A stretch of DNA of 64,000 nt from Acidobacteriota bacterium. Lineage in GTDB: Bacteria; Acidobacteriota; Vicinamibacteria; Vicinamibacterales; JAKQTR01. The stretch is taken from positions 62,001-126,000 of the forward strand of contig JAPKZO010000006.1 of NCBI GenBank assembly GCA_026393755.1. Direction: 5' to 3'. The first letter of the stretch is position 1, and each line of letters opens with the position of its first letter. Position numbers and translations under genes: made by a program. Under the pieces are notes generated by a model. That model had not been told where the DNA came from and made no database searches. It worked only from the letters and a program-made list of their open reading frames with translations. Of this stretch, positions 1-64,000 are shown piece after piece.

Positions 1-1041
1 ATTGTGCACGGTCCCGCTCGCCCGCTCGACCTGATTGACGACGTCCTCGATCATGGCGAGCTTCTGCGCGTCGGCGTAGGCGTCGAAGTGTTCGAGGAGA
101 GCCTCGGCGTTCAGGCTGATATTGTTGAGCGGGTTGTTGAGCTCGTGCGCGATGCCGGCCGTCAGCGTTCCGACCGCGGCCATGCGGCTGCTGCGCTCGA
201 GCCGGTGCTCGCGATCTCGCAGCCGGAACACCATTCGGTTGATGGCGATCGCCAGGTCCGAGAACTCGTCGCGGTACCGTCGCGCCGGCTGAACTGGTGA
301 GTAGTCGCCCCCGGCGATGCGCTGCGTGTAGCCGACGAATCGGCGGAGCGGGCTGGCAATCTGCCGCGTCATCGCGTAACCCATGGTGGCCATGACCACG
401 AAGACCAGCAGCAACGCTCCGATCGACACGAGTGACGAAGTCCGGATGGCCGTGTGCAGCTGCATGCGCTCTCGCTGGACGACGTCGTTGGCATCGGCCA
501 GCAACTGGGCGCCGACCCGGCGCAGTCCGTGCTCGATCGTGGCGTGCTCAGCCAAGGCCGGCGGGTCCCGACGTGTGCCGAGCGCCCCGAACCGCTCCAG
601 CAGCGTCGCGTAGTTGTCGAGCTCACCCTCCATCCGCTCGAAGGTTGGCGCGCCCACCAGGGCGACCACGGCGTCCCGGGACCCACGCAACAGCTGATGG
701 GCCGCCTGGGCCTGGTTCATTGCGTCGTCCAGGTTGGTGCCGTAGAGCAGATAGTTCTTCTCGTAGCGCCGCGCGTGCTCGAGTTCGAGGGTGTAGGTGC
801 TGACTCGTTCGAGAAACTCCTGGAACATCGCGACACGCGACATGAGCATCATGGAGGCGACGACAACACTGGCCACTAGCAGGAACGAGGTGAGCATGGT
901 CAGTGCGATGCGCAACCCGATGCTGACGTTGGGCCGATCGGCTAGAGCCCGCTCGGAGCCGAGCGCGCGGCGCGCGTCCTCGTCGCCTCGAACCGGATCA
1001 GGCGTGCGTCCTGCTCCTGGGTAGGGGTGCTGCGGCGTCAT
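1..1041 (-). CDS. Sensor histidine kinase, partial (C-terminus beyond window start)
   Basis: The reading frame is open from ATG at 1041 to the window edge, about 347 codons, so the ATPase domain is missing. A membrane segment lies at about residues 43-66. It is followed by a helical sensor with the motif ARRYEKNYLLYG, a second membrane segment at about 200-226, a HAMP-like linker with RRYRDEFSDLA, and the H-box AGIAHELNNP with the phospho-acceptor His at about 299. The helical sensor recalls HBM/4HB-type ligand domains. It starts 17 bases after the kinase-like gene upstream on the same strand, so the two are probably co-transcribed. Two other kinases in the window (6620-4968 and 26371-27972) share this layout. 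Its ligand and partner regulator are not known. Confidence 0.9.
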   Translation of the reverse strand, partial: MTPQHPYPGAGRTPDPVRGDEDARRALGSERALADRPNVSIGLRIALTMLTSFLLVASVVVASMMLMSRVAMFQEFLERVSTYTLELEHARRYEKNYLLYGTNLDDAMNQAQAAHQLLRGSRDAVVALVGAPTFERMEGELDNYATLLERFGALGTRRDPPALAEHATIEHGLRRVGAQLLADANDVVQRERMQLHTAIRTSSLVSIGALLLVFVVMATMGYAMTRQIASPLRRFVGYTQRIAGGDYSPVQPARRYRDEFSDLAIAINRMVFRLRDREHRLERSSRMAAVGTLTAGIAHELNNPLNNISLNAEALLEHFDAYADAQKLAMIEDVVNQVERASGTVHN

Positions 1042-1058
1042 CCCAAGTCTGCTCGAGG

Positions 1059-1868
1059 CTACAGGGCCAGCGTCGCCGTGACGACGTGGTTGACGACGGC
1101 CCTTACGCCCTCGGTGGCCGACGCAACCTCCGCGGCCTCACCCACGGTGGCAGCCATGCGGACCATCCCTTCGATCGTGACAGTGCCCGCGTCGGCCTGG
1201 ACGCGGAAGTCCGAATCCCGAGTCCGCTGGTCGCGCGCCAGCGCCGCCGTGACCAAACTGGCCACCGCGAGGTTCTGCATCGCCGTCTGTGATTGCTCCG
1301 TCTGTTCGAACTGTTCCAACTCCGTCATCCGGACGACGACCTCACACGCACCGGCCGCACCCAGGTACTCCAGGTTGAGCACCACGTCGTAGTTCGACGC
1401 GTCCTCCCAGGCAACACCATAGAGGAAGCGCGTCCACTTTCGGCGATCTTCGTCCACCTTGTTGATGTAGGCCTCGGCCTGACCGCTCGTCATGTTGCAC
1501 TGCGCCATCGCGGCGTGGATGCGGTAGCTGAGGTCTGCGACGACGCGCACTCGGATGACGTGCCTGACGCCCGCGAGCAGGTGATGGCCGGCGTGGCCGT
1601 GGTAGATGAGGTTGCCAACCTTGGCGCGCTGGCAGAGGACGGCTCGAATATAGGCCAGGTAGCGGTCGCGGTCGCGCCGGAACCGATCCCAGAACGACGG
1701 GGGTTGGCTGAGGGCTGCGCCCAACTCGACCTGCGACACGCCGTACACCGCGGCCGCTTCTGCGATGACCTCGCGGCTCAAACAGGGGTAGCCGAGCCGA
1801 TCTGCGAGGCATTCAGCCAGCCGCTTGCCACCGCTGAACGTCCCACGCGAAATGGTGATGATGGACAC
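1059..1868 (-). CDS. Cytidylate-kinase-like P-loop protein with C-terminal BON-like domain
   Basis: A 269-residue protein. I chose the GTG start at 1868 because AAGGGGGAAG lies just upstream and the four paralogues in the window all begin within a residue or two of this point. A longer frame reaching 1970 is in phase. The N-terminus has ITISRGTFSGG, the glycine-rich loop of the cytidylate kinase-like (AAA_33/Cytidylate_kin2) family. That loop lacks the usual Walker A lysine. Residues about 1-190 form the nucleotide-kinase-like part, with conserved YHGHAGH and FLYGVAWEDASNYD. The last 60 residues look like a BON domain (AGTVTIEGMV, TEGVRAVVNHV). Substrate is unknown; AMP or CMP would fit the fold. 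It leads an operon with the histidine kinase at 1041. Confidence 0.8.
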   Translation of the reverse strand: MSIITISRGTFSGGKRLAECLADRLGYPCLSREVIAEAAAVYGVSQVELGAALSQPPSFWDRFRRDRDRYLAYIRAVLCQRAKVGNLIYHGHAGHHLLAGVRHVIRVRVVADLSYRIHAAMAQCNMTSGQAEAYINKVDEDRRKWTRFLYGVAWEDASNYDVVLNLEYLGAAGACEVVVRMTELEQFEQTEQSQTAMQNLAVASLVTAALARDQRTRDSDFRVQADAGTVTIEGMVRMAATVGEAAEVASATEGVRAVVNHVVTATLAL

Positions 1869-1942
1869 GGGACTTCCCCCTTGATCGTGCAGACGCGGGC
1901 GCAGGGGGCAGAACGGGAGCCCAAACGTGGCAAGGCGTGCCC

Positions 1943-1970
1943 AGTATACTGCGGTCGGTGAGCGAGTCAA
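1943..1970 (-). promoter_or_regulatory. Sigma-70-like promoter for the kinase-like/histidine kinase operon
   Basis: On the minus strand TTGACT (1970-1965), a 16-base spacer and TATACT (1948-1943) lie about 75 bases upstream of the GTG at 1868. The match to the -35/-10 consensus is good for so GC-rich a region. The -10 lies inside a GTATAC palindrome. Confidence 0.55.
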
Positions 1971-2259
1971 CGCGCGCGTAGCGAATCACCTGCGTGAAGC
2001 AGAACGCGATCGGCCACCGAGCCGATCGAGCCTCGCCACCAGGTCTGCGGAGAACACCGTCGCGGTCCCGCCCGCAGCCCGCGATTGGGGCAGTCATTCC
2101 ACGCCCTCGACGCATCGGCAGCTTGATCTTGGGTGTCGTCCGTGATACCAGTACTGCGCGGCTGTCGCCTTCGAGACGGCGAACCCCCACAGAAGCCGCC
2201 GCCGAGCCACGTCCCCCGCCGAGACTCAGTTCGCCCTCCACGCGCGATCCGGAGACTGT
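1971..2259. other. Divergent intergenic region, no gene recognised
   Basis: With the promoter at 1943-1970, this makes up the spacer between two divergent kinase-like genes. Long overlapping frames cross it but lack a ribosome site or recognisable motifs. A weak TTGATC at 2123 could serve the + strand gene at 2260. I see no repeat or RNA element. Confidence 0.4.
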
Positions 2260-3801
2260 ATGCCTATCGTGACGATTGCCCGCGGGACCTTCAGCGGCGG
2301 CCGCGCGCTTGCCGAGGAACTGGCGCGCAAGCTCGGAAGCGAATGCCTCGATTCGGAGATCGTCGGCGAGGCCGCCCGCAAGCTGGGTGTGCCGGTATCG
2401 CGGCTGAAGGCGGCGATGATGAAGGCCCCGGCGTCGTTGCGTGGCTTCGCCCGCGAACGGGACACGTACCTGGCCTGCGTCACGGCCGAACTCTGCGAGC
2501 GGGCGCAGGGCGGCGACCTGGTCTATCACGGACACGCCGCCCACCTTCTCCTCCCGGGCGTGTCGCACGTGCTCCGCGTCCGGGTCGTGGCGGACCCTGA
2601 ATTCCGTATCCGCGCCGCGATGTCGCGCATGAACATCGGGCGGAACCCGGCCAAGAAGTATATCCACGATGTCGACACCGACCGGGTCAGGTGGGTCGAC
2701 TTCTTGTACGGCGTCGACTGGTCGGATCCCTCCCACTACGACTTCGTCGTCAACTTGGAACACGTGTCAGTGAGCAACGCCGCGGCCGCCGTGTGTGCCA
2801 TGGCAGAATTGCCCGAGTTCAAGCCGACGCCGGTGTCCCAACAACGGATCGCTGATCTCCTGCTGGGCAGCCGGGCGCGTGTCAGGCTGAGCGTCGATCC
2901 GCGCACCCGATCGGCTGATGTCACCGTTCGAGCCAGTCGCGGCGTGCTGAGCGTCAGGCACATGCCCCAGCAGGCACATCTCGCTCCAGTCATCCGCCAG
3001 GCGCTGACCGACATCCCGGGCATCCGCGACATTCATTGCGCGATCGCCAGCACGATGGTGCTGTGGATCGAGGAGGCCTTCTCCCCCGAGTCGGCGGCCT
3101 TCACGCAGGTCGTGGACCTGACGCGGCGCTGGGACGCCGCTGTCGGACTCCTGAAACTGGCCCCGGATGATGCGCCAGATGATGCCGTGGGGGATCCGGT
3201 GAATCTCGAGGCCGTCAGGATCGCCTCCTTGGACGCAGTCCCGTCGTCGGAGGCAGAAGACGACGGTGGCGTGATTCTCGACACGATCGAACCCGCGGTC
3301 GCCCCGGCCGCCCACCGGGACCAGGAAATGGCTGCGACCTTCGGGGCGCTGCTCCGGGAGGGGCGTTCCGGAGAGACCATGACGTTGAAGTCGAGTCAGT
3401 TGCCCACGTCGCTCGACCTGGGCGTCAAGTACAGCCTCGTGATCGTGGGCGATATCTTCAGGTCGAAGCCGGAGACGGTACGGGGCCGTCTCACTCGGGA
3501 ACTTCGGAGCGCCATTGCCGAGCATCTTGGCGTGCCGGTTGTCGGCATCGAGGACTTGCGGCAGCGGCTGGCGTTCGGACCGCGCCAGGCCGTCGCGGCG
3601 CTGGCCGGCCTCGTGCTGGTGGCCCTCACCTACGCGCTGGTCTTCACCAACCAGGAAGCGGTCGTCCGCTTCCTCTCGGCCGGACCAACGGGTCCGCAAC
3701 GCGTCTTGGCGGTTGCCGCCGTCGTCGTGGGAACGCCGCTGTTCGCGTTCGTTTATGGCGCGTGCGTCAGCCGCATCACGAAGCTCCTGGGCTTCGACTA
3801 G
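2260..3801 (+). CDS. Cytidylate-kinase-like protein with BON-like segment and two C-terminal membrane helices
   Basis: A 513-residue protein, twice the length of its three paralogues in the window. The N-terminus has VTIARGTFSGGRALAEELA, the family's glycine-rich loop without lysine, then VYHGHAAHLL and FLYGVDWSDPSHYDFVVNLE. A BON-like stretch (about residues 225-270) ends in IPGIRDIHC. A low-complexity acidic linker (about 305-350) and a further domain follow, and the protein ends in two membrane helices (about 448-466 and 483-505). It would thus tether the nucleotide-binding part to the inner membrane. The start is ATG at 2260. A TSUP permease gene begins 33 bases downstream, so the pair is probably an operon. 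Function is unknown. Confidence 0.78.
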   Translation: MPIVTIARGTFSGGRALAEELARKLGSECLDSEIVGEAARKLGVPVSRLKAAMMKAPASLRGFARERDTYLACVTAELCERAQGGDLVYHGHAAHLLLPGVSHVLRVRVVADPEFRIRAAMSRMNIGRNPAKKYIHDVDTDRVRWVDFLYGVDWSDPSHYDFVVNLEHVSVSNAAAAVCAMAELPEFKPTPVSQQRIADLLLGSRARVRLSVDPRTRSADVTVRASRGVLSVRHMPQQAHLAPVIRQALTDIPGIRDIHCAIASTMVLWIEEAFSPESAAFTQVVDLTRRWDAAVGLLKLAPDDAPDDAVGDPVNLEAVRIASLDAVPSSEAEDDGGVILDTIEPAVAPAAHRDQEMAATFGALLREGRSGETMTLKSSQLPTSLDLGVKYSLVIVGDIFRSKPETVRGRLTRELRSAIAEHLGVPVVGIEDLRQRLAFGPRQAVAALAGLVLVALTYALVFTNQEAVVRFLSAGPTGPQRVLAVAAVVVGTPLFAFVYGACVSRITKLLGFD

Positions 3802-3834
3802 CGGGGAGTGGCCCGTGTATCAGGAGAGTGTTCT

Positions 3835-4962
3835 ATGATGGCTGGACTGGACGGGTTCATTCCGCTCGACGCGTTCACGATGATCCAGGTCGTCCTGCTC
3901 GGGTTCATTGGAGGCGTCCTGTCGGGTTTCATCGGTAGCGGCGGCGCCTTCTTCATGACGCCCGGCATGATGAACCTGGGCGTGCCAGGCGCCATCGCCG
4001 TCGCCAGCAACATCACGCACAAGTTCGGCAAGGCGCTGGTGGGATCGCGGCGCCACCGGGAACTCGGCAACGTCGACCGCAAGCTGGCGCTGTTCATGCT
4101 CGCCACCTCCGCGCTGGGCATCCAGATCGCCGTCTGGTTGAACAGCATGCTGCTCAAGACATCGGGCAGCCACGGCGAGTCGTCCAGCGCGGCCGGCGAT
4201 CTCTACATCAGCGTGGTCTTCGTTGCCAGCCTGACGCCCGTGTCGATTGCCATGTTGCGGGACGTGGTCCATTCGTTCCGCAGTGGCGACAACAGCGGCC
4301 GCCCAGGTTCGCGGATGGCCGAGGCCGTCGCCAATCTCCGTCTGCCACCCACGATCGACTTCCGGGTGTCGGAAACCCACGTCTCGTTGTGGGTCGTGAC
4401 GCTGGTGGGCCTGATCGTCGGCTACATGGCGGGGACGATCGGCGTTGGTGGATTCCTCGGTGTGCCGGCGATGATCTACCTGTTTGGCGTACCCACGACG
4501 GTCGCGGCTGGCACGGAACTGTACCTCGCGGTCTACATGGGCGCGTGGGGCGCGCTGAACTACGCCTGGCTGGGCCTGGTCGATGTCCGCCTGACGTTGC
4601 TCTTGTACGGGGGCTCGCTCATCGGGGTGTTCATCGGCGTCTACGGCACGAAGGTCGTTCGGGAGGTGATGATCCGCATGGTCACGGGCGTGGTGATCCT
4701 CGTCTGCGTCGTCAGCCGGCTCATTGCCATTCCGGTCTACCTGCGCCAGCTCGGCAAGATCGAGATGCATCCATCCTACGACCCCTACCTCAACTCCGTC
4801 AGCAAGGGGCTCCTGTTCCTGGCAGGAATATCGGGCCTCGCGATGATCTTGTATCTGGTGGTGAAGGCCCATCGTCAAAGGATGAGTATCCAGACTCGGT
4901 TGATGCAGGCCTGCTCACCGGCCGACGACGCGTCGAGCGCGGAGCGTGTCCAACATATGTGA
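3835..4962 (+). CDS. TSUP (TauE/SafE) family permease, 1 of 4
   Basis: A 375-residue polytopic membrane protein built of two related halves, each opening with a glycine-rich signature: LSGFIGSGGAFFMTPGMM in the first and YMAGTIGVGGFLGVPAMI in the second. These are hallmarks of the sulfite/organosulfonate exporter family TSUP. The ATG at 3835 is preceded by AGGAGAG, while a GTG at 3808 in the same frame is less likely. TSUP members move sulfite, sulfonates or related anions across the inner membrane. With a sulfate-reduction island 30 kb away, a sulfur oxyanion is the best guess for the substrate. It is co-directional with the membrane-anchored kinase-like gene at 2260 and convergent with the histidine kinase below. 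Confidence 0.88.
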   Translation: MMAGLDGFIPLDAFTMIQVVLLGFIGGVLSGFIGSGGAFFMTPGMMNLGVPGAIAVASNITHKFGKALVGSRRHRELGNVDRKLALFMLATSALGIQIAVWLNSMLLKTSGSHGESSSAAGDLYISVVFVASLTPVSIAMLRDVVHSFRSGDNSGRPGSRMAEAVANLRLPPTIDFRVSETHVSLWVVTLVGLIVGYMAGTIGVGGFLGVPAMIYLFGVPTTVAAGTELYLAVYMGAWGALNYAWLGLVDVRLTLLLYGGSLIGVFIGVYGTKVVREVMIRMVTGVVILVCVVSRLIAIPVYLRQLGKIEMHPSYDPYLNSVSKGLLFLAGISGLAMILYLVVKAHRQRMSIQTRLMQACSPADDASSAERVQHM

Positions 4963-4967
4963 ACACG

Positions 4968-6620
4968 CTAGGCGGGCCGTTGACCGCCCTCCGGTGTTCC
5001 GGAGCAGTCGCCCCGCGCGGGAGGGGACGACAAATCGGCGACCACCATGGTCACCGGCAGCAACACGCTGAACGTGGATCCCTCATTCACGACGCTCTGG
5101 GCGCGAAGTTCTCCCCCGTGCTGGCGTACGATCCCTCGAGACATTGACAGACCCAGTCCCGTTCCCTGACCCGTGGCCTTGGTGGTGAAGAATGGGTCGA
5201 AGATCGATCCGATGATGTGCGCGGGGATACCCGAACCGTTGTCACCGACGTCCACCGACACGAATCCGGGCTCGGCGGCTCTCCGGGCCGACACATGGAT
5301 GCGGCCGCCCTTCTGCACCGCGTCGAGCGCGTTCAGGAGCAGATTCAGGAACACCTGGCTCAACAGGTTCCGGTCGCCGTGCACGGTGGGGAGATCCGGC
5401 GGCACGTCAACTTCCACCGAAGACCCCGTGAACTTGACCTGGGTCTGCGCCAGTGAGACGACGTCGTCCACGAGTCGCCGCAGGTCGAGCGGTTCCATCC
5501 GCGCCTCGCTCTGTCTCGTGAAGTCGAGCAAGTTTCGAACGATCGCCTGGGCCCGGTCGGCCTGGGTGACCAGATCATCGAGCATCTCACCATGCTCAGC
5601 CTCGTTCAGCTTCGATCGAAACTGCTTGAGCGTCGTGGCGGTGAGGGTGATGTTGTTCAACGGGTTGTTCAACTCGTGAGCGATGCCAGCCGTCAACGTC
5701 CCGACCGCCCTGAGCTTCTGTGACTCGACGAGGATCTGGTACCGCCGCTCGAGTTCGTGGGTCATGCGGTTGATGCCCATTGCCAGGTCCGAGAATTCGT
5801 CTCGATACCGGCGGGCGGGCGCGAGGGGGGAGAAGTCGCCCGCGGCAATGCGCTGGGTGGCCTGAACCAGCCGGGTCAGGGGCCCGAGCATCTGACGAGC
5901 GAGGAAGTTCGCCACTCCCAGCGTCAGAATCACACTGACCGCCAGGAACACCATGGGCACACGCTTGGCCACGGCCAACATGTTCTCAACGGAGCGGCGT
6001 TCACTCGTGGCCATATCAAGCACGGTCGAGGTGATCCCAGCGCCGTGTTCGCGGACGCTCGCCTCCAGTTCGCCACGCCGGATATTCCCGGCATTCGGGG
6101 CCGCATCGCGGCCACCCGCCGACAGCAGCGCCAGCAGTTCTTCGTAGCGGTCCACCTGGTGGACAAACGCCGCCAGACCTTCGTTGCCGAGCGTGGCGTC
6201 TGGCTCTCCCGTCCTCATGTGTGACACGAGCAACTGTCTGGCCTGGCGGGCGTGGTCCAACGCGTCAGGGAGGTTCGTTCCGTAAAGGAAGTAGTCCTTC
6301 TCGAAGCGCCGGGCCTGCTGTACCTCGATGGTCAAGCGATCGACCACGACCAGGACCCGCAGCCGACGCTCGACCGACGACAGCAGCAGCCACGAGGTCA
6401 CCGTGATCCCGGCGGTGACGGCGACAATGATCAGGAATCCCAGTACGAGACGCAGACGAATGCCGAGACTTGGCCGATCCAATAACGCCTTCTGGAACTC
6501 CACTTCGACGCGGTCGTCCGGGAGGAGGGGCCCGGGATGTGATGTCCCGTCGGAGAACTCCGTGAGGGACTCGCGGGGGAGCGTCGAAGGAGACGGACGC
6601 TGCGGCTCGACTGGAACCAT
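4968..6620 (-). CDS. Sensor histidine kinase (HAMP, HisKA, HATPase)
   Basis: A 550-residue membrane kinase. Membrane helices lie at about residues 57-81 and 221-241. Between them is a roughly 140-residue helical sensor carrying QQARRFEKDYFLYGT. HAMP follows (RRYRDEFSDLAMGIN), then the H-box AGIAHELNNPLNNI with His315. The ATPase domain has NLLLNALDAV, DNGSGI and GTGLGLSMSRGI. The sensor motif is shared with the kinases at 1-1041 and 26371-27972, so the three probably read related ligands. GGAGAG precedes the ATG at 6620. The response regulator ending at 6660 lies directly upstream in the same operon and is its likely partner. The stop is five bases from the convergent TSUP stop. Confidence 0.93.
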   Translation of the reverse strand: MVPVEPQRPSPSTLPRESLTEFSDGTSHPGPLLPDDRVEVEFQKALLDRPSLGIRLRLVLGFLIIVAVTAGITVTSWLLLSSVERRLRVLVVVDRLTIEVQQARRFEKDYFLYGTNLPDALDHARQARQLLVSHMRTGEPDATLGNEGLAAFVHQVDRYEELLALLSAGGRDAAPNAGNIRRGELEASVREHGAGITSTVLDMATSERRSVENMLAVAKRVPMVFLAVSVILTLGVANFLARQMLGPLTRLVQATQRIAAGDFSPLAPARRYRDEFSDLAMGINRMTHELERRYQILVESQKLRAVGTLTAGIAHELNNPLNNITLTATTLKQFRSKLNEAEHGEMLDDLVTQADRAQAIVRNLLDFTRQSEARMEPLDLRRLVDDVVSLAQTQVKFTGSSVEVDVPPDLPTVHGDRNLLSQVFLNLLLNALDAVQKGGRIHVSARRAAEPGFVSVDVGDNGSGIPAHIIGSIFDPFFTTKATGQGTGLGLSMSRGIVRQHGGELRAQSVVNEGSTFSVLLPVTMVVADLSSPPARGDCSGTPEGGQRPA

Positions 6621-6659
6621 GATCTCTCCGCCGGTGGGGGCTCGCTCAAACGGCCGGTG

Positions 6660-7037
6660 TCACAACCCGGCGCCTGCGGTTGCCCTGGCGATCACGTCGA
6701 GGAATTCACTGACCTTGAACGGTTTGGGAATGAAGTCGAATACGCCCTTGGCCACCGCCTCGCGGGCGACCTCGATGGTGGCATACGCCGTAATCAGCAC
6801 GACCTTCGTTCGCGGCGATCGCTTTGTGACGGCCTCGAGGATCTGAATCCCGTCGACATCCTTCATACGCACGTCCGTCACCACGATGTCGTATTCCTGT
6901 TCGGCGATTCTCGCCAGCGCCGCCTTCGGATCCACAAACGTGTCGACGTCGTAGCCGCTGCTCTTCAACGCGACGAGCAGCCGCTTGCCCACGATCTCCT
7001 CGTCATCCACAACCAAGATTCGAGTCTGGCGTTCCAT
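6660..7037 (-). CDS. Receiver-only response regulator
   Basis: A 125-residue CheY-like protein made only of a receiver domain. The acidic pocket is DDE at residues 11-13, the phospho-acceptor is Asp55 in VVTDVRM, the switch Thr/Ser region is LITAYA, and the conserved Lys is Lys105 in FIPKPFK. There is no DNA-binding or enzymatic output domain, so it must act by protein contact or in a phosphorelay. The start is ATG at 7037 with GGAGGGAC upstream; a longer frame to 7112 has no such support. It lies 39 bases before the histidine kinase gene on the same strand, which suggests a cognate pair. Confidence 0.9.
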   Translation of the reverse strand: MERQTRILVVDDEEIVGKRLLVALKSSGYDVDTFVDPKAALARIAEQEYDIVVTDVRMKDVDGIQILEAVTKRSPRTKVVLITAYATIEVAREAVAKGVFDFIPKPFKVSEFLDVIARATAGAGL

Positions 7038-7576
7038 GCCGTCCCTCCGAGCGCAACGGGGGGCCTTGTGGTCTAGACGGGCAACCCGGGGTCTGAAGCC
7101 CCCTGGCTCCATAAGAAAAGACCCACGGCCGCCGTCAACTCAGACGCTCTCCGAGCGTAGATGCTATTACGATGGCCGAGGCGGCGCAACCCGACGTCCG
7201 CCGACAGCGTGACGGACGCCAGTTCGGGCACCGACCGCCCGTTGTCGCAGCACGTAGCGGCGGACCGATTCCGCCGACGACCGTGCGAGCACGTTGTTCA
7301 GTTTCGCCGGTGGGTGGAGGAGCCGTTGGTCAGCGAACTGGTCGAGCTGATCGGAGGTCCACTGCTGCGTGGGTGTTCAGTCCGCCGCCATGATGCACCT
7401 GCCTTCAGGATGCTGCTCTCGGACACGAGGGAGCGCCAACGCACCGTCGCGTCCCATCGAGTGACAGCCACGTCGCAAGCCGCAGATGCTGTCAATTCAG
7501 CATGACGCCTAATATCCCATTAAATCCATAGACTCTGTGGGCATTGTCATAAATAACTGATTCTGAATGACTTCTC

Positions 7577-7605
7577 TTGACAGGACGTTCCCGCCGCTCT
7601 AGGCT
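7577..7605 (+). promoter_or_regulatory. Sigma-70-like promoter upstream of the kinase-like/hppA operon
   Basis: A perfect TTGACA (7577-7582), a 17-base spacer and TAGGCT (7600-7605). It follows an AT-rich block. The next + strand gene starts at 7973, so the transcript would carry an unusually long untranslated leader. Confidence 0.5.
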
Positions 7606-7683
7606 CTGGCCGATACCGGTCCTCCTGGCATTGTCGACCGCGGCCGCGCGTCTGCCGGGAGGAGGCCCCCGGCCGAGCTAGGG

Positions 7684-7725
7684 CGCCACCAGGGAAACCT
7701 GGCGGTCGGCCCGTCGATCACGGGC
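7684..7725 (+). other. Tandem hairpins in the 5' leader
   Basis: Two adjacent inverted repeats can fold. One is at 7686-7705 with a GAAA loop, five pairs next to the loop, one mismatch and two more pairs. The other is at 7709-7725, a six-pair stem GCCCGT/ACGGGC with a five-base loop. I do not recognise a known riboswitch class. Confidence 0.3.
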
Positions 7726-7972
7726 TGGTGTCTCGGGCGTGTCTGTCGGCTCCCGGAGGAGGGGCCCATGCCGTCACCTGGCTCTCCGCCTTCGGCCCCC
7801 CCTTTGAATGCGGAAGGATTGCCTCATCTCGATCGAGCATGGCTGTGTGGTCGCCTGGCTGAGCGACCGACCCGGCTCGAGAGTTGTTGCGTACGTCAGG
7901 CCGGATGCGAGACGCGGGCGCGCCATGGGCGCCGGCGTGCCCGGCGTCAGGGTTGAGAGGAGAGAAACGGCG

Positions 7973-8779
7973 ATGGCGGTCATCACCATCTCGAGAGGGT
8001 CGTTTAGCGGTGGCACGAGGCTCGCCGAATGTGTGGCGAGCCGACTGGGCTACCGGTGCATCGACCGGGACGTGATCGTCACGGGAGCGGCCGCGTACGG
8101 CGCGTCCGAGAACGATCTCCGGGATGCGCTCGAGAAGCCTCCCACACTCTGGGAGCGGTTCAAGCACACGAAGTACATGTACCTCGCCCTGATCCAGGCG
8201 GCGCTGACCGAAGAGGTCAGGGCCGGCAATGCGGTCTACCACGGAAACGCCGGGCACCTGCTGCTCGAGGGCATCAGTCATGTCATGCGGGTGCGCATCA
8301 TCGCCCCGCGGGCCTTTCGCCTGGAGGCCGTCCAGACCCGCCTGAAGATGAGCGAAGCCGAGGCGTCCGCCTATATCCAGAAGATGGACGAGGACCGGCG
8401 GATGTGGACGCAGTACCTCTATGAGGTTGACTGGCGCGACGCGTCCTTCTACGACCTCGTCCTGAATCTCGAGCGTCTGGACATCTTTCAGGCGTGCGAC
8501 ATCATCGCGGCGATGGCCAGGCAGGAGTGTTTCCAGGAGACGCCGGAATCCAGAGCCGCCATCGACGATCTCGCGCTGGCGAGCCGGATCCAGGCCAACC
8601 TGGCGGTGACGCCGGCAACCGTGGATCTCGAAGTGGACGTGACCGCTCACGCCGGAGCGGTGGTGGTGAGAGGCCATTTGTCGGCGCCTGATCAGACAGC
8701 CTTTGTCCGGGCCGTCGTGGCCAAGGTGCCCGGCGTGAAGCAGGTGGCGATCGAGTTGTTCGCGGGGCTCGGGGCGTAG
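7973..8779 (+). CDS. Cytidylate-kinase-like P-loop protein with C-terminal BON-like domain
   Basis: A 268-residue paralogue of the proteins at 1059 and 25449. It starts at ATG 7973 with AGAGGAGAGAAA upstream. Motifs in order are VITISRGSFSGG (glycine loop without lysine), VYHGNAGHLLLEG, the DEDRRMWTQYLY region, and a C-terminal BON-like part with AGAVVVRGHLS and VPGVKQVAIE. BON domains often bind membranes or ligands, so the tail may localise or regulate the kinase-like part. The next gene, 116 bases on, is the membrane pyrophosphatase. That link between a nucleotide-kinase-like protein and PPi turnover is suggestive but unproven. Confidence 0.8.
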   Translation: MAVITISRGSFSGGTRLAECVASRLGYRCIDRDVIVTGAAAYGASENDLRDALEKPPTLWERFKHTKYMYLALIQAALTEEVRAGNAVYHGNAGHLLLEGISHVMRVRIIAPRAFRLEAVQTRLKMSEAEASAYIQKMDEDRRMWTQYLYEVDWRDASFYDLVLNLERLDIFQACDIIAAMARQECFQETPESRAAIDDLALASRIQANLAVTPATVDLEVDVTAHAGAVVVRGHLSAPDQTAFVRAVVAKVPGVKQVAIELFAGLGA

Positions 8780-8840
8780 TCGCACGCTCCGAGGCCAGAC
8801 CGGGCCGCGCCAGGCCCAATGCAGCCAGCCCCCTTGATTC

Positions 8841-8859
8841 GCGCGGGCGCCGCCCGCGC
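8841..8859 (+). terminator. GC-rich hairpin between kinase-like gene and hppA
   Basis: A perfect eight-pair stem GCGCGGGC/GCCCGCGC with a three-base loop, followed by CGTTGTTG rather than a true T-run. It could attenuate read-through into hppA or stabilise a transcript end. Confidence 0.35.
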
Positions 8860-8895
8860 TCGTTGTTGTCAGTCGATATCAGGGGGTCAATAGCG

Positions 8896-11391
<2,496 letters not shown>

Positions 11392-11406
11392 GGAGGCGGA
11401 CCGCTT

Positions 11407-11429
11407 CCGGGGGGTGAAACTCCCCCTGG
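11407..11429 (+). terminator. Hairpin downstream of hppA
   Basis: A C-rich arm pairs with GGGGGGT across a GAA loop, with one bulged base. It lies 16 bases after the hppA stop and has no T-run, so it may be a weak terminator or a stabilising stem before the next gene at 11494. Confidence 0.3.
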
Positions 11430-11493
11430 ATCTCGCGCTGTTTGCCGACGTGGAAGCCTGAGGGGGCCAACCGCGCCGTCGCAGGAGGTTTGC

Positions 11494-12051
11494 ATGCATA
11501 CGAAATTCCGCTGGCGGGCACTGATCAAGTTCCTGTTCTGGGCGGTCGCCACCATCGTGGTTGGCGCCTACGCGATCAATACCTACACCTCCGGTCAATT
11601 GGTTCGCTGGTATTACTTCGAGTCCAGAGCGGACGGCTATGCGGTCAACACCAAGGGCTTCGAACAGGCGACCCGCGAGCAACCGGTCTATCTGACGATC
11701 GGGGCGTTTTCTGATGTCAGGGGGCTGCGCGCGGCCCGTGTCACGAAGGGCAGTCGCCTGCCGGAAGGCACTAACGGGGTGGTCGATCTGGCCACGGTGG
11801 ACGAGGGGACTCGGGTCCGGCTCGACCGGGGACAACTCGTGGTGAGCGTGCCCTGGCAGATCAAGGAGGCCAAGGGGTTCAAGTTCCGCGACGGGTTTAC
11901 GCACAAGAACATTCGGACCAACCCGTATGCGGGGCTCTGGAACCTCATCATGGTCGGGCTGGTCGGCCTCTGTCTCGGGTTCCTTGCCGAAGGCTTCACG
12001 GATCTGGTGGGCCTCAAGTTCCAGAAGATTGACCACAGTGTCGGGCATTAG
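11494..12051 (+). CDS. Membrane protein of unknown function upstream of TSUP permease
   Basis: A 185-residue protein that I do not recognise. A membrane helix at about residues 11-27 is followed by a roughly 115-residue soluble part with a beta-rich look (LDRGQLVVSVPWQIKEAKG) and a second helix at about 147-165. The soluble part probably faces the periplasm. A clear GGAGG lies seven bases before the ATG. The TSUP permease begins 12 bases after its stop, so it is likely an accessory subunit or a periplasmic partner. Other TSUP genes in the window also travel with small membrane proteins, of different sequence. Confidence 0.8.
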   Translation: MHTKFRWRALIKFLFWAVATIVVGAYAINTYTSGQLVRWYYFESRADGYAVNTKGFEQATREQPVYLTIGAFSDVRGLRAARVTKGSRLPEGTNGVVDLATVDEGTRVRLDRGQLVVSVPWQIKEAKGFKFRDGFTHKNIRTNPYAGLWNLIMVGLVGLCLGFLAEGFTDLVGLKFQKIDHSVGH

Positions 12052-12063
12052 GAAGGGCGTGCC

Positions 12064-13146
12064 ATGTTCGAGTTCCTTATTGCTGGCGTTCAGGCGCCGT
12101 GGATCCTGCTGGTCTTCACCGGCTTCACCGTCGGCATCGTCGGCGGCTTCATCGGTGTCGGTGGCGGGTACATGGTGACTCCTGCACTGATTGTCTTCGG
12201 GTTCCCCGGCTACATGGCGTCTGGCATCGATATGACCCACATCGCTGGCAAGGGCATCGTGTCGACCGTCAGGCACCGGCAGCTGGGCAACGTGGATTGG
12301 ATCCTTGCCCTCAGCATGGTGGCGGGCACGATGTTCGGAGTCGAAGAGGGGATTCGGCTGCTTGGCTACTTCAAGCACCTCGGGCTATCGACCGTTGCGC
12401 TGCTCGGCGCGTCGGTTCTCCTGATGGGCACGTTGTTCGTCTACACGTTGCGGGAGACGCTGCGATCCCACCGGCGGCTGACCGAGATGGTGCGCGAGGG
12501 CAAGACGCTGGCCCGCGAGGTCAGCACGTCGTCACTGCCCCGTGTGTTCCAGGGCCTGCCGTTGGCGCCGCTGGTCCGTTGCCGCGTCGCGCGCGTCATC
12601 GTGTCGATGTGGGTGATCGTGCTGGTCGGGGTCATTACGGGCGTGCTCGCCGGCTTTCTCGGAGTGGGCGGCGGGTTCATTCGTGTGCCGGCCCTCGTTT
12701 ACATCGTGGGCGCCTCAACGCATATCGCGGTCGGCACAGACCTGGTGGAGATCGTCTTTTCCGGGGCCTACGGCTGCTTGCGGCACTCGATAGAGGGCAA
12801 CGTCGACTTCGTGGCGGTCCTCTTCATGCTCTGCGGTGCGATGTTCGGAGCGCAGTTCGGGTCCATCGCGACGGCGTTTGTCCGAGGCCCGGCGATTCGG
12901 TACATGCTGGCCTTCTCGCTGGCGCTCGCCACTCTGGGTGCCGGGCTGCCGCTCGTCAATCTGCTCATGGGCGGCAAACTGGCTTGGCTGACCGCCATCT
13001 CGGTCATCATCACGCTCGGCCAGATGGTGTTCCTCTGTCTGTTCATTTTGTCGTTGGTCTACTTTGCCTATCGAGCCAACCGCGGCCGATGGGTACCGGA
13101 GTGGGCGGTTCCGCTGCTGGTCCACAACGTGACGACTGGCGGGTAA
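12064..13146 (+). CDS. TSUP (TauE/SafE) family permease, 2 of 4
   Basis: A 360-residue polytopic protein. The two half-repeats open with VGGFIGVGGGYMVTPALI and LAGFLGVGGGFIRVPALV. Between the halves is a charged loop of about 60 residues (residues 140-185). The motif DMTHIAGKGIVSTVRHRQLGN in the first half matches the equivalents in the TSUPs at 3835 and 23942. It is expected in the inner membrane, carrying a sulfur oxyanion or organic anion. It lies in a run of + strand genes from hppA to the PEP-synthase-like gene, with two tiny membrane proteins directly after it. Confidence 0.9.
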   Translation: MFEFLIAGVQAPWILLVFTGFTVGIVGGFIGVGGGYMVTPALIVFGFPGYMASGIDMTHIAGKGIVSTVRHRQLGNVDWILALSMVAGTMFGVEEGIRLLGYFKHLGLSTVALLGASVLLMGTLFVYTLRETLRSHRRLTEMVREGKTLAREVSTSSLPRVFQGLPLAPLVRCRVARVIVSMWVIVLVGVITGVLAGFLGVGGGFIRVPALVYIVGASTHIAVGTDLVEIVFSGAYGCLRHSIEGNVDFVAVLFMLCGAMFGAQFGSIATAFVRGPAIRYMLAFSLALATLGAGLPLVNLLMGGKLAWLTAISVIITLGQMVFLCLFILSLVYFAYRANRGRWVPEWAVPLLVHNVTTGG

Positions 13147-13154
13147 AGACGGAC

Positions 13155-13271
13155 ATGATGAAGAAACTCCTCGACAACATGTGGGCGTTTGCCCTGGTCC
13201 TGCTGGTGGTGTCGATGACACTATCGACCGTCGTGTACTTCGCGTACATGCGCACGCACCTGATCGGCTAG
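13155..13271 (+). CDS. Small single-pass membrane protein (38 aa)
   Basis: A tiny frame starting MMKKLLDNMW, with one hydrophobic helix (about residues 10-30). It sits eight bases after the TSUP stop and eight bases before the next start, a spacing typical of a translated operon member. The ribosome site is weak. It may be a small subunit or stabiliser of the permease. It has no recognisable family. Confidence 0.55.
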   Translation: MMKKLLDNMWAFALVLLVVSMTLSTVVYFAYMRTHLIG

Positions 13272-13279
13272 GAGCAGCC

Positions 13280-13483
13280 ATGAAGAAACCGACACAGTTG
13301 CTGGCGAACCTGGTGCTCTATGGGGTGCTGATCTACTACGCGGTAGACTCGACATTCGTTGAGTTCGATCCGTGGTTTGCCTTCGTCGTATGGTTCCTGC
13401 TCATCGTGGCCGCCGTCATCTCCACGGTCCCCGGATTGCGGGCGAAGAGCGTGTCCCCGGGCGAGTACCCCAGTGACGAATGA
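13280..13483 (+). CDS. Small two-helix membrane protein (67 aa)
   Basis: It starts MKKPTQLLANLVLYGVLIYY. Two hydrophobic stretches (about residues 7-22 and 30-50) flank an acidic turn (FVEFDP), and a short polar tail follows. GGAG lies nine bases before the ATG. It overlaps the next frame by about 11 bases. It has no known family, and position suggests that it belongs with the TSUP permease above. Confidence 0.65.
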   Translation: MKKPTQLLANLVLYGVLIYYAVDSTFVEFDPWFAFVVWFLLIVAAVISTVPGLRAKSVSPGEYPSDE

Positions 13484-14204
13484 CCCGGGTCGTGACGGTG
13501 GACGGCGTGTCGATGAGGATGCGGCGCTCTCGGGGCTGGCCGCACGGTTCGCCCTGGGCGACCTGAGTCCGAAGCGTTACGCCCGGCAGCGCCAGCAGGC
13601 GCTGGCGGAGCTGGGACGGCGCAAGATCGCCCCGACACTCATGCCCGGTGAGACGATCATCGCCGAGCACCACTGGGTCGAGGGTCACGCGCGACTGCCC
13701 GAATCGCCGTTCGCCGAAACCGGACAGATCGCGGGCAGCCTCTATGCCACCGAGCGCCGGCTGTTCCGCTGGCGGTTCCACGACGGCGCCTCGCCGTCGG
13801 GGCGCGCTCGGTCCGATGTCCAGGAGACGTTGGAATCCCAGTGGTACGCCGAGATCGCCGGCGTCGAGCGCCGGGTTTCGTTCCGCTGGGGAGAGGCCCT
13901 CACCGGGATGGCGATCAGCGTGGTCGCCTGGCTTCTGTCAGCCCGACTCGGCGTGACCGGACCATTGCTGCTGGCCGTTGGTGTCTTCGGGATCGTCCAT
14001 GCGATGTTGGTGCCGACGCGCTACGTGGTCGTGCTGATCGATGGCGCCGGCGCCGGCTGGCCTGTGTGGGCCGCCAGGACCGGGAGCGGCCGGACCGTGT
14101 TGGGTGAGGTCTCGAAGCGGCTGGCTGGCTCGGTCCCAGCAACCGAGGAGGCCCTGTCCGGGGGCAGCAGCCAGGGAGGTGACCATGCCCGACGGCAGCC
14201 GTGA
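13473..14204 (+). CDS. Hypothetical membrane protein with SHOCT-like N-terminal segment
   Basis: About 243 residues from the GTG at 13473; the start is uncertain. Residues 20-50 (ARFALGDLSPKRYARQRQ) resemble a SHOCT oligomerisation motif. A soluble part with GETIIAEHHW and GSLYATERRLFRWRF recalls bacterial PH-like domains. Two membrane helices follow (about 143-158 and 162-178), then a polar tail. It overlaps the small gene before it and the histidine kinase after it, so it is translationally coupled in this operon. Function is unknown. Confidence 0.65.
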   Translation: MTNDPGRDGGRRVDEDAALSGLAARFALGDLSPKRYARQRQQALAELGRRKIAPTLMPGETIIAEHHWVEGHARLPESPFAETGQIAGSLYATERRLFRWRFHDGASPSGRARSDVQETLESQWYAEIAGVERRVSFRWGEALTGMAISVVAWLLSARLGVTGPLLLAVGVFGIVHAMLVPTRYVVVLIDGAGAGWPVWAARTGSGRTVLGEVSKRLAGSVPATEEALSGGSSQGGDHARRQP

Positions 14205-15924
14205 CTACGCGCCGCTCCATCGGCGCCTGCTCCGCACGATGCTGGCGACCTGCCTGGTCCCGCTGCTGGTCGTCAGTGGCGCGTCGTACGTGCAGTTCCA
14301 GCGCTACGCCCGCCAGATGGTCCTCGATCAGCAGGAACGAGTCGTCCTCAACCACGCCCATTCAATCGATGCCTTCGTGCAGCGCTTGCAGGCCGAGCTT
14401 CAGGCGATCACCGATCACTACTCGCTCGAGGAACTCCAGTCGGGCGAACTCGATCGCGTGTTTGCCGTGCTCCAGCAGGGGTCCGGTGTTTATGCCGACC
14501 TCGGCATCATCGACGATCGCGGCAACCACCTGAAGTACGTCGGACCCTATGGCCTCGAGGGCCGGAACTACGGCCAGACATCCTGGTTCGAGCTCCTCCG
14601 GACCCGCGATCTGGTCATCAGCGATCTGTTCCTGGGCTATCGCGGCGTGCCGCACTTCATCATTGCGGTCAAGCGACGGATTGCAGGCGGCTACTGGATT
14701 TTGCGCGCGAGCCTCAGCACCGACTATATCAGTCAGCTCGTCGAGAGCATCAGGGTCGGCACGACCGGCGAGGCGTTCCTGCTGGACCGGCAGGGCTTCT
14801 ATCAGACCAAGACCCGCTGGGCCGGCCGCCTGCTCGATCCATCCGGATTTCCGTTCGTCGGCGCGCACGGCGGTGTCCGCTCGGCCGAACTGACGGCTGG
14901 CGGGCGGGCGTACCTGTACTCTGACGTCTGGACGGCCGCCGGCCAGTGGATGCTCGTCGTGCGGCAGGAGAAGGCCGAGGCGTTCGCGCCCCTGCAGCGC
15001 GCGATGTGGACGTCGACGATCATCATCCTGATTGGTCTGGTGGGCGTGGTCGTGGCGGCGCTGGCGATCTCCAGTTGGCTCGTCCGTCATGTGCGGGAGA
15101 TCGACAAGCAGACCGACGAGTTGCACGCTCAACTGACCGTCAGCTCGAAAATGGCAGCCGTGGGGGAGATGGCAACCGGTGTCGCCCACGAGATCAACAA
15201 CCCGCTCGCCAACATTGAAACGCTGCGGACCTGGATCCTGGACCTGGTGACTGACGAGGGGCTTGCCGCGCAGAACGTGCCGGAGGTGATCGCGTCCGCC
15301 CGGAAGATCGGCGATCAGGTCGAGCGGTGCCGCCTGATCACGCACGACCTGCTTCGCTTCTCGCGGCGGACCGACTCCGGGCGCGTCAGCACGAACCTGG
15401 AGGGCTTGGTCGGAGAGATGATCGAGATGATCGAGCATCGAGCCCGTTCGGAGAACGTCCACTTCGAGATCCATCCCAATCCAGTGCCGTTGCCGATGCT
15501 GCTGATGTCATCCTCGAAGCTTCAGCAGGTTCTGTTGAACATCCTGAACAACGCGGTCGACGCGATGGAAGGCAAGGGTGGAGACGTCAAGGTCGTGATT
15601 CGCCGCGCCGGGAACACCGTCCGAATCGCCATCACCGATTCCGGGTGCGGCATCGCCCGGGAGCACCTGCCGCGCATCTTCGAGCCGTTCTTCACGACCA
15701 AGCCGGTCGGGAAGGGCACGGGGCTGGGCCTGGCCGTGTGCTATGGGCTGGTCCAGCAGATGGATGGCAGCTTGACCGTCGACAGCAAGTTCGGCGTCGG
15801 CTCGACGTTCACACTGACCCTGCCGATGCGGCCTGCTGAGGAGGGCGACGCGCCTGGGGCCGGGCCCTCGGCCACCGGGTCACCCGCGATCGGTGGTACG
15901 CTACCGGCAGGATCCAGTTCATGA
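14185..15924 (+). CDS. Sensor histidine kinase with periplasmic dCache-like sensor
   Basis: A 579-residue kinase whose sensor differs from the three ARRFEK-type kinases. A membrane helix lies at about residues 17-38. A periplasmic region of about 235 residues has the dCache pattern (GVYADLGIIDDRGNHLKYVG, later TTGEAFLLDRQGFYQT). A second helix lies at about 278-300. The H-box is TGVAHEINNPLANI with His335. The ATPase domain has NILNNAVDAM, DSGCGI and GTGLGLAV. dCache sensors bind small organic or ionic ligands outside the membrane. The start ATG at 14185 follows AGGGAGGTGACC. Its stop overlaps the start of the response regulator (ATGA), a clear cognate pair. Confidence 0.93.
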   Translation: MPDGSRDYAPLHRRLLRTMLATCLVPLLVVSGASYVQFQRYARQMVLDQQERVVLNHAHSIDAFVQRLQAELQAITDHYSLEELQSGELDRVFAVLQQGSGVYADLGIIDDRGNHLKYVGPYGLEGRNYGQTSWFELLRTRDLVISDLFLGYRGVPHFIIAVKRRIAGGYWILRASLSTDYISQLVESIRVGTTGEAFLLDRQGFYQTKTRWAGRLLDPSGFPFVGAHGGVRSAELTAGGRAYLYSDVWTAAGQWMLVVRQEKAEAFAPLQRAMWTSTIIILIGLVGVVVAALAISSWLVRHVREIDKQTDELHAQLTVSSKMAAVGEMATGVAHEINNPLANIETLRTWILDLVTDEGLAAQNVPEVIASARKIGDQVERCRLITHDLLRFSRRTDSGRVSTNLEGLVGEMIEMIEHRARSENVHFEIHPNPVPLPMLLMSSSKLQQVLLNILNNAVDAMEGKGGDVKVVIRRAGNTVRIAITDSGCGIAREHLPRIFEPFFTTKPVGKGTGLGLAVCYGLVQQMDGSLTVDSKFGVGSTFTLTLPMRPAEEGDAPGAGPSATGSPAIGGTLPAGSSS

Positions 15925-16349
15925 GTCGTCCTCGGCTCCTGCTCATCGACGACGAAGACGCCTTCCGGGAGACGGTCGACAAACTCCTGACCTTTCGCGG
16001 CTTCGACGTGTCGACCGCGTCGGATGGAGCGCAAGGCATGCGTGCGGTCCTGCGCGGCGGGATTGAGATCGTGATTCTCGACGTCAAGATGCCCGGCCTC
16101 GACGGAATCGAGACTCTTCGCGAGCTCAAGCGAATCCAGCCGGACCTCGAGGTCATCATCCTGACCGGGCATCTGCTGAAGTCGACCGAGCAGGAAGGGC
16201 TGAAGCTCGGCGCATTTGCCTACCTGACCAAACCGTGCACCGTTCCAGACCTGGTCTCCGTCATCGGGGCTGCGCTCGAGACGCGCGCCCGGCGTCTTGC
16301 CGGCCCGGACTCGCCTCCTGAGCTGCCAGGGTCGCGACCGGCTTCATGA
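15921..16349 (+). CDS. Receiver-only response regulator
   Basis: A 142-residue receiver domain with DDE at residues 10-12, phospho-acceptor Asp54 in VILDVKMPG, the conserved Thr in LTGH and Lys104 in YLTKP. The last 25 residues are a Pro-rich tail with no output domain. It overlaps the histidine kinase before it by four bases and the PEP-synthase-like gene after it by four bases. Coupled translation of kinase, receiver and phosphotransferase-like protein suggests that the receiver controls the latter directly. Confidence 0.92.
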   Translation: MSRPRLLLIDDEDAFRETVDKLLTFRGFDVSTASDGAQGMRAVLRGGIEIVILDVKMPGLDGIETLRELKRIQPDLEVIILTGHLLKSTEQEGLKLGAFAYLTKPCTVPDLVSVIGAALETRARRLAGPDSPPELPGSRPAS

Positions 16350-18919
16350 AGACCGTCTGGTCGCGGCTGGTGACGTTTCTCGAGATCATCGGCCTCCGTC
16401 GTCCTGAAGAAATCGACTACGACAGCCGGCTCGCCGAGCTGAGACTCCGCTACTTCCACTTCCGCGACCTGCTGGCTGCCAATCACGACCTGCTGGAGGT
16501 CGTGGCGGCGATGGAGTTGAGACTTCAGCGCCGCTCTGTTGTCACCCTCCGCTGGATCCGCGCGCAGGTGGTGACCGCCCTGACGTCAGCCCACCGGATG
16601 GTCGCAGCCCTCAACGCCGTGTCGGGCCGGCGCTATCAGGCGCTCGATCTGGTGCTGACCCGTCTGGAACAGCGGCTGTCGTCGTGCCGCGCCATGACCG
16701 AACCCGACCTGCCTGATGATTGGATCATTCCGCTCGACCGGCTCGATCGATCCGCGCTGCCGCTGGCAGGCACCAAGATGGCGGTGCTCGGTGAGATCCG
16801 GAACGTGCTGAGGCTGCCCGTGCCCGATGGCTTCGTGGTGACGGTCGCGGCCTTCCATCGCATGATCGAAGCGGCCGGCGTGGCCGACGCGAACCCGCGC
16901 GGAGCGGGCGACCCAGGAGGCGACGACCCGTCGACCGGGGCCGAAGGGGCACGACAACGGATCCTTAACACGCTCGTGCCGGAGGAGATGGCCCAGCGTG
17001 TTCTTGCCGCCCACCAGGCGCTGGCGCCAGGCGGCGAAGCGCCGCCGCTGGCCGTGCGATCGAGCGCCGTCGAGGAGGACTCTGAGTTCTCGCTTGCCGG
17101 ACAGTACCTGACGCTGCTGAACATCCGTCAGCCGGATCTCATCGACGCCTACCGCCAGGTGGTGGCCAGTGCCTTCGGCGCCAACGCGGAGTGCTATCGC
17201 CGCGAGATGGGGATCGACGAGTCAGACGTGGCGGTCGCCGTCGGGTGTCTCGTACTTGTGGAGCCGCTCGCGAGCGGCGTCGCGTTCTCCACCGATCCGA
17301 TCGGCACCCACCACAACAGCGTATTGATCCATGCCGGCTGGGGACTGGGACCGTCAATCGTTGACGGTCGCATCGATCCCGACGTCCATGTCGTCTCCCG
17401 AGACGACGGCCGTATCACCACGCACGTGAGCCGGAAGGTGGTCCGCCTTACGAGCCATCCAGCCGGCGGGGTCGTCGAGGACGAAGTGCCTCCCGGCGAC
17501 CAGGAGCGCCCGTGTCTGACTGAGCCGGAGGTCGCGACACTTGCCAGGTGGGCCATCGAACTGGAGCGGCACTTCGGCGGTCCCCAGGACGTCGAATGGG
17601 CCCTCGATCGCGACCGCCGGCTTGTCATCCTGCAAAGCCGCCCGGCAACGGCCCAGGCCGCGGCAACCTCCCGGGACGTGCCTGCGGTGAAGGGGGCCGG
17701 CCTGTTACTGGAAGGAGGGATGACCGCCTCTGCCGGCGCCGGCGCGGGTCCCGTCGTGGCGGCGCTCCCCGACGACAACCTCGACGATTTTCCCGAGGGC
17801 GGCGTCCTGGTAGCCGTCCAGTCCAGCCCGAAGTTCGTCCGCATCATGCGCAGGGCCTCTGCCATTGTCACCGACGTCGGCAGCGCCATCGGCCATATGG
17901 CGTCGCTTTCGCGCGAATACGGCGTGCCTACCATCGTAGGCGCCGGGACGGCGACCGCACGGCTGGCGCCGGGCAGCATGGTGACCGTGGACGCCACGCG
18001 GTGCCGCGTATACGCGGGCCGCGTGGACGTACTCCTGGAGCAGGCACCCGCTCCACCGGCGGCAAGGCCCGAGAGCCGGGGGCATTCGGCGCTGGAAGAG
18101 ATCGCCCGGTTCGTCGTGCCGTTGACGCTGATCGACGTGCGTGATGACTCGTTTACGCCGATGGCCTGTGCCAGCCTTCACGATGTGGCCCGATACGTAC
18201 ACGAACGCTCGTTCAGGGAAATGTTCGGCCTCAGTACGCTTGTCGGCGACTTCCACGCCCAATCTCCCATCCTCGACGTCTTTCTGCCCATTGACCTCTA
18301 CATCATCGATCTCGGCGGCGGGTTGGCCGCACCGCCCGGGGCGCGGAAGGTGCGACGGAGGGAGATCGTGTCGGCGCCGTTTGCCGCGCTCGTCGATGGG
18401 ATGCTGCATCCCTCGATCCCGAGGTTCGGGCCGCGAGCCATCGACACGAAGGGCCTGCTCGATGTCTTCATGCGCCAGGCTCTGGCCAACCCCCACGAGG
18501 ACGACACGTTGCGGGATCCCTGCTACGCGATCATCTCGGACCGATATGTGAATCTGGCGACCCGGGTGGGCTTCCACTTCAGCGCGGTCGACGCCTATGC
18601 CGGCGGCGTGGCGAGCCAGAACTCGGTCTCGTTCCGTTTCAAAGGGGGTGCCGCCGGAGAGGTGCGTCGCCGGCGTCGCGTCGAGGCCATCGCGCTGATC
18701 CTCCGCCACCTGGGTTTCTCGACCAACGTCACCGCCGACCTGGTCGATGCCAACTATCGCCGCCACGATCTTGCGGATACGCTTCGCGCCGTGGAGATGC
18801 TGGGTCGCCTGTTGCAGTTCATGCGCCAGATGGACGCGGCCATGACCTCAGACGAGCGTGTGGCCGAAGTGGCTGACGACTTCCTTGCCGGCCGGTACGG
18901 ACCCGACACGCCACCCTGA
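16346..18919 (+). CDS. PEP-synthase/PPDK-like phosphotransferase with unrecognised C-terminal domain, 1 of 3
   Basis: An 857-residue protein. Residues about 1-130 form a helical N-terminal region. An ATP-grasp domain of the PEP synthase/PPDK type follows (about 140-435), with AVRSSAVEEDSEFSLAGQ and QDVEWALDRDRRLVILQSRP. A swivelling phospho-His domain lies at about 455-575, with GSAIGHMASLSREYGVPTIV and the catalytic His517. The family's C-terminal PEP/pyruvate TIM barrel is absent. Instead there are about 280 residues conserved only with the two paralogues here, including RVGFHFSAVDAY and SFRFKGGAA. The protein may move phosphate from ATP (giving AMP) to an unknown acceptor, as rifampicin phosphotransferase does. 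Enzymatic activity is inferred. Confidence 0.85.
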   Translation: MKTVWSRLVTFLEIIGLRRPEEIDYDSRLAELRLRYFHFRDLLAANHDLLEVVAAMELRLQRRSVVTLRWIRAQVVTALTSAHRMVAALNAVSGRRYQALDLVLTRLEQRLSSCRAMTEPDLPDDWIIPLDRLDRSALPLAGTKMAVLGEIRNVLRLPVPDGFVVTVAAFHRMIEAAGVADANPRGAGDPGGDDPSTGAEGARQRILNTLVPEEMAQRVLAAHQALAPGGEAPPLAVRSSAVEEDSEFSLAGQYLTLLNIRQPDLIDAYRQVVASAFGANAECYRREMGIDESDVAVAVGCLVLVEPLASGVAFSTDPIGTHHNSVLIHAGWGLGPSIVDGRIDPDVHVVSRDDGRITTHVSRKVVRLTSHPAGGVVEDEVPPGDQERPCLTEPEVATLARWAIELERHFGGPQDVEWALDRDRRLVILQSRPATAQAAATSRDVPAVKGAGLLLEGGMTASAGAGAGPVVAALPDDNLDDFPEGGVLVAVQSSPKFVRIMRRASAIVTDVGSAIGHMASLSREYGVPTIVGAGTATARLAPGSMVTVDATRCRVYAGRVDVLLEQAPAPPAARPESRGHSALEEIARFVVPLTLIDVRDDSFTPMACASLHDVARYVHERSFREMFGLSTLVGDFHAQSPILDVFLPIDLYIIDLGGGLAAPPGARKVRRREIVSAPFAALVDGMLHPSIPRFGPRAIDTKGLLDVFMRQALANPHEDDTLRDPCYAIISDRYVNLATRVGFHFSAVDAYAGGVASQNSVSFRFKGGAAGEVRRRRRVEAIALILRHLGFSTNVTADLVDANYRRHDLADTLRAVEMLGRLLQFMRQMDAAMTSDERVAEVADDFLAGRYGPDTPP

Positions 18920-18931
18920 TGACTCCCCCCG

Positions 18932-19327
18932 TCAGCGCGGCAGGTGTTCGAGCAGCGTCTTTTTTTCCATCGCGGTCTGGATCCGCTCGCACAACTTCTC
19001 GACGAGCGCCGGCTTCAGCAGATAATCGACCGCGCCGTGGGTCATGGCGTCGACCGCCGTCGCCATCTGCGCCTGGCCGCTCAGCATGATCACCGGGAGA
19101 ATCGGGTGGGTGCTGCGAATGTGGTCGAGCGTGGTCACGCCGTCCATCCCGGGCATCCGCTGATCCAGCACGACAACGTCGTAGTCGTGGATGCCGAGTT
19201 CCTCGAGCCCGGCAGCCCCGTCGCGGGCCACGCCAACCAGATAGCCGCGCGCGCGGAGCACCTTCGACATGGAATCGAGGAAGACGGTCTCGTCATCGAT
19301 CAGTAGCACACGAACCTGGCTGGACAT
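18932..19327 (-). CDS. Receiver-only response regulator
   Basis: A 131-residue receiver domain with DDE at 11-13, phospho-acceptor Asp55 in VVVLDQRMPG, LSGQAQ for the switch Ser and Lys105 in YLLKP. The ATG at 19327 follows AAGGAGCG; a longer frame reaching 19651 overlaps the upstream gene and is unlikely. It is the last gene of a minus-strand operon of histidine kinase, receiver, PEP-synthase-like protein and this receiver. It ends 12 bases from the convergent PEP-synthase-like stop. With no output domain, it is a second candidate partner for the same kinase or enzyme. Confidence 0.9.
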   Translation of the reverse strand: MSSQVRVLLIDDETVFLDSMSKVLRARGYLVGVARDGAAGLEELGIHDYDVVVLDQRMPGMDGVTTLDHIRSTHPILPVIMLSGQAQMATAVDAMTHGAVDYLLKPALVEKLCERIQTAMEKKTLLEHLPR

Positions 19328-19416
19328 CGCTCCACGCTCCTTCCCCAGGCTCCTGCCTGGTCTCCAGAACTGCGTTCGACCCGTTGGCCGCGAATCACAC
19401 GGCTTTGGCGCGCCCG

Positions 19417-22068
19417 CTACGGTTCGCGCGAGGCCGAGGCCTGCCCGGACGGCATCTCGCGGCCAGGTGGCTCGAACAGGTAGTTCTCCGCGAAAAACGC
19501 ATCGACGTACCACGCAATCGGCGTGCCGGGTCCGAGGCGCATGTCGAGCTGGCGTGTGGCGACGATCAGACGTCCGATCTGGTCGATCCGCCGGAGCGTC
19601 GCATCGCGCGGGAACTTCAGCAGTCGAGCGTTCACCAGATCGCCGTTCCACTCGATCTGAAAATCCAGACGCCTGAGAATCTCGCCGATGAGTTCACACC
19701 GCCGGGCGCGACGCCCATCGTCGGCGGCACCGCCCTTGAACCTGAAGCTGACGTAGTTGCGGGACCGCGACTCGGAGCAGTACGCGTCGACGGCGGCGAA
19801 ATGGTACCCGACGCGCGAACTGAAGTTGCAGTACGCCTCGGCGACGATGGCGTAGCTCCGGTCGCCGAGCCGCCGCTGTCCGTCGCCTCCGCCTGGTGAG
19901 AGCATGGATTCGGTGGCGACCGCCAGAAACCCCGACATGGAGATCGGCCGGGGCTCCCACCAGCGCAGTTCCGGGTGCATCATGCCTTGCAGCAGGGCGC
20001 GCATGGGCTCGGAGCGGATGTCCTCCAGTCGCACGCACGGGCTCGGCGCCCGGCGCAGTCCGCCTCCAATATCGATCAGGTACACCAAGTAAGGCAGCCG
20101 CTCGTCCAGCCTGGTCGCCTTCTCGCTCGCGCTGGTGACGCGGTCGCTCATGCGAAACATCTCTTCGAACGCCTTTTCGTGGACGAACCGCGCGATGTCA
20201 TGAAAGCTCCGGCACTCGCGCGGGTGGAACTGCGGGCTGCGGGGATCGGTCAGCGCCAGTGGCACGATCACCGTGGCCACCTCGCGCAGAATCGTATGAA
20301 TCGGGGTTCCCACGACGCTCCGCCGTTGGGCCCCGCCGCTGGAGGCCAGCAGGCGTTCGACGCGCCCCTCATACACTCCGCCGCCGTTGGCGTCCACGGT
20401 GACGACCACACCCTCGGCGAGCATCCGCGTGGCGTTGCGTGTGTCGAGCACCGCGGGCACGCCAAATTCCCTCGCCAGTGACGCCATGTGCCCGGTCGTG
20501 GCGCCAATGTCGGTCACAATGGCGGAGGCACGGTCCATGACCTTGACGAACTGCGGAGACGAATGCCGAGTCACCAGAACCGCGCCGTCCGGAAACGTTG
20601 CGGGGTCGTCTCTCTCCGTGAACCGATGGACCACGCCGCTTCCGCAGCCCCGCGACGCCGCGGCGCCCGTGAGCAGGAGTCGATGGCCATCGATCTCGCC
20701 GTCCAGCACCGCCGCCGGTCGCTCCTCGGCGGTGGTCTGCAGGGGCCTCGTCTGCAGCAGCACAAACTGTCCCTGTCGGTCGAGAGCCCACTCAATCTCC
20801 TGAGGACAGTGGTAATGCGATTCGATCTGCCCAACCAGGCGGGCCAGGTCCTGCACTTGGACGTCCGACAGGCTGAAATGCTGGCAGTCTCCCGCCGGGA
20901 CCGCCGTGGGCGCTACGCCCCCGCCGGCCGACGGGTCGATCCGCGTCTCTTTCCAGCCCAGACGCCTTGTCAGGATTGTCGGATCTCCGGTCCTCGACAC
21001 CACCCACGTGTCCGGACTGACAGAGCCGCCCACCGGACCCACACCGAGACCCCACGCTCCGCTGATCAGCATCGTGTCGGACGCGGCCCGATTGGGATCG
21101 ACCGAGCAGGCGACACCGCTGGCAACGGCGTCGACCATGGTCATGCAGAGCGCACCCATGGGGAGGTCGTCGTCCGGGATGCCGTGCACGCCGCGGTAAA
21201 ACATCGCCTGGGGAGAGTACAAGCTGGCCACGACCTCCTTGTAGGCCTCGATCAGTCCCGCCCGATCGACGTTGAGCACGCTGGTGTACTGGCCGGCAAA
21301 CGACATCTCTCCGTCTTCGCCAACCGCGCTGGATCGCACCGACACGCGAGGCTCGTACCCGATGGTCCGACTCAGCTGGTCGTAGCCTGCGAGAATCGCC
21401 TCCGCCAGTTCCGGGGGCAGATCGCTCGACATGATCCTCTGTTGGGCCTGCTGGCTGACCTCGTGCAGGCCGTTGGGGTCTTCAGGTTCAAGATTCAGCT
21501 GGAGAGCCCGGATGTCATTGCCCAACCGCCGGTGGTCCAGGAAGGCGGCGAACGCATCGGTGGACACCGCGAACCCATCGGGGATCGGCAGTGGCACGCG
21601 GTTCCTGATTTCGCCGATATTCGCGCTCTTCCCGCCGACTCTCGCGGCTGACGAGCCGTCGACCTCCGACAGCTGATAGACCAGACGCGGCGGGCCTGGC
21701 GAGGCCGGCCGCGTGCGGTCCAGGATGGCTTCCAGGCGCTTCTGCATCGACGCGAAGGCCGGGTGCAGCTCCTGGTACCGTCGCGATGAGAGCTTGTCGA
21801 GGCAGATGATCATCCGGTAGGTGTGCGTCGCGCAGACGACGGTTCGATTCCGGAGGTACGCCATGCCAAACGCGGTATCACCCTCGAGTTTGCATTCGAT
21901 GTCGGCGATGGTCTCCAGGAGCTCGTCGTTGGACGTCGTCAAGTCCTTGAAGGTCAGGTAGTCCAGCGACAGCGAGGCTCTCGAGTCTTTCCGGACCTCG
22001 ACCGGACGCCACCGATCCCGTCCGGACAACCTGCGTATCCAACGCCGTACGGCGATGCCCTGCCACAC
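19417..22068 (-). CDS. PEP-synthase/PPDK-like phosphotransferase with unrecognised C-terminal domain, 2 of 3
   Basis: About 883 residues from a GTG at 22068, just after the receiver stop. The exact start is uncertain, and the longer frame to 22215 lies inside the receiver gene. After a helical N-terminus come an ATP-grasp domain (VGGKSANIGEIRNRV, VSVRSSAVGEDGEMSFAGQY, QEIEWALDRQGQFVLLQTRP) and a phospho-His domain with GATTGHMASLAREFGVPAVL and His527. The C-terminal 280 residues share RVGYHFAAVDAYC and YVSFRFKGGAA with the paralogues and have no TIM barrel. It lies between two receiver genes on the same strand, the strongest hint that receivers and this protein work together. Substrate is unknown. 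Confidence 0.83.
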   Translation of the reverse strand: MWQGIAVRRWIRRLSGRDRWRPVEVRKDSRASLSLDYLTFKDLTTSNDELLETIADIECKLEGDTAFGMAYLRNRTVVCATHTYRMIICLDKLSSRRYQELHPAFASMQKRLEAILDRTRPASPGPPRLVYQLSEVDGSSAARVGGKSANIGEIRNRVPLPIPDGFAVSTDAFAAFLDHRRLGNDIRALQLNLEPEDPNGLHEVSQQAQQRIMSSDLPPELAEAILAGYDQLSRTIGYEPRVSVRSSAVGEDGEMSFAGQYTSVLNVDRAGLIEAYKEVVASLYSPQAMFYRGVHGIPDDDLPMGALCMTMVDAVASGVACSVDPNRAASDTMLISGAWGLGVGPVGGSVSPDTWVVSRTGDPTILTRRLGWKETRIDPSAGGGVAPTAVPAGDCQHFSLSDVQVQDLARLVGQIESHYHCPQEIEWALDRQGQFVLLQTRPLQTTAEERPAAVLDGEIDGHRLLLTGAAASRGCGSGVVHRFTERDDPATFPDGAVLVTRHSSPQFVKVMDRASAIVTDIGATTGHMASLAREFGVPAVLDTRNATRMLAEGVVVTVDANGGGVYEGRVERLLASSGGAQRRSVVGTPIHTILREVATVIVPLALTDPRSPQFHPRECRSFHDIARFVHEKAFEEMFRMSDRVTSASEKATRLDERLPYLVYLIDIGGGLRRAPSPCVRLEDIRSEPMRALLQGMMHPELRWWEPRPISMSGFLAVATESMLSPGGGDGQRRLGDRSYAIVAEAYCNFSSRVGYHFAAVDAYCSESRSRNYVSFRFKGGAADDGRRARRCELIGEILRRLDFQIEWNGDLVNARLLKFPRDATLRRIDQIGRLIVATRQLDMRLGPGTPIAWYVDAFFAENYLFEPPGREMPSGQASASREP

Positions 22069-22069
22069 T

Positions 22070-22465
22070 TCAACTGGCCCCGTCCGCTTCCTCAATGGTC
22101 TTCTTCTCGAACGCCTCTTCGACCTTGACCAGGACGTCTTCGATGTCGACAGGCTTGAGCAGGTAGTCGGACGCGCCGAGCCGGATCCCTTCGACGGCCG
22201 CCGTGATCGAGGCATTGCCGCTCACGAGCACGACCCTCACCGAGGGGTGCAGTCGCCGGATCTCTTTCAGCACTTCGAGTCCGTCCATGCCCGGCATCCA
22301 TACGTCGAGCAACACGACGTCAACTGGCCGCGTGCGGAGCAGTTCGAGTGCCTGCGGTCCGCCAAGGGCGCCTTCCACCTCGAACCCGCGGGCTGTCAAC
22401 CGTTTCGAGAGCGTCTCGACGAACCTTGCCTCGTCATCGACCAGCAGCAGTTTCACGACTCTCAT
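22070..22465 (-). CDS. Receiver-only response regulator
   Basis: A 131-residue receiver with phospho-acceptor Asp54 in VVLLDVWMPGMDG, VSGNAS for the switch residue and Lys104 in YLLKP, ending in a charged tail. The ATG at 22465 has GGAGGAG just upstream. It overlaps the histidine kinase before it by about 32 bases and ends two bases before the PEP-synthase-like start, so the three are translationally coupled. It has no output domain. Confidence 0.92.
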   Translation of the reverse strand: MRVVKLLLVDDEARFVETLSKRLTARGFEVEGALGGPQALELLRTRPVDVVLLDVWMPGMDGLEVLKEIRRLHPSVRVVLVSGNASITAAVEGIRLGASDYLLKPVDIEDVLVKVEEAFEKKTIEEADGAS

Positions 22466-23474
22466 GGGCTCCTCCTGCACTCGGGGGTGACACGCCCGGC
22501 CGGGCCGCCGGCAGTGTCACGTGGAACACGCATCCCTGCCCCGGCGCGTTGTCGAGATCGATCCGGCCGCCGCTTCGCTGAACAATCCACGTGCTGATCG
22601 TCAGTCCCAGGCCGGCGCCCTGTTCCTGGGCCTTGGTGGTGAAGAACGGTTCAAAGATCCGCCCGAGCAGATCCGGAGCGATGCCCGGTCCGGTATCCGA
22701 GATGCTCGCCCGCACCGCATCGCCCGATCGCGCGGTCGTAATCGTCAGCGTGCCGCCGGCACCCTTCATGGCATCGAGAGCATTCTTCATCAGATGGAGC
22801 AGCACTTGTCGCAATTCGGCGGCGTGTCCCTGCACCAGCGGCAACGTGCCATCGAGATGCTTGATCACACGGACGCCGGTCGCGACCAAATCGGTTTCGA
22901 CGAGGTACAGGGTCTTGGTCAGCAGAGTGTTGATGTCGACCTGGCCCGGCGGCTCCTCGGGGTCCCGGGTCCAGGTGAGCATTCGGCGGGCAATCTCTCG
23001 GCAGCGGCCGATCTGCATCCGCAACTGCTCGACCGACGCCGAGAACTCGCTGCGGGTCACCGCGTCGTCCGACTCCGCGCCATTGAGGAGATCCTGCATC
23101 CAGCCCGCCTCTTCGTTCATGATCGCCAGCGGGTTATTGAGGTCGTGTGCGATGCTGCAGGACGCCTCACCGAGCGACGCCAGTTTCGACAACCGCGCGA
23201 ATTCCTGGTAGAAGGCATCCCGCTGCCGCACCACTTCTCTCAGTTGGCGTGAGAGACGGATGGCCACCAGCGTCGAAGCCGCGGCAGAGGCCACGCACCC
23301 CGCAAGCGCGAGCGGCATCAACCGGCTTTCCGACGCGGTGCCCGCGAAGAAGGTCAGCATGACGACGAGCAGGAAGAGCGCCAGCGACGGCACGACCGAC
23401 GCCCAGATGACGTTCCTGACGTCGGGGTGAGTCGGCGACCGCCATAGGTTGGAAGATCGGATGTCGTTCACCAC
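22434..23474 (-). CDS. Sensor histidine kinase with two membrane helices and no large sensor
   Basis: A 346-residue kinase. Two hydrophobic helices (about residues 26-46 and 53-73) are separated by only a short loop, so there is no periplasmic sensor domain. It may sense the membrane itself or a partner protein. The H-box is CSIAHDLNNPLAIMN with His110. The ATPase domain has HLMKNALDAM, DTGPGI and GAGLGLTIS. The start is uncertain: GTG at 23474 or 23471, after AGCGGGG, or TTG at 23477. It opens the operon of kinase, receiver, PEP-synthase-like protein and receiver. A divergent TSUP operon lies upstream. Confidence 0.9.
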   Translation of the reverse strand: MVNDIRSSNLWRSPTHPDVRNVIWASVVPSLALFLLVVMLTFFAGTASESRLMPLALAGCVASAAASTLVAIRLSRQLREVVRQRDAFYQEFARLSKLASLGEASCSIAHDLNNPLAIMNEEAGWMQDLLNGAESDDAVTRSEFSASVEQLRMQIGRCREIARRMLTWTRDPEEPPGQVDINTLLTKTLYLVETDLVATGVRVIKHLDGTLPLVQGHAAELRQVLLHLMKNALDAMKGAGGTLTITTARSGDAVRASISDTGPGIAPDLLGRIFEPFFTTKAQEQGAGLGLTISTWIVQRSGGRIDLDNAPGQGCVFHVTLPAARPGVSPPSAGGAHESRETAAGR

Positions 23475-23523
23475 CAACCCCGCTGTTCAGAGGGCAGGAA
23501 TCCACTGGCACCCCAGTGCCAAC

Positions 23524-23553
23524 TTGACGGCGGGGGCAAGTCACGTCTAGATT
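23524..23553 (+). promoter_or_regulatory. Sigma-70-like promoter for the third TSUP operon
   Basis: TTGACG (23524-23529), an 18-base spacer and TAGATT (23548-23553), about 75 bases upstream of the ATG at 23630. It lies in the 155-base divergent gap shared with the histidine kinase on the other strand. Confidence 0.45.
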
Positions 23554-23629
23554 ATCCCTGCTCCTAGGCGCGTGTCGATGCCGTCGGGAACCTGCCTCCG
23601 TTCCCGAGCGACTTCCAGAGGGACAACAC

Positions 23630-23932
23630 ATGACTCGCCGTGCGATCGCCCGATCGATGACAGCGCTCGTCGTACTGGCGCCATGGCTGCTCGTGACCGC
23701 GACGATGGCTGCTGGCGGCGAGAGCCAGGGCGCCCTGGTTCACGTGGCCGACACCCGGCACCTGACCGGTTTCAATCTGTACTTCGCCAACCTCTACAAC
23801 GCCGACCGGCTGTTGTTCACCACCATGACGGTCGGCCTGACCGGGCTGCTCGGACTCAGTCTCGGCGTGCTGATGGACATCATTGTGGGAACCATCGGTC
23901 TCGATCTCGGCAAACGCGAAGCCAAGGAGTAG
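23630..23932 (+). CDS. Small membrane protein upstream of TSUP permease (100 aa)
   Basis: It starts MTRRAIARSMTALVVLAPWL, which is either a signal peptide (cleavage near MAAGGES) or a signal anchor. A second hydrophobic helix lies at about residues 64-86, and the tail is Lys/Glu-rich. GAGGGACA precedes the ATG. The TSUP start follows nine bases after the stop, so it is probably a permease partner. It has no sequence likeness to the partner gene at 11494 and no family that I recognise. Confidence 0.75.
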   Translation: MTRRAIARSMTALVVLAPWLLVTATMAAGGESQGALVHVADTRHLTGFNLYFANLYNADRLLFTTMTVGLTGLLGLSLGVLMDIIVGTIGLDLGKREAKE

Positions 23933-23941
23933 GCGGCAGTC

Positions 23942-24967
23942 ATGCTCGAATGGTTCACCGTTGTGCTTCCGATCTCCGGAGTGGCGATCAACGCGCTGCT
24001 GCTCGTGTTGCTCGGAGTCGCCGTCGGCGTGTTGGGCGGGTTCTTCGGCATGGGCGGCGCGTGGATGGTGACACCCGCGCTGAACATCTTCGGCTTCCCG
24101 ATGCCCTTTGCCGTGGGTACTGACCTGTGCCACATGGCAGGCAAGTCGATTATCTCGACACGACGCCATGCGAAGTTCGGCAACGTCGACATGAAGCTCG
24201 GCCTCGCGATGCTGGCGTTCGACGTGGTCGGGATCGAGTGCGGCGCCAGGCTGGTCATGCTGCTCGAGCGGTTTGGCCTCGCGGGCCCGGTGATCCGGTG
24301 GGTGTACGTCGTCCTCCTGTTTCTGATCGCCTGGCTCGTGTTCTACGATTACTTCAAGGACCGGTCGATTCGCCGCCGCGCCGCGCTCGGTCTCGCGCCC
24401 GCCACGCCGGCCCTCCAGTGGCATGTGGCGCTGCACAAGATCAGACTCCGGCCCATCATCCGCTTCGATGTCGCGCAGGTGGAGTGTTCGTTGTGGCTGC
24501 CTGCCGCCGTCGGGTTCACCGTCGGAGTGCTGGCCGGGTTCCTCGGGATCGGGGGCGGCCTGCTGATGATGCCGGCCCTCGTCTATCTGATCGGGGTGCC
24601 GACGTTCGTGGCGGTTGGCACCGACTTGTTCACGGTGATGCTCTCGGGATTCTATGGCGCCGCGACGTACTCGATAAAGGGGCGCGTGGAGATCCTCGCT
24701 GTCCTGTTGATGCTGGTTGGGGCGGCGCCGGGGGCCCAGGTCGGGACGATTGCCACCAAGTACATTCGCGGATACGGCATCCGGCTCATCTTCGGCATTA
24801 CGGTCGTCTGCGCGATGGTCTCCGTCATCCTCAAGCAGCTGAACTACAACACCGCGGCGGCGTGGACGGTGATGATGGCCGTGTCGGTGATCACGGGCGT
24901 CGTCGTGGTCGGCATGGTCAGGGGGGCCGCGCGCGAGCTGGCCGCGCGCAAGGAGGTGAGCCCATGA
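23942..24967 (+). CDS. TSUP (TauE/SafE) family permease, 3 of 4
   Basis: A 341-residue inner-membrane protein. The half-repeats open with LGGFFGMGGAWMVTPALN and LAGFLGIGGGLLMMPALV. The first half has DLCHMAGKSIISTRRHAKFGN, matching the motif of the TSUP at 12064. The cytoplasmic loop between halves (about residues 138-172) is basic. It should export or import a sulfur oxyanion or organic anion; direction cannot be read from sequence. It overlaps the next gene by four bases (ATGA), so that gene is translationally coupled. Confidence 0.9.
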   Translation: MLEWFTVVLPISGVAINALLLVLLGVAVGVLGGFFGMGGAWMVTPALNIFGFPMPFAVGTDLCHMAGKSIISTRRHAKFGNVDMKLGLAMLAFDVVGIECGARLVMLLERFGLAGPVIRWVYVVLLFLIAWLVFYDYFKDRSIRRRAALGLAPATPALQWHVALHKIRLRPIIRFDVAQVECSLWLPAAVGFTVGVLAGFLGIGGGLLMMPALVYLIGVPTFVAVGTDLFTVMLSGFYGAATYSIKGRVEILAVLLMLVGAAPGAQVGTIATKYIRGYGIRLIFGITVVCAMVSVILKQLNYNTAAAWTVMMAVSVITGVVVVGMVRGAARELAARKEVSP

Positions 24968-25260
24968 ACCGGGTAGCCTGCGTGATTGCGCTCATCGCCG
25001 TCGCGTTCGTGCCGGCCTGCGTGGCCGTCGCCCCTGTCGTGCAGGGCAAGGTCGTCGCGGTCGAGCAGGGAGGCGGCGTGCTGCGGGTACAGGATGAAGA
25101 GGCGCCCGACCGTGCGCCTCTGGTGCTCGATATCACGAGCGCGGAGATCGGCGCCCCGCCACGAGCCGGCGACGTCGTTCGGATTGTCTACCGCGCGGGC
25201 GCGTCATCGAACCAGGCCCTGCGCGTGATGAACGTCGGCCGGCACCAGGCGAACCAGTAG
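24964..25260 (+). CDS. Small predicted lipoprotein or exported protein
   Basis: A 98-residue protein. The N-terminal hydrophobic signal (VACVIALIAVAFVPAC) ends in a lipobox-like Pro-Ala-Cys. The mature part is a compact beta-rich domain with VVQGKVVAVEQGGGVLRVQD and GDVVRIVYR, reminiscent of small OB-fold-like periplasmic proteins. It is coupled to the TSUP gene by a four-base overlap, so a periplasmic role next to the permease is likely. No family was recognised. Confidence 0.7.
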   Translation: MNRVACVIALIAVAFVPACVAVAPVVQGKVVAVEQGGGVLRVQDEEAPDRAPLVLDITSAEIGAPPRAGDVVRIVYRAGASSNQALRVMNVGRHQANQ

Positions 25261-25360
25261 CCCCGTCGCACCAGGCGTCCCGGCCCGCACACCGCGCTCC
25301 GCCTCAAACCACCGGGCGTTTGTGCCGGTTATCGGGGCTGGCAGGGTGCCCCCTCTGTCC

Positions 25361-25440
25361 GTCATTGCGGAGAACGCCGGAACGGCGAAGCGGGTCTGAA
25401 GGCCCGGCCTCCAGACCCCGGCTTTCGCCGGGGTGACGAG
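25361..25440. repeat. REP-like extragenic palindrome in a convergent gap
   Basis: The element begins GTCATTGCGGAGAACGCC and ends with an eight-pair hairpin ACCCCGGC/GCCGGGGT (25415-25434, four-base loop) followed by GACGAG. This style of GTCATT...GTGACGA element is typical of dispersed bacterial extragenic palindromes. It lies between two convergent operons and has no T-run, though it could still act as a bidirectional stop. Only one copy was noticed in the window. Confidence 0.45.
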
Positions 25441-25448
25441 ATTGCGCT

Positions 25449-26273
25449 TCAGGGGACAAGCGCAGTCGAGTCTTCGAACATCACTCGCGTGCCATAGCGA
25501 ATGCCCCTCACCCCCGCGACCCGGCGAGCTCGATCGATCACGGCGTTGACGAGCATGGGATCGGCCAGTTTGCCTTCAATCTCCACCAGCCCCGCCTTGG
25601 CCCTCACTTCGACCTCAGCGTAGGAGGTGCCGCGGTCGGCGGCCAGCGTGGCGGCGACCTGGCTCATCAGGAGCAGGTCCATCATCGTCTGGCGGCTCGA
25701 ATCATCGGCCTGGAACTGCGGTCTGGCCGCCAGAGCCACCACTGCCCCGCACGCGCCCTCCAGGTCGACGTTCTCGAGGTTGACGACGAGGTCGTAGAGA
25801 CTCGGATCCTTCCAGTCGGCGCCGTACAAGAACTCGGTCCAGCGCGAACGTTCCTTGTCCACCCGCTCGATGTACGCCGCAGCCTCACGCTCGTCGAGTC
25901 CCATGCGTTTCCGGAGCCGATCGATCCTGAAATCGAGCGGGGCGATCAGTCTCACTCTGATGACGTGCCGCACACCCTTGAGCAGGAAGTGGCCTGCGTG
26001 TCCGTGGTAGACGAGGTTATCGTGAGCCGCCCGTTCACAGAGCGCCATCCGCACAAACGCCAAGTAGAGCCGCCGGTCGGGCAGAAACCGATCGACGAGC
26101 CGAGGGCTGCTCTCCAGGGCCCTGGAAAGAGCGGCCTCCGAGACGCCTGAGACCTGGGCCGCGTCGGCAACGATTTCCCGGCTGGCGACGCTATAGCCCA
26201 GCTGTTTGTGGAGACACTCGGCCAGGTCGCGGCCTCCGCTGAACGTGCCTCGCGAAATCGTGATGATCGACAT
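25449..26273 (-). CDS. Cytidylate-kinase-like P-loop protein with C-terminal BON-like domain
   Basis: A 274-residue paralogue of those at 1059 and 7973. It starts at ATG 26273 with AGGAGG upstream; the frame stays open to 26651, but that part runs under the divergent kinase. It opens SIITISRGTFSGGRDLAECL, then VYHGHAGHFLLKG, FLYGADWKDPSLYDLVVNLE, and the tail KAGLVEIEGKLA with VAGVRGIRYG, a BON-like pattern. It is divergent from the histidine kinase at 26371, with 97 bases between them. In the first module the same two families sit in one operon, so the pairing recurs. Confidence 0.8.
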   Translation of the reverse strand: MSIITISRGTFSGGRDLAECLHKQLGYSVASREIVADAAQVSGVSEAALSRALESSPRLVDRFLPDRRLYLAFVRMALCERAAHDNLVYHGHAGHFLLKGVRHVIRVRLIAPLDFRIDRLRKRMGLDEREAAAYIERVDKERSRWTEFLYGADWKDPSLYDLVVNLENVDLEGACGAVVALAARPQFQADDSSRQTMMDLLLMSQVAATLAADRGTSYAEVEVRAKAGLVEIEGKLADPMLVNAVIDRARRVAGVRGIRYGTRVMFEDSTALVP

Positions 26274-26312
26274 CTGGAGCCTCCTGTGCAGCCGACGCGT
26301 CACCGAATCTGT

Positions 26313-26342
26313 TTGTCGGGATGGTCGCCCGACGAATAGAAT
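26313..26342 (+). promoter_or_regulatory. Sigma-70-like promoter for histidine kinase at 26371
   Basis: TTGTCG (26313-26318), an 18-base spacer and TAGAAT (26337-26342). Transcription would begin near 26349, after the alternative ATG at 26341, which supports the start at 26371. Confidence 0.4.
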
Positions 26343-26370
26343 GTCGGTGGCTTCGGGGACGTTACCACAC

Positions 26371-27972
26371 ATGAGGCCGCAACACGAGACGCCAGGCCGA
26401 ACGCCGCCCGGGTGGTCCGCTCGCGGGCGGAACCGCCAGGGTGGCGGTCCGTCGAACGGGCAACTGAACGGGCGCGACTCCCAGACGGCAGCCGACATTG
26501 CGCTGCTGCGGCGTCCGAGCTTCAGCATCCGCAAGAGGATTGCTCTCAGCTTCCTGCTGTGCTTCCTGGTGATTGGCGGCGTCACGCTGGCTTCGCTGGT
26601 GACGCTCGGGCGTATCGAGCAGAAGCTCCACTTCCTCGAGGTGGCCGACACCTACACCAATCAAATCCAGCAAGCCCGCCGGTTCGAGAAGAACTACCTG
26701 CTGTATGGGACCGGCCTGGACAGCGCCCTCGAGTACGCGCACGAGGCGCGCGCCACGCTCGGGGGCGCGTCTGCCGAGTTCGCGCGCATCGTCGGCCAGA
26801 AGCCGTACGGGGAGATGCGCCAGCACCTCGAACGCTATGAGCAGCTGCTGCTCGGGCTGGCAGGTGTGCCCACAGGCGCGGCGGGTGCCCGGCGCAGCAC
26901 GCTTGAAGCCGAGATTCGGCAGCATGGGGCGGAGATGGTGGCCGCGGCACTGCGGGTGGCTGAGGCCGAACGGCAAAGCGTCCGGTCGATGCTCCGGCTG
27001 TCGAAGCAGATGCCGCTGGCGGCGCTCGCGGTGCTCCTCGTGTTGATTGTGTACATCACCAATTTCCTGGCGCGCCAGCTGCTCGCGCCGCTGGGGCGGA
27101 TGGTGAACACGGCTGGCCGCATCGCCAAAGGGGACTTCACGCCGCTCCAGCCGACCCGGCGATACCGGGATGAATTCACCGGCCTCGCGCTCGCCATCAA
27201 CCGCATGATGCAGGAACTGAATCACCGGCAGGAGGCGCTCGCCGAGGCGCAGAAGCTCAGGGCCATCGGGACGCTGACCGCCGGTATCGCGCATGAACTC
27301 AACAACCCCATCAACAACATCTCGCTGACGGCAGAGGCCATGCTCGAAGACCACCAGACGCTCGGCGACGAGGATCGTCTCGATCTGTGCCGGGATCTGC
27401 TGACGCAGACCGAACGCGCCCAGGGCATCGTCCGCAACCTGCTCGATTTCTCGCGGCAGCGCGACGTCCATATGGAGGTGATTGACCTCGCGGGGCTGCT
27501 GCAATCGACCGTCAGGCTCGCCGGCAACCAGATCAAGCTCGCGGGCGCGCGCCTGGAACTGGCCGTGCCGGACGGCGTGCCGGCCATTCGCGGGGATCGC
27601 CAGCAACTGTCCCAGGTGTTCGTCAACCTCTACCTCAACGCGCTCGATGCGATGGGGTCGGACGGGATCATCCGCGTCTCGGTCGGCAGCGACCCCGAGC
27701 AGCCGGGCCGCGTGCAGATCGACGTGAGCGACAATGGAGCCGGCATTCCGGCCGACGTGCTGCCGTTTGTCTTCGACCCGTTCTTCACCACGAAGGCGGC
27801 CAAGGGTACAGGCCTGGGGCTGTCGGTGAGCTACGGCATCGTCTCGAAGCACGGCGGGGACATCCGTGTGACCAGCACCCCGGGCCGCGGCACGACGCTC
27901 AGTGTGTTTCTGCCGAAAGCTCAGGCTCTGCCAGATGCCGAATCCGAGTCCGGGCTCGGCACCTCGGTGTGA
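26371..27972 (+). CDS. Sensor histidine kinase (HAMP, HisKA, HATPase)
   Basis: A 533-residue kinase of the same type as those at 1-1041 and 4968-6620. The start at 26371 is supported by the shared N-terminal pattern MRPQHETPGRTP (compare MTPQHPYPGAGRTP). Membrane helices lie at about residues 57-78 and 215-235. The helical sensor holds QQARRFEKNYLLYGTGL, HAMP contains RRYRDEFTGLALAIN, and the H-box is AGIAHELNNPINNI with His308. The ATPase domain has NLYLNALDAM, DNGAGI and GTGLGLSVS. The convergent receiver gene 36 bases downstream is on the other strand, so pairing with it is plausible but not shown by an operon. Confidence 0.92.
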   Translation: MRPQHETPGRTPPGWSARGRNRQGGGPSNGQLNGRDSQTAADIALLRRPSFSIRKRIALSFLLCFLVIGGVTLASLVTLGRIEQKLHFLEVADTYTNQIQQARRFEKNYLLYGTGLDSALEYAHEARATLGGASAEFARIVGQKPYGEMRQHLERYEQLLLGLAGVPTGAAGARRSTLEAEIRQHGAEMVAAALRVAEAERQSVRSMLRLSKQMPLAALAVLLVLIVYITNFLARQLLAPLGRMVNTAGRIAKGDFTPLQPTRRYRDEFTGLALAINRMMQELNHRQEALAEAQKLRAIGTLTAGIAHELNNPINNISLTAEAMLEDHQTLGDEDRLDLCRDLLTQTERAQGIVRNLLDFSRQRDVHMEVIDLAGLLQSTVRLAGNQIKLAGARLELAVPDGVPAIRGDRQQLSQVFVNLYLNALDAMGSDGIIRVSVGSDPEQPGRVQIDVSDNGAGIPADVLPFVFDPFFTTKAAKGTGLGLSVSYGIVSKHGGDIRVTSTPGRGTTLSVFLPKAQALPDAESESGLGTSV

Positions 27973-28008
27973 CGACGCCGGACCACGAGGCGTCGGCGGC
28001 GAGGCGTC

Positions 28009-28395
28009 TCACAACGATCGTACTGCCGCGATCCGCTCGGCAGCACGAGCGATGACGGCCCTGAGGTCGTCCATTTTGAACGGCTTCGCGATGAAGTCGA
28101 ACGCGCCGATGGTGAGGGCTTCGCGTGCCACGTCGACGGTGGCGTACCCCGTGATCATGATGACCAGGGGCTGCGGCGACCTTGACTGCGCATGGCGCAG
28201 CACCCCCATGCCATCGACGCCCTCCATGCGGATATCGGTGACGACGATGTCGTAGGCTCGCAGGTCGAGCAGACGAATCGCCTCGGCGCCCGTCTCGACC
28301 ACGTCGACGGTATAACCCGACTTCTCGAGCGCTGGTTTCAGCCGCTTGCCGACGATAGGTTCGTCGTCGAGGACCAGGATGGTCAGTTTCGGCAT
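28009..28395 (-). CDS. Receiver-only response regulator
   Basis: A 128-residue receiver with phospho-acceptor Asp54 in VVTDIRMEGVDG, ITGYATVDVAREA for the switch region and Lys104 in FIAKPFK. It is closest to the receiver at 6660, sharing the EEIVGKRL/EPIVGKRL start and the ATVDVAREA stretch. It lies 26 bases after the PEP-synthase-like gene on the same strand, so it is the last gene of the TSUP, TIGR02186, PEP-synthase-like, receiver operon. GGGGAGC precedes the ATG. Confidence 0.92.
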   Translation of the reverse strand: MPKLTILVLDDEPIVGKRLKPALEKSGYTVDVVETGAEAIRLLDLRAYDIVVTDIRMEGVDGMGVLRHAQSRSPQPLVIMITGYATVDVAREALTIGAFDFIAKPFKMDDLRAVIARAAERIAAVRSL

Positions 28396-28421
28396 GCCGT
28401 GCTCCCCTCAGGGTCGCGAGG

Positions 28422-30944
28422 CTACTCCGGATTGTGGCGTCCTTCGAAGAACGCTTCCGTGTACCGCGAGACCGTGTCTTCGTCATCCATCAGCGCGTCG
28501 ATCTGGCGCGTGAACCCAATGAGTCTCCCGATGATTCTAAGGCGCTCTTCGGTGGCCGTTCGCGGCAGTTTCCGCAGACGAGCCACCACGAGGTCGTAAC
28601 TCTGACGTGTCGCGAATCCCAACCGTTCCATGATGTCCCGGACCATCTCCGCGCGGCGCGTGCGGCGCTCGGCATCAGAAGCCCCGCCGACGAAACGGAA
28701 GTAGATATGGTTCTCCTCGCGGTTGCCGCTCACGAAGGCATCGACCATGGTGAAGTGGTAACCGACGTTCAGACTCAGATTCACGTAGTTCTCGGAGACG
28801 ACGGCCAGGTTTCTGTGCGTGTTCTGGAGGGCGCCTCCCGACATCGCGCTTGAGAAGAAGGTCGCAAGATCAACTCTGACCGGGCGCGTGCTCCATACCC
28901 CCGGTGTCGTCAGGCCGGCCCAGATCGCCAGCATGGGTACCGAGCGAATGGCGGCGGGCGTCACGGTCAACTGCGGAAGGCCGCCACCCACCGCCGTATC
29001 GAGCCCGCCACCGACATCGATAATGGAGAGTCCGATCGGCAGATCCGAAATCAGTCGCTTCGCCGATTCGACGCCCGACACGCGCCCCGAGGCCTGTAGA
29101 TCGATCAGCTCGTCGACGGCTGTCTCATGTGCGAAGCGGATGACGTCATGAATCGTCCGGCACCGATCGGCCCGGAAGTTGTCTGCGTGATGGTCGATGA
29201 GGTTCAACGGGGTGATCCGCCGAAGCAGCCGGCGCAGCAGTCGGTATTCCGGGGTGTCCTCGAGCCCGCTTTCCGTGACGAGCTGGTAGTCGATCAAAGG
29301 ATCGACGCGGCCGGCATAGACGGCATTCTCGTCAGCGTCGACCGTCACCACCTGGCCCTCGGTCAGGACGATCGACGCGGTGGCGCAATCCACCAGGGTC
29401 GGCACCCGAAACTCGCGGGCCAGCGCCGCCATGTGTCCGGTTGGCGCACCGATGTCCGTGACGATCGCGGCGCACTTCGCCATCGCGCTGACGAAGCGGG
29501 GCGAGGCCCTCCGCGAGACGAGCACCCCGCCGGCGGGGAAGGCGGCGAGGTCCGACTCCTCGGTCACATGGACGACTGGTCCCGACGCGACGCCCCGGCA
29601 GGCCACCTGTCCGCGTCGCCGCAGCAGCACCGGATAGGCGTTTAGGATCTCGGACAAGTCGCGCGGCTCAGAGGCCGGCGCACTGATCCTGAGCCGGCGC
29701 GCCTGAATGAGGTACAGCGAGCCGTCAGCGTCACGGGCCCACTCGATATCCTGTGGCTGCTTGAAGTAACGCTCGATGCGCAGCGCCATTTCGCTGAGCT
29801 CTCGAACGTCGGCGTCGGCGAGCTCCCGGCCCGCGGAGCCGTCGCCAGGCGGCTTCGGGGTCTGGTCACCCTCGGCGTGCCAGGCGGCGTCGCCGACGCC
29901 AGCGGCTGGCCGATATCCCAGTACCTCGTGCGGCGGCTGACGCGCGACGGAGTACTGCGCCATGTTCTGCTCGCCCTGCACGGCGCGGTTGGCAAGGCCT
30001 CGCGTGGCGCCCAGGAGCAACTCGCCCGATCCCGACCGATTCGGATCGACGGTGTAGAGGACGCCGCTGACCGTCGCGCGCACCATGCGCATGCAGGCCA
30101 CGGCCATCAGCCCACCCGCCGGCAGGCCCGAGGACGTCCGGTACGCGACGGCGTGGGGAGCATACAGGCTGGCCAACACCCGGCGATACGCGTCGATGAC
30201 CTCGGCTGGCTTCGTGTGGAGCACGGTCTCGTACTGCCCGGCGAACGACAGATCCTGATCCTCGCCGAGCGCACTCGAACGCACCGCGAGGCTCAGCTGG
30301 TCGGTCCGTCCGAGCGCGGCGACGGCCTTCCGGATCGCCGTGCCGATCTCCCGCGGGACTCTCGCATGCAGCAGACGCTCGGCAATCTCCAGGACGGCGG
30401 CGTCGTCGCCCCGGCTCAAGCGCAGCAGGCCATCCTCGATGACATTCGACAGGTGATTGGCTTCGATGATCCGGACAAACGCCCACGTGGTGATCGTGAA
30501 CCCGTCGGGAATCCGTACGTGCAGCCGGGTGTGGAGTTCGCCGAGGTGGGCGCTCTTGCCGCCGACGAGGTTGACGAGGCTCTCATCGATCTGCGCGAAG
30601 GGCACACAGAAGCTCGCCTTGGACACGACGGGACGTCCGGCCACGTCGCCCTGGATTTCGTCCCGGAGCCGATCGAGGACGGCGTAGAGCGCCGTGTGCT
30701 TCTGATCGGTGAGGCTGTTGAGATCGTGGACGGTCTTTCCAACCAGATCGAACAGCTGATGAATCGAGGTCTGAATGTAGGACCGATCGAACACGTATTC
30801 GCCGCTCTGCTTCTCGGCGAGATCGGCGAACAACTGGAGGACCCTGGTGTTGTTATCGAGAATCGCGCGAAAGCGGGCGAACAGCAGCCTGAAGGAAATC
30901 GATGGTCGTCGGCCGAAACGGAGCCACTTGCCGATGCGGGCCAT
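28422..30944 (-). CDS. PEP-synthase/PPDK-like phosphotransferase with unrecognised C-terminal domain, 3 of 3
   Basis: An 840-residue protein. A basic, helical N-terminus (MARIGKWLRFGRRPS) may lie on the membrane. The ATP-grasp domain has NLVGGKSAHLGEL, AVRSSALGEDQDLSFAGQYE and QDIEWARDADGSLYLIQARR. The phospho-His domain has GAPTGHMAALAREFRVPTLV with His504. The final 280 residues carry NVGYHFTMVDAFV and IYFRFVGGA, as in the paralogues, and no PEP/pyruvate barrel. It is encoded between a TIGR02186 protein and a receiver in the fourth TSUP operon, linking this enzyme family to permease and receiver once more. Confidence 0.85.
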   Translation of the reverse strand: MARIGKWLRFGRRPSISFRLLFARFRAILDNNTRVLQLFADLAEKQSGEYVFDRSYIQTSIHQLFDLVGKTVHDLNSLTDQKHTALYAVLDRLRDEIQGDVAGRPVVSKASFCVPFAQIDESLVNLVGGKSAHLGELHTRLHVRIPDGFTITTWAFVRIIEANHLSNVIEDGLLRLSRGDDAAVLEIAERLLHARVPREIGTAIRKAVAALGRTDQLSLAVRSSALGEDQDLSFAGQYETVLHTKPAEVIDAYRRVLASLYAPHAVAYRTSSGLPAGGLMAVACMRMVRATVSGVLYTVDPNRSGSGELLLGATRGLANRAVQGEQNMAQYSVARQPPHEVLGYRPAAGVGDAAWHAEGDQTPKPPGDGSAGRELADADVRELSEMALRIERYFKQPQDIEWARDADGSLYLIQARRLRISAPASEPRDLSEILNAYPVLLRRRGQVACRGVASGPVVHVTEESDLAAFPAGGVLVSRRASPRFVSAMAKCAAIVTDIGAPTGHMAALAREFRVPTLVDCATASIVLTEGQVVTVDADENAVYAGRVDPLIDYQLVTESGLEDTPEYRLLRRLLRRITPLNLIDHHADNFRADRCRTIHDVIRFAHETAVDELIDLQASGRVSGVESAKRLISDLPIGLSIIDVGGGLDTAVGGGLPQLTVTPAAIRSVPMLAIWAGLTTPGVWSTRPVRVDLATFFSSAMSGGALQNTHRNLAVVSENYVNLSLNVGYHFTMVDAFVSGNREENHIYFRFVGGASDAERRTRRAEMVRDIMERLGFATRQSYDLVVARLRKLPRTATEERLRIIGRLIGFTRQIDALMDDEDTVSRYTEAFFEGRHNPE

Positions 30945-30966
30945 GCAATGTTCACCTGCCGACGGG

Positions 30967-31740
30967 CTAGTGTCCCGCGGGTCCCTTCTTGAAGAGCAGA
31001 CCGATCACGAGCCCAAAGCCGAGGGCGATGACGACCGACCCGAGGCCGTACAGGAACTTCCGCTCGAACGCCATGTAAGAAACGAATCTAGGAATTCCCA
31101 CGTACTGCACATCGAGGGCTCTGACGTCCTGCCGCAGCACCCCGCGTTCGCGCACCTGGAGCACGGCAACCCGGTACGTGCCGGTTGGCGCGGTCACGGG
31201 CCAGGGGATCTCGGCGTCGAATGTGCGCGAGGTCGGAGCCTGCTCAATGCGGACCGCCTGGTCGAAGACCGCCACCACGCCCCGCTGCTGCTTGAGCTTC
31301 AGATACTCGCGAAGCAGGAGATCCCGGTCCGGCACGTCGGGGTCTATCCGTGCCCGGCGGAGGAGTGCGTCGACGTCGAGCCGGTACGCTTCGATGTCGT
31401 CACGCCGGACCAGCGTTGCGACCGGCGCCTGGCTGGCCACCAGATGGAGACTCGGCACACCCGAGATCGCCACCTTGCCGGTGGTTGCCCACAGCGGCCC
31501 AAACCGTCCCTTGCGGTTGAAGTGTTCGTCTACGGTCCCGCCCGTGATGACCACGACGATGCTACAGCCCGGGTCAACCGTTCCGCGCACACGCACGGTG
31601 CCACCGTTGAAGAACGAATGAATCGACACCGGATTCGGGTCGATCGTGAAACGGTCCTCGCCGACTGCCACCGATGTGGCCGCAGTCGAGAGCAGCGCAA
31701 TCACCGTCAGGCCAGCGGCCAGCGCACTGCGTCGGTCCAT
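30967..31740 (-). CDS. TIGR02186/Alph_Pro_TM family membrane-anchored protein
   Basis: A 257-residue protein. An N-terminal signal sequence (SALAAGLTVIALLSTAATS) is followed by a periplasmic domain with PVSIHSFFNGGTVRVRGTV and VVVITGG, the pattern of the family TIGR02186. One membrane helix near the C-terminus (about residues 232-252) ends in a short basic tail. In other bacteria this family is commonly encoded beside TSUP permeases, as here: the TSUP stop is 15 bases upstream. It is probably a periplasmic accessory of the permease. It is followed by the PEP-synthase-like gene. Confidence 0.82.
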   Translation of the reverse strand: MDRRSALAAGLTVIALLSTAATSVAVGEDRFTIDPNPVSIHSFFNGGTVRVRGTVDPGCSIVVVITGGTVDEHFNRKGRFGPLWATTGKVAISGVPSLHLVASQAPVATLVRRDDIEAYRLDVDALLRRARIDPDVPDRDLLLREYLKLKQQRGVVAVFDQAVRIEQAPTSRTFDAEIPWPVTAPTGTYRVAVLQVRERGVLRQDVRALDVQYVGIPRFVSYMAFERKFLYGLGSVVIALGFGLVIGLLFKKGPAGH

Positions 31741-31755
31741 GCCCCAGGCTCCTTC

Positions 31756-32673
31756 CTAGTGTCCACCCGCGTAGGACAGCAGCACCGATGGGCTCGCTAC
31801 CAGTCCATAGATCATCTTCAGACACACCAGTAACACGATGACGGAGAGGATGATCCGCAACTGTTCTCCTCTCAGCCGCCGCGCAACCCGGGCTCCGATC
31901 TGCGCGCCGATCGTGGAACCCAACGCGAGGACGAGCGCGAGGACGACGTCCACCGTCGCGTTGACGGTGGCCTGCATCAGCGTCACGCCACTGGAGGTGA
32001 AGAGAATCTGGAACAGATCGGTACCGACGGCCACATGCATCGGCATGCGGAGCACGTAGACCATGGCCGGGATCATGATGAATCCGCCGCCCACACCCAT
32101 GATCGCCGCGAGGATGCCCACCAACATGCAGAGGGCCACCGGCACGAACGCCGATTGCCGTATGCCCGACTTCTCGAACGTCGTCTGCAGCGGGAGCGCC
32201 GCGAGCAGTCGGGCGAACCGCGAGGGGCCCGGCCGGGGCGTTCTCCGCAGATGGACGTGCCTGATCGCCCGCAGACTTTCCCTGAACATGTAAACGCCGA
32301 TCGACGCCAGCACGATGACGTAGGTGAGGCCAATCAGGAAGTCCGCGTTCCCCATGAGCCGGACAATCTTGATGATCTGAACTCCGACGGCTCCACCACC
32401 GATTCCGCCGATGAGCATCAGACCGCCCAGCTTGTAGTCGACGTTGCCCATGCGCGCGTGGGCAAAGCTGCCAGACGCGGCCGCCGCCGCGATCTGACAC
32501 GAATCAGACGCGGCTGCGACCGTCGCCGGAATGCCCACCATCATGAGCAGCGGTGTCATGAGAAACCCGCCGCCGACACCGAACATGCCAGACAGGAAGC
32601 CGACCAGGCAACCGAGACCCAGAGGAATGAAGACATTGATGCTACACGCTGCGATCGGGAGAAAAAGATACAT
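31756..32673 (-). CDS. TSUP (TauE/SafE) family permease, 4 of 4
   Basis: A 305-residue permease, the most compact of the four. The half-repeats open with LSGMFGVGGGFLMTPLLM and LAAIMGVGGGFIMIPAMV. It contains DSCQIAAAAASGSFAHARMGN where the TSUPs at 12064 and 23942 have the His-Met-Ala-Gly-Lys motif, so it belongs to a different branch, the one usually paired with TIGR02186 proteins. It is the first gene of its operon. The start at 32673 lies 178 bases from the divergent DUF2270 gene. Confidence 0.9.
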   Translation of the reverse strand: MYLFLPIAACSINVFIPLGLGCLVGFLSGMFGVGGGFLMTPLLMMVGIPATVAAASDSCQIAAAAASGSFAHARMGNVDYKLGGLMLIGGIGGGAVGVQIIKIVRLMGNADFLIGLTYVIVLASIGVYMFRESLRAIRHVHLRRTPRPGPSRFARLLAALPLQTTFEKSGIRQSAFVPVALCMLVGILAAIMGVGGGFIMIPAMVYVLRMPMHVAVGTDLFQILFTSSGVTLMQATVNATVDVVLALVLALGSTIGAQIGARVARRLRGEQLRIILSVIVLLVCLKMIYGLVASPSVLLSYAGGH

Positions 32674-32851
32674 GAAGCCCTCTGTCCGCCCGAAGGCTAC
32701 GCGGGAACGTAGACGGAGTCAAGCGTGCGCGCGTGAGCGCCGAGTGGAACAACGAGTATGGATCGGGAGCACCGACGAGCGCGACGGCGACTCCATGTTA
32801 CTCCTGCCAGGTTGGTCCGAGTCCGCCTTGGTGGTACACTCCCGTTCGGCT

Positions 32852-33541
32852 ATGGCGGTTCACTACGTTGATCCCACGGCGGGCAGTCACGACGACGGAG
32901 TCGGCGACGCGGACAGTTTCGACACGGCCATGGCGCATCTCTATCGCGGCGAGATGCACCGGATGACCACCTGGCGACAGCGGCTGGACGTGACGACCAA
33001 CTGGGCCATGATCATGGCCCTTGGTATGACCACGTTCGTGCTCGGCTCCGAGCGGACACCACCCTACATCCTGCTGCTGGGCCTGGCGGCCGTGGCGATG
33101 TGTCTGGTGATCGAGGCCCGGCGTTATCAGCACCTCCACCACAGCCTGTGGCGGTTGCGGCTGCTCGAGCAGCACTACTTCGTCGGGCTGCTCCGGTCAG
33201 CGCCGCGCGCGGACCGATCGTGGCGCGAACGTCTCGCCAGCGAACTCGCCAGCCCGAGGCCGAAGATCGGGCTCGTGGCGTCAGCCAGATTCCGTCTGCG
33301 CCGCAACTACCTCATCCTCTCACTCTTCATCACCGCCGCGTGGCTGACGAAGGTCTTCATCCATCCGACCAGCCCCGCGACCATCAACCAGTTCTACCAG
33401 CGTCTCGCCGTCGGTGAACTCGTCCCAAGCTGGCTCGTGGCCATCACCGCCGGTGCGTTCGTCCTGGGGGCGACCGTGCTGGCGGCCACATCGGCGAACG
33501 AAGAAGCGATGGAACGACATGCCAGCGCCAGCGACATCTAG
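32852..33541 (+). CDS. DUF2270 family integral membrane protein
   Basis: A 229-residue protein matching the DUF2270 pattern: HLYRGEMHRMTTWRQRLDVT near residues 27-46, EARRYQHLHHSLWRLRLLE, and the block RSWRERLASEL. Four membrane helices are visible (about 45-64, 70-88, 150-168 and 190-212). The ATG at 32852 is my choice, while ATG 32795 in the same frame is possible; neither has a strong ribosome site. Function is unknown. It separates the repeated sensory/transport region from the sulfate-reduction island and is not obviously part of either. Confidence 0.8.
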   Translation: MAVHYVDPTAGSHDDGVGDADSFDTAMAHLYRGEMHRMTTWRQRLDVTTNWAMIMALGMTTFVLGSERTPPYILLLGLAAVAMCLVIEARRYQHLHHSLWRLRLLEQHYFVGLLRSAPRADRSWRERLASELASPRPKIGLVASARFRLRRNYLILSLFITAAWLTKVFIHPTSPATINQFYQRLAVGELVPSWLVAITAGAFVLGATVLAATSANEEAMERHASASDI

Positions 33542-33849
33542 TCTCCCCCCTCCAGTCGAAGCCGCGGGCGCGCTGACGACGTACGCCGTCGGGTCAGAGC
33601 ATTGTTGACTATTTCTATCAATCATATAGATACACGTGTAAGTACAAGCAAATACTTGACATAGCGAGTCTTGCGTCTTAAAGTTGCGACGTCGATGGCC
33701 CCCGCCTCCGGAGTGCTCCCCCCTTGCTCCCCCAGCAACCGTCTCCACTCCGGCGTGGCTGCCTGCCCACTGATACGACCAGAGGGCGGCGTCGGTTGAT
33801 CCCGTTCTCTGAGCGCGGAAGGTTACGAGTCAATCCAGGAGGTAGCGGA
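33542..33849 (+). promoter_or_regulatory. AT-rich control region of aprBA with sigma-70-like promoter
   Basis: An AT-rich block at 33600-33665 stands out against the GC-rich surroundings. A perfect TTGACA (33656-33661), a 17-base spacer and TAAAGT (33679-33684) form the best promoter in the window. Just upstream are AAGTA...TACTT arms at 33640-33657 around an eight-base spacer, and TTGACTATTTCTATCAA at 33604-33620, both with operator-like symmetry. The leader to the aprB start at 33850 is about 155 bases. Confidence 0.6.
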
Positions 33850-34290
33850 ATGCCAAGTTATGTCAACCCGGAGAAGTGCGACGGGTGCAAGGCGCTGGAC
33901 AAGACCGCTTGCCAGCACATCTGCCCCAACGACCTGATGGTCCTCAACAAGGAGACGATGAAGGCGTACAACCGCGACGTCTCGATGTGCTGGGAGTGCT
34001 ACAACTGCGTGAAGATCTGCCCGACGCAAGCCGTCGAGGTGCGGGGCTACGCCGACTTCGTGCCCCTCGGTGCCAACGTCACTCCTCTGCGCTCGACCGA
34101 CTCCATCATGTGGACGGTCAAGTTCCGCAACGGAATGGTCAAGCGGTTCAAGTTCCCCATCCGCACCACACCTGAAGGAAAGGCCGCACCTGATGGCGGG
34201 TTCGCCACCAAGGGAGATTTGAACAGCCAGGCGCTGTTCACCGAGCCGGCGTCAACCGGTCTGTCGGACGTGTTCACCCTCAGGACGTAG
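33850..34290 (+). CDS. aprB: Adenylylsulfate reductase beta subunit
   Basis: A 146-residue iron-sulfur subunit of the cytoplasmic APS reductase, which turns APS into sulfite and AMP. Two [4Fe-4S] clusters are bound by Cys10, 13, 21, 25 and Cys47, 50, 53, 57. The C-terminal tail that wraps around AprA is present. ATG 33850 follows AGGAGGTAGCGGA. It is the first gene of the island, with aprA 18 bases on, and electrons probably come from QmoABC encoded just downstream. Confidence 0.97.
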   Translation: MPSYVNPEKCDGCKALDKTACQHICPNDLMVLNKETMKAYNRDVSMCWECYNCVKICPTQAVEVRGYADFVPLGANVTPLRSTDSIMWTVKFRNGMVKRFKFPIRTTPEGKAAPDGGFATKGDLNSQALFTEPASTGLSDVFTLRT

Positions 34291-34308
34291 GACGAGAGGA
34301 GATAACAG

Positions 34309-36237
34309 ATGGCGAACTTTGAAACGGTTGTCGTGGAAACTGATCTGTTGATCCTCGGAGGCGGAATGGCCGCTTGCGGGGCAGCGGTCGAGGCCGCTTA
34401 CTGGGCCAAGGAGAACGGCCTGAAGGTGACGCTGGTCGACAAGGCCGCCGTGGACCGCTCGGGAGCCGTCGCGATGGGGCTGTCGGCGATCAACCAGTAC
34501 GTGGGCCTGAAGGACGGCAAGAATTCCGTCAAGGACTACGTCGACTACGTGCGCAACGACCTGATGGGCGTGACCCGCGAGGACCTGGTCGCCAATATCG
34601 CGCGCCACGTCGATTCGACCGTCCACCTGTTCGAGAAGTGGGGCCTGCCGATCTGGAAGGACGAGCAGGGCGGCTACGTGCACGAGGGCCGGTGGCAGTT
34701 GATGATCAACGGCGAGTCCTACAAGGTCATCGTGGCTGAAGCGGCCAAGAACGCGCTGCTGCAGACTGGCGTCGGCCAGATCTTCGAACGCGTGTTCATC
34801 GTCGGCCCGCTGATGGACGGCGACCGGTGCGCCGGGGCCGTGGGCTTCTCGGTCCGCGAGGACAAGTTCTACGTGTTCAAGTCGAAGGCCACCCTCGTGA
34901 TGATGGGCGGCGCGGTCCACGTCTTCAAGCCAAGGAGTTCGGGCGAAGGCCTGGGCCGTGCGTGGTATCCACCCTGGAACTCCGGCTCCTCGGCCTACTT
35001 CACGCTGAAGGCCGGCGCCGAGATGACGTGCCAGGAAGTGCGGTTCATCCCGGTCCGGTTCAAGGACGCGTACGGGCCGGTCGGCGCGTGGTTCCTGCTG
35101 TTCAAGTCGCGCGCGACCAACGCGATGGGCGGCGAGTACATGGTGGAGCGGAAGGCCGAGCTCGAGAAGTGGGGACCGTACGGGCGCGTGAAGCCGATTC
35201 CCGCCAACCTGCGCAACTACCTCGGCATGCTCGACGTTCTGGAGGGCAAGGGTCCGATCTTCATGAGAACCGACGAGGCCATCCAGAAGATCGCCGACAC
35301 CCTCAAGGACGATCCGAAGGCCTATAAGAAGAAGATGAAGGAGCTGGAGACCGAGGCGTGGGAGGACTTCCTCGACATGACCATCTCCCAGGCCGTCCTG
35401 TGGGCGGCGACCAACACGGAGCCCGAGAAACGCAGCTCCGAAATCGCGGCCGCCGAGCCCTACTTCATCGGATCCCACTCCGGCGCGTCGGGGGCGTGGG
35501 TGAGCGGTCCTGAGGATCTGCAGACCGCCGAGACGAAGAAGGAGTACTTCTGGGGCTACGCGCATATGGCCACCGTCAAGGGCCTGTTCTGCGCGGGTGA
35601 CGCCTCCGGCGCCTCCAGCCACAAGTTCTCGTCCGGGTCGCACGCCGAGGGACGGATCGCCGCCAAGGCCGCGGTGAAGTTCGTCGTCGAGAACAACACC
35701 AAGCCGAAGGTGGACCAGGCCGTCATCGAGGCCCTCAAGGCCGAGATTCTCAAGCCGCTCGATACGTTCACCACCCACAAGGGCGCCACGACCGATGCCG
35801 AGGTGAACCCCAATTACCTGAAACCCCGCATGTTCATGTTCCGGCTCCAGAAGCTGATGGACGAGTACGCCGGCGGCGTCAGCTCGGGCTTCACCACCAA
35901 TAAGGCCCAACTCGAGCGGGCGATCGAACTGCTGGCGTTCCTCAAGGAAGATTCCGCCGCGCTCGCCGCGGAGAACCACCACGAGCTGATGCGGTGCTGG
36001 GAGAACATCCATCGCATGTGGCAGGCCGAGGCGCACGTACGGACGGTGCTGTTCCGCGAGGAGACGCGCTGGCCCGGGTACTACGTCCGCGCCGACACGC
36101 CGGGACTCAACCAGGAGAAGTGGCTGGTCTTCGCCAACTGCAAATACGACCCGAAGGCCGACACGTGGGAGATGCTGACCAGGCCGATCCTGCACATCTT
36201 CGACGAGCCCAAGAAACAAGAGCTGCTCGGCGGCTGA
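34309..36237 (+). CDS. aprA: Adenylylsulfate reductase alpha subunit
   Basis: A 642-residue flavoprotein that carries the catalytic FAD of APS reductase. The N-terminal dinucleotide fold is seen in DLLILGGGMAACGAAVEA, and the family blocks GAVAMGLSAINQYVG and SSGEGLGRAWYPPWNSGSS are intact. Length is normal for the family. It forms a heterodimer with AprB in the cytoplasm. AprBA releases one AMP per sulfate, which must be rephosphorylated; the kinase-like genes earlier in the window are possible but unproven players. A GC-rich hairpin follows 22 bases after the stop. Confidence 0.98.
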   Translation: MANFETVVVETDLLILGGGMAACGAAVEAAYWAKENGLKVTLVDKAAVDRSGAVAMGLSAINQYVGLKDGKNSVKDYVDYVRNDLMGVTREDLVANIARHVDSTVHLFEKWGLPIWKDEQGGYVHEGRWQLMINGESYKVIVAEAAKNALLQTGVGQIFERVFIVGPLMDGDRCAGAVGFSVREDKFYVFKSKATLVMMGGAVHVFKPRSSGEGLGRAWYPPWNSGSSAYFTLKAGAEMTCQEVRFIPVRFKDAYGPVGAWFLLFKSRATNAMGGEYMVERKAELEKWGPYGRVKPIPANLRNYLGMLDVLEGKGPIFMRTDEAIQKIADTLKDDPKAYKKKMKELETEAWEDFLDMTISQAVLWAATNTEPEKRSSEIAAAEPYFIGSHSGASGAWVSGPEDLQTAETKKEYFWGYAHMATVKGLFCAGDASGASSHKFSSGSHAEGRIAAKAAVKFVVENNTKPKVDQAVIEALKAEILKPLDTFTTHKGATTDAEVNPNYLKPRMFMFRLQKLMDEYAGGVSSGFTTNKAQLERAIELLAFLKEDSAALAAENHHELMRCWENIHRMWQAEAHVRTVLFREETRWPGYYVRADTPGLNQEKWLVFANCKYDPKADTWEMLTRPILHIFDEPKKQELLGG

Positions 36238-36259
36238 CGTTTCCTATTGAGCTGAGGGA

Positions 36260-36286
36260 GTCCCCGGGGCCGAACGTCCCGGGGAC
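36260..36286 (+). terminator. Hairpin after aprA
   Basis: A perfect nine-pair stem GTCCCCGGG/CCCGGGGAC with a nine-base loop, followed by CTTCCTTGG. There is no full T-run, so it is more likely a partial terminator or 3' stabiliser that makes aprBA transcripts outnumber those of qmo. Confidence 0.55.
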
Positions 36287-36312
36287 CTTCCTTGGCATCG
36301 TCTGGTTGAACC

Positions 36313-36591
36313 ATGCCTGCGAACCCAACTCTGCGTTGTCCCCACTGTGCGTCGCCACTGGTCCGTTGGCAAAACCCGTCCCTCTCCAACTGGTCGGGCG
36401 AGTTCCAGTACGTGTGCTTCAACGACGAGTGCCCGTACTTCGTCAGGGGCTGGGCATGGATGCAACAGCAATTCAATGTGCACGCGTCCTACCGGCACCG
36501 TCTGGATCCCACCAACGGCGAGACCGGTCCGCTTCCCGTCTGGTCCGAGGACGCGCTGCGCAGCAGCATTCTCGGGGATGAGGCTCTCTAA
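36313..36591 (+). CDS. Small zinc-ribbon protein between apr and qmo
   Basis: A 92-residue protein with CPHCASPLVRW followed 24 residues later by CFNDECPYF, a CxxC...CxxxxC metal-binding arrangement like that of Ogr/Delta-type zinc fingers. The rest is polar and aromatic-rich, with no other domain. The start ATG 36313 has a weak ribosome site. The stop is two bases from the next start, so the pair is coupled. The role is unknown: a small regulator or an assembly factor for the Fe-S enzymes next door are both possible. Confidence 0.75.
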   Translation: MPANPTLRCPHCASPLVRWQNPSLSNWSGEFQYVCFNDECPYFVRGWAWMQQQFNVHASYRHRLDPTNGETGPLPVWSEDALRSSILGDEAL

Positions 36592-36592
36592 C

Positions 36593-37420
36593 ATGGCAGC
36601 CGAACCGTCCGTCCAAGAGCAGATTCTGAACGACTACCCGAGGATGAGCCCGGACGAGTCCTTCACGTTCCAGTGTCATCAGGGGCTGGAGTGCTTCACT
36701 CGGTGCTGTCGGGACGTGTCGATTGTCCTGACGCCGTACGACGTGCTGCGGCTGAAGCACGCGCTGGGGATCGAGTCCTCGGAGTTTCTGACGCGCCACA
36801 CGATCTCGCCGTTCACCGCCGACCAGAAGTTCCCCGCGGTCCTGCTGAAGATGGACCAGGAGACGAAGACCTGCGCGTTCGTCGGGCCGGAGGGATGCCG
36901 GGTCTATCGCGATCGGCCGTGGGCGTGCCGGATGTACCCGTTGGGTGTCGCGGAACCGAGGTGCGAGACGCCGACCGATCACCCGTTCCACTTCCTGTTG
37001 TGGGAGGACGTGTGCCAGGGCCACCACCAGGGACCCACCACGACCGTGCGGCAGTGGATCGACGAACAGGGCATTGCGGAATACGACATGATGGGCACCT
37101 CCTTCAAGGCCCTCATGCTCGACGAGTTCTGGGACAAGACCGACGGGCTGTCCCCGCAACAGATGGAGATGTACTACATGGCGTCGTTCGACCTGGACCG
37201 GTTCCGGCGGTTCGTCTTCGAGAGCCGCTTCCTCCAGATGTTCGAAGTCGACGAGGCCCGCGTCGATGCCATGCGGACCAACGATGAAGATCTGCTCGAG
37301 TTCGCCATGCAGTGGCTGCGGTTTACGCTCTTCAACGAGAAGACCATGAAGATCACGCCCGCGGTGCTCGAAGCCAAGCGCCAGGCGATGACCGCGGCCA
37401 CCGGGCAGAACGCGGGATAG
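36593..37420 (+). CDS. YkgJ-type Cys-cluster (zinc/iron-chelating) protein
   Basis: A 275-residue protein. The N-terminal part has the YkgJ/CxxCxxCC-family pattern: CHQGLECFTRCCRDVSI near residues 28-44, CAFVGPEGCRVYRDRPWACR further on, and a Cys in WEDVCQG. The C-terminal 120 residues are helical and acidic. The family is thought to bind Zn or an Fe-S cluster, but its role is not settled. It lies between aprA and qmoA with short spacing, so it probably helps to make or protect the APS reductase system. Confidence 0.8.
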   Translation: MAAEPSVQEQILNDYPRMSPDESFTFQCHQGLECFTRCCRDVSIVLTPYDVLRLKHALGIESSEFLTRHTISPFTADQKFPAVLLKMDQETKTCAFVGPEGCRVYRDRPWACRMYPLGVAEPRCETPTDHPFHFLLWEDVCQGHHQGPTTTVRQWIDEQGIAEYDMMGTSFKALMLDEFWDKTDGLSPQQMEMYYMASFDLDRFRRFVFESRFLQMFEVDEARVDAMRTNDEDLLEFAMQWLRFTLFNEKTMKITPAVLEAKRQAMTAATGQNAG

Positions 37421-37431
37421 TGGGACCCTCC

Positions 37432-38712
37432 ATGATGGCAACTCAGGTTCATGGCACAGGCGGCAAACCGGTCCTGGTGATCGGGGGCGGCATCGCCGGG
37501 GTGACCACGGCAGTCGAGGCCGCCGAGGTCGGCTGCCAGGTCATCCTCGTCGAGACGCTTCCGTATCTGGGGGGCCGGGTGGTACGCAGCTACAAGTACT
37601 TCCCCAAGCTCTGCCCGCCCGGATGCGGGCTGGAAATCAACTTCAAGCGGATCAGGAACAACCCCGCCATCCAGGTTCTCACCCAGGCCACAGTCGAGCA
37701 GATCAGCGGCTCGCCGGGCGACTACGAAGCGACGATTGTCATCGCGCCCCGCTTCGTCTCCGAGGCGTGCACCCTGTGCGACAAATGCGCCCAGGCGTGC
37801 CCGACAGACCGTGCCGACCAGTTCAACCTGGACCTCTGCACCACCAAGGCCGCGTACCTGCCGCATCGGCTGGCGTTTCCGGCTGCCTACGTGATCGACC
37901 GCACCGCGTGTCCCGACGGCTGCACGGTGTGCCGGGACGCCTGCGAGTATGGCGCCATCGATCTGGGCCAGCAGGTGGAGCGCCGGAAAGTGAAGGTTGC
38001 CGCCGTGGTGGCCGCGACCGGATGGGCGCCCTACGATGCCACGAAGATTGACAATCTGGGGTTCGGTCGATTCCCGAACGTCGTCACCAACGTCATCATG
38101 GAACGTCTGGCGGCGCCAGACGGTCCCACCAAGGGCCGCATCCTGCGTCCGTCCGACAACCAGCCGCCCTCGTCGGTCGCCTTCGCGCAGTGCGCCGGAT
38201 CCCGCGACGAGAACCACCTGCCGTACTGCTCGGCCGTATGCTGCGCGGCCTCGCTCAAACAGGCCACCTACGTTCGCGACCTGTCTCCGGCGACGCCCGT
38301 CTCGATCTTCTACATCGATATCAGAACGCCGGGCCGCCTCGAGGATTTCTACCAGACGGTGGCGGCCGACGAGCACCTCACTCTGATCAAGGGCAAGGTG
38401 GCGAAGGTCGACGAGGACCCGGCGACGCACGACCTGCTCGTGACCGCCGAGGACGTGCAGACCGGCAAGAAGATCACAGCGCGCGTTGGGCTTCTGGTTC
38501 TCGCGACCGGCATCGTGCCCCAGACCTCGAATCTCCCGGCCGGTTTCGCCTTGGACGAATTCCGTTTTCTTGCGCATGCCGAAGGCCGGGCCGGGTTCTT
38601 CGCCGCCGGCTGCGTGGTGCGCCCCGCCGAGGTGTCGTCGACGGTGCAAGACGCCACCGGAGCGGCCCTCAAGGCGCTCCAGGCCGTCGTGAGGAGTGCT
38701 CACCATGGCTAA
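37432..38712 (+). CDS. qmoA: Quinone-interacting membrane-bound oxidoreductase subunit A
   Basis: A 426-residue HdrA-like flavoprotein. It has an N-terminal FAD fold (VLVIGGGIAGVTTAVEAAE), GGRVVRSYKYFPKLCPPGCG, and a Cys-rich segment CTLCDKCAQACPTDRADQFN for an Fe-S cluster. QmoABC passes electrons from menaquinol to AprBA and so links APS reduction to the membrane. The ATG at 37432 is used; a second ATG follows at 37435. It overlaps qmoB by eight bases. Confidence 0.95.
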   Translation: MMATQVHGTGGKPVLVIGGGIAGVTTAVEAAEVGCQVILVETLPYLGGRVVRSYKYFPKLCPPGCGLEINFKRIRNNPAIQVLTQATVEQISGSPGDYEATIVIAPRFVSEACTLCDKCAQACPTDRADQFNLDLCTTKAAYLPHRLAFPAAYVIDRTACPDGCTVCRDACEYGAIDLGQQVERRKVKVAAVVAATGWAPYDATKIDNLGFGRFPNVVTNVIMERLAAPDGPTKGRILRPSDNQPPSSVAFAQCAGSRDENHLPYCSAVCCAASLKQATYVRDLSPATPVSIFYIDIRTPGRLEDFYQTVAADEHLTLIKGKVAKVDEDPATHDLLVTAEDVQTGKKITARVGLLVLATGIVPQTSNLPAGFALDEFRFLAHAEGRAGFFAAGCVVRPAEVSSTVQDATGAALKALQAVVRSAHHG

Positions 38713-40963
38713 CGCGCTGGGCGTCTACATCTGCAGCGGCTGCTCGATCGGCGACACGCTCGACACGGAAAGACTCGCCAAGGTGGCCACCGGTGAGTAC
38801 AAGGTTCCCCGGTGCCAGGTGCATCCGTTCCTGTGCGGTCCCGAGGGACGGCAGTTGATCGAGAAGGACCTCGCCGAGGGTGCGGTCGACGGCGTCGTGG
38901 TGGCCGCGTGTTCCCCGCGCGTCAAGACGGATGCCTTTGCCTTCGATCCCCGGATGGTGCTTGATCGAGTCAATCTGCGCGAGCACGTCGCGTGGTGCCA
39001 GGCGCCAAACGACGAAGACACGCAGATGATGGCGGAGGACTACCTCCGGATGGGCATCGTCAAGGCCCAGAAATCCGACCCGCTCGACCCGGTGCTCGAG
39101 GAACTCACGAAGAGGCTGCTCGTCGTGGGCGGCGGGATCACCGGCATGACCGCGGCTCTCGAAGCGGCCAACGCCGGCTACGAGGTGGTCCTGGTCGAGA
39201 AGGAGCGCGTGCTCGGCGGCTTCGTGGCCTCGCTCAAGAAACGATTTCCGACCTCCGCGCCGTACGAGGAGCTGACGACGGATGGCACCGCGGCCATGGT
39301 TCAGGCGGTGATGTACCACCCGCGGATCCAGGTGCTCACCTCCGCGCGGATCCTGAAGACGGCCGGCCAGCCGGGCATGTTCGATGTCACGCTGGCAGCC
39401 GAGGCTGGCGAACTGACCACGCGGGTGGGCGCCGTCATTCTGGCCACCGGGTGGAAACCTTACGACGCCACCCGCCTTGCGCACCTGGGCTACGGCCTGA
39501 GCCCCGACGTGATCACCAACGTCGAGCTCGAACAGATGGTGGCGGCCGGACCCATCACGCGGAAGTCCGACGGCCGGCCGGTCCGAAGCGTCCTGTTCGT
39601 ACAGTGCGCCGGCTCGCGCGACAAGGATCATCTGGCGTATTGCTCGTCGGTCTGTTGCATGGCGTCGCTCAAGCACGCGGCGTATGTCCACGAACAGAAT
39701 CCCGGCGCTTCCGTGTACATCATCTACAAGGACATGCGGACGCCGGGGCAGTACGAGCGCTTCTATCGCCGGGCGCAGGAGCATCCGCTCAACTTCCTCA
39801 CCAAGGGCGAGGTCACCGGGGTCGAGCGGGCGGCCGACGGTCGACTGACCGTGCGGGCGAAGGACTCGCTTCTCGGCGATCAGATCGCCATCAGCGTCGA
39901 CCTCGTGGTGCTCGCGACCGGCATGGTGCCCAACGGGGCAGACGGCGTCGCCATCCGCGCGGTCAATGACGCCCGGGCCACGCTGGCACGCGCCGAGGCC
40001 ACCGAGCCGCAGAAAGCCGATGCCCGGACGAAGATCCAATCCCTGGCCCACCACCAAGGCACCGAGATCCTGAATCTGACCTACCGGCAGGGACCTGATC
40101 TTCCGGCGTTCCGGTACGGGTTCCCCGATTCGCACTTCGTCTGTTTCCCGTACGAGACCCGGCGCACCGGAATCTATGCCGCCGGCACAGTCCGGGCGCC
40201 GATGGATGCGGCGCACGCGGCCGAAGATGCCACCGGCGCGGCGCTCAAGGCCATCCAGAGCATCGAACTGGCCTCGCGCGGCGCGGCCGTCCACCCTCGG
40301 GCCGGCGATCTGTCGTCCCCGATCTTCTTCCTGCAGCGTTGCACGCAGTGCAAGCGCTGCACCGAGGAATGTCCGTTCGGCACGCTGGATGAGGATGTGA
40401 AGGGCACGCCGCAGCTGAACCCGTATCGCTGCCGCCGGTGCGGCATCTGCATGGGGGCGTGCCCGGAGCGCATCATCTCGTTCAAGAACTACTCGGTGGA
40501 GATCGTCGCGTCGATGATCAAGGCGATCGAGGTGCCCGAGGAAGACGAGGAAAAGCCCCGGGTGCTCGTCTTCATGTGCGAGAACGATGCCTACCCGGCG
40601 CTCGACGTGGCCGGGCTCAACCGCGTGCACTACGACCCCAGCGTGCGTGTGATCCCGCTCCGGTGCCTCGGCTCGCTGAATATCGTGTGGATTGCCGATG
40701 CCCTCTCGGGCGGCATCGACGGGGTGCTGCTCATTGGCTGCAAGTACGGCGATGACTACCAGTGCCATTTCATGCAGGGCAGTGAGCTGGCCGATCGTCG
40801 CCTGGAGAACGTCAAGGAGACACTGCAGCGGCTCCAGTTGGAGTCGGGGCGGATTCAGCTCACCCAGTTGGCGATCAACGAGTACGACAAGCTGCCCGCG
40901 CTCATCGATGGGTTCATGGCGCGGATTCGGGAACTGGGGCCGAACCCCTACAAGGGACTCTAG
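38705..40963 (+). CDS. qmoB: Quinone-interacting membrane-bound oxidoreductase subunit B
   Basis: A 752-residue HdrA-like flavoprotein. It starts MANALGVYICSGCSIGD, has an FAD fold (LLVVGGGITGMTAALEAANA), two [4Fe-4S] motifs (CTQCKRCTEECPFG and CRRCGICMGACPER), and a C-terminal MvhD-like domain with VFMCENDAYPALD and GCKYGDDYQCHFMQG. The flavin and MvhD parts suggest a possible electron-bifurcating or -confurcating role within Qmo. A ribosome site GAGGAG precedes ATG 38705. Confidence 0.95.
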   Translation: MANALGVYICSGCSIGDTLDTERLAKVATGEYKVPRCQVHPFLCGPEGRQLIEKDLAEGAVDGVVVAACSPRVKTDAFAFDPRMVLDRVNLREHVAWCQAPNDEDTQMMAEDYLRMGIVKAQKSDPLDPVLEELTKRLLVVGGGITGMTAALEAANAGYEVVLVEKERVLGGFVASLKKRFPTSAPYEELTTDGTAAMVQAVMYHPRIQVLTSARILKTAGQPGMFDVTLAAEAGELTTRVGAVILATGWKPYDATRLAHLGYGLSPDVITNVELEQMVAAGPITRKSDGRPVRSVLFVQCAGSRDKDHLAYCSSVCCMASLKHAAYVHEQNPGASVYIIYKDMRTPGQYERFYRRAQEHPLNFLTKGEVTGVERAADGRLTVRAKDSLLGDQIAISVDLVVLATGMVPNGADGVAIRAVNDARATLARAEATEPQKADARTKIQSLAHHQGTEILNLTYRQGPDLPAFRYGFPDSHFVCFPYETRRTGIYAAGTVRAPMDAAHAAEDATGAALKAIQSIELASRGAAVHPRAGDLSSPIFFLQRCTQCKRCTEECPFGTLDEDVKGTPQLNPYRCRRCGICMGACPERIISFKNYSVEIVASMIKAIEVPEEDEEKPRVLVFMCENDAYPALDVAGLNRVHYDPSVRVIPLRCLGSLNIVWIADALSGGIDGVLLIGCKYGDDYQCHFMQGSELADRRLENVKETLQRLQLESGRIQLTQLAINEYDKLPALIDGFMARIRELGPNPYKGL

Positions 40964-40978
40964 GAGGTACGACTCGCC

Positions 40979-42082
40979 ATGTCTGACGCCGTGCTGATCG
41001 AACCGGATGTTCACTTCATCCAGGACATCGTGGCTCACGGCGGCGGCGATCTCAAGAAGTGCTACCAGTGCGCGACTTGTTCGGTGACGTGCGCCCTGTC
41101 GCCCGACGACGCCCCGTTTCCTCGGCGGCAGATGCTCCGCGCGCAGTGGGGGCTCAAGGACTCGCTGATGGCCGACCCGGCCATCTGGCTGTGCCACAAC
41201 TGCGGGGACTGCACGACGCGGTGCCCGCGCGGCGCAAAACCGGGAGAGGTGTTCGGGGTGCTTCGCGCCGAGGCGATCAAGCACTTCGCGTTCCCCCATT
41301 TCCTGGGGACGCTGCTGGCGGGGCCCGCTGGACTGGCCCTGCTGCTGGCCGCCGGCGTCGTGGTCTTCGGGTTGCTCGCGCTGGCCGGCCACCCCGCATT
41401 CGGCCTGGCCCTGCCGTCGGATCGTCCGTTCGAATTCGCCGACCTCTACCCGGTGTGGGCGCTCGAAGCCTTGTTCTTTGCCGTGAGCGGATTCCTGGCG
41501 CTGGCCATCGTGATCAGTCAAGTGCGCTTTGTCCGGGCACTCCGGGCCTCTGGCGCCACGGGCCCCATCCTGCCAGGTCTGCTGTCGGCGGCGCGCGACA
41601 TCGCCACCCACACGCGGTTCACGTCCTGCGATCAGGAACGCAGCCGCTACGTCGCGCACCTCGCCGTGTTCTGGGGGTTTGTGGGCCTGGCGACAGTCGG
41701 CACGGTGGTCGGCATGGCCTCGATGGCGGGGGTCCTGCACACGCCGCTGGCCCAGACCAATCCGCTCAAGATCTTCGCAAACGCCGCGGGAGTGGTCGCC
41801 CTGGTTGGCGCCGTGCTGCTGCTGACCAACCGTCGGAGGGACCCGGCCAGGCGGGCGGCCGACACCTATTTTGACGCGTTCTTCATCTGGACGCTGACGG
41901 GCGTGATCGGGACTGGCGCCATCGTTCAGATTCTGAGACTGTTCCAGTCCATGCCGTGGATGTACGTGGTGTACGTGGTGCACCTGATCTTGGTTTTCGT
42001 GCTCTTCGTGAGCGCGCCGTATACCAAACTCGCCCACGTGGTCTACCGGACGATGGCCATGGCGGCGGCAGGCAGGAAATGA
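40979..42082 (+). CDS. qmoC: Quinone-interacting membrane-bound oxidoreductase subunit C
   Basis: A 367-residue fusion of an HdrC-like Fe-S domain and an HdrE-like cytochrome b. Fe-S ligands are in CYQCATCSVTCALSPDD and CHNCGDCTTRCPRGA. About six membrane helices follow from residue 105. It anchors Qmo to the inner membrane and takes electrons from menaquinol. The stop is 89 bases before dsrA, with no clear promoter in the gap, so apr-qmo and dsr transcripts may run together. Confidence 0.95.
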   Translation: MSDAVLIEPDVHFIQDIVAHGGGDLKKCYQCATCSVTCALSPDDAPFPRRQMLRAQWGLKDSLMADPAIWLCHNCGDCTTRCPRGAKPGEVFGVLRAEAIKHFAFPHFLGTLLAGPAGLALLLAAGVVVFGLLALAGHPAFGLALPSDRPFEFADLYPVWALEALFFAVSGFLALAIVISQVRFVRALRASGATGPILPGLLSAARDIATHTRFTSCDQERSRYVAHLAVFWGFVGLATVGTVVGMASMAGVLHTPLAQTNPLKIFANAAGVVALVGAVLLLTNRRRDPARRAADTYFDAFFIWTLTGVIGTGAIVQILRLFQSMPWMYVVYVVHLILVFVLFVSAPYTKLAHVVYRTMAMAAAGRK

Positions 42083-42171
42083 CTATTCACCGGTGTCCCG
42101 CGGGAGGGGCCGGCTCAGGACGCGACACCATTGTGGGGCGGCGCGATTAATGCGGTCGATTGGAGGACATG

Positions 42172-43360
42172 ATGGCGGACGAGACAACAAAGACCCCGCT
42201 CCTGGATCAGCTGGAGCAAGGTCCCTGGCCGAGTTTCGTCAAGCAGATCAGACAGGCGGGAGAGAAGAGCCCGGTCTGCGGCGATCTGCTTGGGCAGCTC
42301 GAGCAATCCTACGAAGAGAAGATGGGCCACTGGAAGCACGGCGGGATCGTCGGCGTGCTCGGCTATGGCGGGGGTGTGATTGGTCGCTACAGCGACCTGC
42401 CCGAGAAGTACCCGAACATTGCCCACTTCCACACGCTGCGCGTCAACCAGCCGGCCGGCTGGTTCTATACCAGCGACGCGATCCGGACGCTCTGCGACAT
42501 CTGGGAGCGGCATGGATCGGGTCTGACCAACATGCACGGATCGACGGGCGACATCGTCTTTCTCCGGGACCAAGACCGATGAGCTGGAGCCGATCTTCAA
42601 GGAACTCACCGAGGCTGGTTTCGATCTGGGCGGATCCGGTTCGTGCATGCGGACGCCGTCCTGTTGCCTGGGCCAGGCGCGCTGCGAGTGGGCCTGCTAC
42701 GACACCATGGCGATCTGCGACGACATGACGCGCACCTACCAGGATGAGATGCACCGCCCGCCGTTCCCGTACAAGTTCAAGATCAAGTGTTCGGGGTGCC
42801 CGAACGACTGTGTCGCGTCGATCGCGCGATCGGACCTGTCGGTCATCGGCACGTGGAAAGACGACATCCAGCAGGACGACGCGGCCGTGACCGAGTACGC
42901 GGCGGCGGGGCTGAACATCCAGAAGGACGTTTGTGACCGTTGCCCGACCCGGTGCATGACGTGGGAAGGCGGCAAGCTCGCGATCGAGAACCGGGAATGC
43001 GTGCGTTGCATGCACTGCATCAATGTGATGCCCAAGGCCCTGCGACCCGGAAAACAACGAGGCGCCACGTTGCTCATCGGAGCGAAGGCCCCCATCGTCC
43101 AGGGCGCGCTCCTCTCGTCGGTGCTGGTGCCGTTCGTGCCCGCTGACGAGCTGGCGGACACGATGAAGGAACTGATCAAGCGCATCTGGGAGTTCTGGGA
43201 CGAGAACGGCAAGAACCGCGAGCGCGTCGGCGAGCTCATCCAGCGCGTCGGCCTGGCCGGTTTCCTCGATGCGATCGGCCTCGATCCTGTGCCAGAAATG
43301 GTGACGGCCCCGCGCGACAACCCATACATCTTCTTCCAGAAAGACGGAGACGGGCACTGA
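42172..43360 (+). CDS. dsrA: Dissimilatory sulfite reductase alpha subunit, with one-base frameshift
   Basis: DsrA is split into two frames. Frame one runs from ATG 42172 (GGAGG upstream) to a stop at 42580-42582. Its last homologous residues are GSTGDIVFL, after which it reads RDQDR. Skipping one C at 42564-42565 restores [18 protein letters not shown] and the rest to 43360, giving about 395 residues, a normal length. Downstream blocks are intact: [27 protein letters not shown] and [10 protein letters not shown] for siroheme and [4Fe-4S] binding, and a ferredoxin-like segment with [13 protein letters not shown]. All neighbours are intact, so an assembly or sequencing error is likelier than a dead gene. 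The product reduces sulfite together with DsrB. Confidence 0.93.
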
Positions 43361-43390
43361 CAGCCTGACACCTGTGAGGAGTGACTGACA

Positions 43391-44473
43391 ATGACCACGA
43401 CAGTTGCCAAGCGGATTACGGATATCGGCCCCCCACACTACAGCAAGTTCCTGCATCCGGTGATCAAGAAGAACTACGGACAGTGGAAGTTCCACGAGTC
43501 GATCGCGCCGGGCGTGCTCTGCCACGTCGCCGAATCTGGCGATCGGATCTACACGGTACGGGCCGGCTCGCCGCGGTTGCTGAGCGTGCAGACCCTGCGG
43601 CGTTTCGCGGACCTCGCCGATCGTTTCAGCGACGGGCACTTGCGGTTCACGAGCCGCAACAACGTGGAGTTCCTGCTGTCGGACCGGGACAAGGTCGAGC
43701 CGCTCAAGCAGGCCTTGTTCGAGCTCGGATTCCCGGTCGGCGGCACCAACAACGCCATCAGCAACATCGTGCACACCCAGGGGTGGGTGCACTGCCATTC
43801 GGCGGCCACCGATGCGTCAGGCATTGTCAAGTCGGTGATGGATGCGCTGTATGATCGGTTCACACACGAGAACCTCCCTGGGAAGCTGCGCATCGCGCTC
43901 GCCTGCTGCCTGAACATGTGCGGCGCCGTACATTGCTCCGACATCGCGATTCTCGGCATTCACCGGCGCGTGCCGAAGATCAACCATCAGACGCTGCCGA
44001 AGACCTGCGAGGTGCCCACGCTGATCGCCTCCTGCCCGACCGGCGCCATCCGGCCTGCCACGGTCAACGAGAAGGCGTCGGTCGAGGTCATCGAAGAGCA
44101 GTGCATGTTCTGCGGCAACTGCTATACCGTCTGCCCGTCGATGCCGCTCAACGACCCTGAGAACGACGGCCTCTCGATCTGGGTGGGTGGCAAAGTGAGC
44201 AACGCGCGCAGTGCGCCCAAGTTCTCGAAGCTGGCGATCCCGTTTATTCCGAACAACCCGCCCCGCTGGCCCGAAGTGGTGGATGCGGTTGTCAACATCG
44301 TCACCGTGTACGCCGCGCACGCGCGAAAGTTCGAGCGCATGGGTGAGTGGATCGAGCGGATTGGCTGGCCGCGCTTCTTCGAGCTGACCGGCATTCCGTT
44401 CACTCGGTACCATCTCGACGACTTCAAGCACGCGGGCCTGACCTATGCGAGGTCGACGCACATCCGTTTCTAG
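43391..44473 (+). CDS. dsrB: Dissimilatory sulfite reductase beta subunit
   Basis: A 360-residue subunit. It has [20 protein letters not shown] near the N-terminus, [20 protein letters not shown], siroheme/[4Fe-4S] ligands in [13 protein letters not shown] and CPTGAIRP, and a ferredoxin segment [15 protein letters not shown]. The alpha2beta2 enzyme works in the cytoplasm with DsrC as the sulfur acceptor. GAGGAG lies before ATG 43391. dsrD begins 10 bases after the stop. Confidence 0.98.
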
Positions 44474-44482
44474 GAGGACACC

Positions 44483-44731
44483 ATGTCAGTCACGGTCGAC
44501 GCACTGGCCGAGGACATGTACCAAATGGTCGTCGAGACGTACGGCAAGAAGAACCTCAAGGCCGGCGATCTGACGAAGGCCATGATCGTCAAACACGGCG
44601 AGGCCAACTGCACCAAAGACGACTGCAAGCTCGCCATCCGGCTGTTGATGGAGTCGAGCCGTTGCGTGTACAGCTACTTCGGCGGCAGCTTTGTCACGCT
44701 GCCGCACAAGGAAGGCGCCGCACCAGAGTAG
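44483..44731 (+). CDS. dsrD: DsrD-like small protein
   Basis: An 82-residue protein just after dsrB, the usual place for dsrD. The middle is a winged-helix-like helical part, and LLMESSRCVYSYFGGSFVTLPHKEG aligns with the C-terminal wing of known DsrD. The N-terminus is divergent from the Desulfovibrio protein. DsrD stimulates sulfite reduction by DsrAB, and its presence points to the reductive direction. Confidence 0.8.
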   Translation: MSVTVDALAEDMYQMVVETYGKKNLKAGDLTKAMIVKHGEANCTKDDCKLAIRLLMESSRCVYSYFGGSFVTLPHKEGAAPE

Positions 44732-44771
44732 GCGCCGATTATCCGAGTCCCCGGCGGAAGAGAGCGGACAT

Positions 44772-46433
44772 ATGGGCTTGTTCAAGGACGTCAAGAAGCC
44801 GGTCATCAGGACGGGCGGACAGGCAGGCGGCGAAATCAGCCCGCTGCGCCCGCGCTACATCCCGAAGGCGCCGCCGTGCGTCGGTACCTGTCCCGGCGGC
44901 ACCGACATCCGCGGCTGGCTCACCACCATCGCGCAGGCGGAAGCGTACGGGCGGACCCCAGAGCAGGCGTACGAACTGGCTTGGGGAATCATCGCGGAGC
45001 GCAACCCCTTCCCGGCCGCCTGCGGCCGTGTGTGTCCTCACCCGTGTGAGGAGGCCTGCAACCGGAGCGTCAAGGAAGGCGCCGTCGCCATCAACGCTCT
45101 CGAGCGGTTTGTCGGAGACTTCGGCATCGCACACGGGCTCACGCTCAAGCGGTTGTCTGATGCGCCGCATGATGAAGCCGTGGCGGTGGTGGGGGCTGGA
45201 CCCGCCGGGCTGTCGTGCGCCTACCAGCTCGCGCGTCGCGGGTATCGGGTGACCGTCTACGAGGCCTTCTCGAAACCCGGAGGGATGCTTCGGTACGGCA
45301 TCCCCCGGTACCGCCTGCCGGCCGCGGTGCTCGATGCCGAGATCCAGCGGATTCTCGATCTGGGTGTCACGCTCCGGTGCAATACCGCCGTCGGTCGCGA
45401 CGTCACGCTCGACGATCTGCGCCGCGACTACAAGGCGGTGTTCGTCGGGATCGGTGCCCACAAGGGTCTGACGCTTGGCATTCCGGGCGAAGACGCGTCC
45501 AACGTCTTCACCGGGACCGAGTTTCTGAATCACGTCAACTCCGGCGAGTCCGTCGAGATTGGCGACAATGTCATCGTGATCGGTGGCGGCGATACCGCCA
45601 TCGACGCGGCGCGCGTCAGCCACAGGCTGGGTGCACACGTGACCGTGCTCTACCGCCGGACACGGGACGAGATGCCGGCCATCAAGCCGGAAATCGAAGG
45701 CGCTCTCGAAGAGGGCGTCGCCATCGAGTATCTGGCTGCGCCGGTCGAGATTCTGAGGCAGAACGGCCGCGCGGTGGGCATGCGGTGCATCCGCATGGAC
45801 CTTGGCGAGCCCGACAAGTCCGGCCGGCCGCGGCCGGTGCCGCGCGCAGGATCCGAGTTTGACGTGCCGGCGACGGCGATCATCGCCGCGATCAGCCAGG
45901 AGCCCGACTTCGGCCCGCTGCCCGAACTGCACGAAGGCCGGAACTGGGTCAAGGCAGACACCTGGGGCGCCACGCCGCTGCCTGACGTCTTCTCGGGCGG
46001 CGACGACATCGGTCTCGGGCTGGTCTCGATCGCGATTGGCCAGGGGAGGTTTGCGGCCGAGGCGATTGACGCCCGCCTCAGAGGTCAGGTGCCGGAGCGG
46101 CCTGTCGGCGGTCCCCCCATCACCACCGAACGGATGAAGCCAGGGTGGTACAAGCCCGCGGACCGGCACGAGCGAGAACATCTCTCCGTCGAGCAACGGG
46201 GTCTCGATACCGAAATCGAGCAGAGCCTTTCCGCAGAGGCGGCGCTCGATGAAGCCAAGCGATGCATGTCGTGCGGCATGTGCATGGACTGCGAGACCTG
46301 CTGGATGTACTGCACCAACAGCGGGTTTGTGAAGTTGCCGAAGGGCGAGCACTACCGGATCAAGCTCGAGGTGTGCAACGGCTGCAAGAAGTGCGCAGAA
46401 GAGTGCCCCTGCGGCTACATCGACATGGTGTAG
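44772..46433 (+). CDS. dsrL: DsrL, NAD(P)H-dependent flavoprotein of the Dsr system
   Basis: A 553-residue GltD-like oxidoreductase. An N-terminal Fe-S region has CVGTCPGGTDIRGWL and CGRVCPHPCEEACNR. FAD and NAD(P)H folds follow (VAVVGAGPAGLSCAYQLA and NVIVIGGGDTAIDAARVS). The C-terminus holds two ferredoxin-type motifs (CMSCGMCMDCETCWMYC and CNGCKKCAEECPCG). It is shorter than the roughly 650-residue DsrL of phototrophic sulfur oxidisers, in keeping with the shorter DsrL-2 type. It probably feeds NAD(P)H electrons to DsrAB. The ATG at 44772 is chosen over the longer frame that overlaps dsrD. Confidence 0.92.
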   Translation: MGLFKDVKKPVIRTGGQAGGEISPLRPRYIPKAPPCVGTCPGGTDIRGWLTTIAQAEAYGRTPEQAYELAWGIIAERNPFPAACGRVCPHPCEEACNRSVKEGAVAINALERFVGDFGIAHGLTLKRLSDAPHDEAVAVVGAGPAGLSCAYQLARRGYRVTVYEAFSKPGGMLRYGIPRYRLPAAVLDAEIQRILDLGVTLRCNTAVGRDVTLDDLRRDYKAVFVGIGAHKGLTLGIPGEDASNVFTGTEFLNHVNSGESVEIGDNVIVIGGGDTAIDAARVSHRLGAHVTVLYRRTRDEMPAIKPEIEGALEEGVAIEYLAAPVEILRQNGRAVGMRCIRMDLGEPDKSGRPRPVPRAGSEFDVPATAIIAAISQEPDFGPLPELHEGRNWVKADTWGATPLPDVFSGGDDIGLGLVSIAIGQGRFAAEAIDARLRGQVPERPVGGPPITTERMKPGWYKPADRHEREHLSVEQRGLDTEIEQSLSAEAALDEAKRCMSCGMCMDCETCWMYCTNSGFVKLPKGEHYRIKLEVCNGCKKCAEECPCGYIDMV

Positions 46434-46470
46434 TGCTGTCACCGTCAGTCGATTACCGAAAGGAACGACC

Positions 46471-46788
46471 GTGCCGACCATTCAGCTGAACAACAACGAT
46501 TACCTCGTAGACGAAGACGGGTTCCTCGAGAATCCCGAAGTCTGGAGCGAACGGGTGGCGCTCGACTTTGCGACCACCGAAGGGGTAGCGGAACTGACCG
46601 AGGCCCACTGGAAGGTCATCAACTACCTCCGGAACTACTACGTCCAGTTCGGGATCGCGCCGATGATCCGGAAGCTCTGCAAGGAGACCGGGTTCAAGCT
46701 CAACGAGATCTACGCGCTGTTCCCATCGGGTCCGGCCAAGGGCGCGTGCAAACTGGCGGGTCTCCCGAAACCGACCGGGTGCGTGTAG
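46471..46788 (+). CDS. dsrC: DsrC, sulfur carrier protein
   Basis: A 105-residue protein with a GTG start. It ends GACKLAGLPKPTGCV, so both redox cysteines are present (Cys93 and the penultimate Cys104, ten residues between). The core has the DsrC pattern IQLNNNDYLVDEDGFLENPE and HWKVINYLRNYY. DsrC carries the sulfur from sulfite as a trisulfide, which DsrMKJOP then reduces. GAAAGGAACG precedes the start. Confidence 0.97.
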   Translation: MPTIQLNNNDYLVDEDGFLENPEVWSERVALDFATTEGVAELTEAHWKVINYLRNYYVQFGIAPMIRKLCKETGFKLNEIYALFPSGPAKGACKLAGLPKPTGCV

Positions 46789-46840
46789 GGGACACGGCTG
46801 CACCACGGCCGTCTGTATGAGCGCCGACACGAGGAGTGTC

Positions 46841-47392
46841 ATGGCCCCAGAACCCGTCTTGACGAATGTGTGCCGCGTGTTCGCCCAGGAGTGGCTGGCG
46901 TGCACGCTCCGGACGTATCCCGCGCACACAAACGGCATGTTTCGCGAGGCGGGGGGTCCCTTCCGCAACCCGGTCGGTTCTACGCTGCGTGCGGCGCTGA
47001 CCGGGCTCACCGACGAACTGTTCGGCGACTTCGACCGGGAACGCGCGACGGCGCTGGTCGACGTGGTGGTGCGGCTTCGCGCGGTCCAGGACTTCCCGCC
47101 GGCCGGAGTGACGGGGTTTGTGGCCTTCGCGAGGCAGGCGGCCCGGGTGGCCGAGACGGGGTCGCCCGGGATCCCGCCGGGGTTGCTCGACCTGGTCCAG
47201 CGGCGTGTCACCGAGCTGTGTGACGTTGCTGATGTCTGCCTGGCAAAATGCCGGGGCGATCTTCGCGCAATTGGCGAGCGGGCGGCGCGCCGGCGGGTCT
47301 TCGTCCCGGAACGGCTTCAGGCGCGGGCGGCGGCGCGCGCGGCCGCCTGCGGACCGACCGGCCCGTTCGTGTCGCGAGTCGAGACGCCATGA
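46841..47392 (+). CDS. RsbRD N-terminal-type protein upstream of dsrM
   Basis: A 183-residue helical protein. The N-terminal part (RVFAQEWLACTLRTYPAHTNGMF, then DRERATALVDVVVRLRAVQDFPPAG) has the pattern of the RsbRD_N domain found in stressosome-type proteins. The STAS or other output part is missing. Genes of this family are often found just before dsrM in sulfate reducers. The ATG at 46841 follows GAGGAG; an ATG at 46817 is possible. It overlaps dsrM by four bases. A role in assembling or sensing for DsrMKJOP is inferred from position only. Confidence 0.72.
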   Translation: MAPEPVLTNVCRVFAQEWLACTLRTYPAHTNGMFREAGGPFRNPVGSTLRAALTGLTDELFGDFDRERATALVDVVVRLRAVQDFPPAGVTGFVAFARQAARVAETGSPGIPPGLLDLVQRRVTELCDVADVCLAKCRGDLRAIGERAARRRVFVPERLQARAAARAAACGPTGPFVSRVETP

Positions 47393-48426
47393 ATGCTTTA
47401 TCGTCGCTCATCGTCGTCTTCATCCTGGCCGCCGTCGCGTGGGTGGGCGGGGAAGTTGTGTCCCTGCATCCCGCGTTCGGCATCGTTGTGCCCGCGCTGG
47501 CCGGTGTGGTGTTCGTCGTGGGATTCGCCGTCCGCGTCGTGGGGTGGGCCCGTGTCCCGGTGCCCTTCCGCATCCCGACCACGTGCGGCCAGCAGCGGTC
47601 CCTGAGTTGGATCAAGAGCGGCTGGCTGGAGAGCCCGTGGACGCGGACCGGTGTCGTGGCCCGGATGGCGCTCGAGGTGCTCCTGTTCCGTTCGCTGTTT
47701 CGCGGCACCGTGGCCGCGATCACGACCGAACCGGTCAGCGATGGACACGGGTCTCAGGACCCCGCGCCCGGGCCTGCCCGCCTGGTGTTCGGCGAACAGA
47801 AGTGGCTCTGGCTCGCCGCACTCGCGTTCCACTGGTCGTTCCTGTTCGTCGTCTTGCGGCACCTGCGGTTTTTCGTGGAGCCCACGCCGGGGTGGGTGGG
47901 CGTGCTGGGGGCCATCGACGGGTTCTTCCAGGTCGGGGCACCGGCCGTCTACCTGACCGACGTGGTGTTGCTGGCGGCACTGGCGTACCTGCTGATACGG
48001 AGGCTGACCGATGCGCAGGTCCGCTTCATCTCGCTCTTCCAGGACTACTTCGCCCTGTACCTGCTGGTCGGGCTCGTGACGACCGGCGTCCTGATGCGCT
48101 ACTTCGTGCGACCTGACATCATCGCGATCAAGCAGCTGACCCTGGGGCTGGTGACGCTGGCCCCCGCCGTGCCGACAGGGGTCAGTCCACTCTTCTTCGT
48201 GCACCTGTTTCTGCTGAGCGTCCTGGTCGCCTACTTCCCGTTCAGCAAGCTCGTACACATGGCGGGCGTCTTCCTGAGCCCGACCAGGAACCTCGCCAAC
48301 ACGAATCGGATGCGGCGGCACGTGAACCCGTGGAACTACCCCGTGAAGGTCCACACGTACGAAGAATGGGAAGACGAGTTCCGCGACAAGATGAAGGCGG
48401 CGGGACTTCCCGTCGAGAAGGTATAG
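47389..48426 (+). CDS. dsrM: DsrM, cytochrome b subunit of DsrMKJOP
   Basis: A 345-residue NarI-like membrane protein with five or six helices. His residues for two hemes b lie in the helices (FHWSFLFVVLRHLRFF and the later FPFSKLVHMAGVF). The end is a cytoplasmic tail with NPWNYPVKVHTYEEWEDEFR, typical of DsrM. It oxidises menaquinol and passes electrons to DsrK. dsrK begins four bases after the stop. Confidence 0.96.
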   Translation: MNALSSLIVVFILAAVAWVGGEVVSLHPAFGIVVPALAGVVFVVGFAVRVVGWARVPVPFRIPTTCGQQRSLSWIKSGWLESPWTRTGVVARMALEVLLFRSLFRGTVAAITTEPVSDGHGSQDPAPGPARLVFGEQKWLWLAALAFHWSFLFVVLRHLRFFVEPTPGWVGVLGAIDGFFQVGAPAVYLTDVVLLAALAYLLIRRLTDAQVRFISLFQDYFALYLLVGLVTTGVLMRYFVRPDIIAIKQLTLGLVTLAPAVPTGVSPLFFVHLFLLSVLVAYFPFSKLVHMAGVFLSPTRNLANTNRMRRHVNPWNYPVKVHTYEEWEDEFRDKMKAAGLPVEKV

Positions 48427-48430
48427 CCTC

Positions 48431-50053
48431 ATGGCCGATCAGACGCCGGGGCCGGACGCGCTCGCCAAGGTCGATTTCCGTCCGAAAGGGAAGACGTGGC
48501 TGGAGCCCCATCCCGAGTTTCGAAAGGGGACGTACTGCTACAGCGCCGCCCCGAAGAACCTGACGTATCTCGGCCTGCCGAACCCGCGCGAGTGGCAGCC
48601 GTTCAATGATGACTGGAAGCTGCCGCCGGACTGGAAGACGATCATCCTCGACGGCATGAGGGAGCGGCTCGACCGCTACCGGTCGTTCCGGCTGTTCATG
48701 GACATCTGCGTGCGGTGCGGGGCGTGCGCGGACAAGTGCCATTTCTACCTGGGGTCGGGCGACCCCAAGAACATGCCGGTGCTGAGAGCCGAGCTGATCC
48801 GGTCGGTGTACCGGCGGTACTTCACGCCGGCGGGCCGGATCTTCGGCGCGGTCGTCGGCGCGCGCGACCTCACCGAGGACGTGCTGAAGGAGTGGTTCTA
48901 CTACTTCTACCAGTGCACGGAATGCCGGCGATGCTCGGTGTTCTGCCCGTACGGGATCGACACCGCCGAGATCACGATGATCGGGCGAGAACTGCTGACG
49001 CTGGTGGGTTGCAACATCAACTGGGTCATCGAGCCGGTGGCCAACTGTTTCCGGACCGGCAACCACCTGGGGATCCAGCCTCACGGCTTCAAGGACAGCA
49101 TCGACTTCGCCGTCGATGAGCTCGAGGAGATCACCGGGATCCGGGTCGAGGCACCGATCAACCGCAAGGGCGCCGACGTGCTTTTTGTGATGCCGTCGGC
49201 CGACTACTTCGGCACGCCGCACTACTACACGCTGCTCGGCTACCTGATGCTCTTCCACGAGATCGGGCTCGACTATACGTTGAGCGCCTACGCGTCGGAA
49301 GGCGGCAACTTCGGCCTGTTCACCTCCCACGAGATGATCAAACGGCTCAACGCCAAGGTGTATGCGGAGGCCAGGCGGCTGGGCGTCAAGTGGATCATCG
49401 GCGGCGAGTGCGGCCACATGTGGCGGGTGCTGCACCAGTACATGGACACGATGAACGGGCCGGCGGACTTCCTCCAGGTGCCCGTCTCGCCGATCACGGG
49501 TACGCGGTTCGAGCACGCGGCCTCGACCAGGATGGTGCACATCTGTGAGTTCACGGCCGACCTCATCCGGCACGGCCGTCTGAATCTCGATCCGTCCCGC
49601 AACGACCACTGGAACGTGACGTTCCACGACTCGTGCAATCCGTCGCGGGCCATGGGCCTGCTCGAGGAGCCGCGGTACATCATCCGGAACGTCTGCAAGG
49701 CTTTCCACGAGATGCCCGAAGACACGATTCGCGAGAAGACGTTTTGCTGCGGGAGCGGGTCGGGGCTGGGCACCGACGAGAACCTCGAGATGCGGCTGCG
49801 CGGCGGGTTCCCCCGTGCCAACGCCGTGCGGCACGTCCGCGACAAGCACGGGGTCAACTTGCTGGCCTGCATCTGCGCCATCGACAAGGCGACGCTGCCG
49901 CCGCTGCTCGAGTACTGGGCTCCGGGTGTGGACGTCGCCGGTGTGCACGAACTGCTCGGTAACGCGCTGGTCATGAGAGGCGAGCGCGAACGGACGACCG
50001 ACCTGCGCGGCGAGCCTCTGACGGCCCGGGAGGAGGCATCCGCCCATGCGTGA
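48431..50053 (+). CDS. dsrK: DsrK, HdrD-like catalytic subunit of DsrMKJOP
   Basis: A 540-residue cytoplasmic Fe-S protein. Two [4Fe-4S] motifs are CVRCGACADKCHFYLG and CTECRRCSVFCPYG. The catalytic cluster motif typical of heterodisulfide reductase D is seen in HDSCNPSRAMG and TFCCGSGSGLG. It reduces the DsrC trisulfide with electrons from DsrM. It overlaps dsrJ by eight bases. Confidence 0.96.
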   Translation: MADQTPGPDALAKVDFRPKGKTWLEPHPEFRKGTYCYSAAPKNLTYLGLPNPREWQPFNDDWKLPPDWKTIILDGMRERLDRYRSFRLFMDICVRCGACADKCHFYLGSGDPKNMPVLRAELIRSVYRRYFTPAGRIFGAVVGARDLTEDVLKEWFYYFYQCTECRRCSVFCPYGIDTAEITMIGRELLTLVGCNINWVIEPVANCFRTGNHLGIQPHGFKDSIDFAVDELEEITGIRVEAPINRKGADVLFVMPSADYFGTPHYYTLLGYLMLFHEIGLDYTLSAYASEGGNFGLFTSHEMIKRLNAKVYAEARRLGVKWIIGGECGHMWRVLHQYMDTMNGPADFLQVPVSPITGTRFEHAASTRMVHICEFTADLIRHGRLNLDPSRNDHWNVTFHDSCNPSRAMGLLEEPRYIIRNVCKAFHEMPEDTIREKTFCCGSGSGLGTDENLEMRLRGGFPRANAVRHVRDKHGVNLLACICAIDKATLPPLLEYWAPGVDVAGVHELLGNALVMRGERERTTDLRGEPLTAREEASAHA

Positions 50054-50441
50054 CCGTGCCGTGATTATTGTGGCGCTGGCGTGCTTTCTGGTCGTGTTGA
50101 GCACGCCCGTGTGGTACGCGCGGGCGGCCGGGGTGACGGCGAAGGCACCCGAACTGAAGCGGCCTGCGACGGAAAAGGCCTGTGTCATGCCGGTGGCGTA
50201 CATGCGCGCGTCGCACATGGACCTCCTCATGACGTGGCGTGACGACGTCGTGCGCCGAAACGCGCGCACCTGGGTGTCGCCCGACGGGAAGACCTTCACG
50301 AAGAGCCTGACGGGGACCTGCCTTCGCTGTCACGCGAACAAGGCGGAGTTCTGCGACCGGTGCCACGCGTACTCGAACGTGACCCCGTACTGCTGGGATT
50401 GCCACGTCGACCCAGCCTTGATTCAGAGGAGCGGGCCATGA
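50046..50441 (+). CDS. dsrJ: DsrJ, triheme cytochrome c subunit
   Basis: A 131-residue protein with an N-terminal signal/anchor helix (VIIVALACFLVVLSTPVWY) and three CxxCH sites (Cys92-His96, Cys103-His107 and Cys116-His120). An additional Cys46 in EKACVMPV may be the unusual Cys ligand known for this family. It faces the periplasm. The stop overlaps the dsrO start. Confidence 0.96.
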   Translation: MRDRAVIIVALACFLVVLSTPVWYARAAGVTAKAPELKRPATEKACVMPVAYMRASHMDLLMTWRDDVVRRNARTWVSPDGKTFTKSLTGTCLRCHANKAEFCDRCHAYSNVTPYCWDCHVDPALIQRSGP

Positions 50442-51205
50442 GCATCAGCAGGCGTGGCTTCCTCGGAGCCGCCGCGGGCCTCTCCGCGCTCGCGCTGGCG
50501 GGCAGGTCGGCGCTCGAGACCCAACCACGCGAACCGGAGCCCGGTGGTGGTACCCCCGCCGCGGGCACGCGCTGGGCGCTGGTAATCGATCCGCGCAAGT
50601 GCCTCGAGGCCGGCGACTGCACGAAGTGCGTAGACGTCTGCCACACGGTGCACAACGTGCCGGCGATCGCCGAGCCGGCCCACTCGGTGAAGTGGATCTG
50701 GAAGGAGCCGTTCGAACGCACGTTCCCCTCGCTGCAGACCGACTATCCGCCCGACGACCTGCGCGACAAGCCGGTGATGGTGCTGTGCAACCACTGCGAC
50801 AATCCGCCCTGTGTCCGTGTGTGCCCCACGCAGGCCACCTGGAGGCGGGACGACGGCATCGTGATGATGGATTGGCACCGCTGCATCGGGTGCCGCTACT
50901 GCATGGCGGCCTGTCCGTACGGGTCGCGCAGCTTCAACTGGAAAGACCCGCGGCCGTCGCTGGTGCAGACTACTCCCGATTTCCCGACACGCTCGAAGGG
51001 AGTTGTCGAGAAGTGCACGCTGTGCGAAGAGCGACTCGCCAAGGGTCAGCCGCTGGCCTGCGTGGCGGCGTGCCCGGCCAAAGCCCTGGTGTTCGGCAAC
51101 CTGGCCGATCCCGCCTCGGAGGTCAGATCGCTGCTTCGATCCCGATTCACGATCCGGCGGAAGCCCGAATTGGGTACCCGCCCCGCGATCTACTACATCG
51201 TGTGA
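50438..51205 (+). CDS. dsrO: DsrO, periplasmic ferredoxin subunit
   Basis: A 255-residue Fe-S protein exported by the Tat route: the N-terminus SRRGFLGAAAGLSALALAG is a twin-arginine signal. Four [4Fe-4S] clusters are predicted from CLEAGDCTKCVDVCH, CNHCDNPPCVRVCPTQ, CIGCRYCMAACPYG and CTLCEERLAKGQPLACVAACP. It connects DsrJ with DsrP. Ten bases separate it from dsrP. Confidence 0.96.
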   Translation: MSISRRGFLGAAAGLSALALAGRSALETQPREPEPGGGTPAAGTRWALVIDPRKCLEAGDCTKCVDVCHTVHNVPAIAEPAHSVKWIWKEPFERTFPSLQTDYPPDDLRDKPVMVLCNHCDNPPCVRVCPTQATWRRDDGIVMMDWHRCIGCRYCMAACPYGSRSFNWKDPRPSLVQTTPDFPTRSKGVVEKCTLCEERLAKGQPLACVAACPAKALVFGNLADPASEVRSLLRSRFTIRRKPELGTRPAIYYIV

Positions 51206-51214
51206 GGGGCGCCC

Positions 51215-52381
51215 ATGTTCATGTTTGAGAAGGCGGTCACCGGGGGTCGGCGCTACTGGGCGTGGGTCAGCGGCCTGCTCGTTGTGATGGGTCTCGCGCT
51301 GCTGGCCTACCTGCGCCAGTTGGACGTCGGGTTGGCGGTCACGGGGCTCAGCCGCGACGTGACTTGGGGCCTCTACATCGCGCAGTTCACGTTCTTTGTT
51401 GGCGTGGCCGCCTCGGCCGTGATGGTCGTCCTGCCGTACTACCTGCACGACTACAAGGCGTTCGGCCGAATCACGATCCTCGGCGAGTTCCTCGCGATCT
51501 CCGCCGTAACGATGTGCATGCTGTTCATCTTCGTCGACATGGGACAGCCCAGGCGGGTGCTGAACGTGATGCTGTACCCGACGCCCCACTCGATGATGTT
51601 CTGGGACATGCTGTCGCTTGGCGGCTATCTGGCATTGAATGCCGTCATCGCGCTGGTCACGCTCGGCGCAGAGCGCAAGCGCGTGGCTCCACCACGCTGG
51701 ATCAAGCCCGTCATCATCGTCTCGATCCCGTGGGCCGTCAGCATCCACACCGTCACGGCGTTTCTGTACAACGGCCTGCCGGGTCGGTCGTTCTGGCTGA
51801 CAGCGATTCTGGCCCCGCGATTCCTGGCCTCGGCGTTCGCCGCCGGGCCGGCGTTGCTGATCCTGCTGTGTTTGATCATGAGGAAGTTGACGTGGTTCGA
51901 TGCCGGACGCGAGCCGGTGCGGAAGCTTGCCGTCATCGTCACCTACGCGATGCTTCTGAACGTGTTCTTCATCGCGCTCGAGTTGTTCACTGCCCTCTAC
52001 AGTCAGATTCCGGAGCACGTCGAGCATTTCGAGTACCTCTTCCTCGGACTGGGCGGTCAGGCGCCGCTCGTGCCGTGGATGTGGACCTCGTCTGTGCTCG
52101 CGGTGGCGTCGCTCATCCTGCTGCTGGTGCCGTCGTTGCGACGGCGGGAGCCGGTGCTCGCCGTCATCTGCGTGATGGTCTTTTCCTCGCTCTGGATCGA
52201 CAAGGGTCTGGGTCTGATCGTCGGAGGGTTCGTGCCGTCGCCGTTCGGCGCCGTGACGCGGTACGCGCCGACGCTGACCGAGGTGCTCATCGTCCTGGGC
52301 ATCTGGGCCCTGGGATGCCTGATGGTGACCGTGTTCTACAAGATCACCCTGGCCGTGCGTGAGGAGGTGGCCGCATCGTGA
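51215..52381 (+). CDS. dsrP: DsrP, NrfD-like membrane subunit
   Basis: A 388-residue polytopic protein of the NrfD/PsrC family with about ten helices. It has the family blocks LSRDVTWGLYIAQFTFFVGV near residue 44 and MLSLGGYLALNAV near 128. It interacts with menaquinone in the membrane and with DsrO in the periplasm. The stop overlaps the dsrN start by four bases. Confidence 0.95.
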   Translation: MFMFEKAVTGGRRYWAWVSGLLVVMGLALLAYLRQLDVGLAVTGLSRDVTWGLYIAQFTFFVGVAASAVMVVLPYYLHDYKAFGRITILGEFLAISAVTMCMLFIFVDMGQPRRVLNVMLYPTPHSMMFWDMLSLGGYLALNAVIALVTLGAERKRVAPPRWIKPVIIVSIPWAVSIHTVTAFLYNGLPGRSFWLTAILAPRFLASAFAAGPALLILLCLIMRKLTWFDAGREPVRKLAVIVTYAMLLNVFFIALELFTALYSQIPEHVEHFEYLFLGLGGQAPLVPWMWTSSVLAVASLILLLVPSLRRREPVLAVICVMVFSSLWIDKGLGLIVGGFVPSPFGAVTRYAPTLTEVLIVLGIWALGCLMVTVFYKITLAVREEVAAS

Positions 52382-53829
52382 CGTCCGGAGGGCTTGGATT
52401 CGTGTCATCGCCGCCGCGGCTGGTTGTGGCCGGCCTGGGCGGGGACTCGGGCAAGACGCTCGTGTCGCTGGCGCTGCTGCGGATGGCGCGCGGCTTCGGG
52501 CTCGACACCCGCGCGTTCAAGAAGGGCCCCGACTACATCGATGCCGCCTGGCTCACGTGGGCAGCCGGCCGGCCGGCACGCAACCTCGATACGTTTCTCA
52601 TGGGCGTTGTACGGGCCCGCCAGAGCTTTGCGCGGCACGCGGCCGGTGCCGGCCTGGTCGTCATCGAGGGCAACCGGGGACTCTACGACGGTGTGGACGC
52701 GGAAGGCACGCACAGCACCGCGGAACTCGCGAAGGCACTCGACGCGCCGGTCCTGCTGGTGGTGAACGCCAGGAAGGTGACGCGGACCATTGCAGCCAGC
52801 GTGCTCGGATGTCAGGCTTTCGACCCGGATGTGCGTATCGAAGGAGTCGTGCTGAATCAGGTCAATGGTGTCCGGCACGAACGAATCGTTCGCGACGCCG
52901 TCGAATCGCGGTGCGGCGTGCCGGTGGTTGGTGTGGTGCCACGGCTCTCGGATGGCGTTCTGCTTCACAGTCGGCATCTCGGTCTGGTGCCTCCGCCAGA
53001 GCATGGAGACCTGACCGAGCTTGGGCAGCGGCTGGTGGATCAGATCGGCTCGCGGCTGGACCTGACGGCCATCTTCGATCTGGCCCGGCGTGCTCCTCGT
53101 GTCGGCTGGACGCCGGAGCCGGCAGCCCATTCGGGACAGGGAAGGGGCCTTCGGATTGGCTACGTGCGGGATTCCGCCTTTTCGTTCTACTATCCCGAGA
53201 ACCTCGAATGCCTTGAAGCCGCCGGCGCCACGCTCGTGCCTGTTTCGAGCCTGACGGCCGCCGTGTTGCCCGCCGGGTTGCACGCCCTCTACATCGGTGG
53301 CGGGTTTCCAGAAACGCACGCGGCGACCATCGCGGCGAACCGCGGTTTTCTTGACGACCTGCGACAGCAGGCACAATCGGGTCTGCCTATCTACGCGGAG
53401 TGCGGCGGTCTGATGCTGCTCGCCCAGACGCTCCGCCAGACCAGCGGAGTCAGCCGTATGGCCGGGGTGCTGCCGTGTGACGTCGAGTTATGCACGGCGC
53501 CGCAAGGACACGGCTACGCGGAGCTGGTGGTGGAAAACCCCAACCCCTTCTTTCCCGTGGGGCTGCCCCTGCGCGGGCACGAGTTTCACTATTCGCGGAT
53601 CGTGCCCGAGCCCACGCCCGTCCCGACCGTCTGCGCGGTGCGACGAGGGGCCGGCTGCGTCGCGGGCCGCGACGGCGTGGTCGTCCACAACGTCTGGGCC
53701 TCGTACACGCACCTGCACGCCCTGTCGACGCCCGAATGGACGTTGGGGTTGCTGGGCGCTGCCCGGGCTCGCGCGACGTCGGCGCCGGAGACAGGATCTG
53801 GACCGGGCCCGGCGCAAAGGCTCGGCTGA
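52378..53829 (+). CDS. dsrN: DsrN, siroheme amidase (CobB/CbiA family)
   Basis: A 483-residue glutamine-dependent amidase. The N-terminal ATP-binding part has [18 protein letters not shown] and the following [20 protein letters not shown]. The C-terminal glutaminase-like domain has [17 protein letters not shown] and [14 protein letters not shown], with the catalytic Cys. In dsr operons it amidates siroheme for DsrAB. The GTG start is coupled to dsrP. A 119-base gap to sat shows no clear element. Confidence 0.94.
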
Positions 53830-53948
53830 TCATCGGCGCCCGGGATGCTCGACCCGGTAGGCCGGAACATGGACACGAGCAGGACCGTCGGCGTCCGCCT
53901 GCGACCGCAGAAGGGACGCGCGGCGGTACATCATCACGAGGTGCACTC

Positions 53949-55214
53949 ATGAGCAAGCTGGTACCGCCGCATGGCAGTTCGAAACTGAAACCCCTGCTTC
54001 TCGAAGGCAAGGCCAGGGACGAGGAGATGAAGAAAGCGAAGGGCCTCAAGAAGGTCCCGATGACGTCGCGCGAGACCGGCGACCTCATCATGATGGGCAT
54101 CGGGGCCTTCACCCCGCTTGACGGGTTCATGGGCAAGGACGATTGGCAGGGGAGCTGTGACAGCTTCAGCCTGCCCAGCCGCAAGGGGTTGTTCTGGCCC
54201 ATCCCGATCACGCTGTCGGCCACGCCTGCGCTTGCCGGTTCGCTGGCGATTGGCGAGGAAGTCGCGCTGTGGGACGTCGAGACCGACGAACTCATGGGCA
54301 CGATGAAGATCGAGGAGAAGTACGGGATCGACAAGGCCCATGAGTGCAAGCAGGTCTTCCACACCAACGACACCGCCCACCCCGGTGTGCAGAAGGTGAT
54401 GGAGCAGGCGGACGTCAACCTCGCCGGCCCCGTCAAGGTGCTGTCCGAGTCCTTCTTCCCGACGATGTTCGCAGGGATCTACCAGCGGCCGGCCGAGGCG
54501 CGCAGCATGTTCGAGGCGCGCGAGTGGAGTACCGTCGCTGCGCTGCAGCTCCGGAACCCGATGCACGGGTCGCACGCGTATCTCGCGTGGGTCGCCATCG
54601 AGGTGTGTGACGGCGTCTACATCCATCAACTGATCGGCAAACTGAAGCCGGGCGACATCCCGGCCGACGTGCGAGTCAAGGCCATTGATGCGCTGGTGAA
54701 CAAGTACTTCCGCAAGGAGCGCGTCATCCAGGGCGGCTACCCGATGGAGATGCGGTATGCCGGTCCGCGGGAGGCTCTGCTGCACGCCGTGTTCCGTCAG
54801 AACTTCGGCTGCTCGCATCTGATTGTCGGTCGCGACCACGCGGGCGTGGGCGACTACTACGGGCCGTTCGACGCCCAGAAGATCTTCACCGAGATCCCGC
54901 CGGACGCGCTCGTGCTGCGGCCCCTCAACATGGACTGGACCTTCTACTGCTACGAGTGCGGGTCGATGGCGTCGATGAAGACCTGCCCGCATTCGAGCAA
55001 AGCCGTGATCGACGACGAAGGCAACTACAAGGGCGGCGCGCGCCTGCTGCTGTCCGGCACGCTGCTTCGCAAACTGATGAGCGAGGGCAAACCGGTGCCG
55101 GCGGAGTTCTCGAAGCCCGAGGTCATCGCCGTGCTGAACGAGTACTACAACAACCTCGAGCACAAGGTCGAGATCAAGCTTCACGGCGCCGCCACCGGCG
55201 ATGTGAAGAAGTAG
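53949..55214 (+). CDS. sat: Sulfate adenylyltransferase (ATP sulfurylase)
   Basis: A 421-residue homo-oligomeric ATP sulfurylase that makes APS and PPi from ATP and sulfate. The active-site motif is [10 protein letters not shown] (family QxRNPxHxxH), with [13 protein letters not shown] further on. A Zn-binding-like segment [16 protein letters not shown] is present, as in many dissimilatory Sat proteins. GAGGTG precedes ATG 53949. PPi removal pulls the reaction, so hppA in the same window is a natural partner. The next gene starts 17 bases on. Confidence 0.97.
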
Positions 55215-55230
55215 TCGCGAGGGAACCGCC

Positions 55231-56166
55231 ATGACCACGCTGTTGTATGCCATGTTGTGCCTGTCGGCGGTCGTGTGTGTGGCCGCCACGGTGGTCCGCG
55301 CGGTTGGATACGCGCGGGCCCCCATGCACCTGCGGTGGGAACTGTACCCGGTTCCCCACGAGGCGTCCGACCGCGCGGCGCATGGCGGTTCGTACTTCGA
55401 GGACTCGAACTGGTGGACCAAGCCTCCCCATTTCAATCTGCGGGGAGAGCTGACGGCCATGTTCACCGAGATGCTGTTCCTGAAGGCACTTCGGGAATTC
55501 AATCTCCGGCTGTGGTGGCGGTCCTTCCCCTTCCATGTCGGACTCTACCTCCTGATCACCACCGTCGCGCTCCTCCTGGGGACGGCGGTGGCGACGGTGT
55601 TCGTTCCGGCGTGGATGACCGGCTGGCTCGGGCGGGTGGTGTACCAGGTGTGCCGGGCGACAGGCGTCGGTGGCCTGGTTCTGGCCATGGTCGGTGCGGC
55701 CGGCCTCGTGCACCGTCGGCTGACCGACAGCGACCTTCGGATGTACTCCACGCCTGGCGACATCTTCAATCTGGTCGCGTTCCTCGTGGCGCTGGGCGTG
55801 GTGGCGGCCGGCTACGCTTTCCGGCCCGCGGGGTCGCCTGGCGCGCTCGGGATCGTGATCGGGCTTCTGACCTGGGACACAACCATCCGCGTGCCCGGGC
55901 TGCTCGCCGCTGGCCTGCTGCTGTCAGCGCTGCTCGCCGCCTATGTCCCGTTCACCCACATGTCACACTTCGTCGGCAAGTACTTCACGTATCACGCCGT
56001 GCGCTGGGACGACCGCGTGAACCGCCGCGGCGGGACGATCGAGCGGACGCTGGCCGAGTACCTGACCTACCGGCCGACGTGGAGTGCGCCCCACGTGACG
56101 GCGGACGGCTCGCGGAGCTGGGCCGACATCGCCACGACCAACCCGACGAAGGGGACGAAACGATGA
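55231..56166 (+). CDS. Cytochrome b subunit, TmcC/DsrM-like
   Basis: A 311-residue membrane protein with about six helices. His residues suited to heme b lie in FPFHVGLYLLITTVALLLG and in YVPFTHMSHFVGKYFTYH. It is not a copy of DsrM at 47389: the N-terminal region and the loop with SNWWTKPPHFNLRGEL are different and resemble TmcC or HmcE-type proteins. It overlaps the HdrD-like gene by four bases, so the two form a membrane quinone/FeS module. No cytochrome c partner gene is next to it. Confidence 0.82.
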   Translation: MTTLLYAMLCLSAVVCVAATVVRAVGYARAPMHLRWELYPVPHEASDRAAHGGSYFEDSNWWTKPPHFNLRGELTAMFTEMLFLKALREFNLRLWWRSFPFHVGLYLLITTVALLLGTAVATVFVPAWMTGWLGRVVYQVCRATGVGGLVLAMVGAAGLVHRRLTDSDLRMYSTPGDIFNLVAFLVALGVVAAGYAFRPAGSPGALGIVIGLLTWDTTIRVPGLLAAGLLLSALLAAYVPFTHMSHFVGKYFTYHAVRWDDRVNRRGGTIERTLAEYLTYRPTWSAPHVTADGSRSWADIATTNPTKGTKR

Positions 56167-57776
56167 GCCGCAAGACCCGGATTGACCTGTCCGACATGTC
56201 GCGTCGCGACGGCGAGCCCATCGGCCACGTGGACCTCCAGGACCTGATGCCGCTGCCTGCGCCGCTCGACGATCCGGCGCGGGAACGGCCGTGGACTCCG
56301 CTGAACCCGCAGGCGCGCGCGCGCTACGAGTGCATTCTCGACGACACGTGTGCGGTGAGCGTTCCCAAACCGGCCACGAAAGAGGAAGAGACGGAACTGG
56401 TCCGGCAGTTCCTGTCCGGCCTGGACAAGCTGTTCACTCGCGAGAACAACTGGACGTTCCTGCAGCCGCTCCTGCTGAGCATGGAGCACTGCGCCAGGTG
56501 TCAGACCTGCGCCGACGCCTGCCACATCTACGAAGCCAGCGGCCGCAACGAGATCTACCGGCCGACGTACCGGTCGGAAATCATGCGCCGGCTGTACTTC
56601 AAGTGCGTCAAGCATGGCGGCATGATCTCGGCGTGGCAGCACGGCGACGTCGACGTGAACTGGCCGATGGTGGCCCGCCTCATCGAGTTGGCGTACCGAT
56701 GCAATCTGTGCCGACGCTGCGCCCAGACCTGCCCGATCGGCGTCGACAACGGATTGATCGCCCACGAACTGCGGAAGCTGTTCAGCCAGGAGATGGGGAT
56801 CGCGGCCAAGGAGATCCACGACACCGGCTCGATGCTCCAGCTGAAGGTCGGGTCGTCGACGGGGATGTCGGCCGAGGTCGTGAAGGACAACATCCAGTTC
56901 ATCGATGAAGAGACGTCCGAGCGGACCGGCATCACCGTCGAGACGCCGTGGGATGTGGAAGGTGCCGAAGTGCTCCTGATCCACAACGCGGGCGAGATCC
57001 TGGCCTGGCCGGAGAACCCCGGCGCCTTCGCCCTGATCCTGAACGCCGCCGGGATCTCGTGGACCCTGTCGTCGGAACTGGCTGGATACGACTCGATCAA
57101 CTACGGCCTGTGGTACGACGACGCGCAGTTCGCGCGCGTGGCCATCAAGCACGCCGAGGCCGCGAAGAAGCTGAAGGTCGGGAAGATCGTCCTCGGGGAA
57201 TGCGGCCACGCCCACAAAGCGCTGTCGGTCATTGCGGATCGCGTTCTGACCGGCGAGCTCAATATCCCGCGCGAAAGTTCCATGACGCTGCTCCGAGACA
57301 TCGTGGCCAGCGGTCGTCTGAAGCTCGATCCGTCGCGCAACGATTTTCCCGTGACCCTGCACGACCCGTGCAACATGGTACGGCTGATGGGAGTCGTCGA
57401 GCCCCAGCGCGAAATCATTCGGGCGATCTGTCCCAAGTTCCGCGAGATGGAGCCGCACGGCGTCGACAACTACTGCTGCGGGGGGGGCAGTGGATTCGCG
57501 ATCATGAGCGGCCACAACTTCCCGGACTGGCGCTTCCACGTGTCGGGGCGCAAGAAACTCGAACAGGTGCTCAACGCGTTCGGCGACTGTCTCGACCCAT
57601 CCATTCCGAAGTACCTGTGCGCCCCCTGCTCCAATTGCAAGGGTCAGTTCAGGGACATGCTCGCCTACTACGATCTCTGGGAGAAGAACCGGATCCTGTA
57701 TGGCGGGCTGGTCGAGCTCATCGTCAATGCGATGAGCGAGGTCAAACCCGGCTTCATCGAGTGGGAGTGGCACTAA
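56163..57776 (+). CDS. HdrD-like Fe-S oxidoreductase, TmcB/DsrK-like
   Basis: A 537-residue cytoplasmic Fe-S protein. Two [4Fe-4S] motifs are CARCQTCADACHIYEAS and CNLCRRCAQTCPIG. HdrD-type catalytic blocks are HDPCNMVRLMGVVEP, NYCCGGGSGFAIM and LCAPCSNCKGQFRDML. The first 80 residues are an added polar segment. It would take electrons from the TmcC-like protein and reduce a cytoplasmic disulfide-type substrate, maybe DsrC. Position right after sat adds it to the sulfate-reduction transcript. Confidence 0.85.
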   Translation: MSRKTRIDLSDMSRRDGEPIGHVDLQDLMPLPAPLDDPARERPWTPLNPQARARYECILDDTCAVSVPKPATKEEETELVRQFLSGLDKLFTRENNWTFLQPLLLSMEHCARCQTCADACHIYEASGRNEIYRPTYRSEIMRRLYFKCVKHGGMISAWQHGDVDVNWPMVARLIELAYRCNLCRRCAQTCPIGVDNGLIAHELRKLFSQEMGIAAKEIHDTGSMLQLKVGSSTGMSAEVVKDNIQFIDEETSERTGITVETPWDVEGAEVLLIHNAGEILAWPENPGAFALILNAAGISWTLSSELAGYDSINYGLWYDDAQFARVAIKHAEAAKKLKVGKIVLGECGHAHKALSVIADRVLTGELNIPRESSMTLLRDIVASGRLKLDPSRNDFPVTLHDPCNMVRLMGVVEPQREIIRAICPKFREMEPHGVDNYCCGGGSGFAIMSGHNFPDWRFHVSGRKKLEQVLNAFGDCLDPSIPKYLCAPCSNCKGQFRDMLAYYDLWEKNRILYGGLVELIVNAMSEVKPGFIEWEWH

Positions 57777-57803
57777 TCGCCCCGGTCCAACCAAGAAAGT
57801 CCT

Positions 57804-58173
57804 ATGGATCGTTCACGTTCTCGAGTCGTCACGCTGGCGCTGGCAGCCGCCTGCATGCTGGTCGCAGGGTGCGTCGCGGTGATGGCCGATTGCATCGCCA
57901 CGCCGACCGTTGGTGCCGGGCTCAGGTCACTGGGGCGCCGTCGAACTGGCGGCGCGCTATACTCACCTCGACGTCGGTCCGTCCGTCTTTCCGGTTCTCG
58001 CAGACCCGGCCTTCACGGTCCGATCGGTTGCGGCCGTTGGCGTGGCGTTGAACTGGCATTGGAACCGGTCGCTGAAGGTCGTGCTGGATTACGAGCACAC
58101 CCGGTTTGGTGGCGGAGCGGCGGTCGGCAATCGACCTGCCGCGCACATGCTCCTGGGTCGATTGCCATGCTGA
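57804..58173 (+). pseudogene. Remnant of an OprO/P-like porin
   Basis: A signal peptide (VVTLALAAACMLVAGC) opens at ATG 57804. In another frame, from about 57915, a C-terminal porin-like stretch reads GAVELAARYTHLDVG, then NWHWNRSLKVVLDYEHTRFG and a terminal LLGRL block. These are the last strands of phosphate-selective porin O/P type proteins. The roughly 300 residues that should lie between are missing and the two pieces are out of frame, so this looks like an internal deletion followed by decay. Confidence 0.6.
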
Positions 58174-58213
58174 TTGTAACGCCCCCCTCGCGCCCCCTGT
58201 GAGAGACATTGTC

Positions 58214-59509
58214 ATGCACGTGCAGCTGCTCGGCATCAACCATCACACCGCTCCGATCGAACTGCGGGAGGCGCTGGCGATGGATGGCGCCACCGTGCAG
58301 GCCGTCCTGCGCGAGATTCGGAGCAACGGGGCCGTCAGTGAAGCCGTCATCCTTGCCACGTGCAATCGAACGGAGTTCTACGTGAGTGCCGCCGACGCGG
58401 TTTCGGCGGAGGCCGCGATGCGCCAGATGTTCGTCAGACAGGCGGGCCACCGGGGCTCGCTCGTCGCGCCACACGCGTACCTGCGGAGCGGCGACGAGGC
58501 CTGCCGCCACCTGCTGCGCGTGGCGGCCGGGCTCGACTCGATGATCCTTGGCGAGCATCAGATTCTGGGCCAGGTCCGCGGAGCACAAACCCTGGCGCAG
58601 GATGCCGAGACCCTTGGACCGCTGATGCACCGGCTGTGGTCGACCGCCATTCACACCGGCAGACGGGCCCGGGCCGAGACCGACATCGGGATGGGAGCCG
58701 TGTCGGTCGCGTCGGCGACGGTGAGTCTGGCCGAACGCGTGCTGGGCGATCTGAGAGACCGGTCAGTACTGCTGATCGGGGCCGGCGACACCTGCCGCCT
58801 GGCGGCGCGACACTTCGCCGACCGGCGTCCCGCCCGTCTGGTGGTGGCCAATCGGACACTGGCGCGAGCCGCCGCCGTGGCCGAGGCGTTCGGTGGGTAT
58901 GCGGCGCCGCTTGGCGACGTTCCATCCTTGCTCTCGTCAGTCGATGTCGTCGTGTCCGCCACGCGTGCGCCCGCGTTCGTGGTGACGTGTGAGATGGTGC
59001 GCCGCGCCGTCGCCGGGCGCGGCGCCAGACCTCTCGTCCTGGTGGATGTGGCCGTACCCCGCGATATCGAGCCATCGGCGGCGAGCCTCGACAACGTCGT
59101 CCTGTATCCCATCGATGCGGTTCGCACCCTGGTCGACCGGAGCTTGGCTCATCGGCTGCGCCAGGTGCCGCGCGTTGAAGCCATCGTCGAGGAGGAGTGT
59201 GGAAAGCTGATGGCGTGGACGAGAGGGCAGGGAGCCGCGTCGGTCGTGCGCGAGCTTGCTGACCGCTTCGAACGCGTGCGCGCCGAGGAGGTGGGCCGCA
59301 ACCTGAAGCACTTCCACCCGGATGAGAAAGCCTCCATCGATCGGATGACCAAGACGCTCATCAACCGGCTGCTCCGTCCGCCCATCACCCAATTGACGTC
59401 AGGCACGCTCCCGCCGTCTGTCGAGTCGGCCCGCCTGGAGCTGCTGCGGGAGCTGTTCGCGCTGGAACCGGCTCCCTCCGCGCTTGGGGTCGGCAATGGG
59501 ACTTCCTGA
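58214..59509 (+). CDS. hemA: Glutamyl-tRNA reductase
   Basis: A 431-residue enzyme that makes glutamate-1-semialdehyde from Glu-tRNA, the first step of tetrapyrrole synthesis. The catalytic Cys50 is in LATCNRTEFYV. The block GLDSMILGEHQILGQV is intact, as is the NADPH fold (VLLIGAGDTCRLAARHFADR) and the C-terminal dimerisation helices. GAGAGA precedes ATG 58214. It overlaps hemC by 14 bases, and the product supplies siroheme and the hemes of Qmo and Dsr. Confidence 0.96.
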   Translation: MHVQLLGINHHTAPIELREALAMDGATVQAVLREIRSNGAVSEAVILATCNRTEFYVSAADAVSAEAAMRQMFVRQAGHRGSLVAPHAYLRSGDEACRHLLRVAAGLDSMILGEHQILGQVRGAQTLAQDAETLGPLMHRLWSTAIHTGRRARAETDIGMGAVSVASATVSLAERVLGDLRDRSVLLIGAGDTCRLAARHFADRRPARLVVANRTLARAAAVAEAFGGYAAPLGDVPSLLSSVDVVVSATRAPAFVVTCEMVRRAVAGRGARPLVLVDVAVPRDIEPSAASLDNVVLYPIDAVRTLVDRSLAHRLRQVPRVEAIVEEECGKLMAWTRGQGAASVVRELADRFERVRAEEVGRNLKHFHPDEKASIDRMTKTLINRLLRPPITQLTSGTLPPSVESARLELLRELFALEPAPSALGVGNGTS

Positions 59510-60473
59510 CGCGGGCGCTCCGATTCGAATTGGCTCGCGGGGCAGTGACCTCGCGTTGAAGCAGGCGGCGGAGGTGTCCGACCATCTCCGCATCCACGGG
59601 CCCGGGATTGTGGTCGAGCACGTCGTCATCCAGACCCACGGCGACCGCGTGCTCGACGTGCCCCTCGCAAGGGTGGGGGGCAAAGGGCTCTTCACCAAGG
59701 AACTCGACGACGCGCTTCTGGCCGGCACGATCGATCTCGCTGTGCACAGCTTGAAGGACGTGCCGACCGCCTGCCCGGCCGGCCTCACCGTCACCGTGGT
59801 GCTGGCCCGGGAAGACCCCCGCGACGTCCTGGTCACCGCATCGGGCGCCACGCTCGAGACGCTGCCGCCAGGCGCGCGCATCGGAACCTCGTCGCTCCGC
59901 CGCCGCGCCCAACTGCTCGAGCGGCGTCCCGACATCAGGGTGCTCGATGCGCGGGGCAACGTCACGACCCGACTGGCCAAGCTCGACCGCGGCGAGTTCG
60001 ATGCCCTCGTGCTCGCCCGGGCCGGCCTCGTTCGCCTCGGGCTCACCGATCGCATTGCGCAGGTGATTGCGCCAGACGTGATCGTGCCAGCCGTCGGCCA
60101 GGGGGCGCTGGCAGCGCAATCGCGCGCCGCCGATGCCCGTGTAAGTCGCCTGTTGTGCCTGCTCGATCACCGCCCCACGCGCCTCGCGACGTTGGCCGAA
60201 CGCGCGCTTCTCGCACGGCTCGGGGGCGGATGCCAGGTCCCAATCGGTGCCTTCGGCACATGGCGGGACGGGGTGCTGGCATTGACGGCGATCGTCGCCG
60301 ACATTGACGGCCGCGGATCGGTGCGTGGACGCGAAAGAGCGTCGGTCGATTGCGAGAGCGATGCGGCCGACGCGGGCACGCGGCTGGCCGACCGCCTGCT
60401 GGGGGACGGGGCCCGCGCGTTGCTCGATCGCGCGCGCGCCGCGCTCGGAACCACGGGCGGGGACCAGCCATGA
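59496..60473 (+). CDS. hemC: Porphobilinogen deaminase (hydroxymethylbilane synthase)
   Basis: A 325-residue cytoplasmic enzyme joining four porphobilinogens. It opens with IRIGSRGSDLALKQA, then GGKGLFTKELDDALLAG, HSLKDVPT and GTSSLRRRAQL. The dipyrromethane cofactor is attached at Cys246 in GGGCQVPIGAF. The ATG at 59496 is used because it begins just before the fold, although an earlier in-frame start at 59484 exists. It overlaps hemD by four bases. Confidence 0.96.
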   Translation: MGLPDAGAPIRIGSRGSDLALKQAAEVSDHLRIHGPGIVVEHVVIQTHGDRVLDVPLARVGGKGLFTKELDDALLAGTIDLAVHSLKDVPTACPAGLTVTVVLAREDPRDVLVTASGATLETLPPGARIGTSSLRRRAQLLERRPDIRVLDARGNVTTRLAKLDRGEFDALVLARAGLVRLGLTDRIAQVIAPDVIVPAVGQGALAAQSRAADARVSRLLCLLDHRPTRLATLAERALLARLGGGCQVPIGAFGTWRDGVLALTAIVADIDGRGSVRGRERASVDCESDAADAGTRLADRLLGDGARALLDRARAALGTTGGDQP

Positions 60474-61276
60474 CCTCCGCCGCCCGGGAACGTGTCGTCA
60501 TTGTCACGCAGGACGATGGCGCCGGTTCCCGCCTGTCTGCGCTTCTTGCCGCCAATGGCGTCCGGGTATGGTCGGTTCCGGTCATCGTCTTCGAAGTCGT
60601 GCCGGACCAACTCCCGATCGAGCAGGCGCTGGCACGGCTGGGGGAGGTCGACTGGGTCGTGTTTACAAGTGCCAGAGCGGCCGGGATCGTCTGTGCGCGG
60701 CCGGAGTGGCGCGGCTGGCAGTGGTCGACCGCTGCCGCTCCGCGCGTCGCGGCTGTCGGACCCGTGACCCGCGGGGCGGTCGCCTCGAGCGGCGCCCCCG
60801 TCGCGCTCTGTCCGGCCAACGGCGGCGCCGACGAGTTGGCACGCGCCATCATTGAGATTGATGGCGGCACACTGGCCGGGAAGACCGTGCTCTGGCCCCG
60901 ATCCGCCATCGCTCGGTCCACGCTGCGCGACTTGCTGGTCGCGGCCCACGCGCGGATCATCGATCCGATCGCGTATACCACCAGGGCGGTTCTGCCAGCC
61001 GGCATGGTGGATGTCGTGCGCGAACTCGAGGCCGGACGCGTCGATGCCGTGACGTTCCTGTCGCCGTCGAGTGCCGAGGCTTTCGCCGCAGCGCTTGGGA
61101 CGACGACCCTGTCCAGTCTCGCCGGCCGCACGGTCGTGGCCAGCGTCGGACCCACGACGACGGCCGCGCTTGTCGGGCTGGGCGCTCCGCCAGCCGTGGA
61201 AGCCGCGAACCGGACCAGTGATGGCCTGGCCGCGGTCCTGTTAGGCCGCTTCGATCCCGATCGGGGAGCCTCGTGA
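60470..61276 (+). CDS. hemD: Uroporphyrinogen-III synthase
   Basis: A 268-residue enzyme that closes hydroxymethylbilane to uroporphyrinogen III, the branch point to siroheme and heme. Sequence is poorly conserved in this family, but EVDWVVFTSARAAGIV, AAVGPVTRGAVASSG and VTFLSPSSAEAFAAAL, with the closing TTTAALVGLG, fit. Gene order after hemC supports it. Its stop touches the start of the transporter gene. Confidence 0.9.
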   Translation: MTSAARERVVIVTQDDGAGSRLSALLAANGVRVWSVPVIVFEVVPDQLPIEQALARLGEVDWVVFTSARAAGIVCARPEWRGWQWSTAAAPRVAAVGPVTRGAVASSGAPVALCPANGGADELARAIIEIDGGTLAGKTVLWPRSAIARSTLRDLLVAAHARIIDPIAYTTRAVLPAGMVDVVRELEAGRVDAVTFLSPSSAEAFAAALGTTTLSSLAGRTVVASVGPTTTAALVGLGAPPAVEAANRTSDGLAAVLLGRFDPDRGAS

Positions 61277-62496
61277 TGGATCGCCTGGTCGGGATGACGC
61301 CCACCATCGCCGATCCTTCCAATCCCGCCGCGTCGGTCGCTGCGGCCCCGTCGCTGGCGGCTCTGTTCCTCGCGTTTCTTCGCCTGGGTGCGACCGCGTT
61401 CGGTGGACCCGCGATGGTGGCCTACATCAAGGACCTGGCGGTCGCCAGACGGGGGTGGCTCGCCGAGGCCGACTTTCAGGACGGCGTGGCCTTGTGCCAG
61501 ACCATTCCAGGGGCTACCGCGATGCAGACGACAGCCTACGTGGGGTTGCGTACGCGTGGTGTTCCAGGTGGCGTGATCGCATATGTGGCCTTCGGTCTTC
61601 CCGCATTCGGCCTGATGGTGGGGCTGACTGCCTTGTACCTTCACACCCGCGCATGGCCAGTCACGATCAGCATGTTCCTCGGACTGACGGCGGTCGTGGT
61701 CGCGCTCACCGCGAACGCCGCCTGCACTTTCGCCAGCAGTTCCATCACGAACTGGCGCGGCGCGGCGCTGGCTGCCGCTGCGACCGTGGCGCTCACCATC
61801 CGAATCAATCCAATTCTCGTCATCGCCGGCTGCGGAATCGTCGGCGCCGGGCTGTTGAGAGGCGGCAACACCGAGCGCACGTCTCGAGGTGACTTGTCCC
61901 GCCATCGGGATGTCCTCTACCCGACGCTGGCGCTCGCAGTCGCCGCTGGTGGCGCGGTGGCACTGCTCTTCTGGATGGACCGTCAGTTGTTCGAGCTGGC
62001 GGTGACGATGATCCGGGTGGATCTTCTGGCGTTCGGCGGTGGCTTTGCGTCGGTGCCGTTGATGCAGCACGAAGTGGCGGAAGTCCGCGGCTGGATGCCC
62101 GTGCGGACGTTCATGGACGGCATTGCGCTCGGACAGGTGACGCCTGGCCCGATCGTCATCACCGCGACCTTCGTGGGCTACCTCTGCCGCGGGATTCCCG
62201 GGGCCGTTGTCGCGACGATGGGCATCTTCTCGCCGTCCTTTCTCATGGTGGCGCTCATCATGCCTCACTTCGACAGGCTCCAGCGCCTCGCCATTTTCCG
62301 GGGCGCGACCCGTGGCGCGTTGTTGTCGTTTGTCGGATTGTTGGCCGCCGTGACGGTCCGATTCGGGCTCGCGACCTCGTGGACGATCAGGACCGCGATA
62401 CTGGCATTGGTCGCGTTCGTCGCCCTCCGTCTCAGAATAGACGTCTTGTGGGTTGTCCTGGGCGGAGTCTTCGTGTCTCTGTTGCCTGCGTGGTAG
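61276..62496 (+). CDS. chrA: ChrA family (CHR) transporter
   Basis: A 406-residue polytopic protein with two homologous halves, the long form of the CHR family. The first half has LRLGATAFGGPAMVAYI and CQTIPGATAMQTTAYVGLRT, and the second has DLLAFGGGFASVPLMQHEV and ALGQVTPGPIVITATFVGYL. Members export chromate, and some may carry sulfate-like anions because chromate resembles sulfate. A GTG at 61273 is an alternative start. Placement inside a heme operon is unusual. Confidence 0.88.
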   Translation: MDRLVGMTPTIADPSNPAASVAAAPSLAALFLAFLRLGATAFGGPAMVAYIKDLAVARRGWLAEADFQDGVALCQTIPGATAMQTTAYVGLRTRGVPGGVIAYVAFGLPAFGLMVGLTALYLHTRAWPVTISMFLGLTAVVVALTANAACTFASSSITNWRGAALAAAATVALTIRINPILVIAGCGIVGAGLLRGGNTERTSRGDLSRHRDVLYPTLALAVAAGGAVALLFWMDRQLFELAVTMIRVDLLAFGGGFASVPLMQHEVAEVRGWMPVRTFMDGIALGQVTPGPIVITATFVGYLCRGIPGAVVATMGIFSPSFLMVALIMPHFDRLQRLAIFRGATRGALLSFVGLLAAVTVRFGLATSWTIRTAILALVAFVALRLRIDVLWVVLGGVFVSLLPAW

Positions 62497-62636
62497 AGGC
62501 TCGGGCCGATGATCCTCATCCTGTTCGACCACGGGTCCAGCCGAGAGACGATTTCACGAACCTGGCCCCCAACGCTGGTGCAGACATGCTCGGCGCGATG
62601 TAGATTAGACTAGGTCAGTCTCCTCGATGGAGTGTC

Positions 62637-63626
62637 ATGATGAGCTTTCCGACGCAACGTCCCCGTCGCCTCCGCCGAACCGATACGATACGGCGGCTCG
62701 TTCGCGAAACGCAACTGAGCCCCGCAAACCTGATTGAGCCTCTGTTTGTGTGCACCGGTGAAGGCGTACGGCGCCCGATCGCCGCGATGCCGGGTTGTTT
62801 CCAGTTGAGCGTCGACGAACTGGTCGCCCAGTGCCGCGATCTCCAGGCCCTGGGGATCTCGGGCGTCATCCTGTTTGGTCTTCCTGATGCCAAGGATCCT
62901 GATGGGGCGGCGGCCGCCGACCCTCAGGGGCCGGTGGCCACTGCGCTCAAGGCGCTGCGGTGTGAGTACCCCTCGCTGTCATTGTGGGCCGATGTCTGCT
63001 TGTGTGAGTACACGGACCACGGCCACTGCGGACCGCTCAGCGCCGGGCCGGACGGTAGAGTCGATGTGGACAACGATCGGGCCCTGCCGCGCCTGGCCGA
63101 TGCGGCCCTGGCCTATGCGACGGCGGGGGCCGATGTCGTGGCTCCGTCCGACATGATGGACGGCCGCGTGGGGGCGATTCGTGACGCCCTCGATCGAGTC
63201 GGCCGTACCGACATTATCATCGTCTCGTACGCCGCGAAGTACGCGTCGGGGTTCTACGGACCGTTTCGTGATGCGGCCGGATCGGCCCCCGCTTTTGGTG
63301 ACCGCCGGGGCTATCAGATGGATCCGGCCAACGGCCGTGAGGCTCTGCGGGAGGTTGCGTTCGATCTCGAAGAAGGGGCGGACATCGTCATGGTCAAACC
63401 TGCCCTCGCGTACCTGGACGTCGTATACCAGGTCAAGACGCGTTTCGAAGTTCCCGTTGCGGCGTACAACGTCTCGGGTGAATACGCGATGATCAAAGCG
63501 GCGGCAGCCAATGGCTGGCTCGACGAAAGCCGGATCATGCTCGAGACGCTGTTCTGCATTCGCCGGGCCGGGGCCGACATCATCCTGACCTATTTCGCCA
63601 AGGCCGCCGCACGGGCGCTGGCCTGA
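62637..63626 (+). CDS. hemB: Delta-aminolevulinic acid dehydratase (porphobilinogen synthase)
   Basis: A 329-residue enzyme that condenses two aminolevulinates. The Zn-binding cysteines are in [14 protein letters not shown], pointing to a Zn-dependent form. Active-site lysines lie in [17 protein letters not shown] and [11 protein letters not shown]. The ATG at 62637 follows GGAG. The 140-base gap from the transporter could hold a promoter; a TAGATT at about 62601 is the best -10 candidate but has no good -35. Confidence 0.97.
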
Positions 63627-63652
63627 GCGGACCTCATCCGGAGGAGTGAAGC

Positions 63653-64000
63653 GTGGCAGACCTGCCGCAGACGGCCGGGGCAGAGAGCCGGGCCCTGTTC
63701 GACAGAGCGAGACAGTGCATCCCCGGCGGTGTCAACTCGCCCGTACGCGCTTTCCGCGGCGTAGGCGGCACACCCCTGTTCATTGCCAGCGCACATGGCG
63801 CCCGTGTCGAAGACGAGGATGGGCGGAGCTTCATCGACTACATCGGGTCGTGGGGTCCGATGATTCTCGGCCACGGGCATCCAGCCGTGGTGGACGCCGT
63901 CACGCATCAGATCACACGCGGTGCTTCATTCGGCTCGCCGTCCCGGCTTGAGGTGGAGATGGCGGAGCAGTTGACCAGTTGGGTGCCATCGCTCGAGCGC
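63653..64000 (+). CDS. hemL: Glutamate-1-semialdehyde 2,1-aminomutase, partial
   Basis: 116 codons from a GTG at 63653 (GGAGGAG upstream) to the window end. It reads [20 protein letters not shown], then [18 protein letters not shown], the conserved start of this PLP enzyme, which makes aminolevulinate from the HemA product. The PLP lysine lies beyond the window. Confidence 0.96.

Follow-up and report, generated by a model that had tools for sequence, protein, structure and literature searches.

A dikinase-like protein family with an undescribed C-terminal domain in place of the pyruvate barrel is linked to sulfate respiration

The 64,000-nucleotide stretch of acidobacterial DNA analyzed here (the window) encodes three dikinase-like proteins in which a C-terminal domain of ~275 residues replaces the pyruvate/PEP barrel. 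They represent a variant of the dikinase family that is real, well conserved, and linked to sulfate respiration, and whose C-terminal domain is undescribed: in the literature, we found no description of the domain, or of a dikinase that is a signature of sulfate reducers, beyond that of Korte et al. (PMC4001038). PADLOC gave no match. In several phyla, the family goes together with dissimilatory sulfate reduction, and its Desulfovibrio member, recognized by synteny, sits in a locus controlling nitrate sensitivity, the property on which nitrate dosing to prevent oil-field souring relies. Identifying the acceptor would extend the dikinase family by a new chemistry and open the question of the nitrate cluster to direct tests.

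Dikinase-like proteins in the window

The three proteins and their domains are located as follows.

16346..18919, + strand: dikinase-like protein 1, 857 aa
Protein 1, residues ~1-120: N-terminal helical domain
Protein 1, residues ~139-445: ATP-grasp
Protein 1, residues ~482-552: phospho-His domain, with the His517 codon at 17894-17896
Protein 1, residues ~575-857 (about 18068-18916): new C-terminal domain
19417..22068, - strand: dikinase-like protein 2, 883 aa from the likely GTG start (the longest ORF, to 22215, is 932 aa)
Protein 2: His527 codon at 20488-20490, new C-terminal domain at about 19420-20319
28422..30944, - strand: dikinase-like protein 3, 840 aa
Protein 3: His504 codon at 29433-29435, new C-terminal domain at about 28425-29267

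In Pfam, PPDK_N matched all three proteins (E 4e-64 to 2e-84), which bears out the original prediction that the ORFs at 16346, 19417, and 28422 keep the ATP-grasp, and the PEP-utilizers mobile domain also matched all three (E 2e-17 to 2e-19). The positions predicted for the phospho-His (His517, His527, and His504) were exact. For protein 2, the number 527 is obtained when translation starts from the GTG at 22068, which is the likely start; this GTG lies one base past the stop codon of the upstream receiver gene, and the longest ORF (to 22215) overlaps that gene. Both parts of a shared signature that had been predicted, V-G-[YF]-H-F-x-x-V-D-A and then F-R-F-x-G-G-A, occur in all three proteins. 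In the six frames of the window, the first part was found three times, and never outside these proteins.

A whole-genome search with PPDK_N revealed a fourth paralogue just left of the window (about G000:C6:57283-59430), ~20 kb left of protein 1, together with one normal PPDK and one distant ATP-grasp protein. Because the C-terminal domains of the other copies in the genome are 33-43% identical to that of protein 1, the shared signature reflects homology and not chance. In intact genes, the new C-terminal domain was always joined to the dikinase half.

The C-terminal domain

The original prediction also held that the last ~280 residues are not a TIM barrel, and proposed structure prediction and a fold search as checks, with a predicted TIM barrel as the refuting outcome; the results of both agree with the claim. 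At the sequence level, Pfam and NCBIfam recognized nothing past about residue 566 of protein 1, and the Pfam barrel family PEP-utilizers_C had no match in the three proteins; as a positive control, the genome's own PPDK matched this family at 2.6e-78. When the C-terminal domains of 100 members (the four copies and 96 others) were scanned with Pfam, no family appeared in more than 2. A sequence profile search of the PDB with the domain returned chance matches only (E 0.07 and above), and hhalign found no similarity to the barrel of the genome's own PPDK (probability 0.2%).

The AlphaFold2 model of the domain, based on a 100-sequence alignment, had a pLDDT of 86 and a pTM of 0.75. This confident alpha/beta model runs from long helices through four strands, a helix, and two strands to two helices. 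It lacks the alternating (alpha/beta)8 order and is not a TIM barrel. With the model as the query, Foldseek found nothing at E<0.001 (best E 0.025), and VIA-align gave a Z of at most 5.5. RecJ/AlaRS DHHA1-like pieces, the MotA C-terminal domain, and arginine kinase were considered as folds and rejected, the matches being weak and scattered and none spanning the domain. No clear fold relative of the domain was found, which does not by itself prove that the fold is new. In the full-length model of protein 1 (pLDDT 87), residues ~123-558 align to RPH, PEP synthase, and PPDK with Z values of 27-37, and the ~120 helical residues at the N-terminus and the C-terminal domain fall outside this structural alignment. 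We consider the replacement of the barrel in these dikinase-like proteins to be well supported.

Conserved residues

Residue conservation was scored over 81 full-length members. The ATP-grasp residues K144, R238, E417, Q430, and R432 were unchanged in 81/81, and the phospho-His was kept in 80/81, the exception (L083) having Tyr in its place. The two features that define the PEP-utilising dikinase superfamily, PPDK_N with its catalytic residues and the mobile domain with its His, are both present. In the C-terminal domain, H612, D613, R616, H619, H744, R778, and D830 are invariant among the same 81 members, and C608, E620, and D749 are nearly so; judged from the alignment, such conservation is typical of a functioning active or ligand site.

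Distribution and sulfate respiration

A scan of GTDB genomes yielded 268 stretches encoding the domain. The best 80 of these belong to Desulfobacterota, Acidobacteriota, Ignavibacteria/Bacteroidota, Nitrospirota, and a small number of other groups, one source being a Chloroflexi bin. Members of the family number one to nine per genome. Two Nitrospirota members (L076:8237-11434 and L081:4757-7960) extend ~200 residues further at the C-terminus, and this extension has a borderline lectin-like match.

Relatives of these proteins occur almost only in sulfate reducers. Among 297 genomes of Acidobacteriota, 13 encode the domain and 12 of these 13 have aprA, which was found at E<=1e-100 in only 19 of the 297 (the counts ignore kinship); the lone carrier without aprA is a genome that is 67% complete. 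Among 297 genomes of Desulfobacterota, to which Desulfovibrio piger belongs, the domain was present in 107, aprA in 119, and both in 101, giving an odds ratio of 161 and a Fisher p of 4e-52 in a calculation that ignores shared ancestry. Additionally, aprA was present in 22/22 genomes tested from the other loci. Eighteen of the Desulfobacterota have aprA without the domain, and the domain is therefore not required for sulfate reduction.

In the window, the dikinase modules lie directly left of a stretch of sulfate-respiration genes.

33859..55214, + strand: aprBA, qmoABC, dsrAB, dsrM, dsrK, dsrP, sat

Relatives of the window's genome mostly lack aprA: among the 60 closest ones examined, it exceeded the cut-off in 3. 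Within the stretch, dsrA (42202-43345) is split over two frames, with profile positions 1-130 at 42202-42576 and 125-390 at 42560-43345, owing either to an assembly error or to a broken gene; dsrB, dsrM, dsrK, dsrP, apr, qmo, and sat look intact.

Gene neighborhoods

The following genes of the window accompany the dikinase genes.

12064..13146, + strand: TauE/SafE-type permease upstream of module 1
14041..15924, + strand: histidine kinase (dCache, HisKA, HATPase) directly upstream of protein 1's receiver
15921..16349, + strand: receiver-only response regulator, its stop codon overlapping the ATG of protein 1
18932..19324, - strand: receiver-only response regulator downstream of protein 2 (ORF 18932-19651, domain in the C-terminal half)
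22070..22480, - strand: receiver-only response regulator directly upstream of protein 2
22434..23477, - strand: histidine kinase upstream of the receiver at 22070..22480
23630..23932, + strand: small membrane protein of the ADTR..NLYN type, no Pfam match, adjoining TauE in many relatives
23942..24967, + strand: TauE/SafE-type permease
25449..26429, - strand: cytidylate-kinase-like protein with a BON domain
26206..27972, + strand: histidine kinase (HAMP) near module 3
28009..28395, - strand: receiver-only response regulator 26 bp downstream of protein 3, its equivalent being fused to the dikinase in paralogue 4
30967..31740, - strand: Alph_Pro_TM membrane protein between TauE and protein 3
31756..32673, - strand: TauE/SafE-type permease, first gene of the TauE / Alph_Pro_TM / dikinase / receiver operon

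Histidine kinases and receivers surround each copy, and these receivers carry no output domain. In addition, 5 of the 6 TauE genes of the 4.43-Mb genome sit in the 34 kb around the four copies. Cytidylate-kinase-like proteins, some with BON, also occur among the modules (2260-3801, 7808-8779, and 25449-26429), and there is one in the acidobacterial locus L072. A membrane-bound proton pyrophosphatase (H_PPase, E 6.5e-183) is encoded at 8863-11391, not far from the dikinase modules; sulfate activation yields PPi.

We counted neighbors at 75 loci with enough flanking sequence; the control was 152 kb of DNA lying farther away at these loci. TauE occurred within 8 kb of the dikinase in 42/75 loci (none in the control), a histidine kinase within 3.5 kb in 37/75 (five kinases in the control), and a receiver within 400 bp in 20/75 (nine receivers in the control). 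At 23/75 loci, kinase, receiver, and TauE were all absent from the vicinity, which shows that some members do without these partners; most of these loci belong to a single lineage, which accounts for the greater part of one clade. Module 3 of the window, paralogue 4, a second acidobacterium (L072), and a member of the Desulfobacterota (L122) share the order TauE, Alph_Pro_TM, dikinase, receiver. The dikinase of paralogue 4 has a receiver attached in frame, and a second receiver comes after it. That the receiver is fused in one copy and encoded by its own gene at the corresponding operon position in others is the best indication that the two proteins may work together. In Desulfovibrio piger and Desulfoferrobacter (L026:5523-8090 and L030:5476-7968), the gene ahead of the dikinase encodes a sigma-54 activator that weakly matches a Cache domain, rather than a histidine kinase.

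The nitrate cluster of Desulfovibrio

Transposon mutants in the DVU0251-0245 / Dde_0597-0605 cluster resist nitrate (Korte et al. 2014, PMC4001038). Addition of 100 mM nitrate made no difference to the growth of single DvH mutants in DVU0246 (PEP-synthase-like), DVU0247 (receiver), DVU0250, and DVU0251 (TauE), and G20 mutants of the cluster grew mildly poorly on thiosulfate (PMC4001038). Korte et al. suggest leaky entry of nitrate via a thiosulfate transporter, state that the native role of the locus is unclear, and give DVU0246 the ATP-grasp and mobile domains only, with the C-terminal domain unremarked (PMC4001038).

We identify DVU0246 as a relative of the dikinase-like proteins by synteny with a Desulfobacterota locus (L125) that has the order TauE, small protein, PhnD-like binding protein, histidine kinase, receiver, dikinase, dual-specificity phosphatase. 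The dikinase of that locus carries the new C-terminal domain and has a long, weakly placed branch in the tree. DVU0246 / Dde_0604 and this dikinase have the same domain calls and the same seven-gene order. At the Desulfovibrio-like loci L115-L118, the dikinase lies beside TauE and a small membrane protein of the ADTR..NLYN type; these loci were considered as the nitrate cluster and rejected, since they contain another paralogue. The window copies share TauE, kinase, and receiver with the DVU0246 type, but no PhnD-like or phosphatase gene was found alongside them among the genes checked, and they do not lie between receiver and phosphatase genes as the dikinase of the seven-gene cluster does.

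Possible mechanism and alternative explanations

The account that we favor, tentatively and at somewhat less than an even chance, is that of a two-component-controlled dikinase that passes phosphoryl from its ATP-charged His to a non-pyruvate acceptor in the new domain, tuning the uptake of sulfur oxyanions. Judging from the conserved residues, the ATP-grasp would phosphorylate the swivelling His from ATP as in PEP synthase. The place of the C-terminal domain in the chain and its invariant polar residues suggest that the His may then swing to this domain, where a putative non-pyruvate acceptor would sit in a pocket; HDxxRxxHE, GYH, and one invariant residue each of Arg and Asp would mark this pocket. 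The neighboring histidine kinase and receiver-only regulator would switch the dikinase in response to an outside ligand, and the operon and the fusion point to a receiver that gates the phosphoryl step, the direction of this control being presumptive. During sulfate respiration, the output would adjust how the TauE-type permease next to the dikinase takes up or handles an ion, probably a sulfur oxyanion, and the phenotype of the relatives would place this output at anion entry or handling. Against this mechanism, the leaky nitrate uptake suggested by Korte et al. (PMC4001038) needs no dikinase chemistry.

It is possible, if doubtful, that the protein is a signaling switch in which phosphorylation of the His is itself the signal and no small-molecule product is made. 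The C-terminal domain would then be a ligand sensor or docking surface, and the receiver or a partner protein would give or take the phosphoryl group, in the manner of PTS-like regulation. Such a role would suit the receiver-only partners, the receiver fused to paralogue 4, and the tight operon coupling, and the four paralogues here and up to nine per genome fit signaling better than one metabolic step. However, the C-terminal domain keeps several invariant His, Asp, and Arg residues resembling those of an active site, and we know of no phospho-His to receiver-Asp transfer in this dikinase family.

An enzyme that makes a phosphorylated metabolite, with the TauE and two-component link reflecting mere co-regulation with sulfate respiration, is in our judgment unlikely. 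All residues for ATP-dependent His phosphorylation are kept, one lineage has no two-component or TauE neighbors, and dikinase relatives act on varied acceptors, with RPH, phenylphosphate synthase, and PEP synthase making phosphorylated metabolites. Nevertheless, the divergent side-by-side paralogues and the receiver fusion point to regulation, and the published phenotype is one of ion sensitivity (PMC4001038). Quite improbable is an energy gauge, in which the charge of the His would read ATP against AMP plus Pi/PPi and would open or close sulfate/oxyanion uptake via the receiver and TauE. AMP and Pi or PPi are products of sulfate activation and APS reduction. Hardly credible is the reading that these are ordinary PEP synthases with a barrel diverged past recognition: the best whole-protein profile match is indeed PEP synthase, but it stops at ~566 and scores 306 against 598 bits, the predicted model is not a barrel, hhalign shows no similarity to the PPDK barrel, and the genome already has a normal PPDK.

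Comparison with known dikinases

PEP synthase (PpsA, 2ols) aligns with residues ~125-559 (Z 37, rmsd 5.1 over 377, 30% identity). Its profile match to the dikinase-like protein, the best over the whole protein, ends near residue 566, and the scores of 274-342 bits are below the NCBIfam equivalog cut-off of 598. Unlike PEP synthase, the window proteins lack the pyruvate/PEP TIM barrel and have their own C-terminal domain of ~275 residues and a helical N-terminal domain of ~120 residues. Similarly, the ATP-grasp and phospho-His are common to the window proteins and PPDK (1kbl; Z 28), whereas the PEP-utilizers_C barrel is found in PPDK only.

With the RIF_Ptrans_rph profile, the window proteins scored 174-219 bits, below the cut-off of 999 for a rifampin phosphotransferase, and their putative acceptor domain has no sequence match to the rifampin-binding domain of RPH. 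The domain order also differs: in RPH, the His domain is C-terminal with the rifampin-binding domain in between, whereas the window proteins follow the order of PEP synthase, with the His central. RPH (5hv1-5hv3) nevertheless resembles them in combining an ATP-grasp and a phospho-His with a non-pyruvate acceptor domain, and it provides a precedent for the swapping of acceptor domains.
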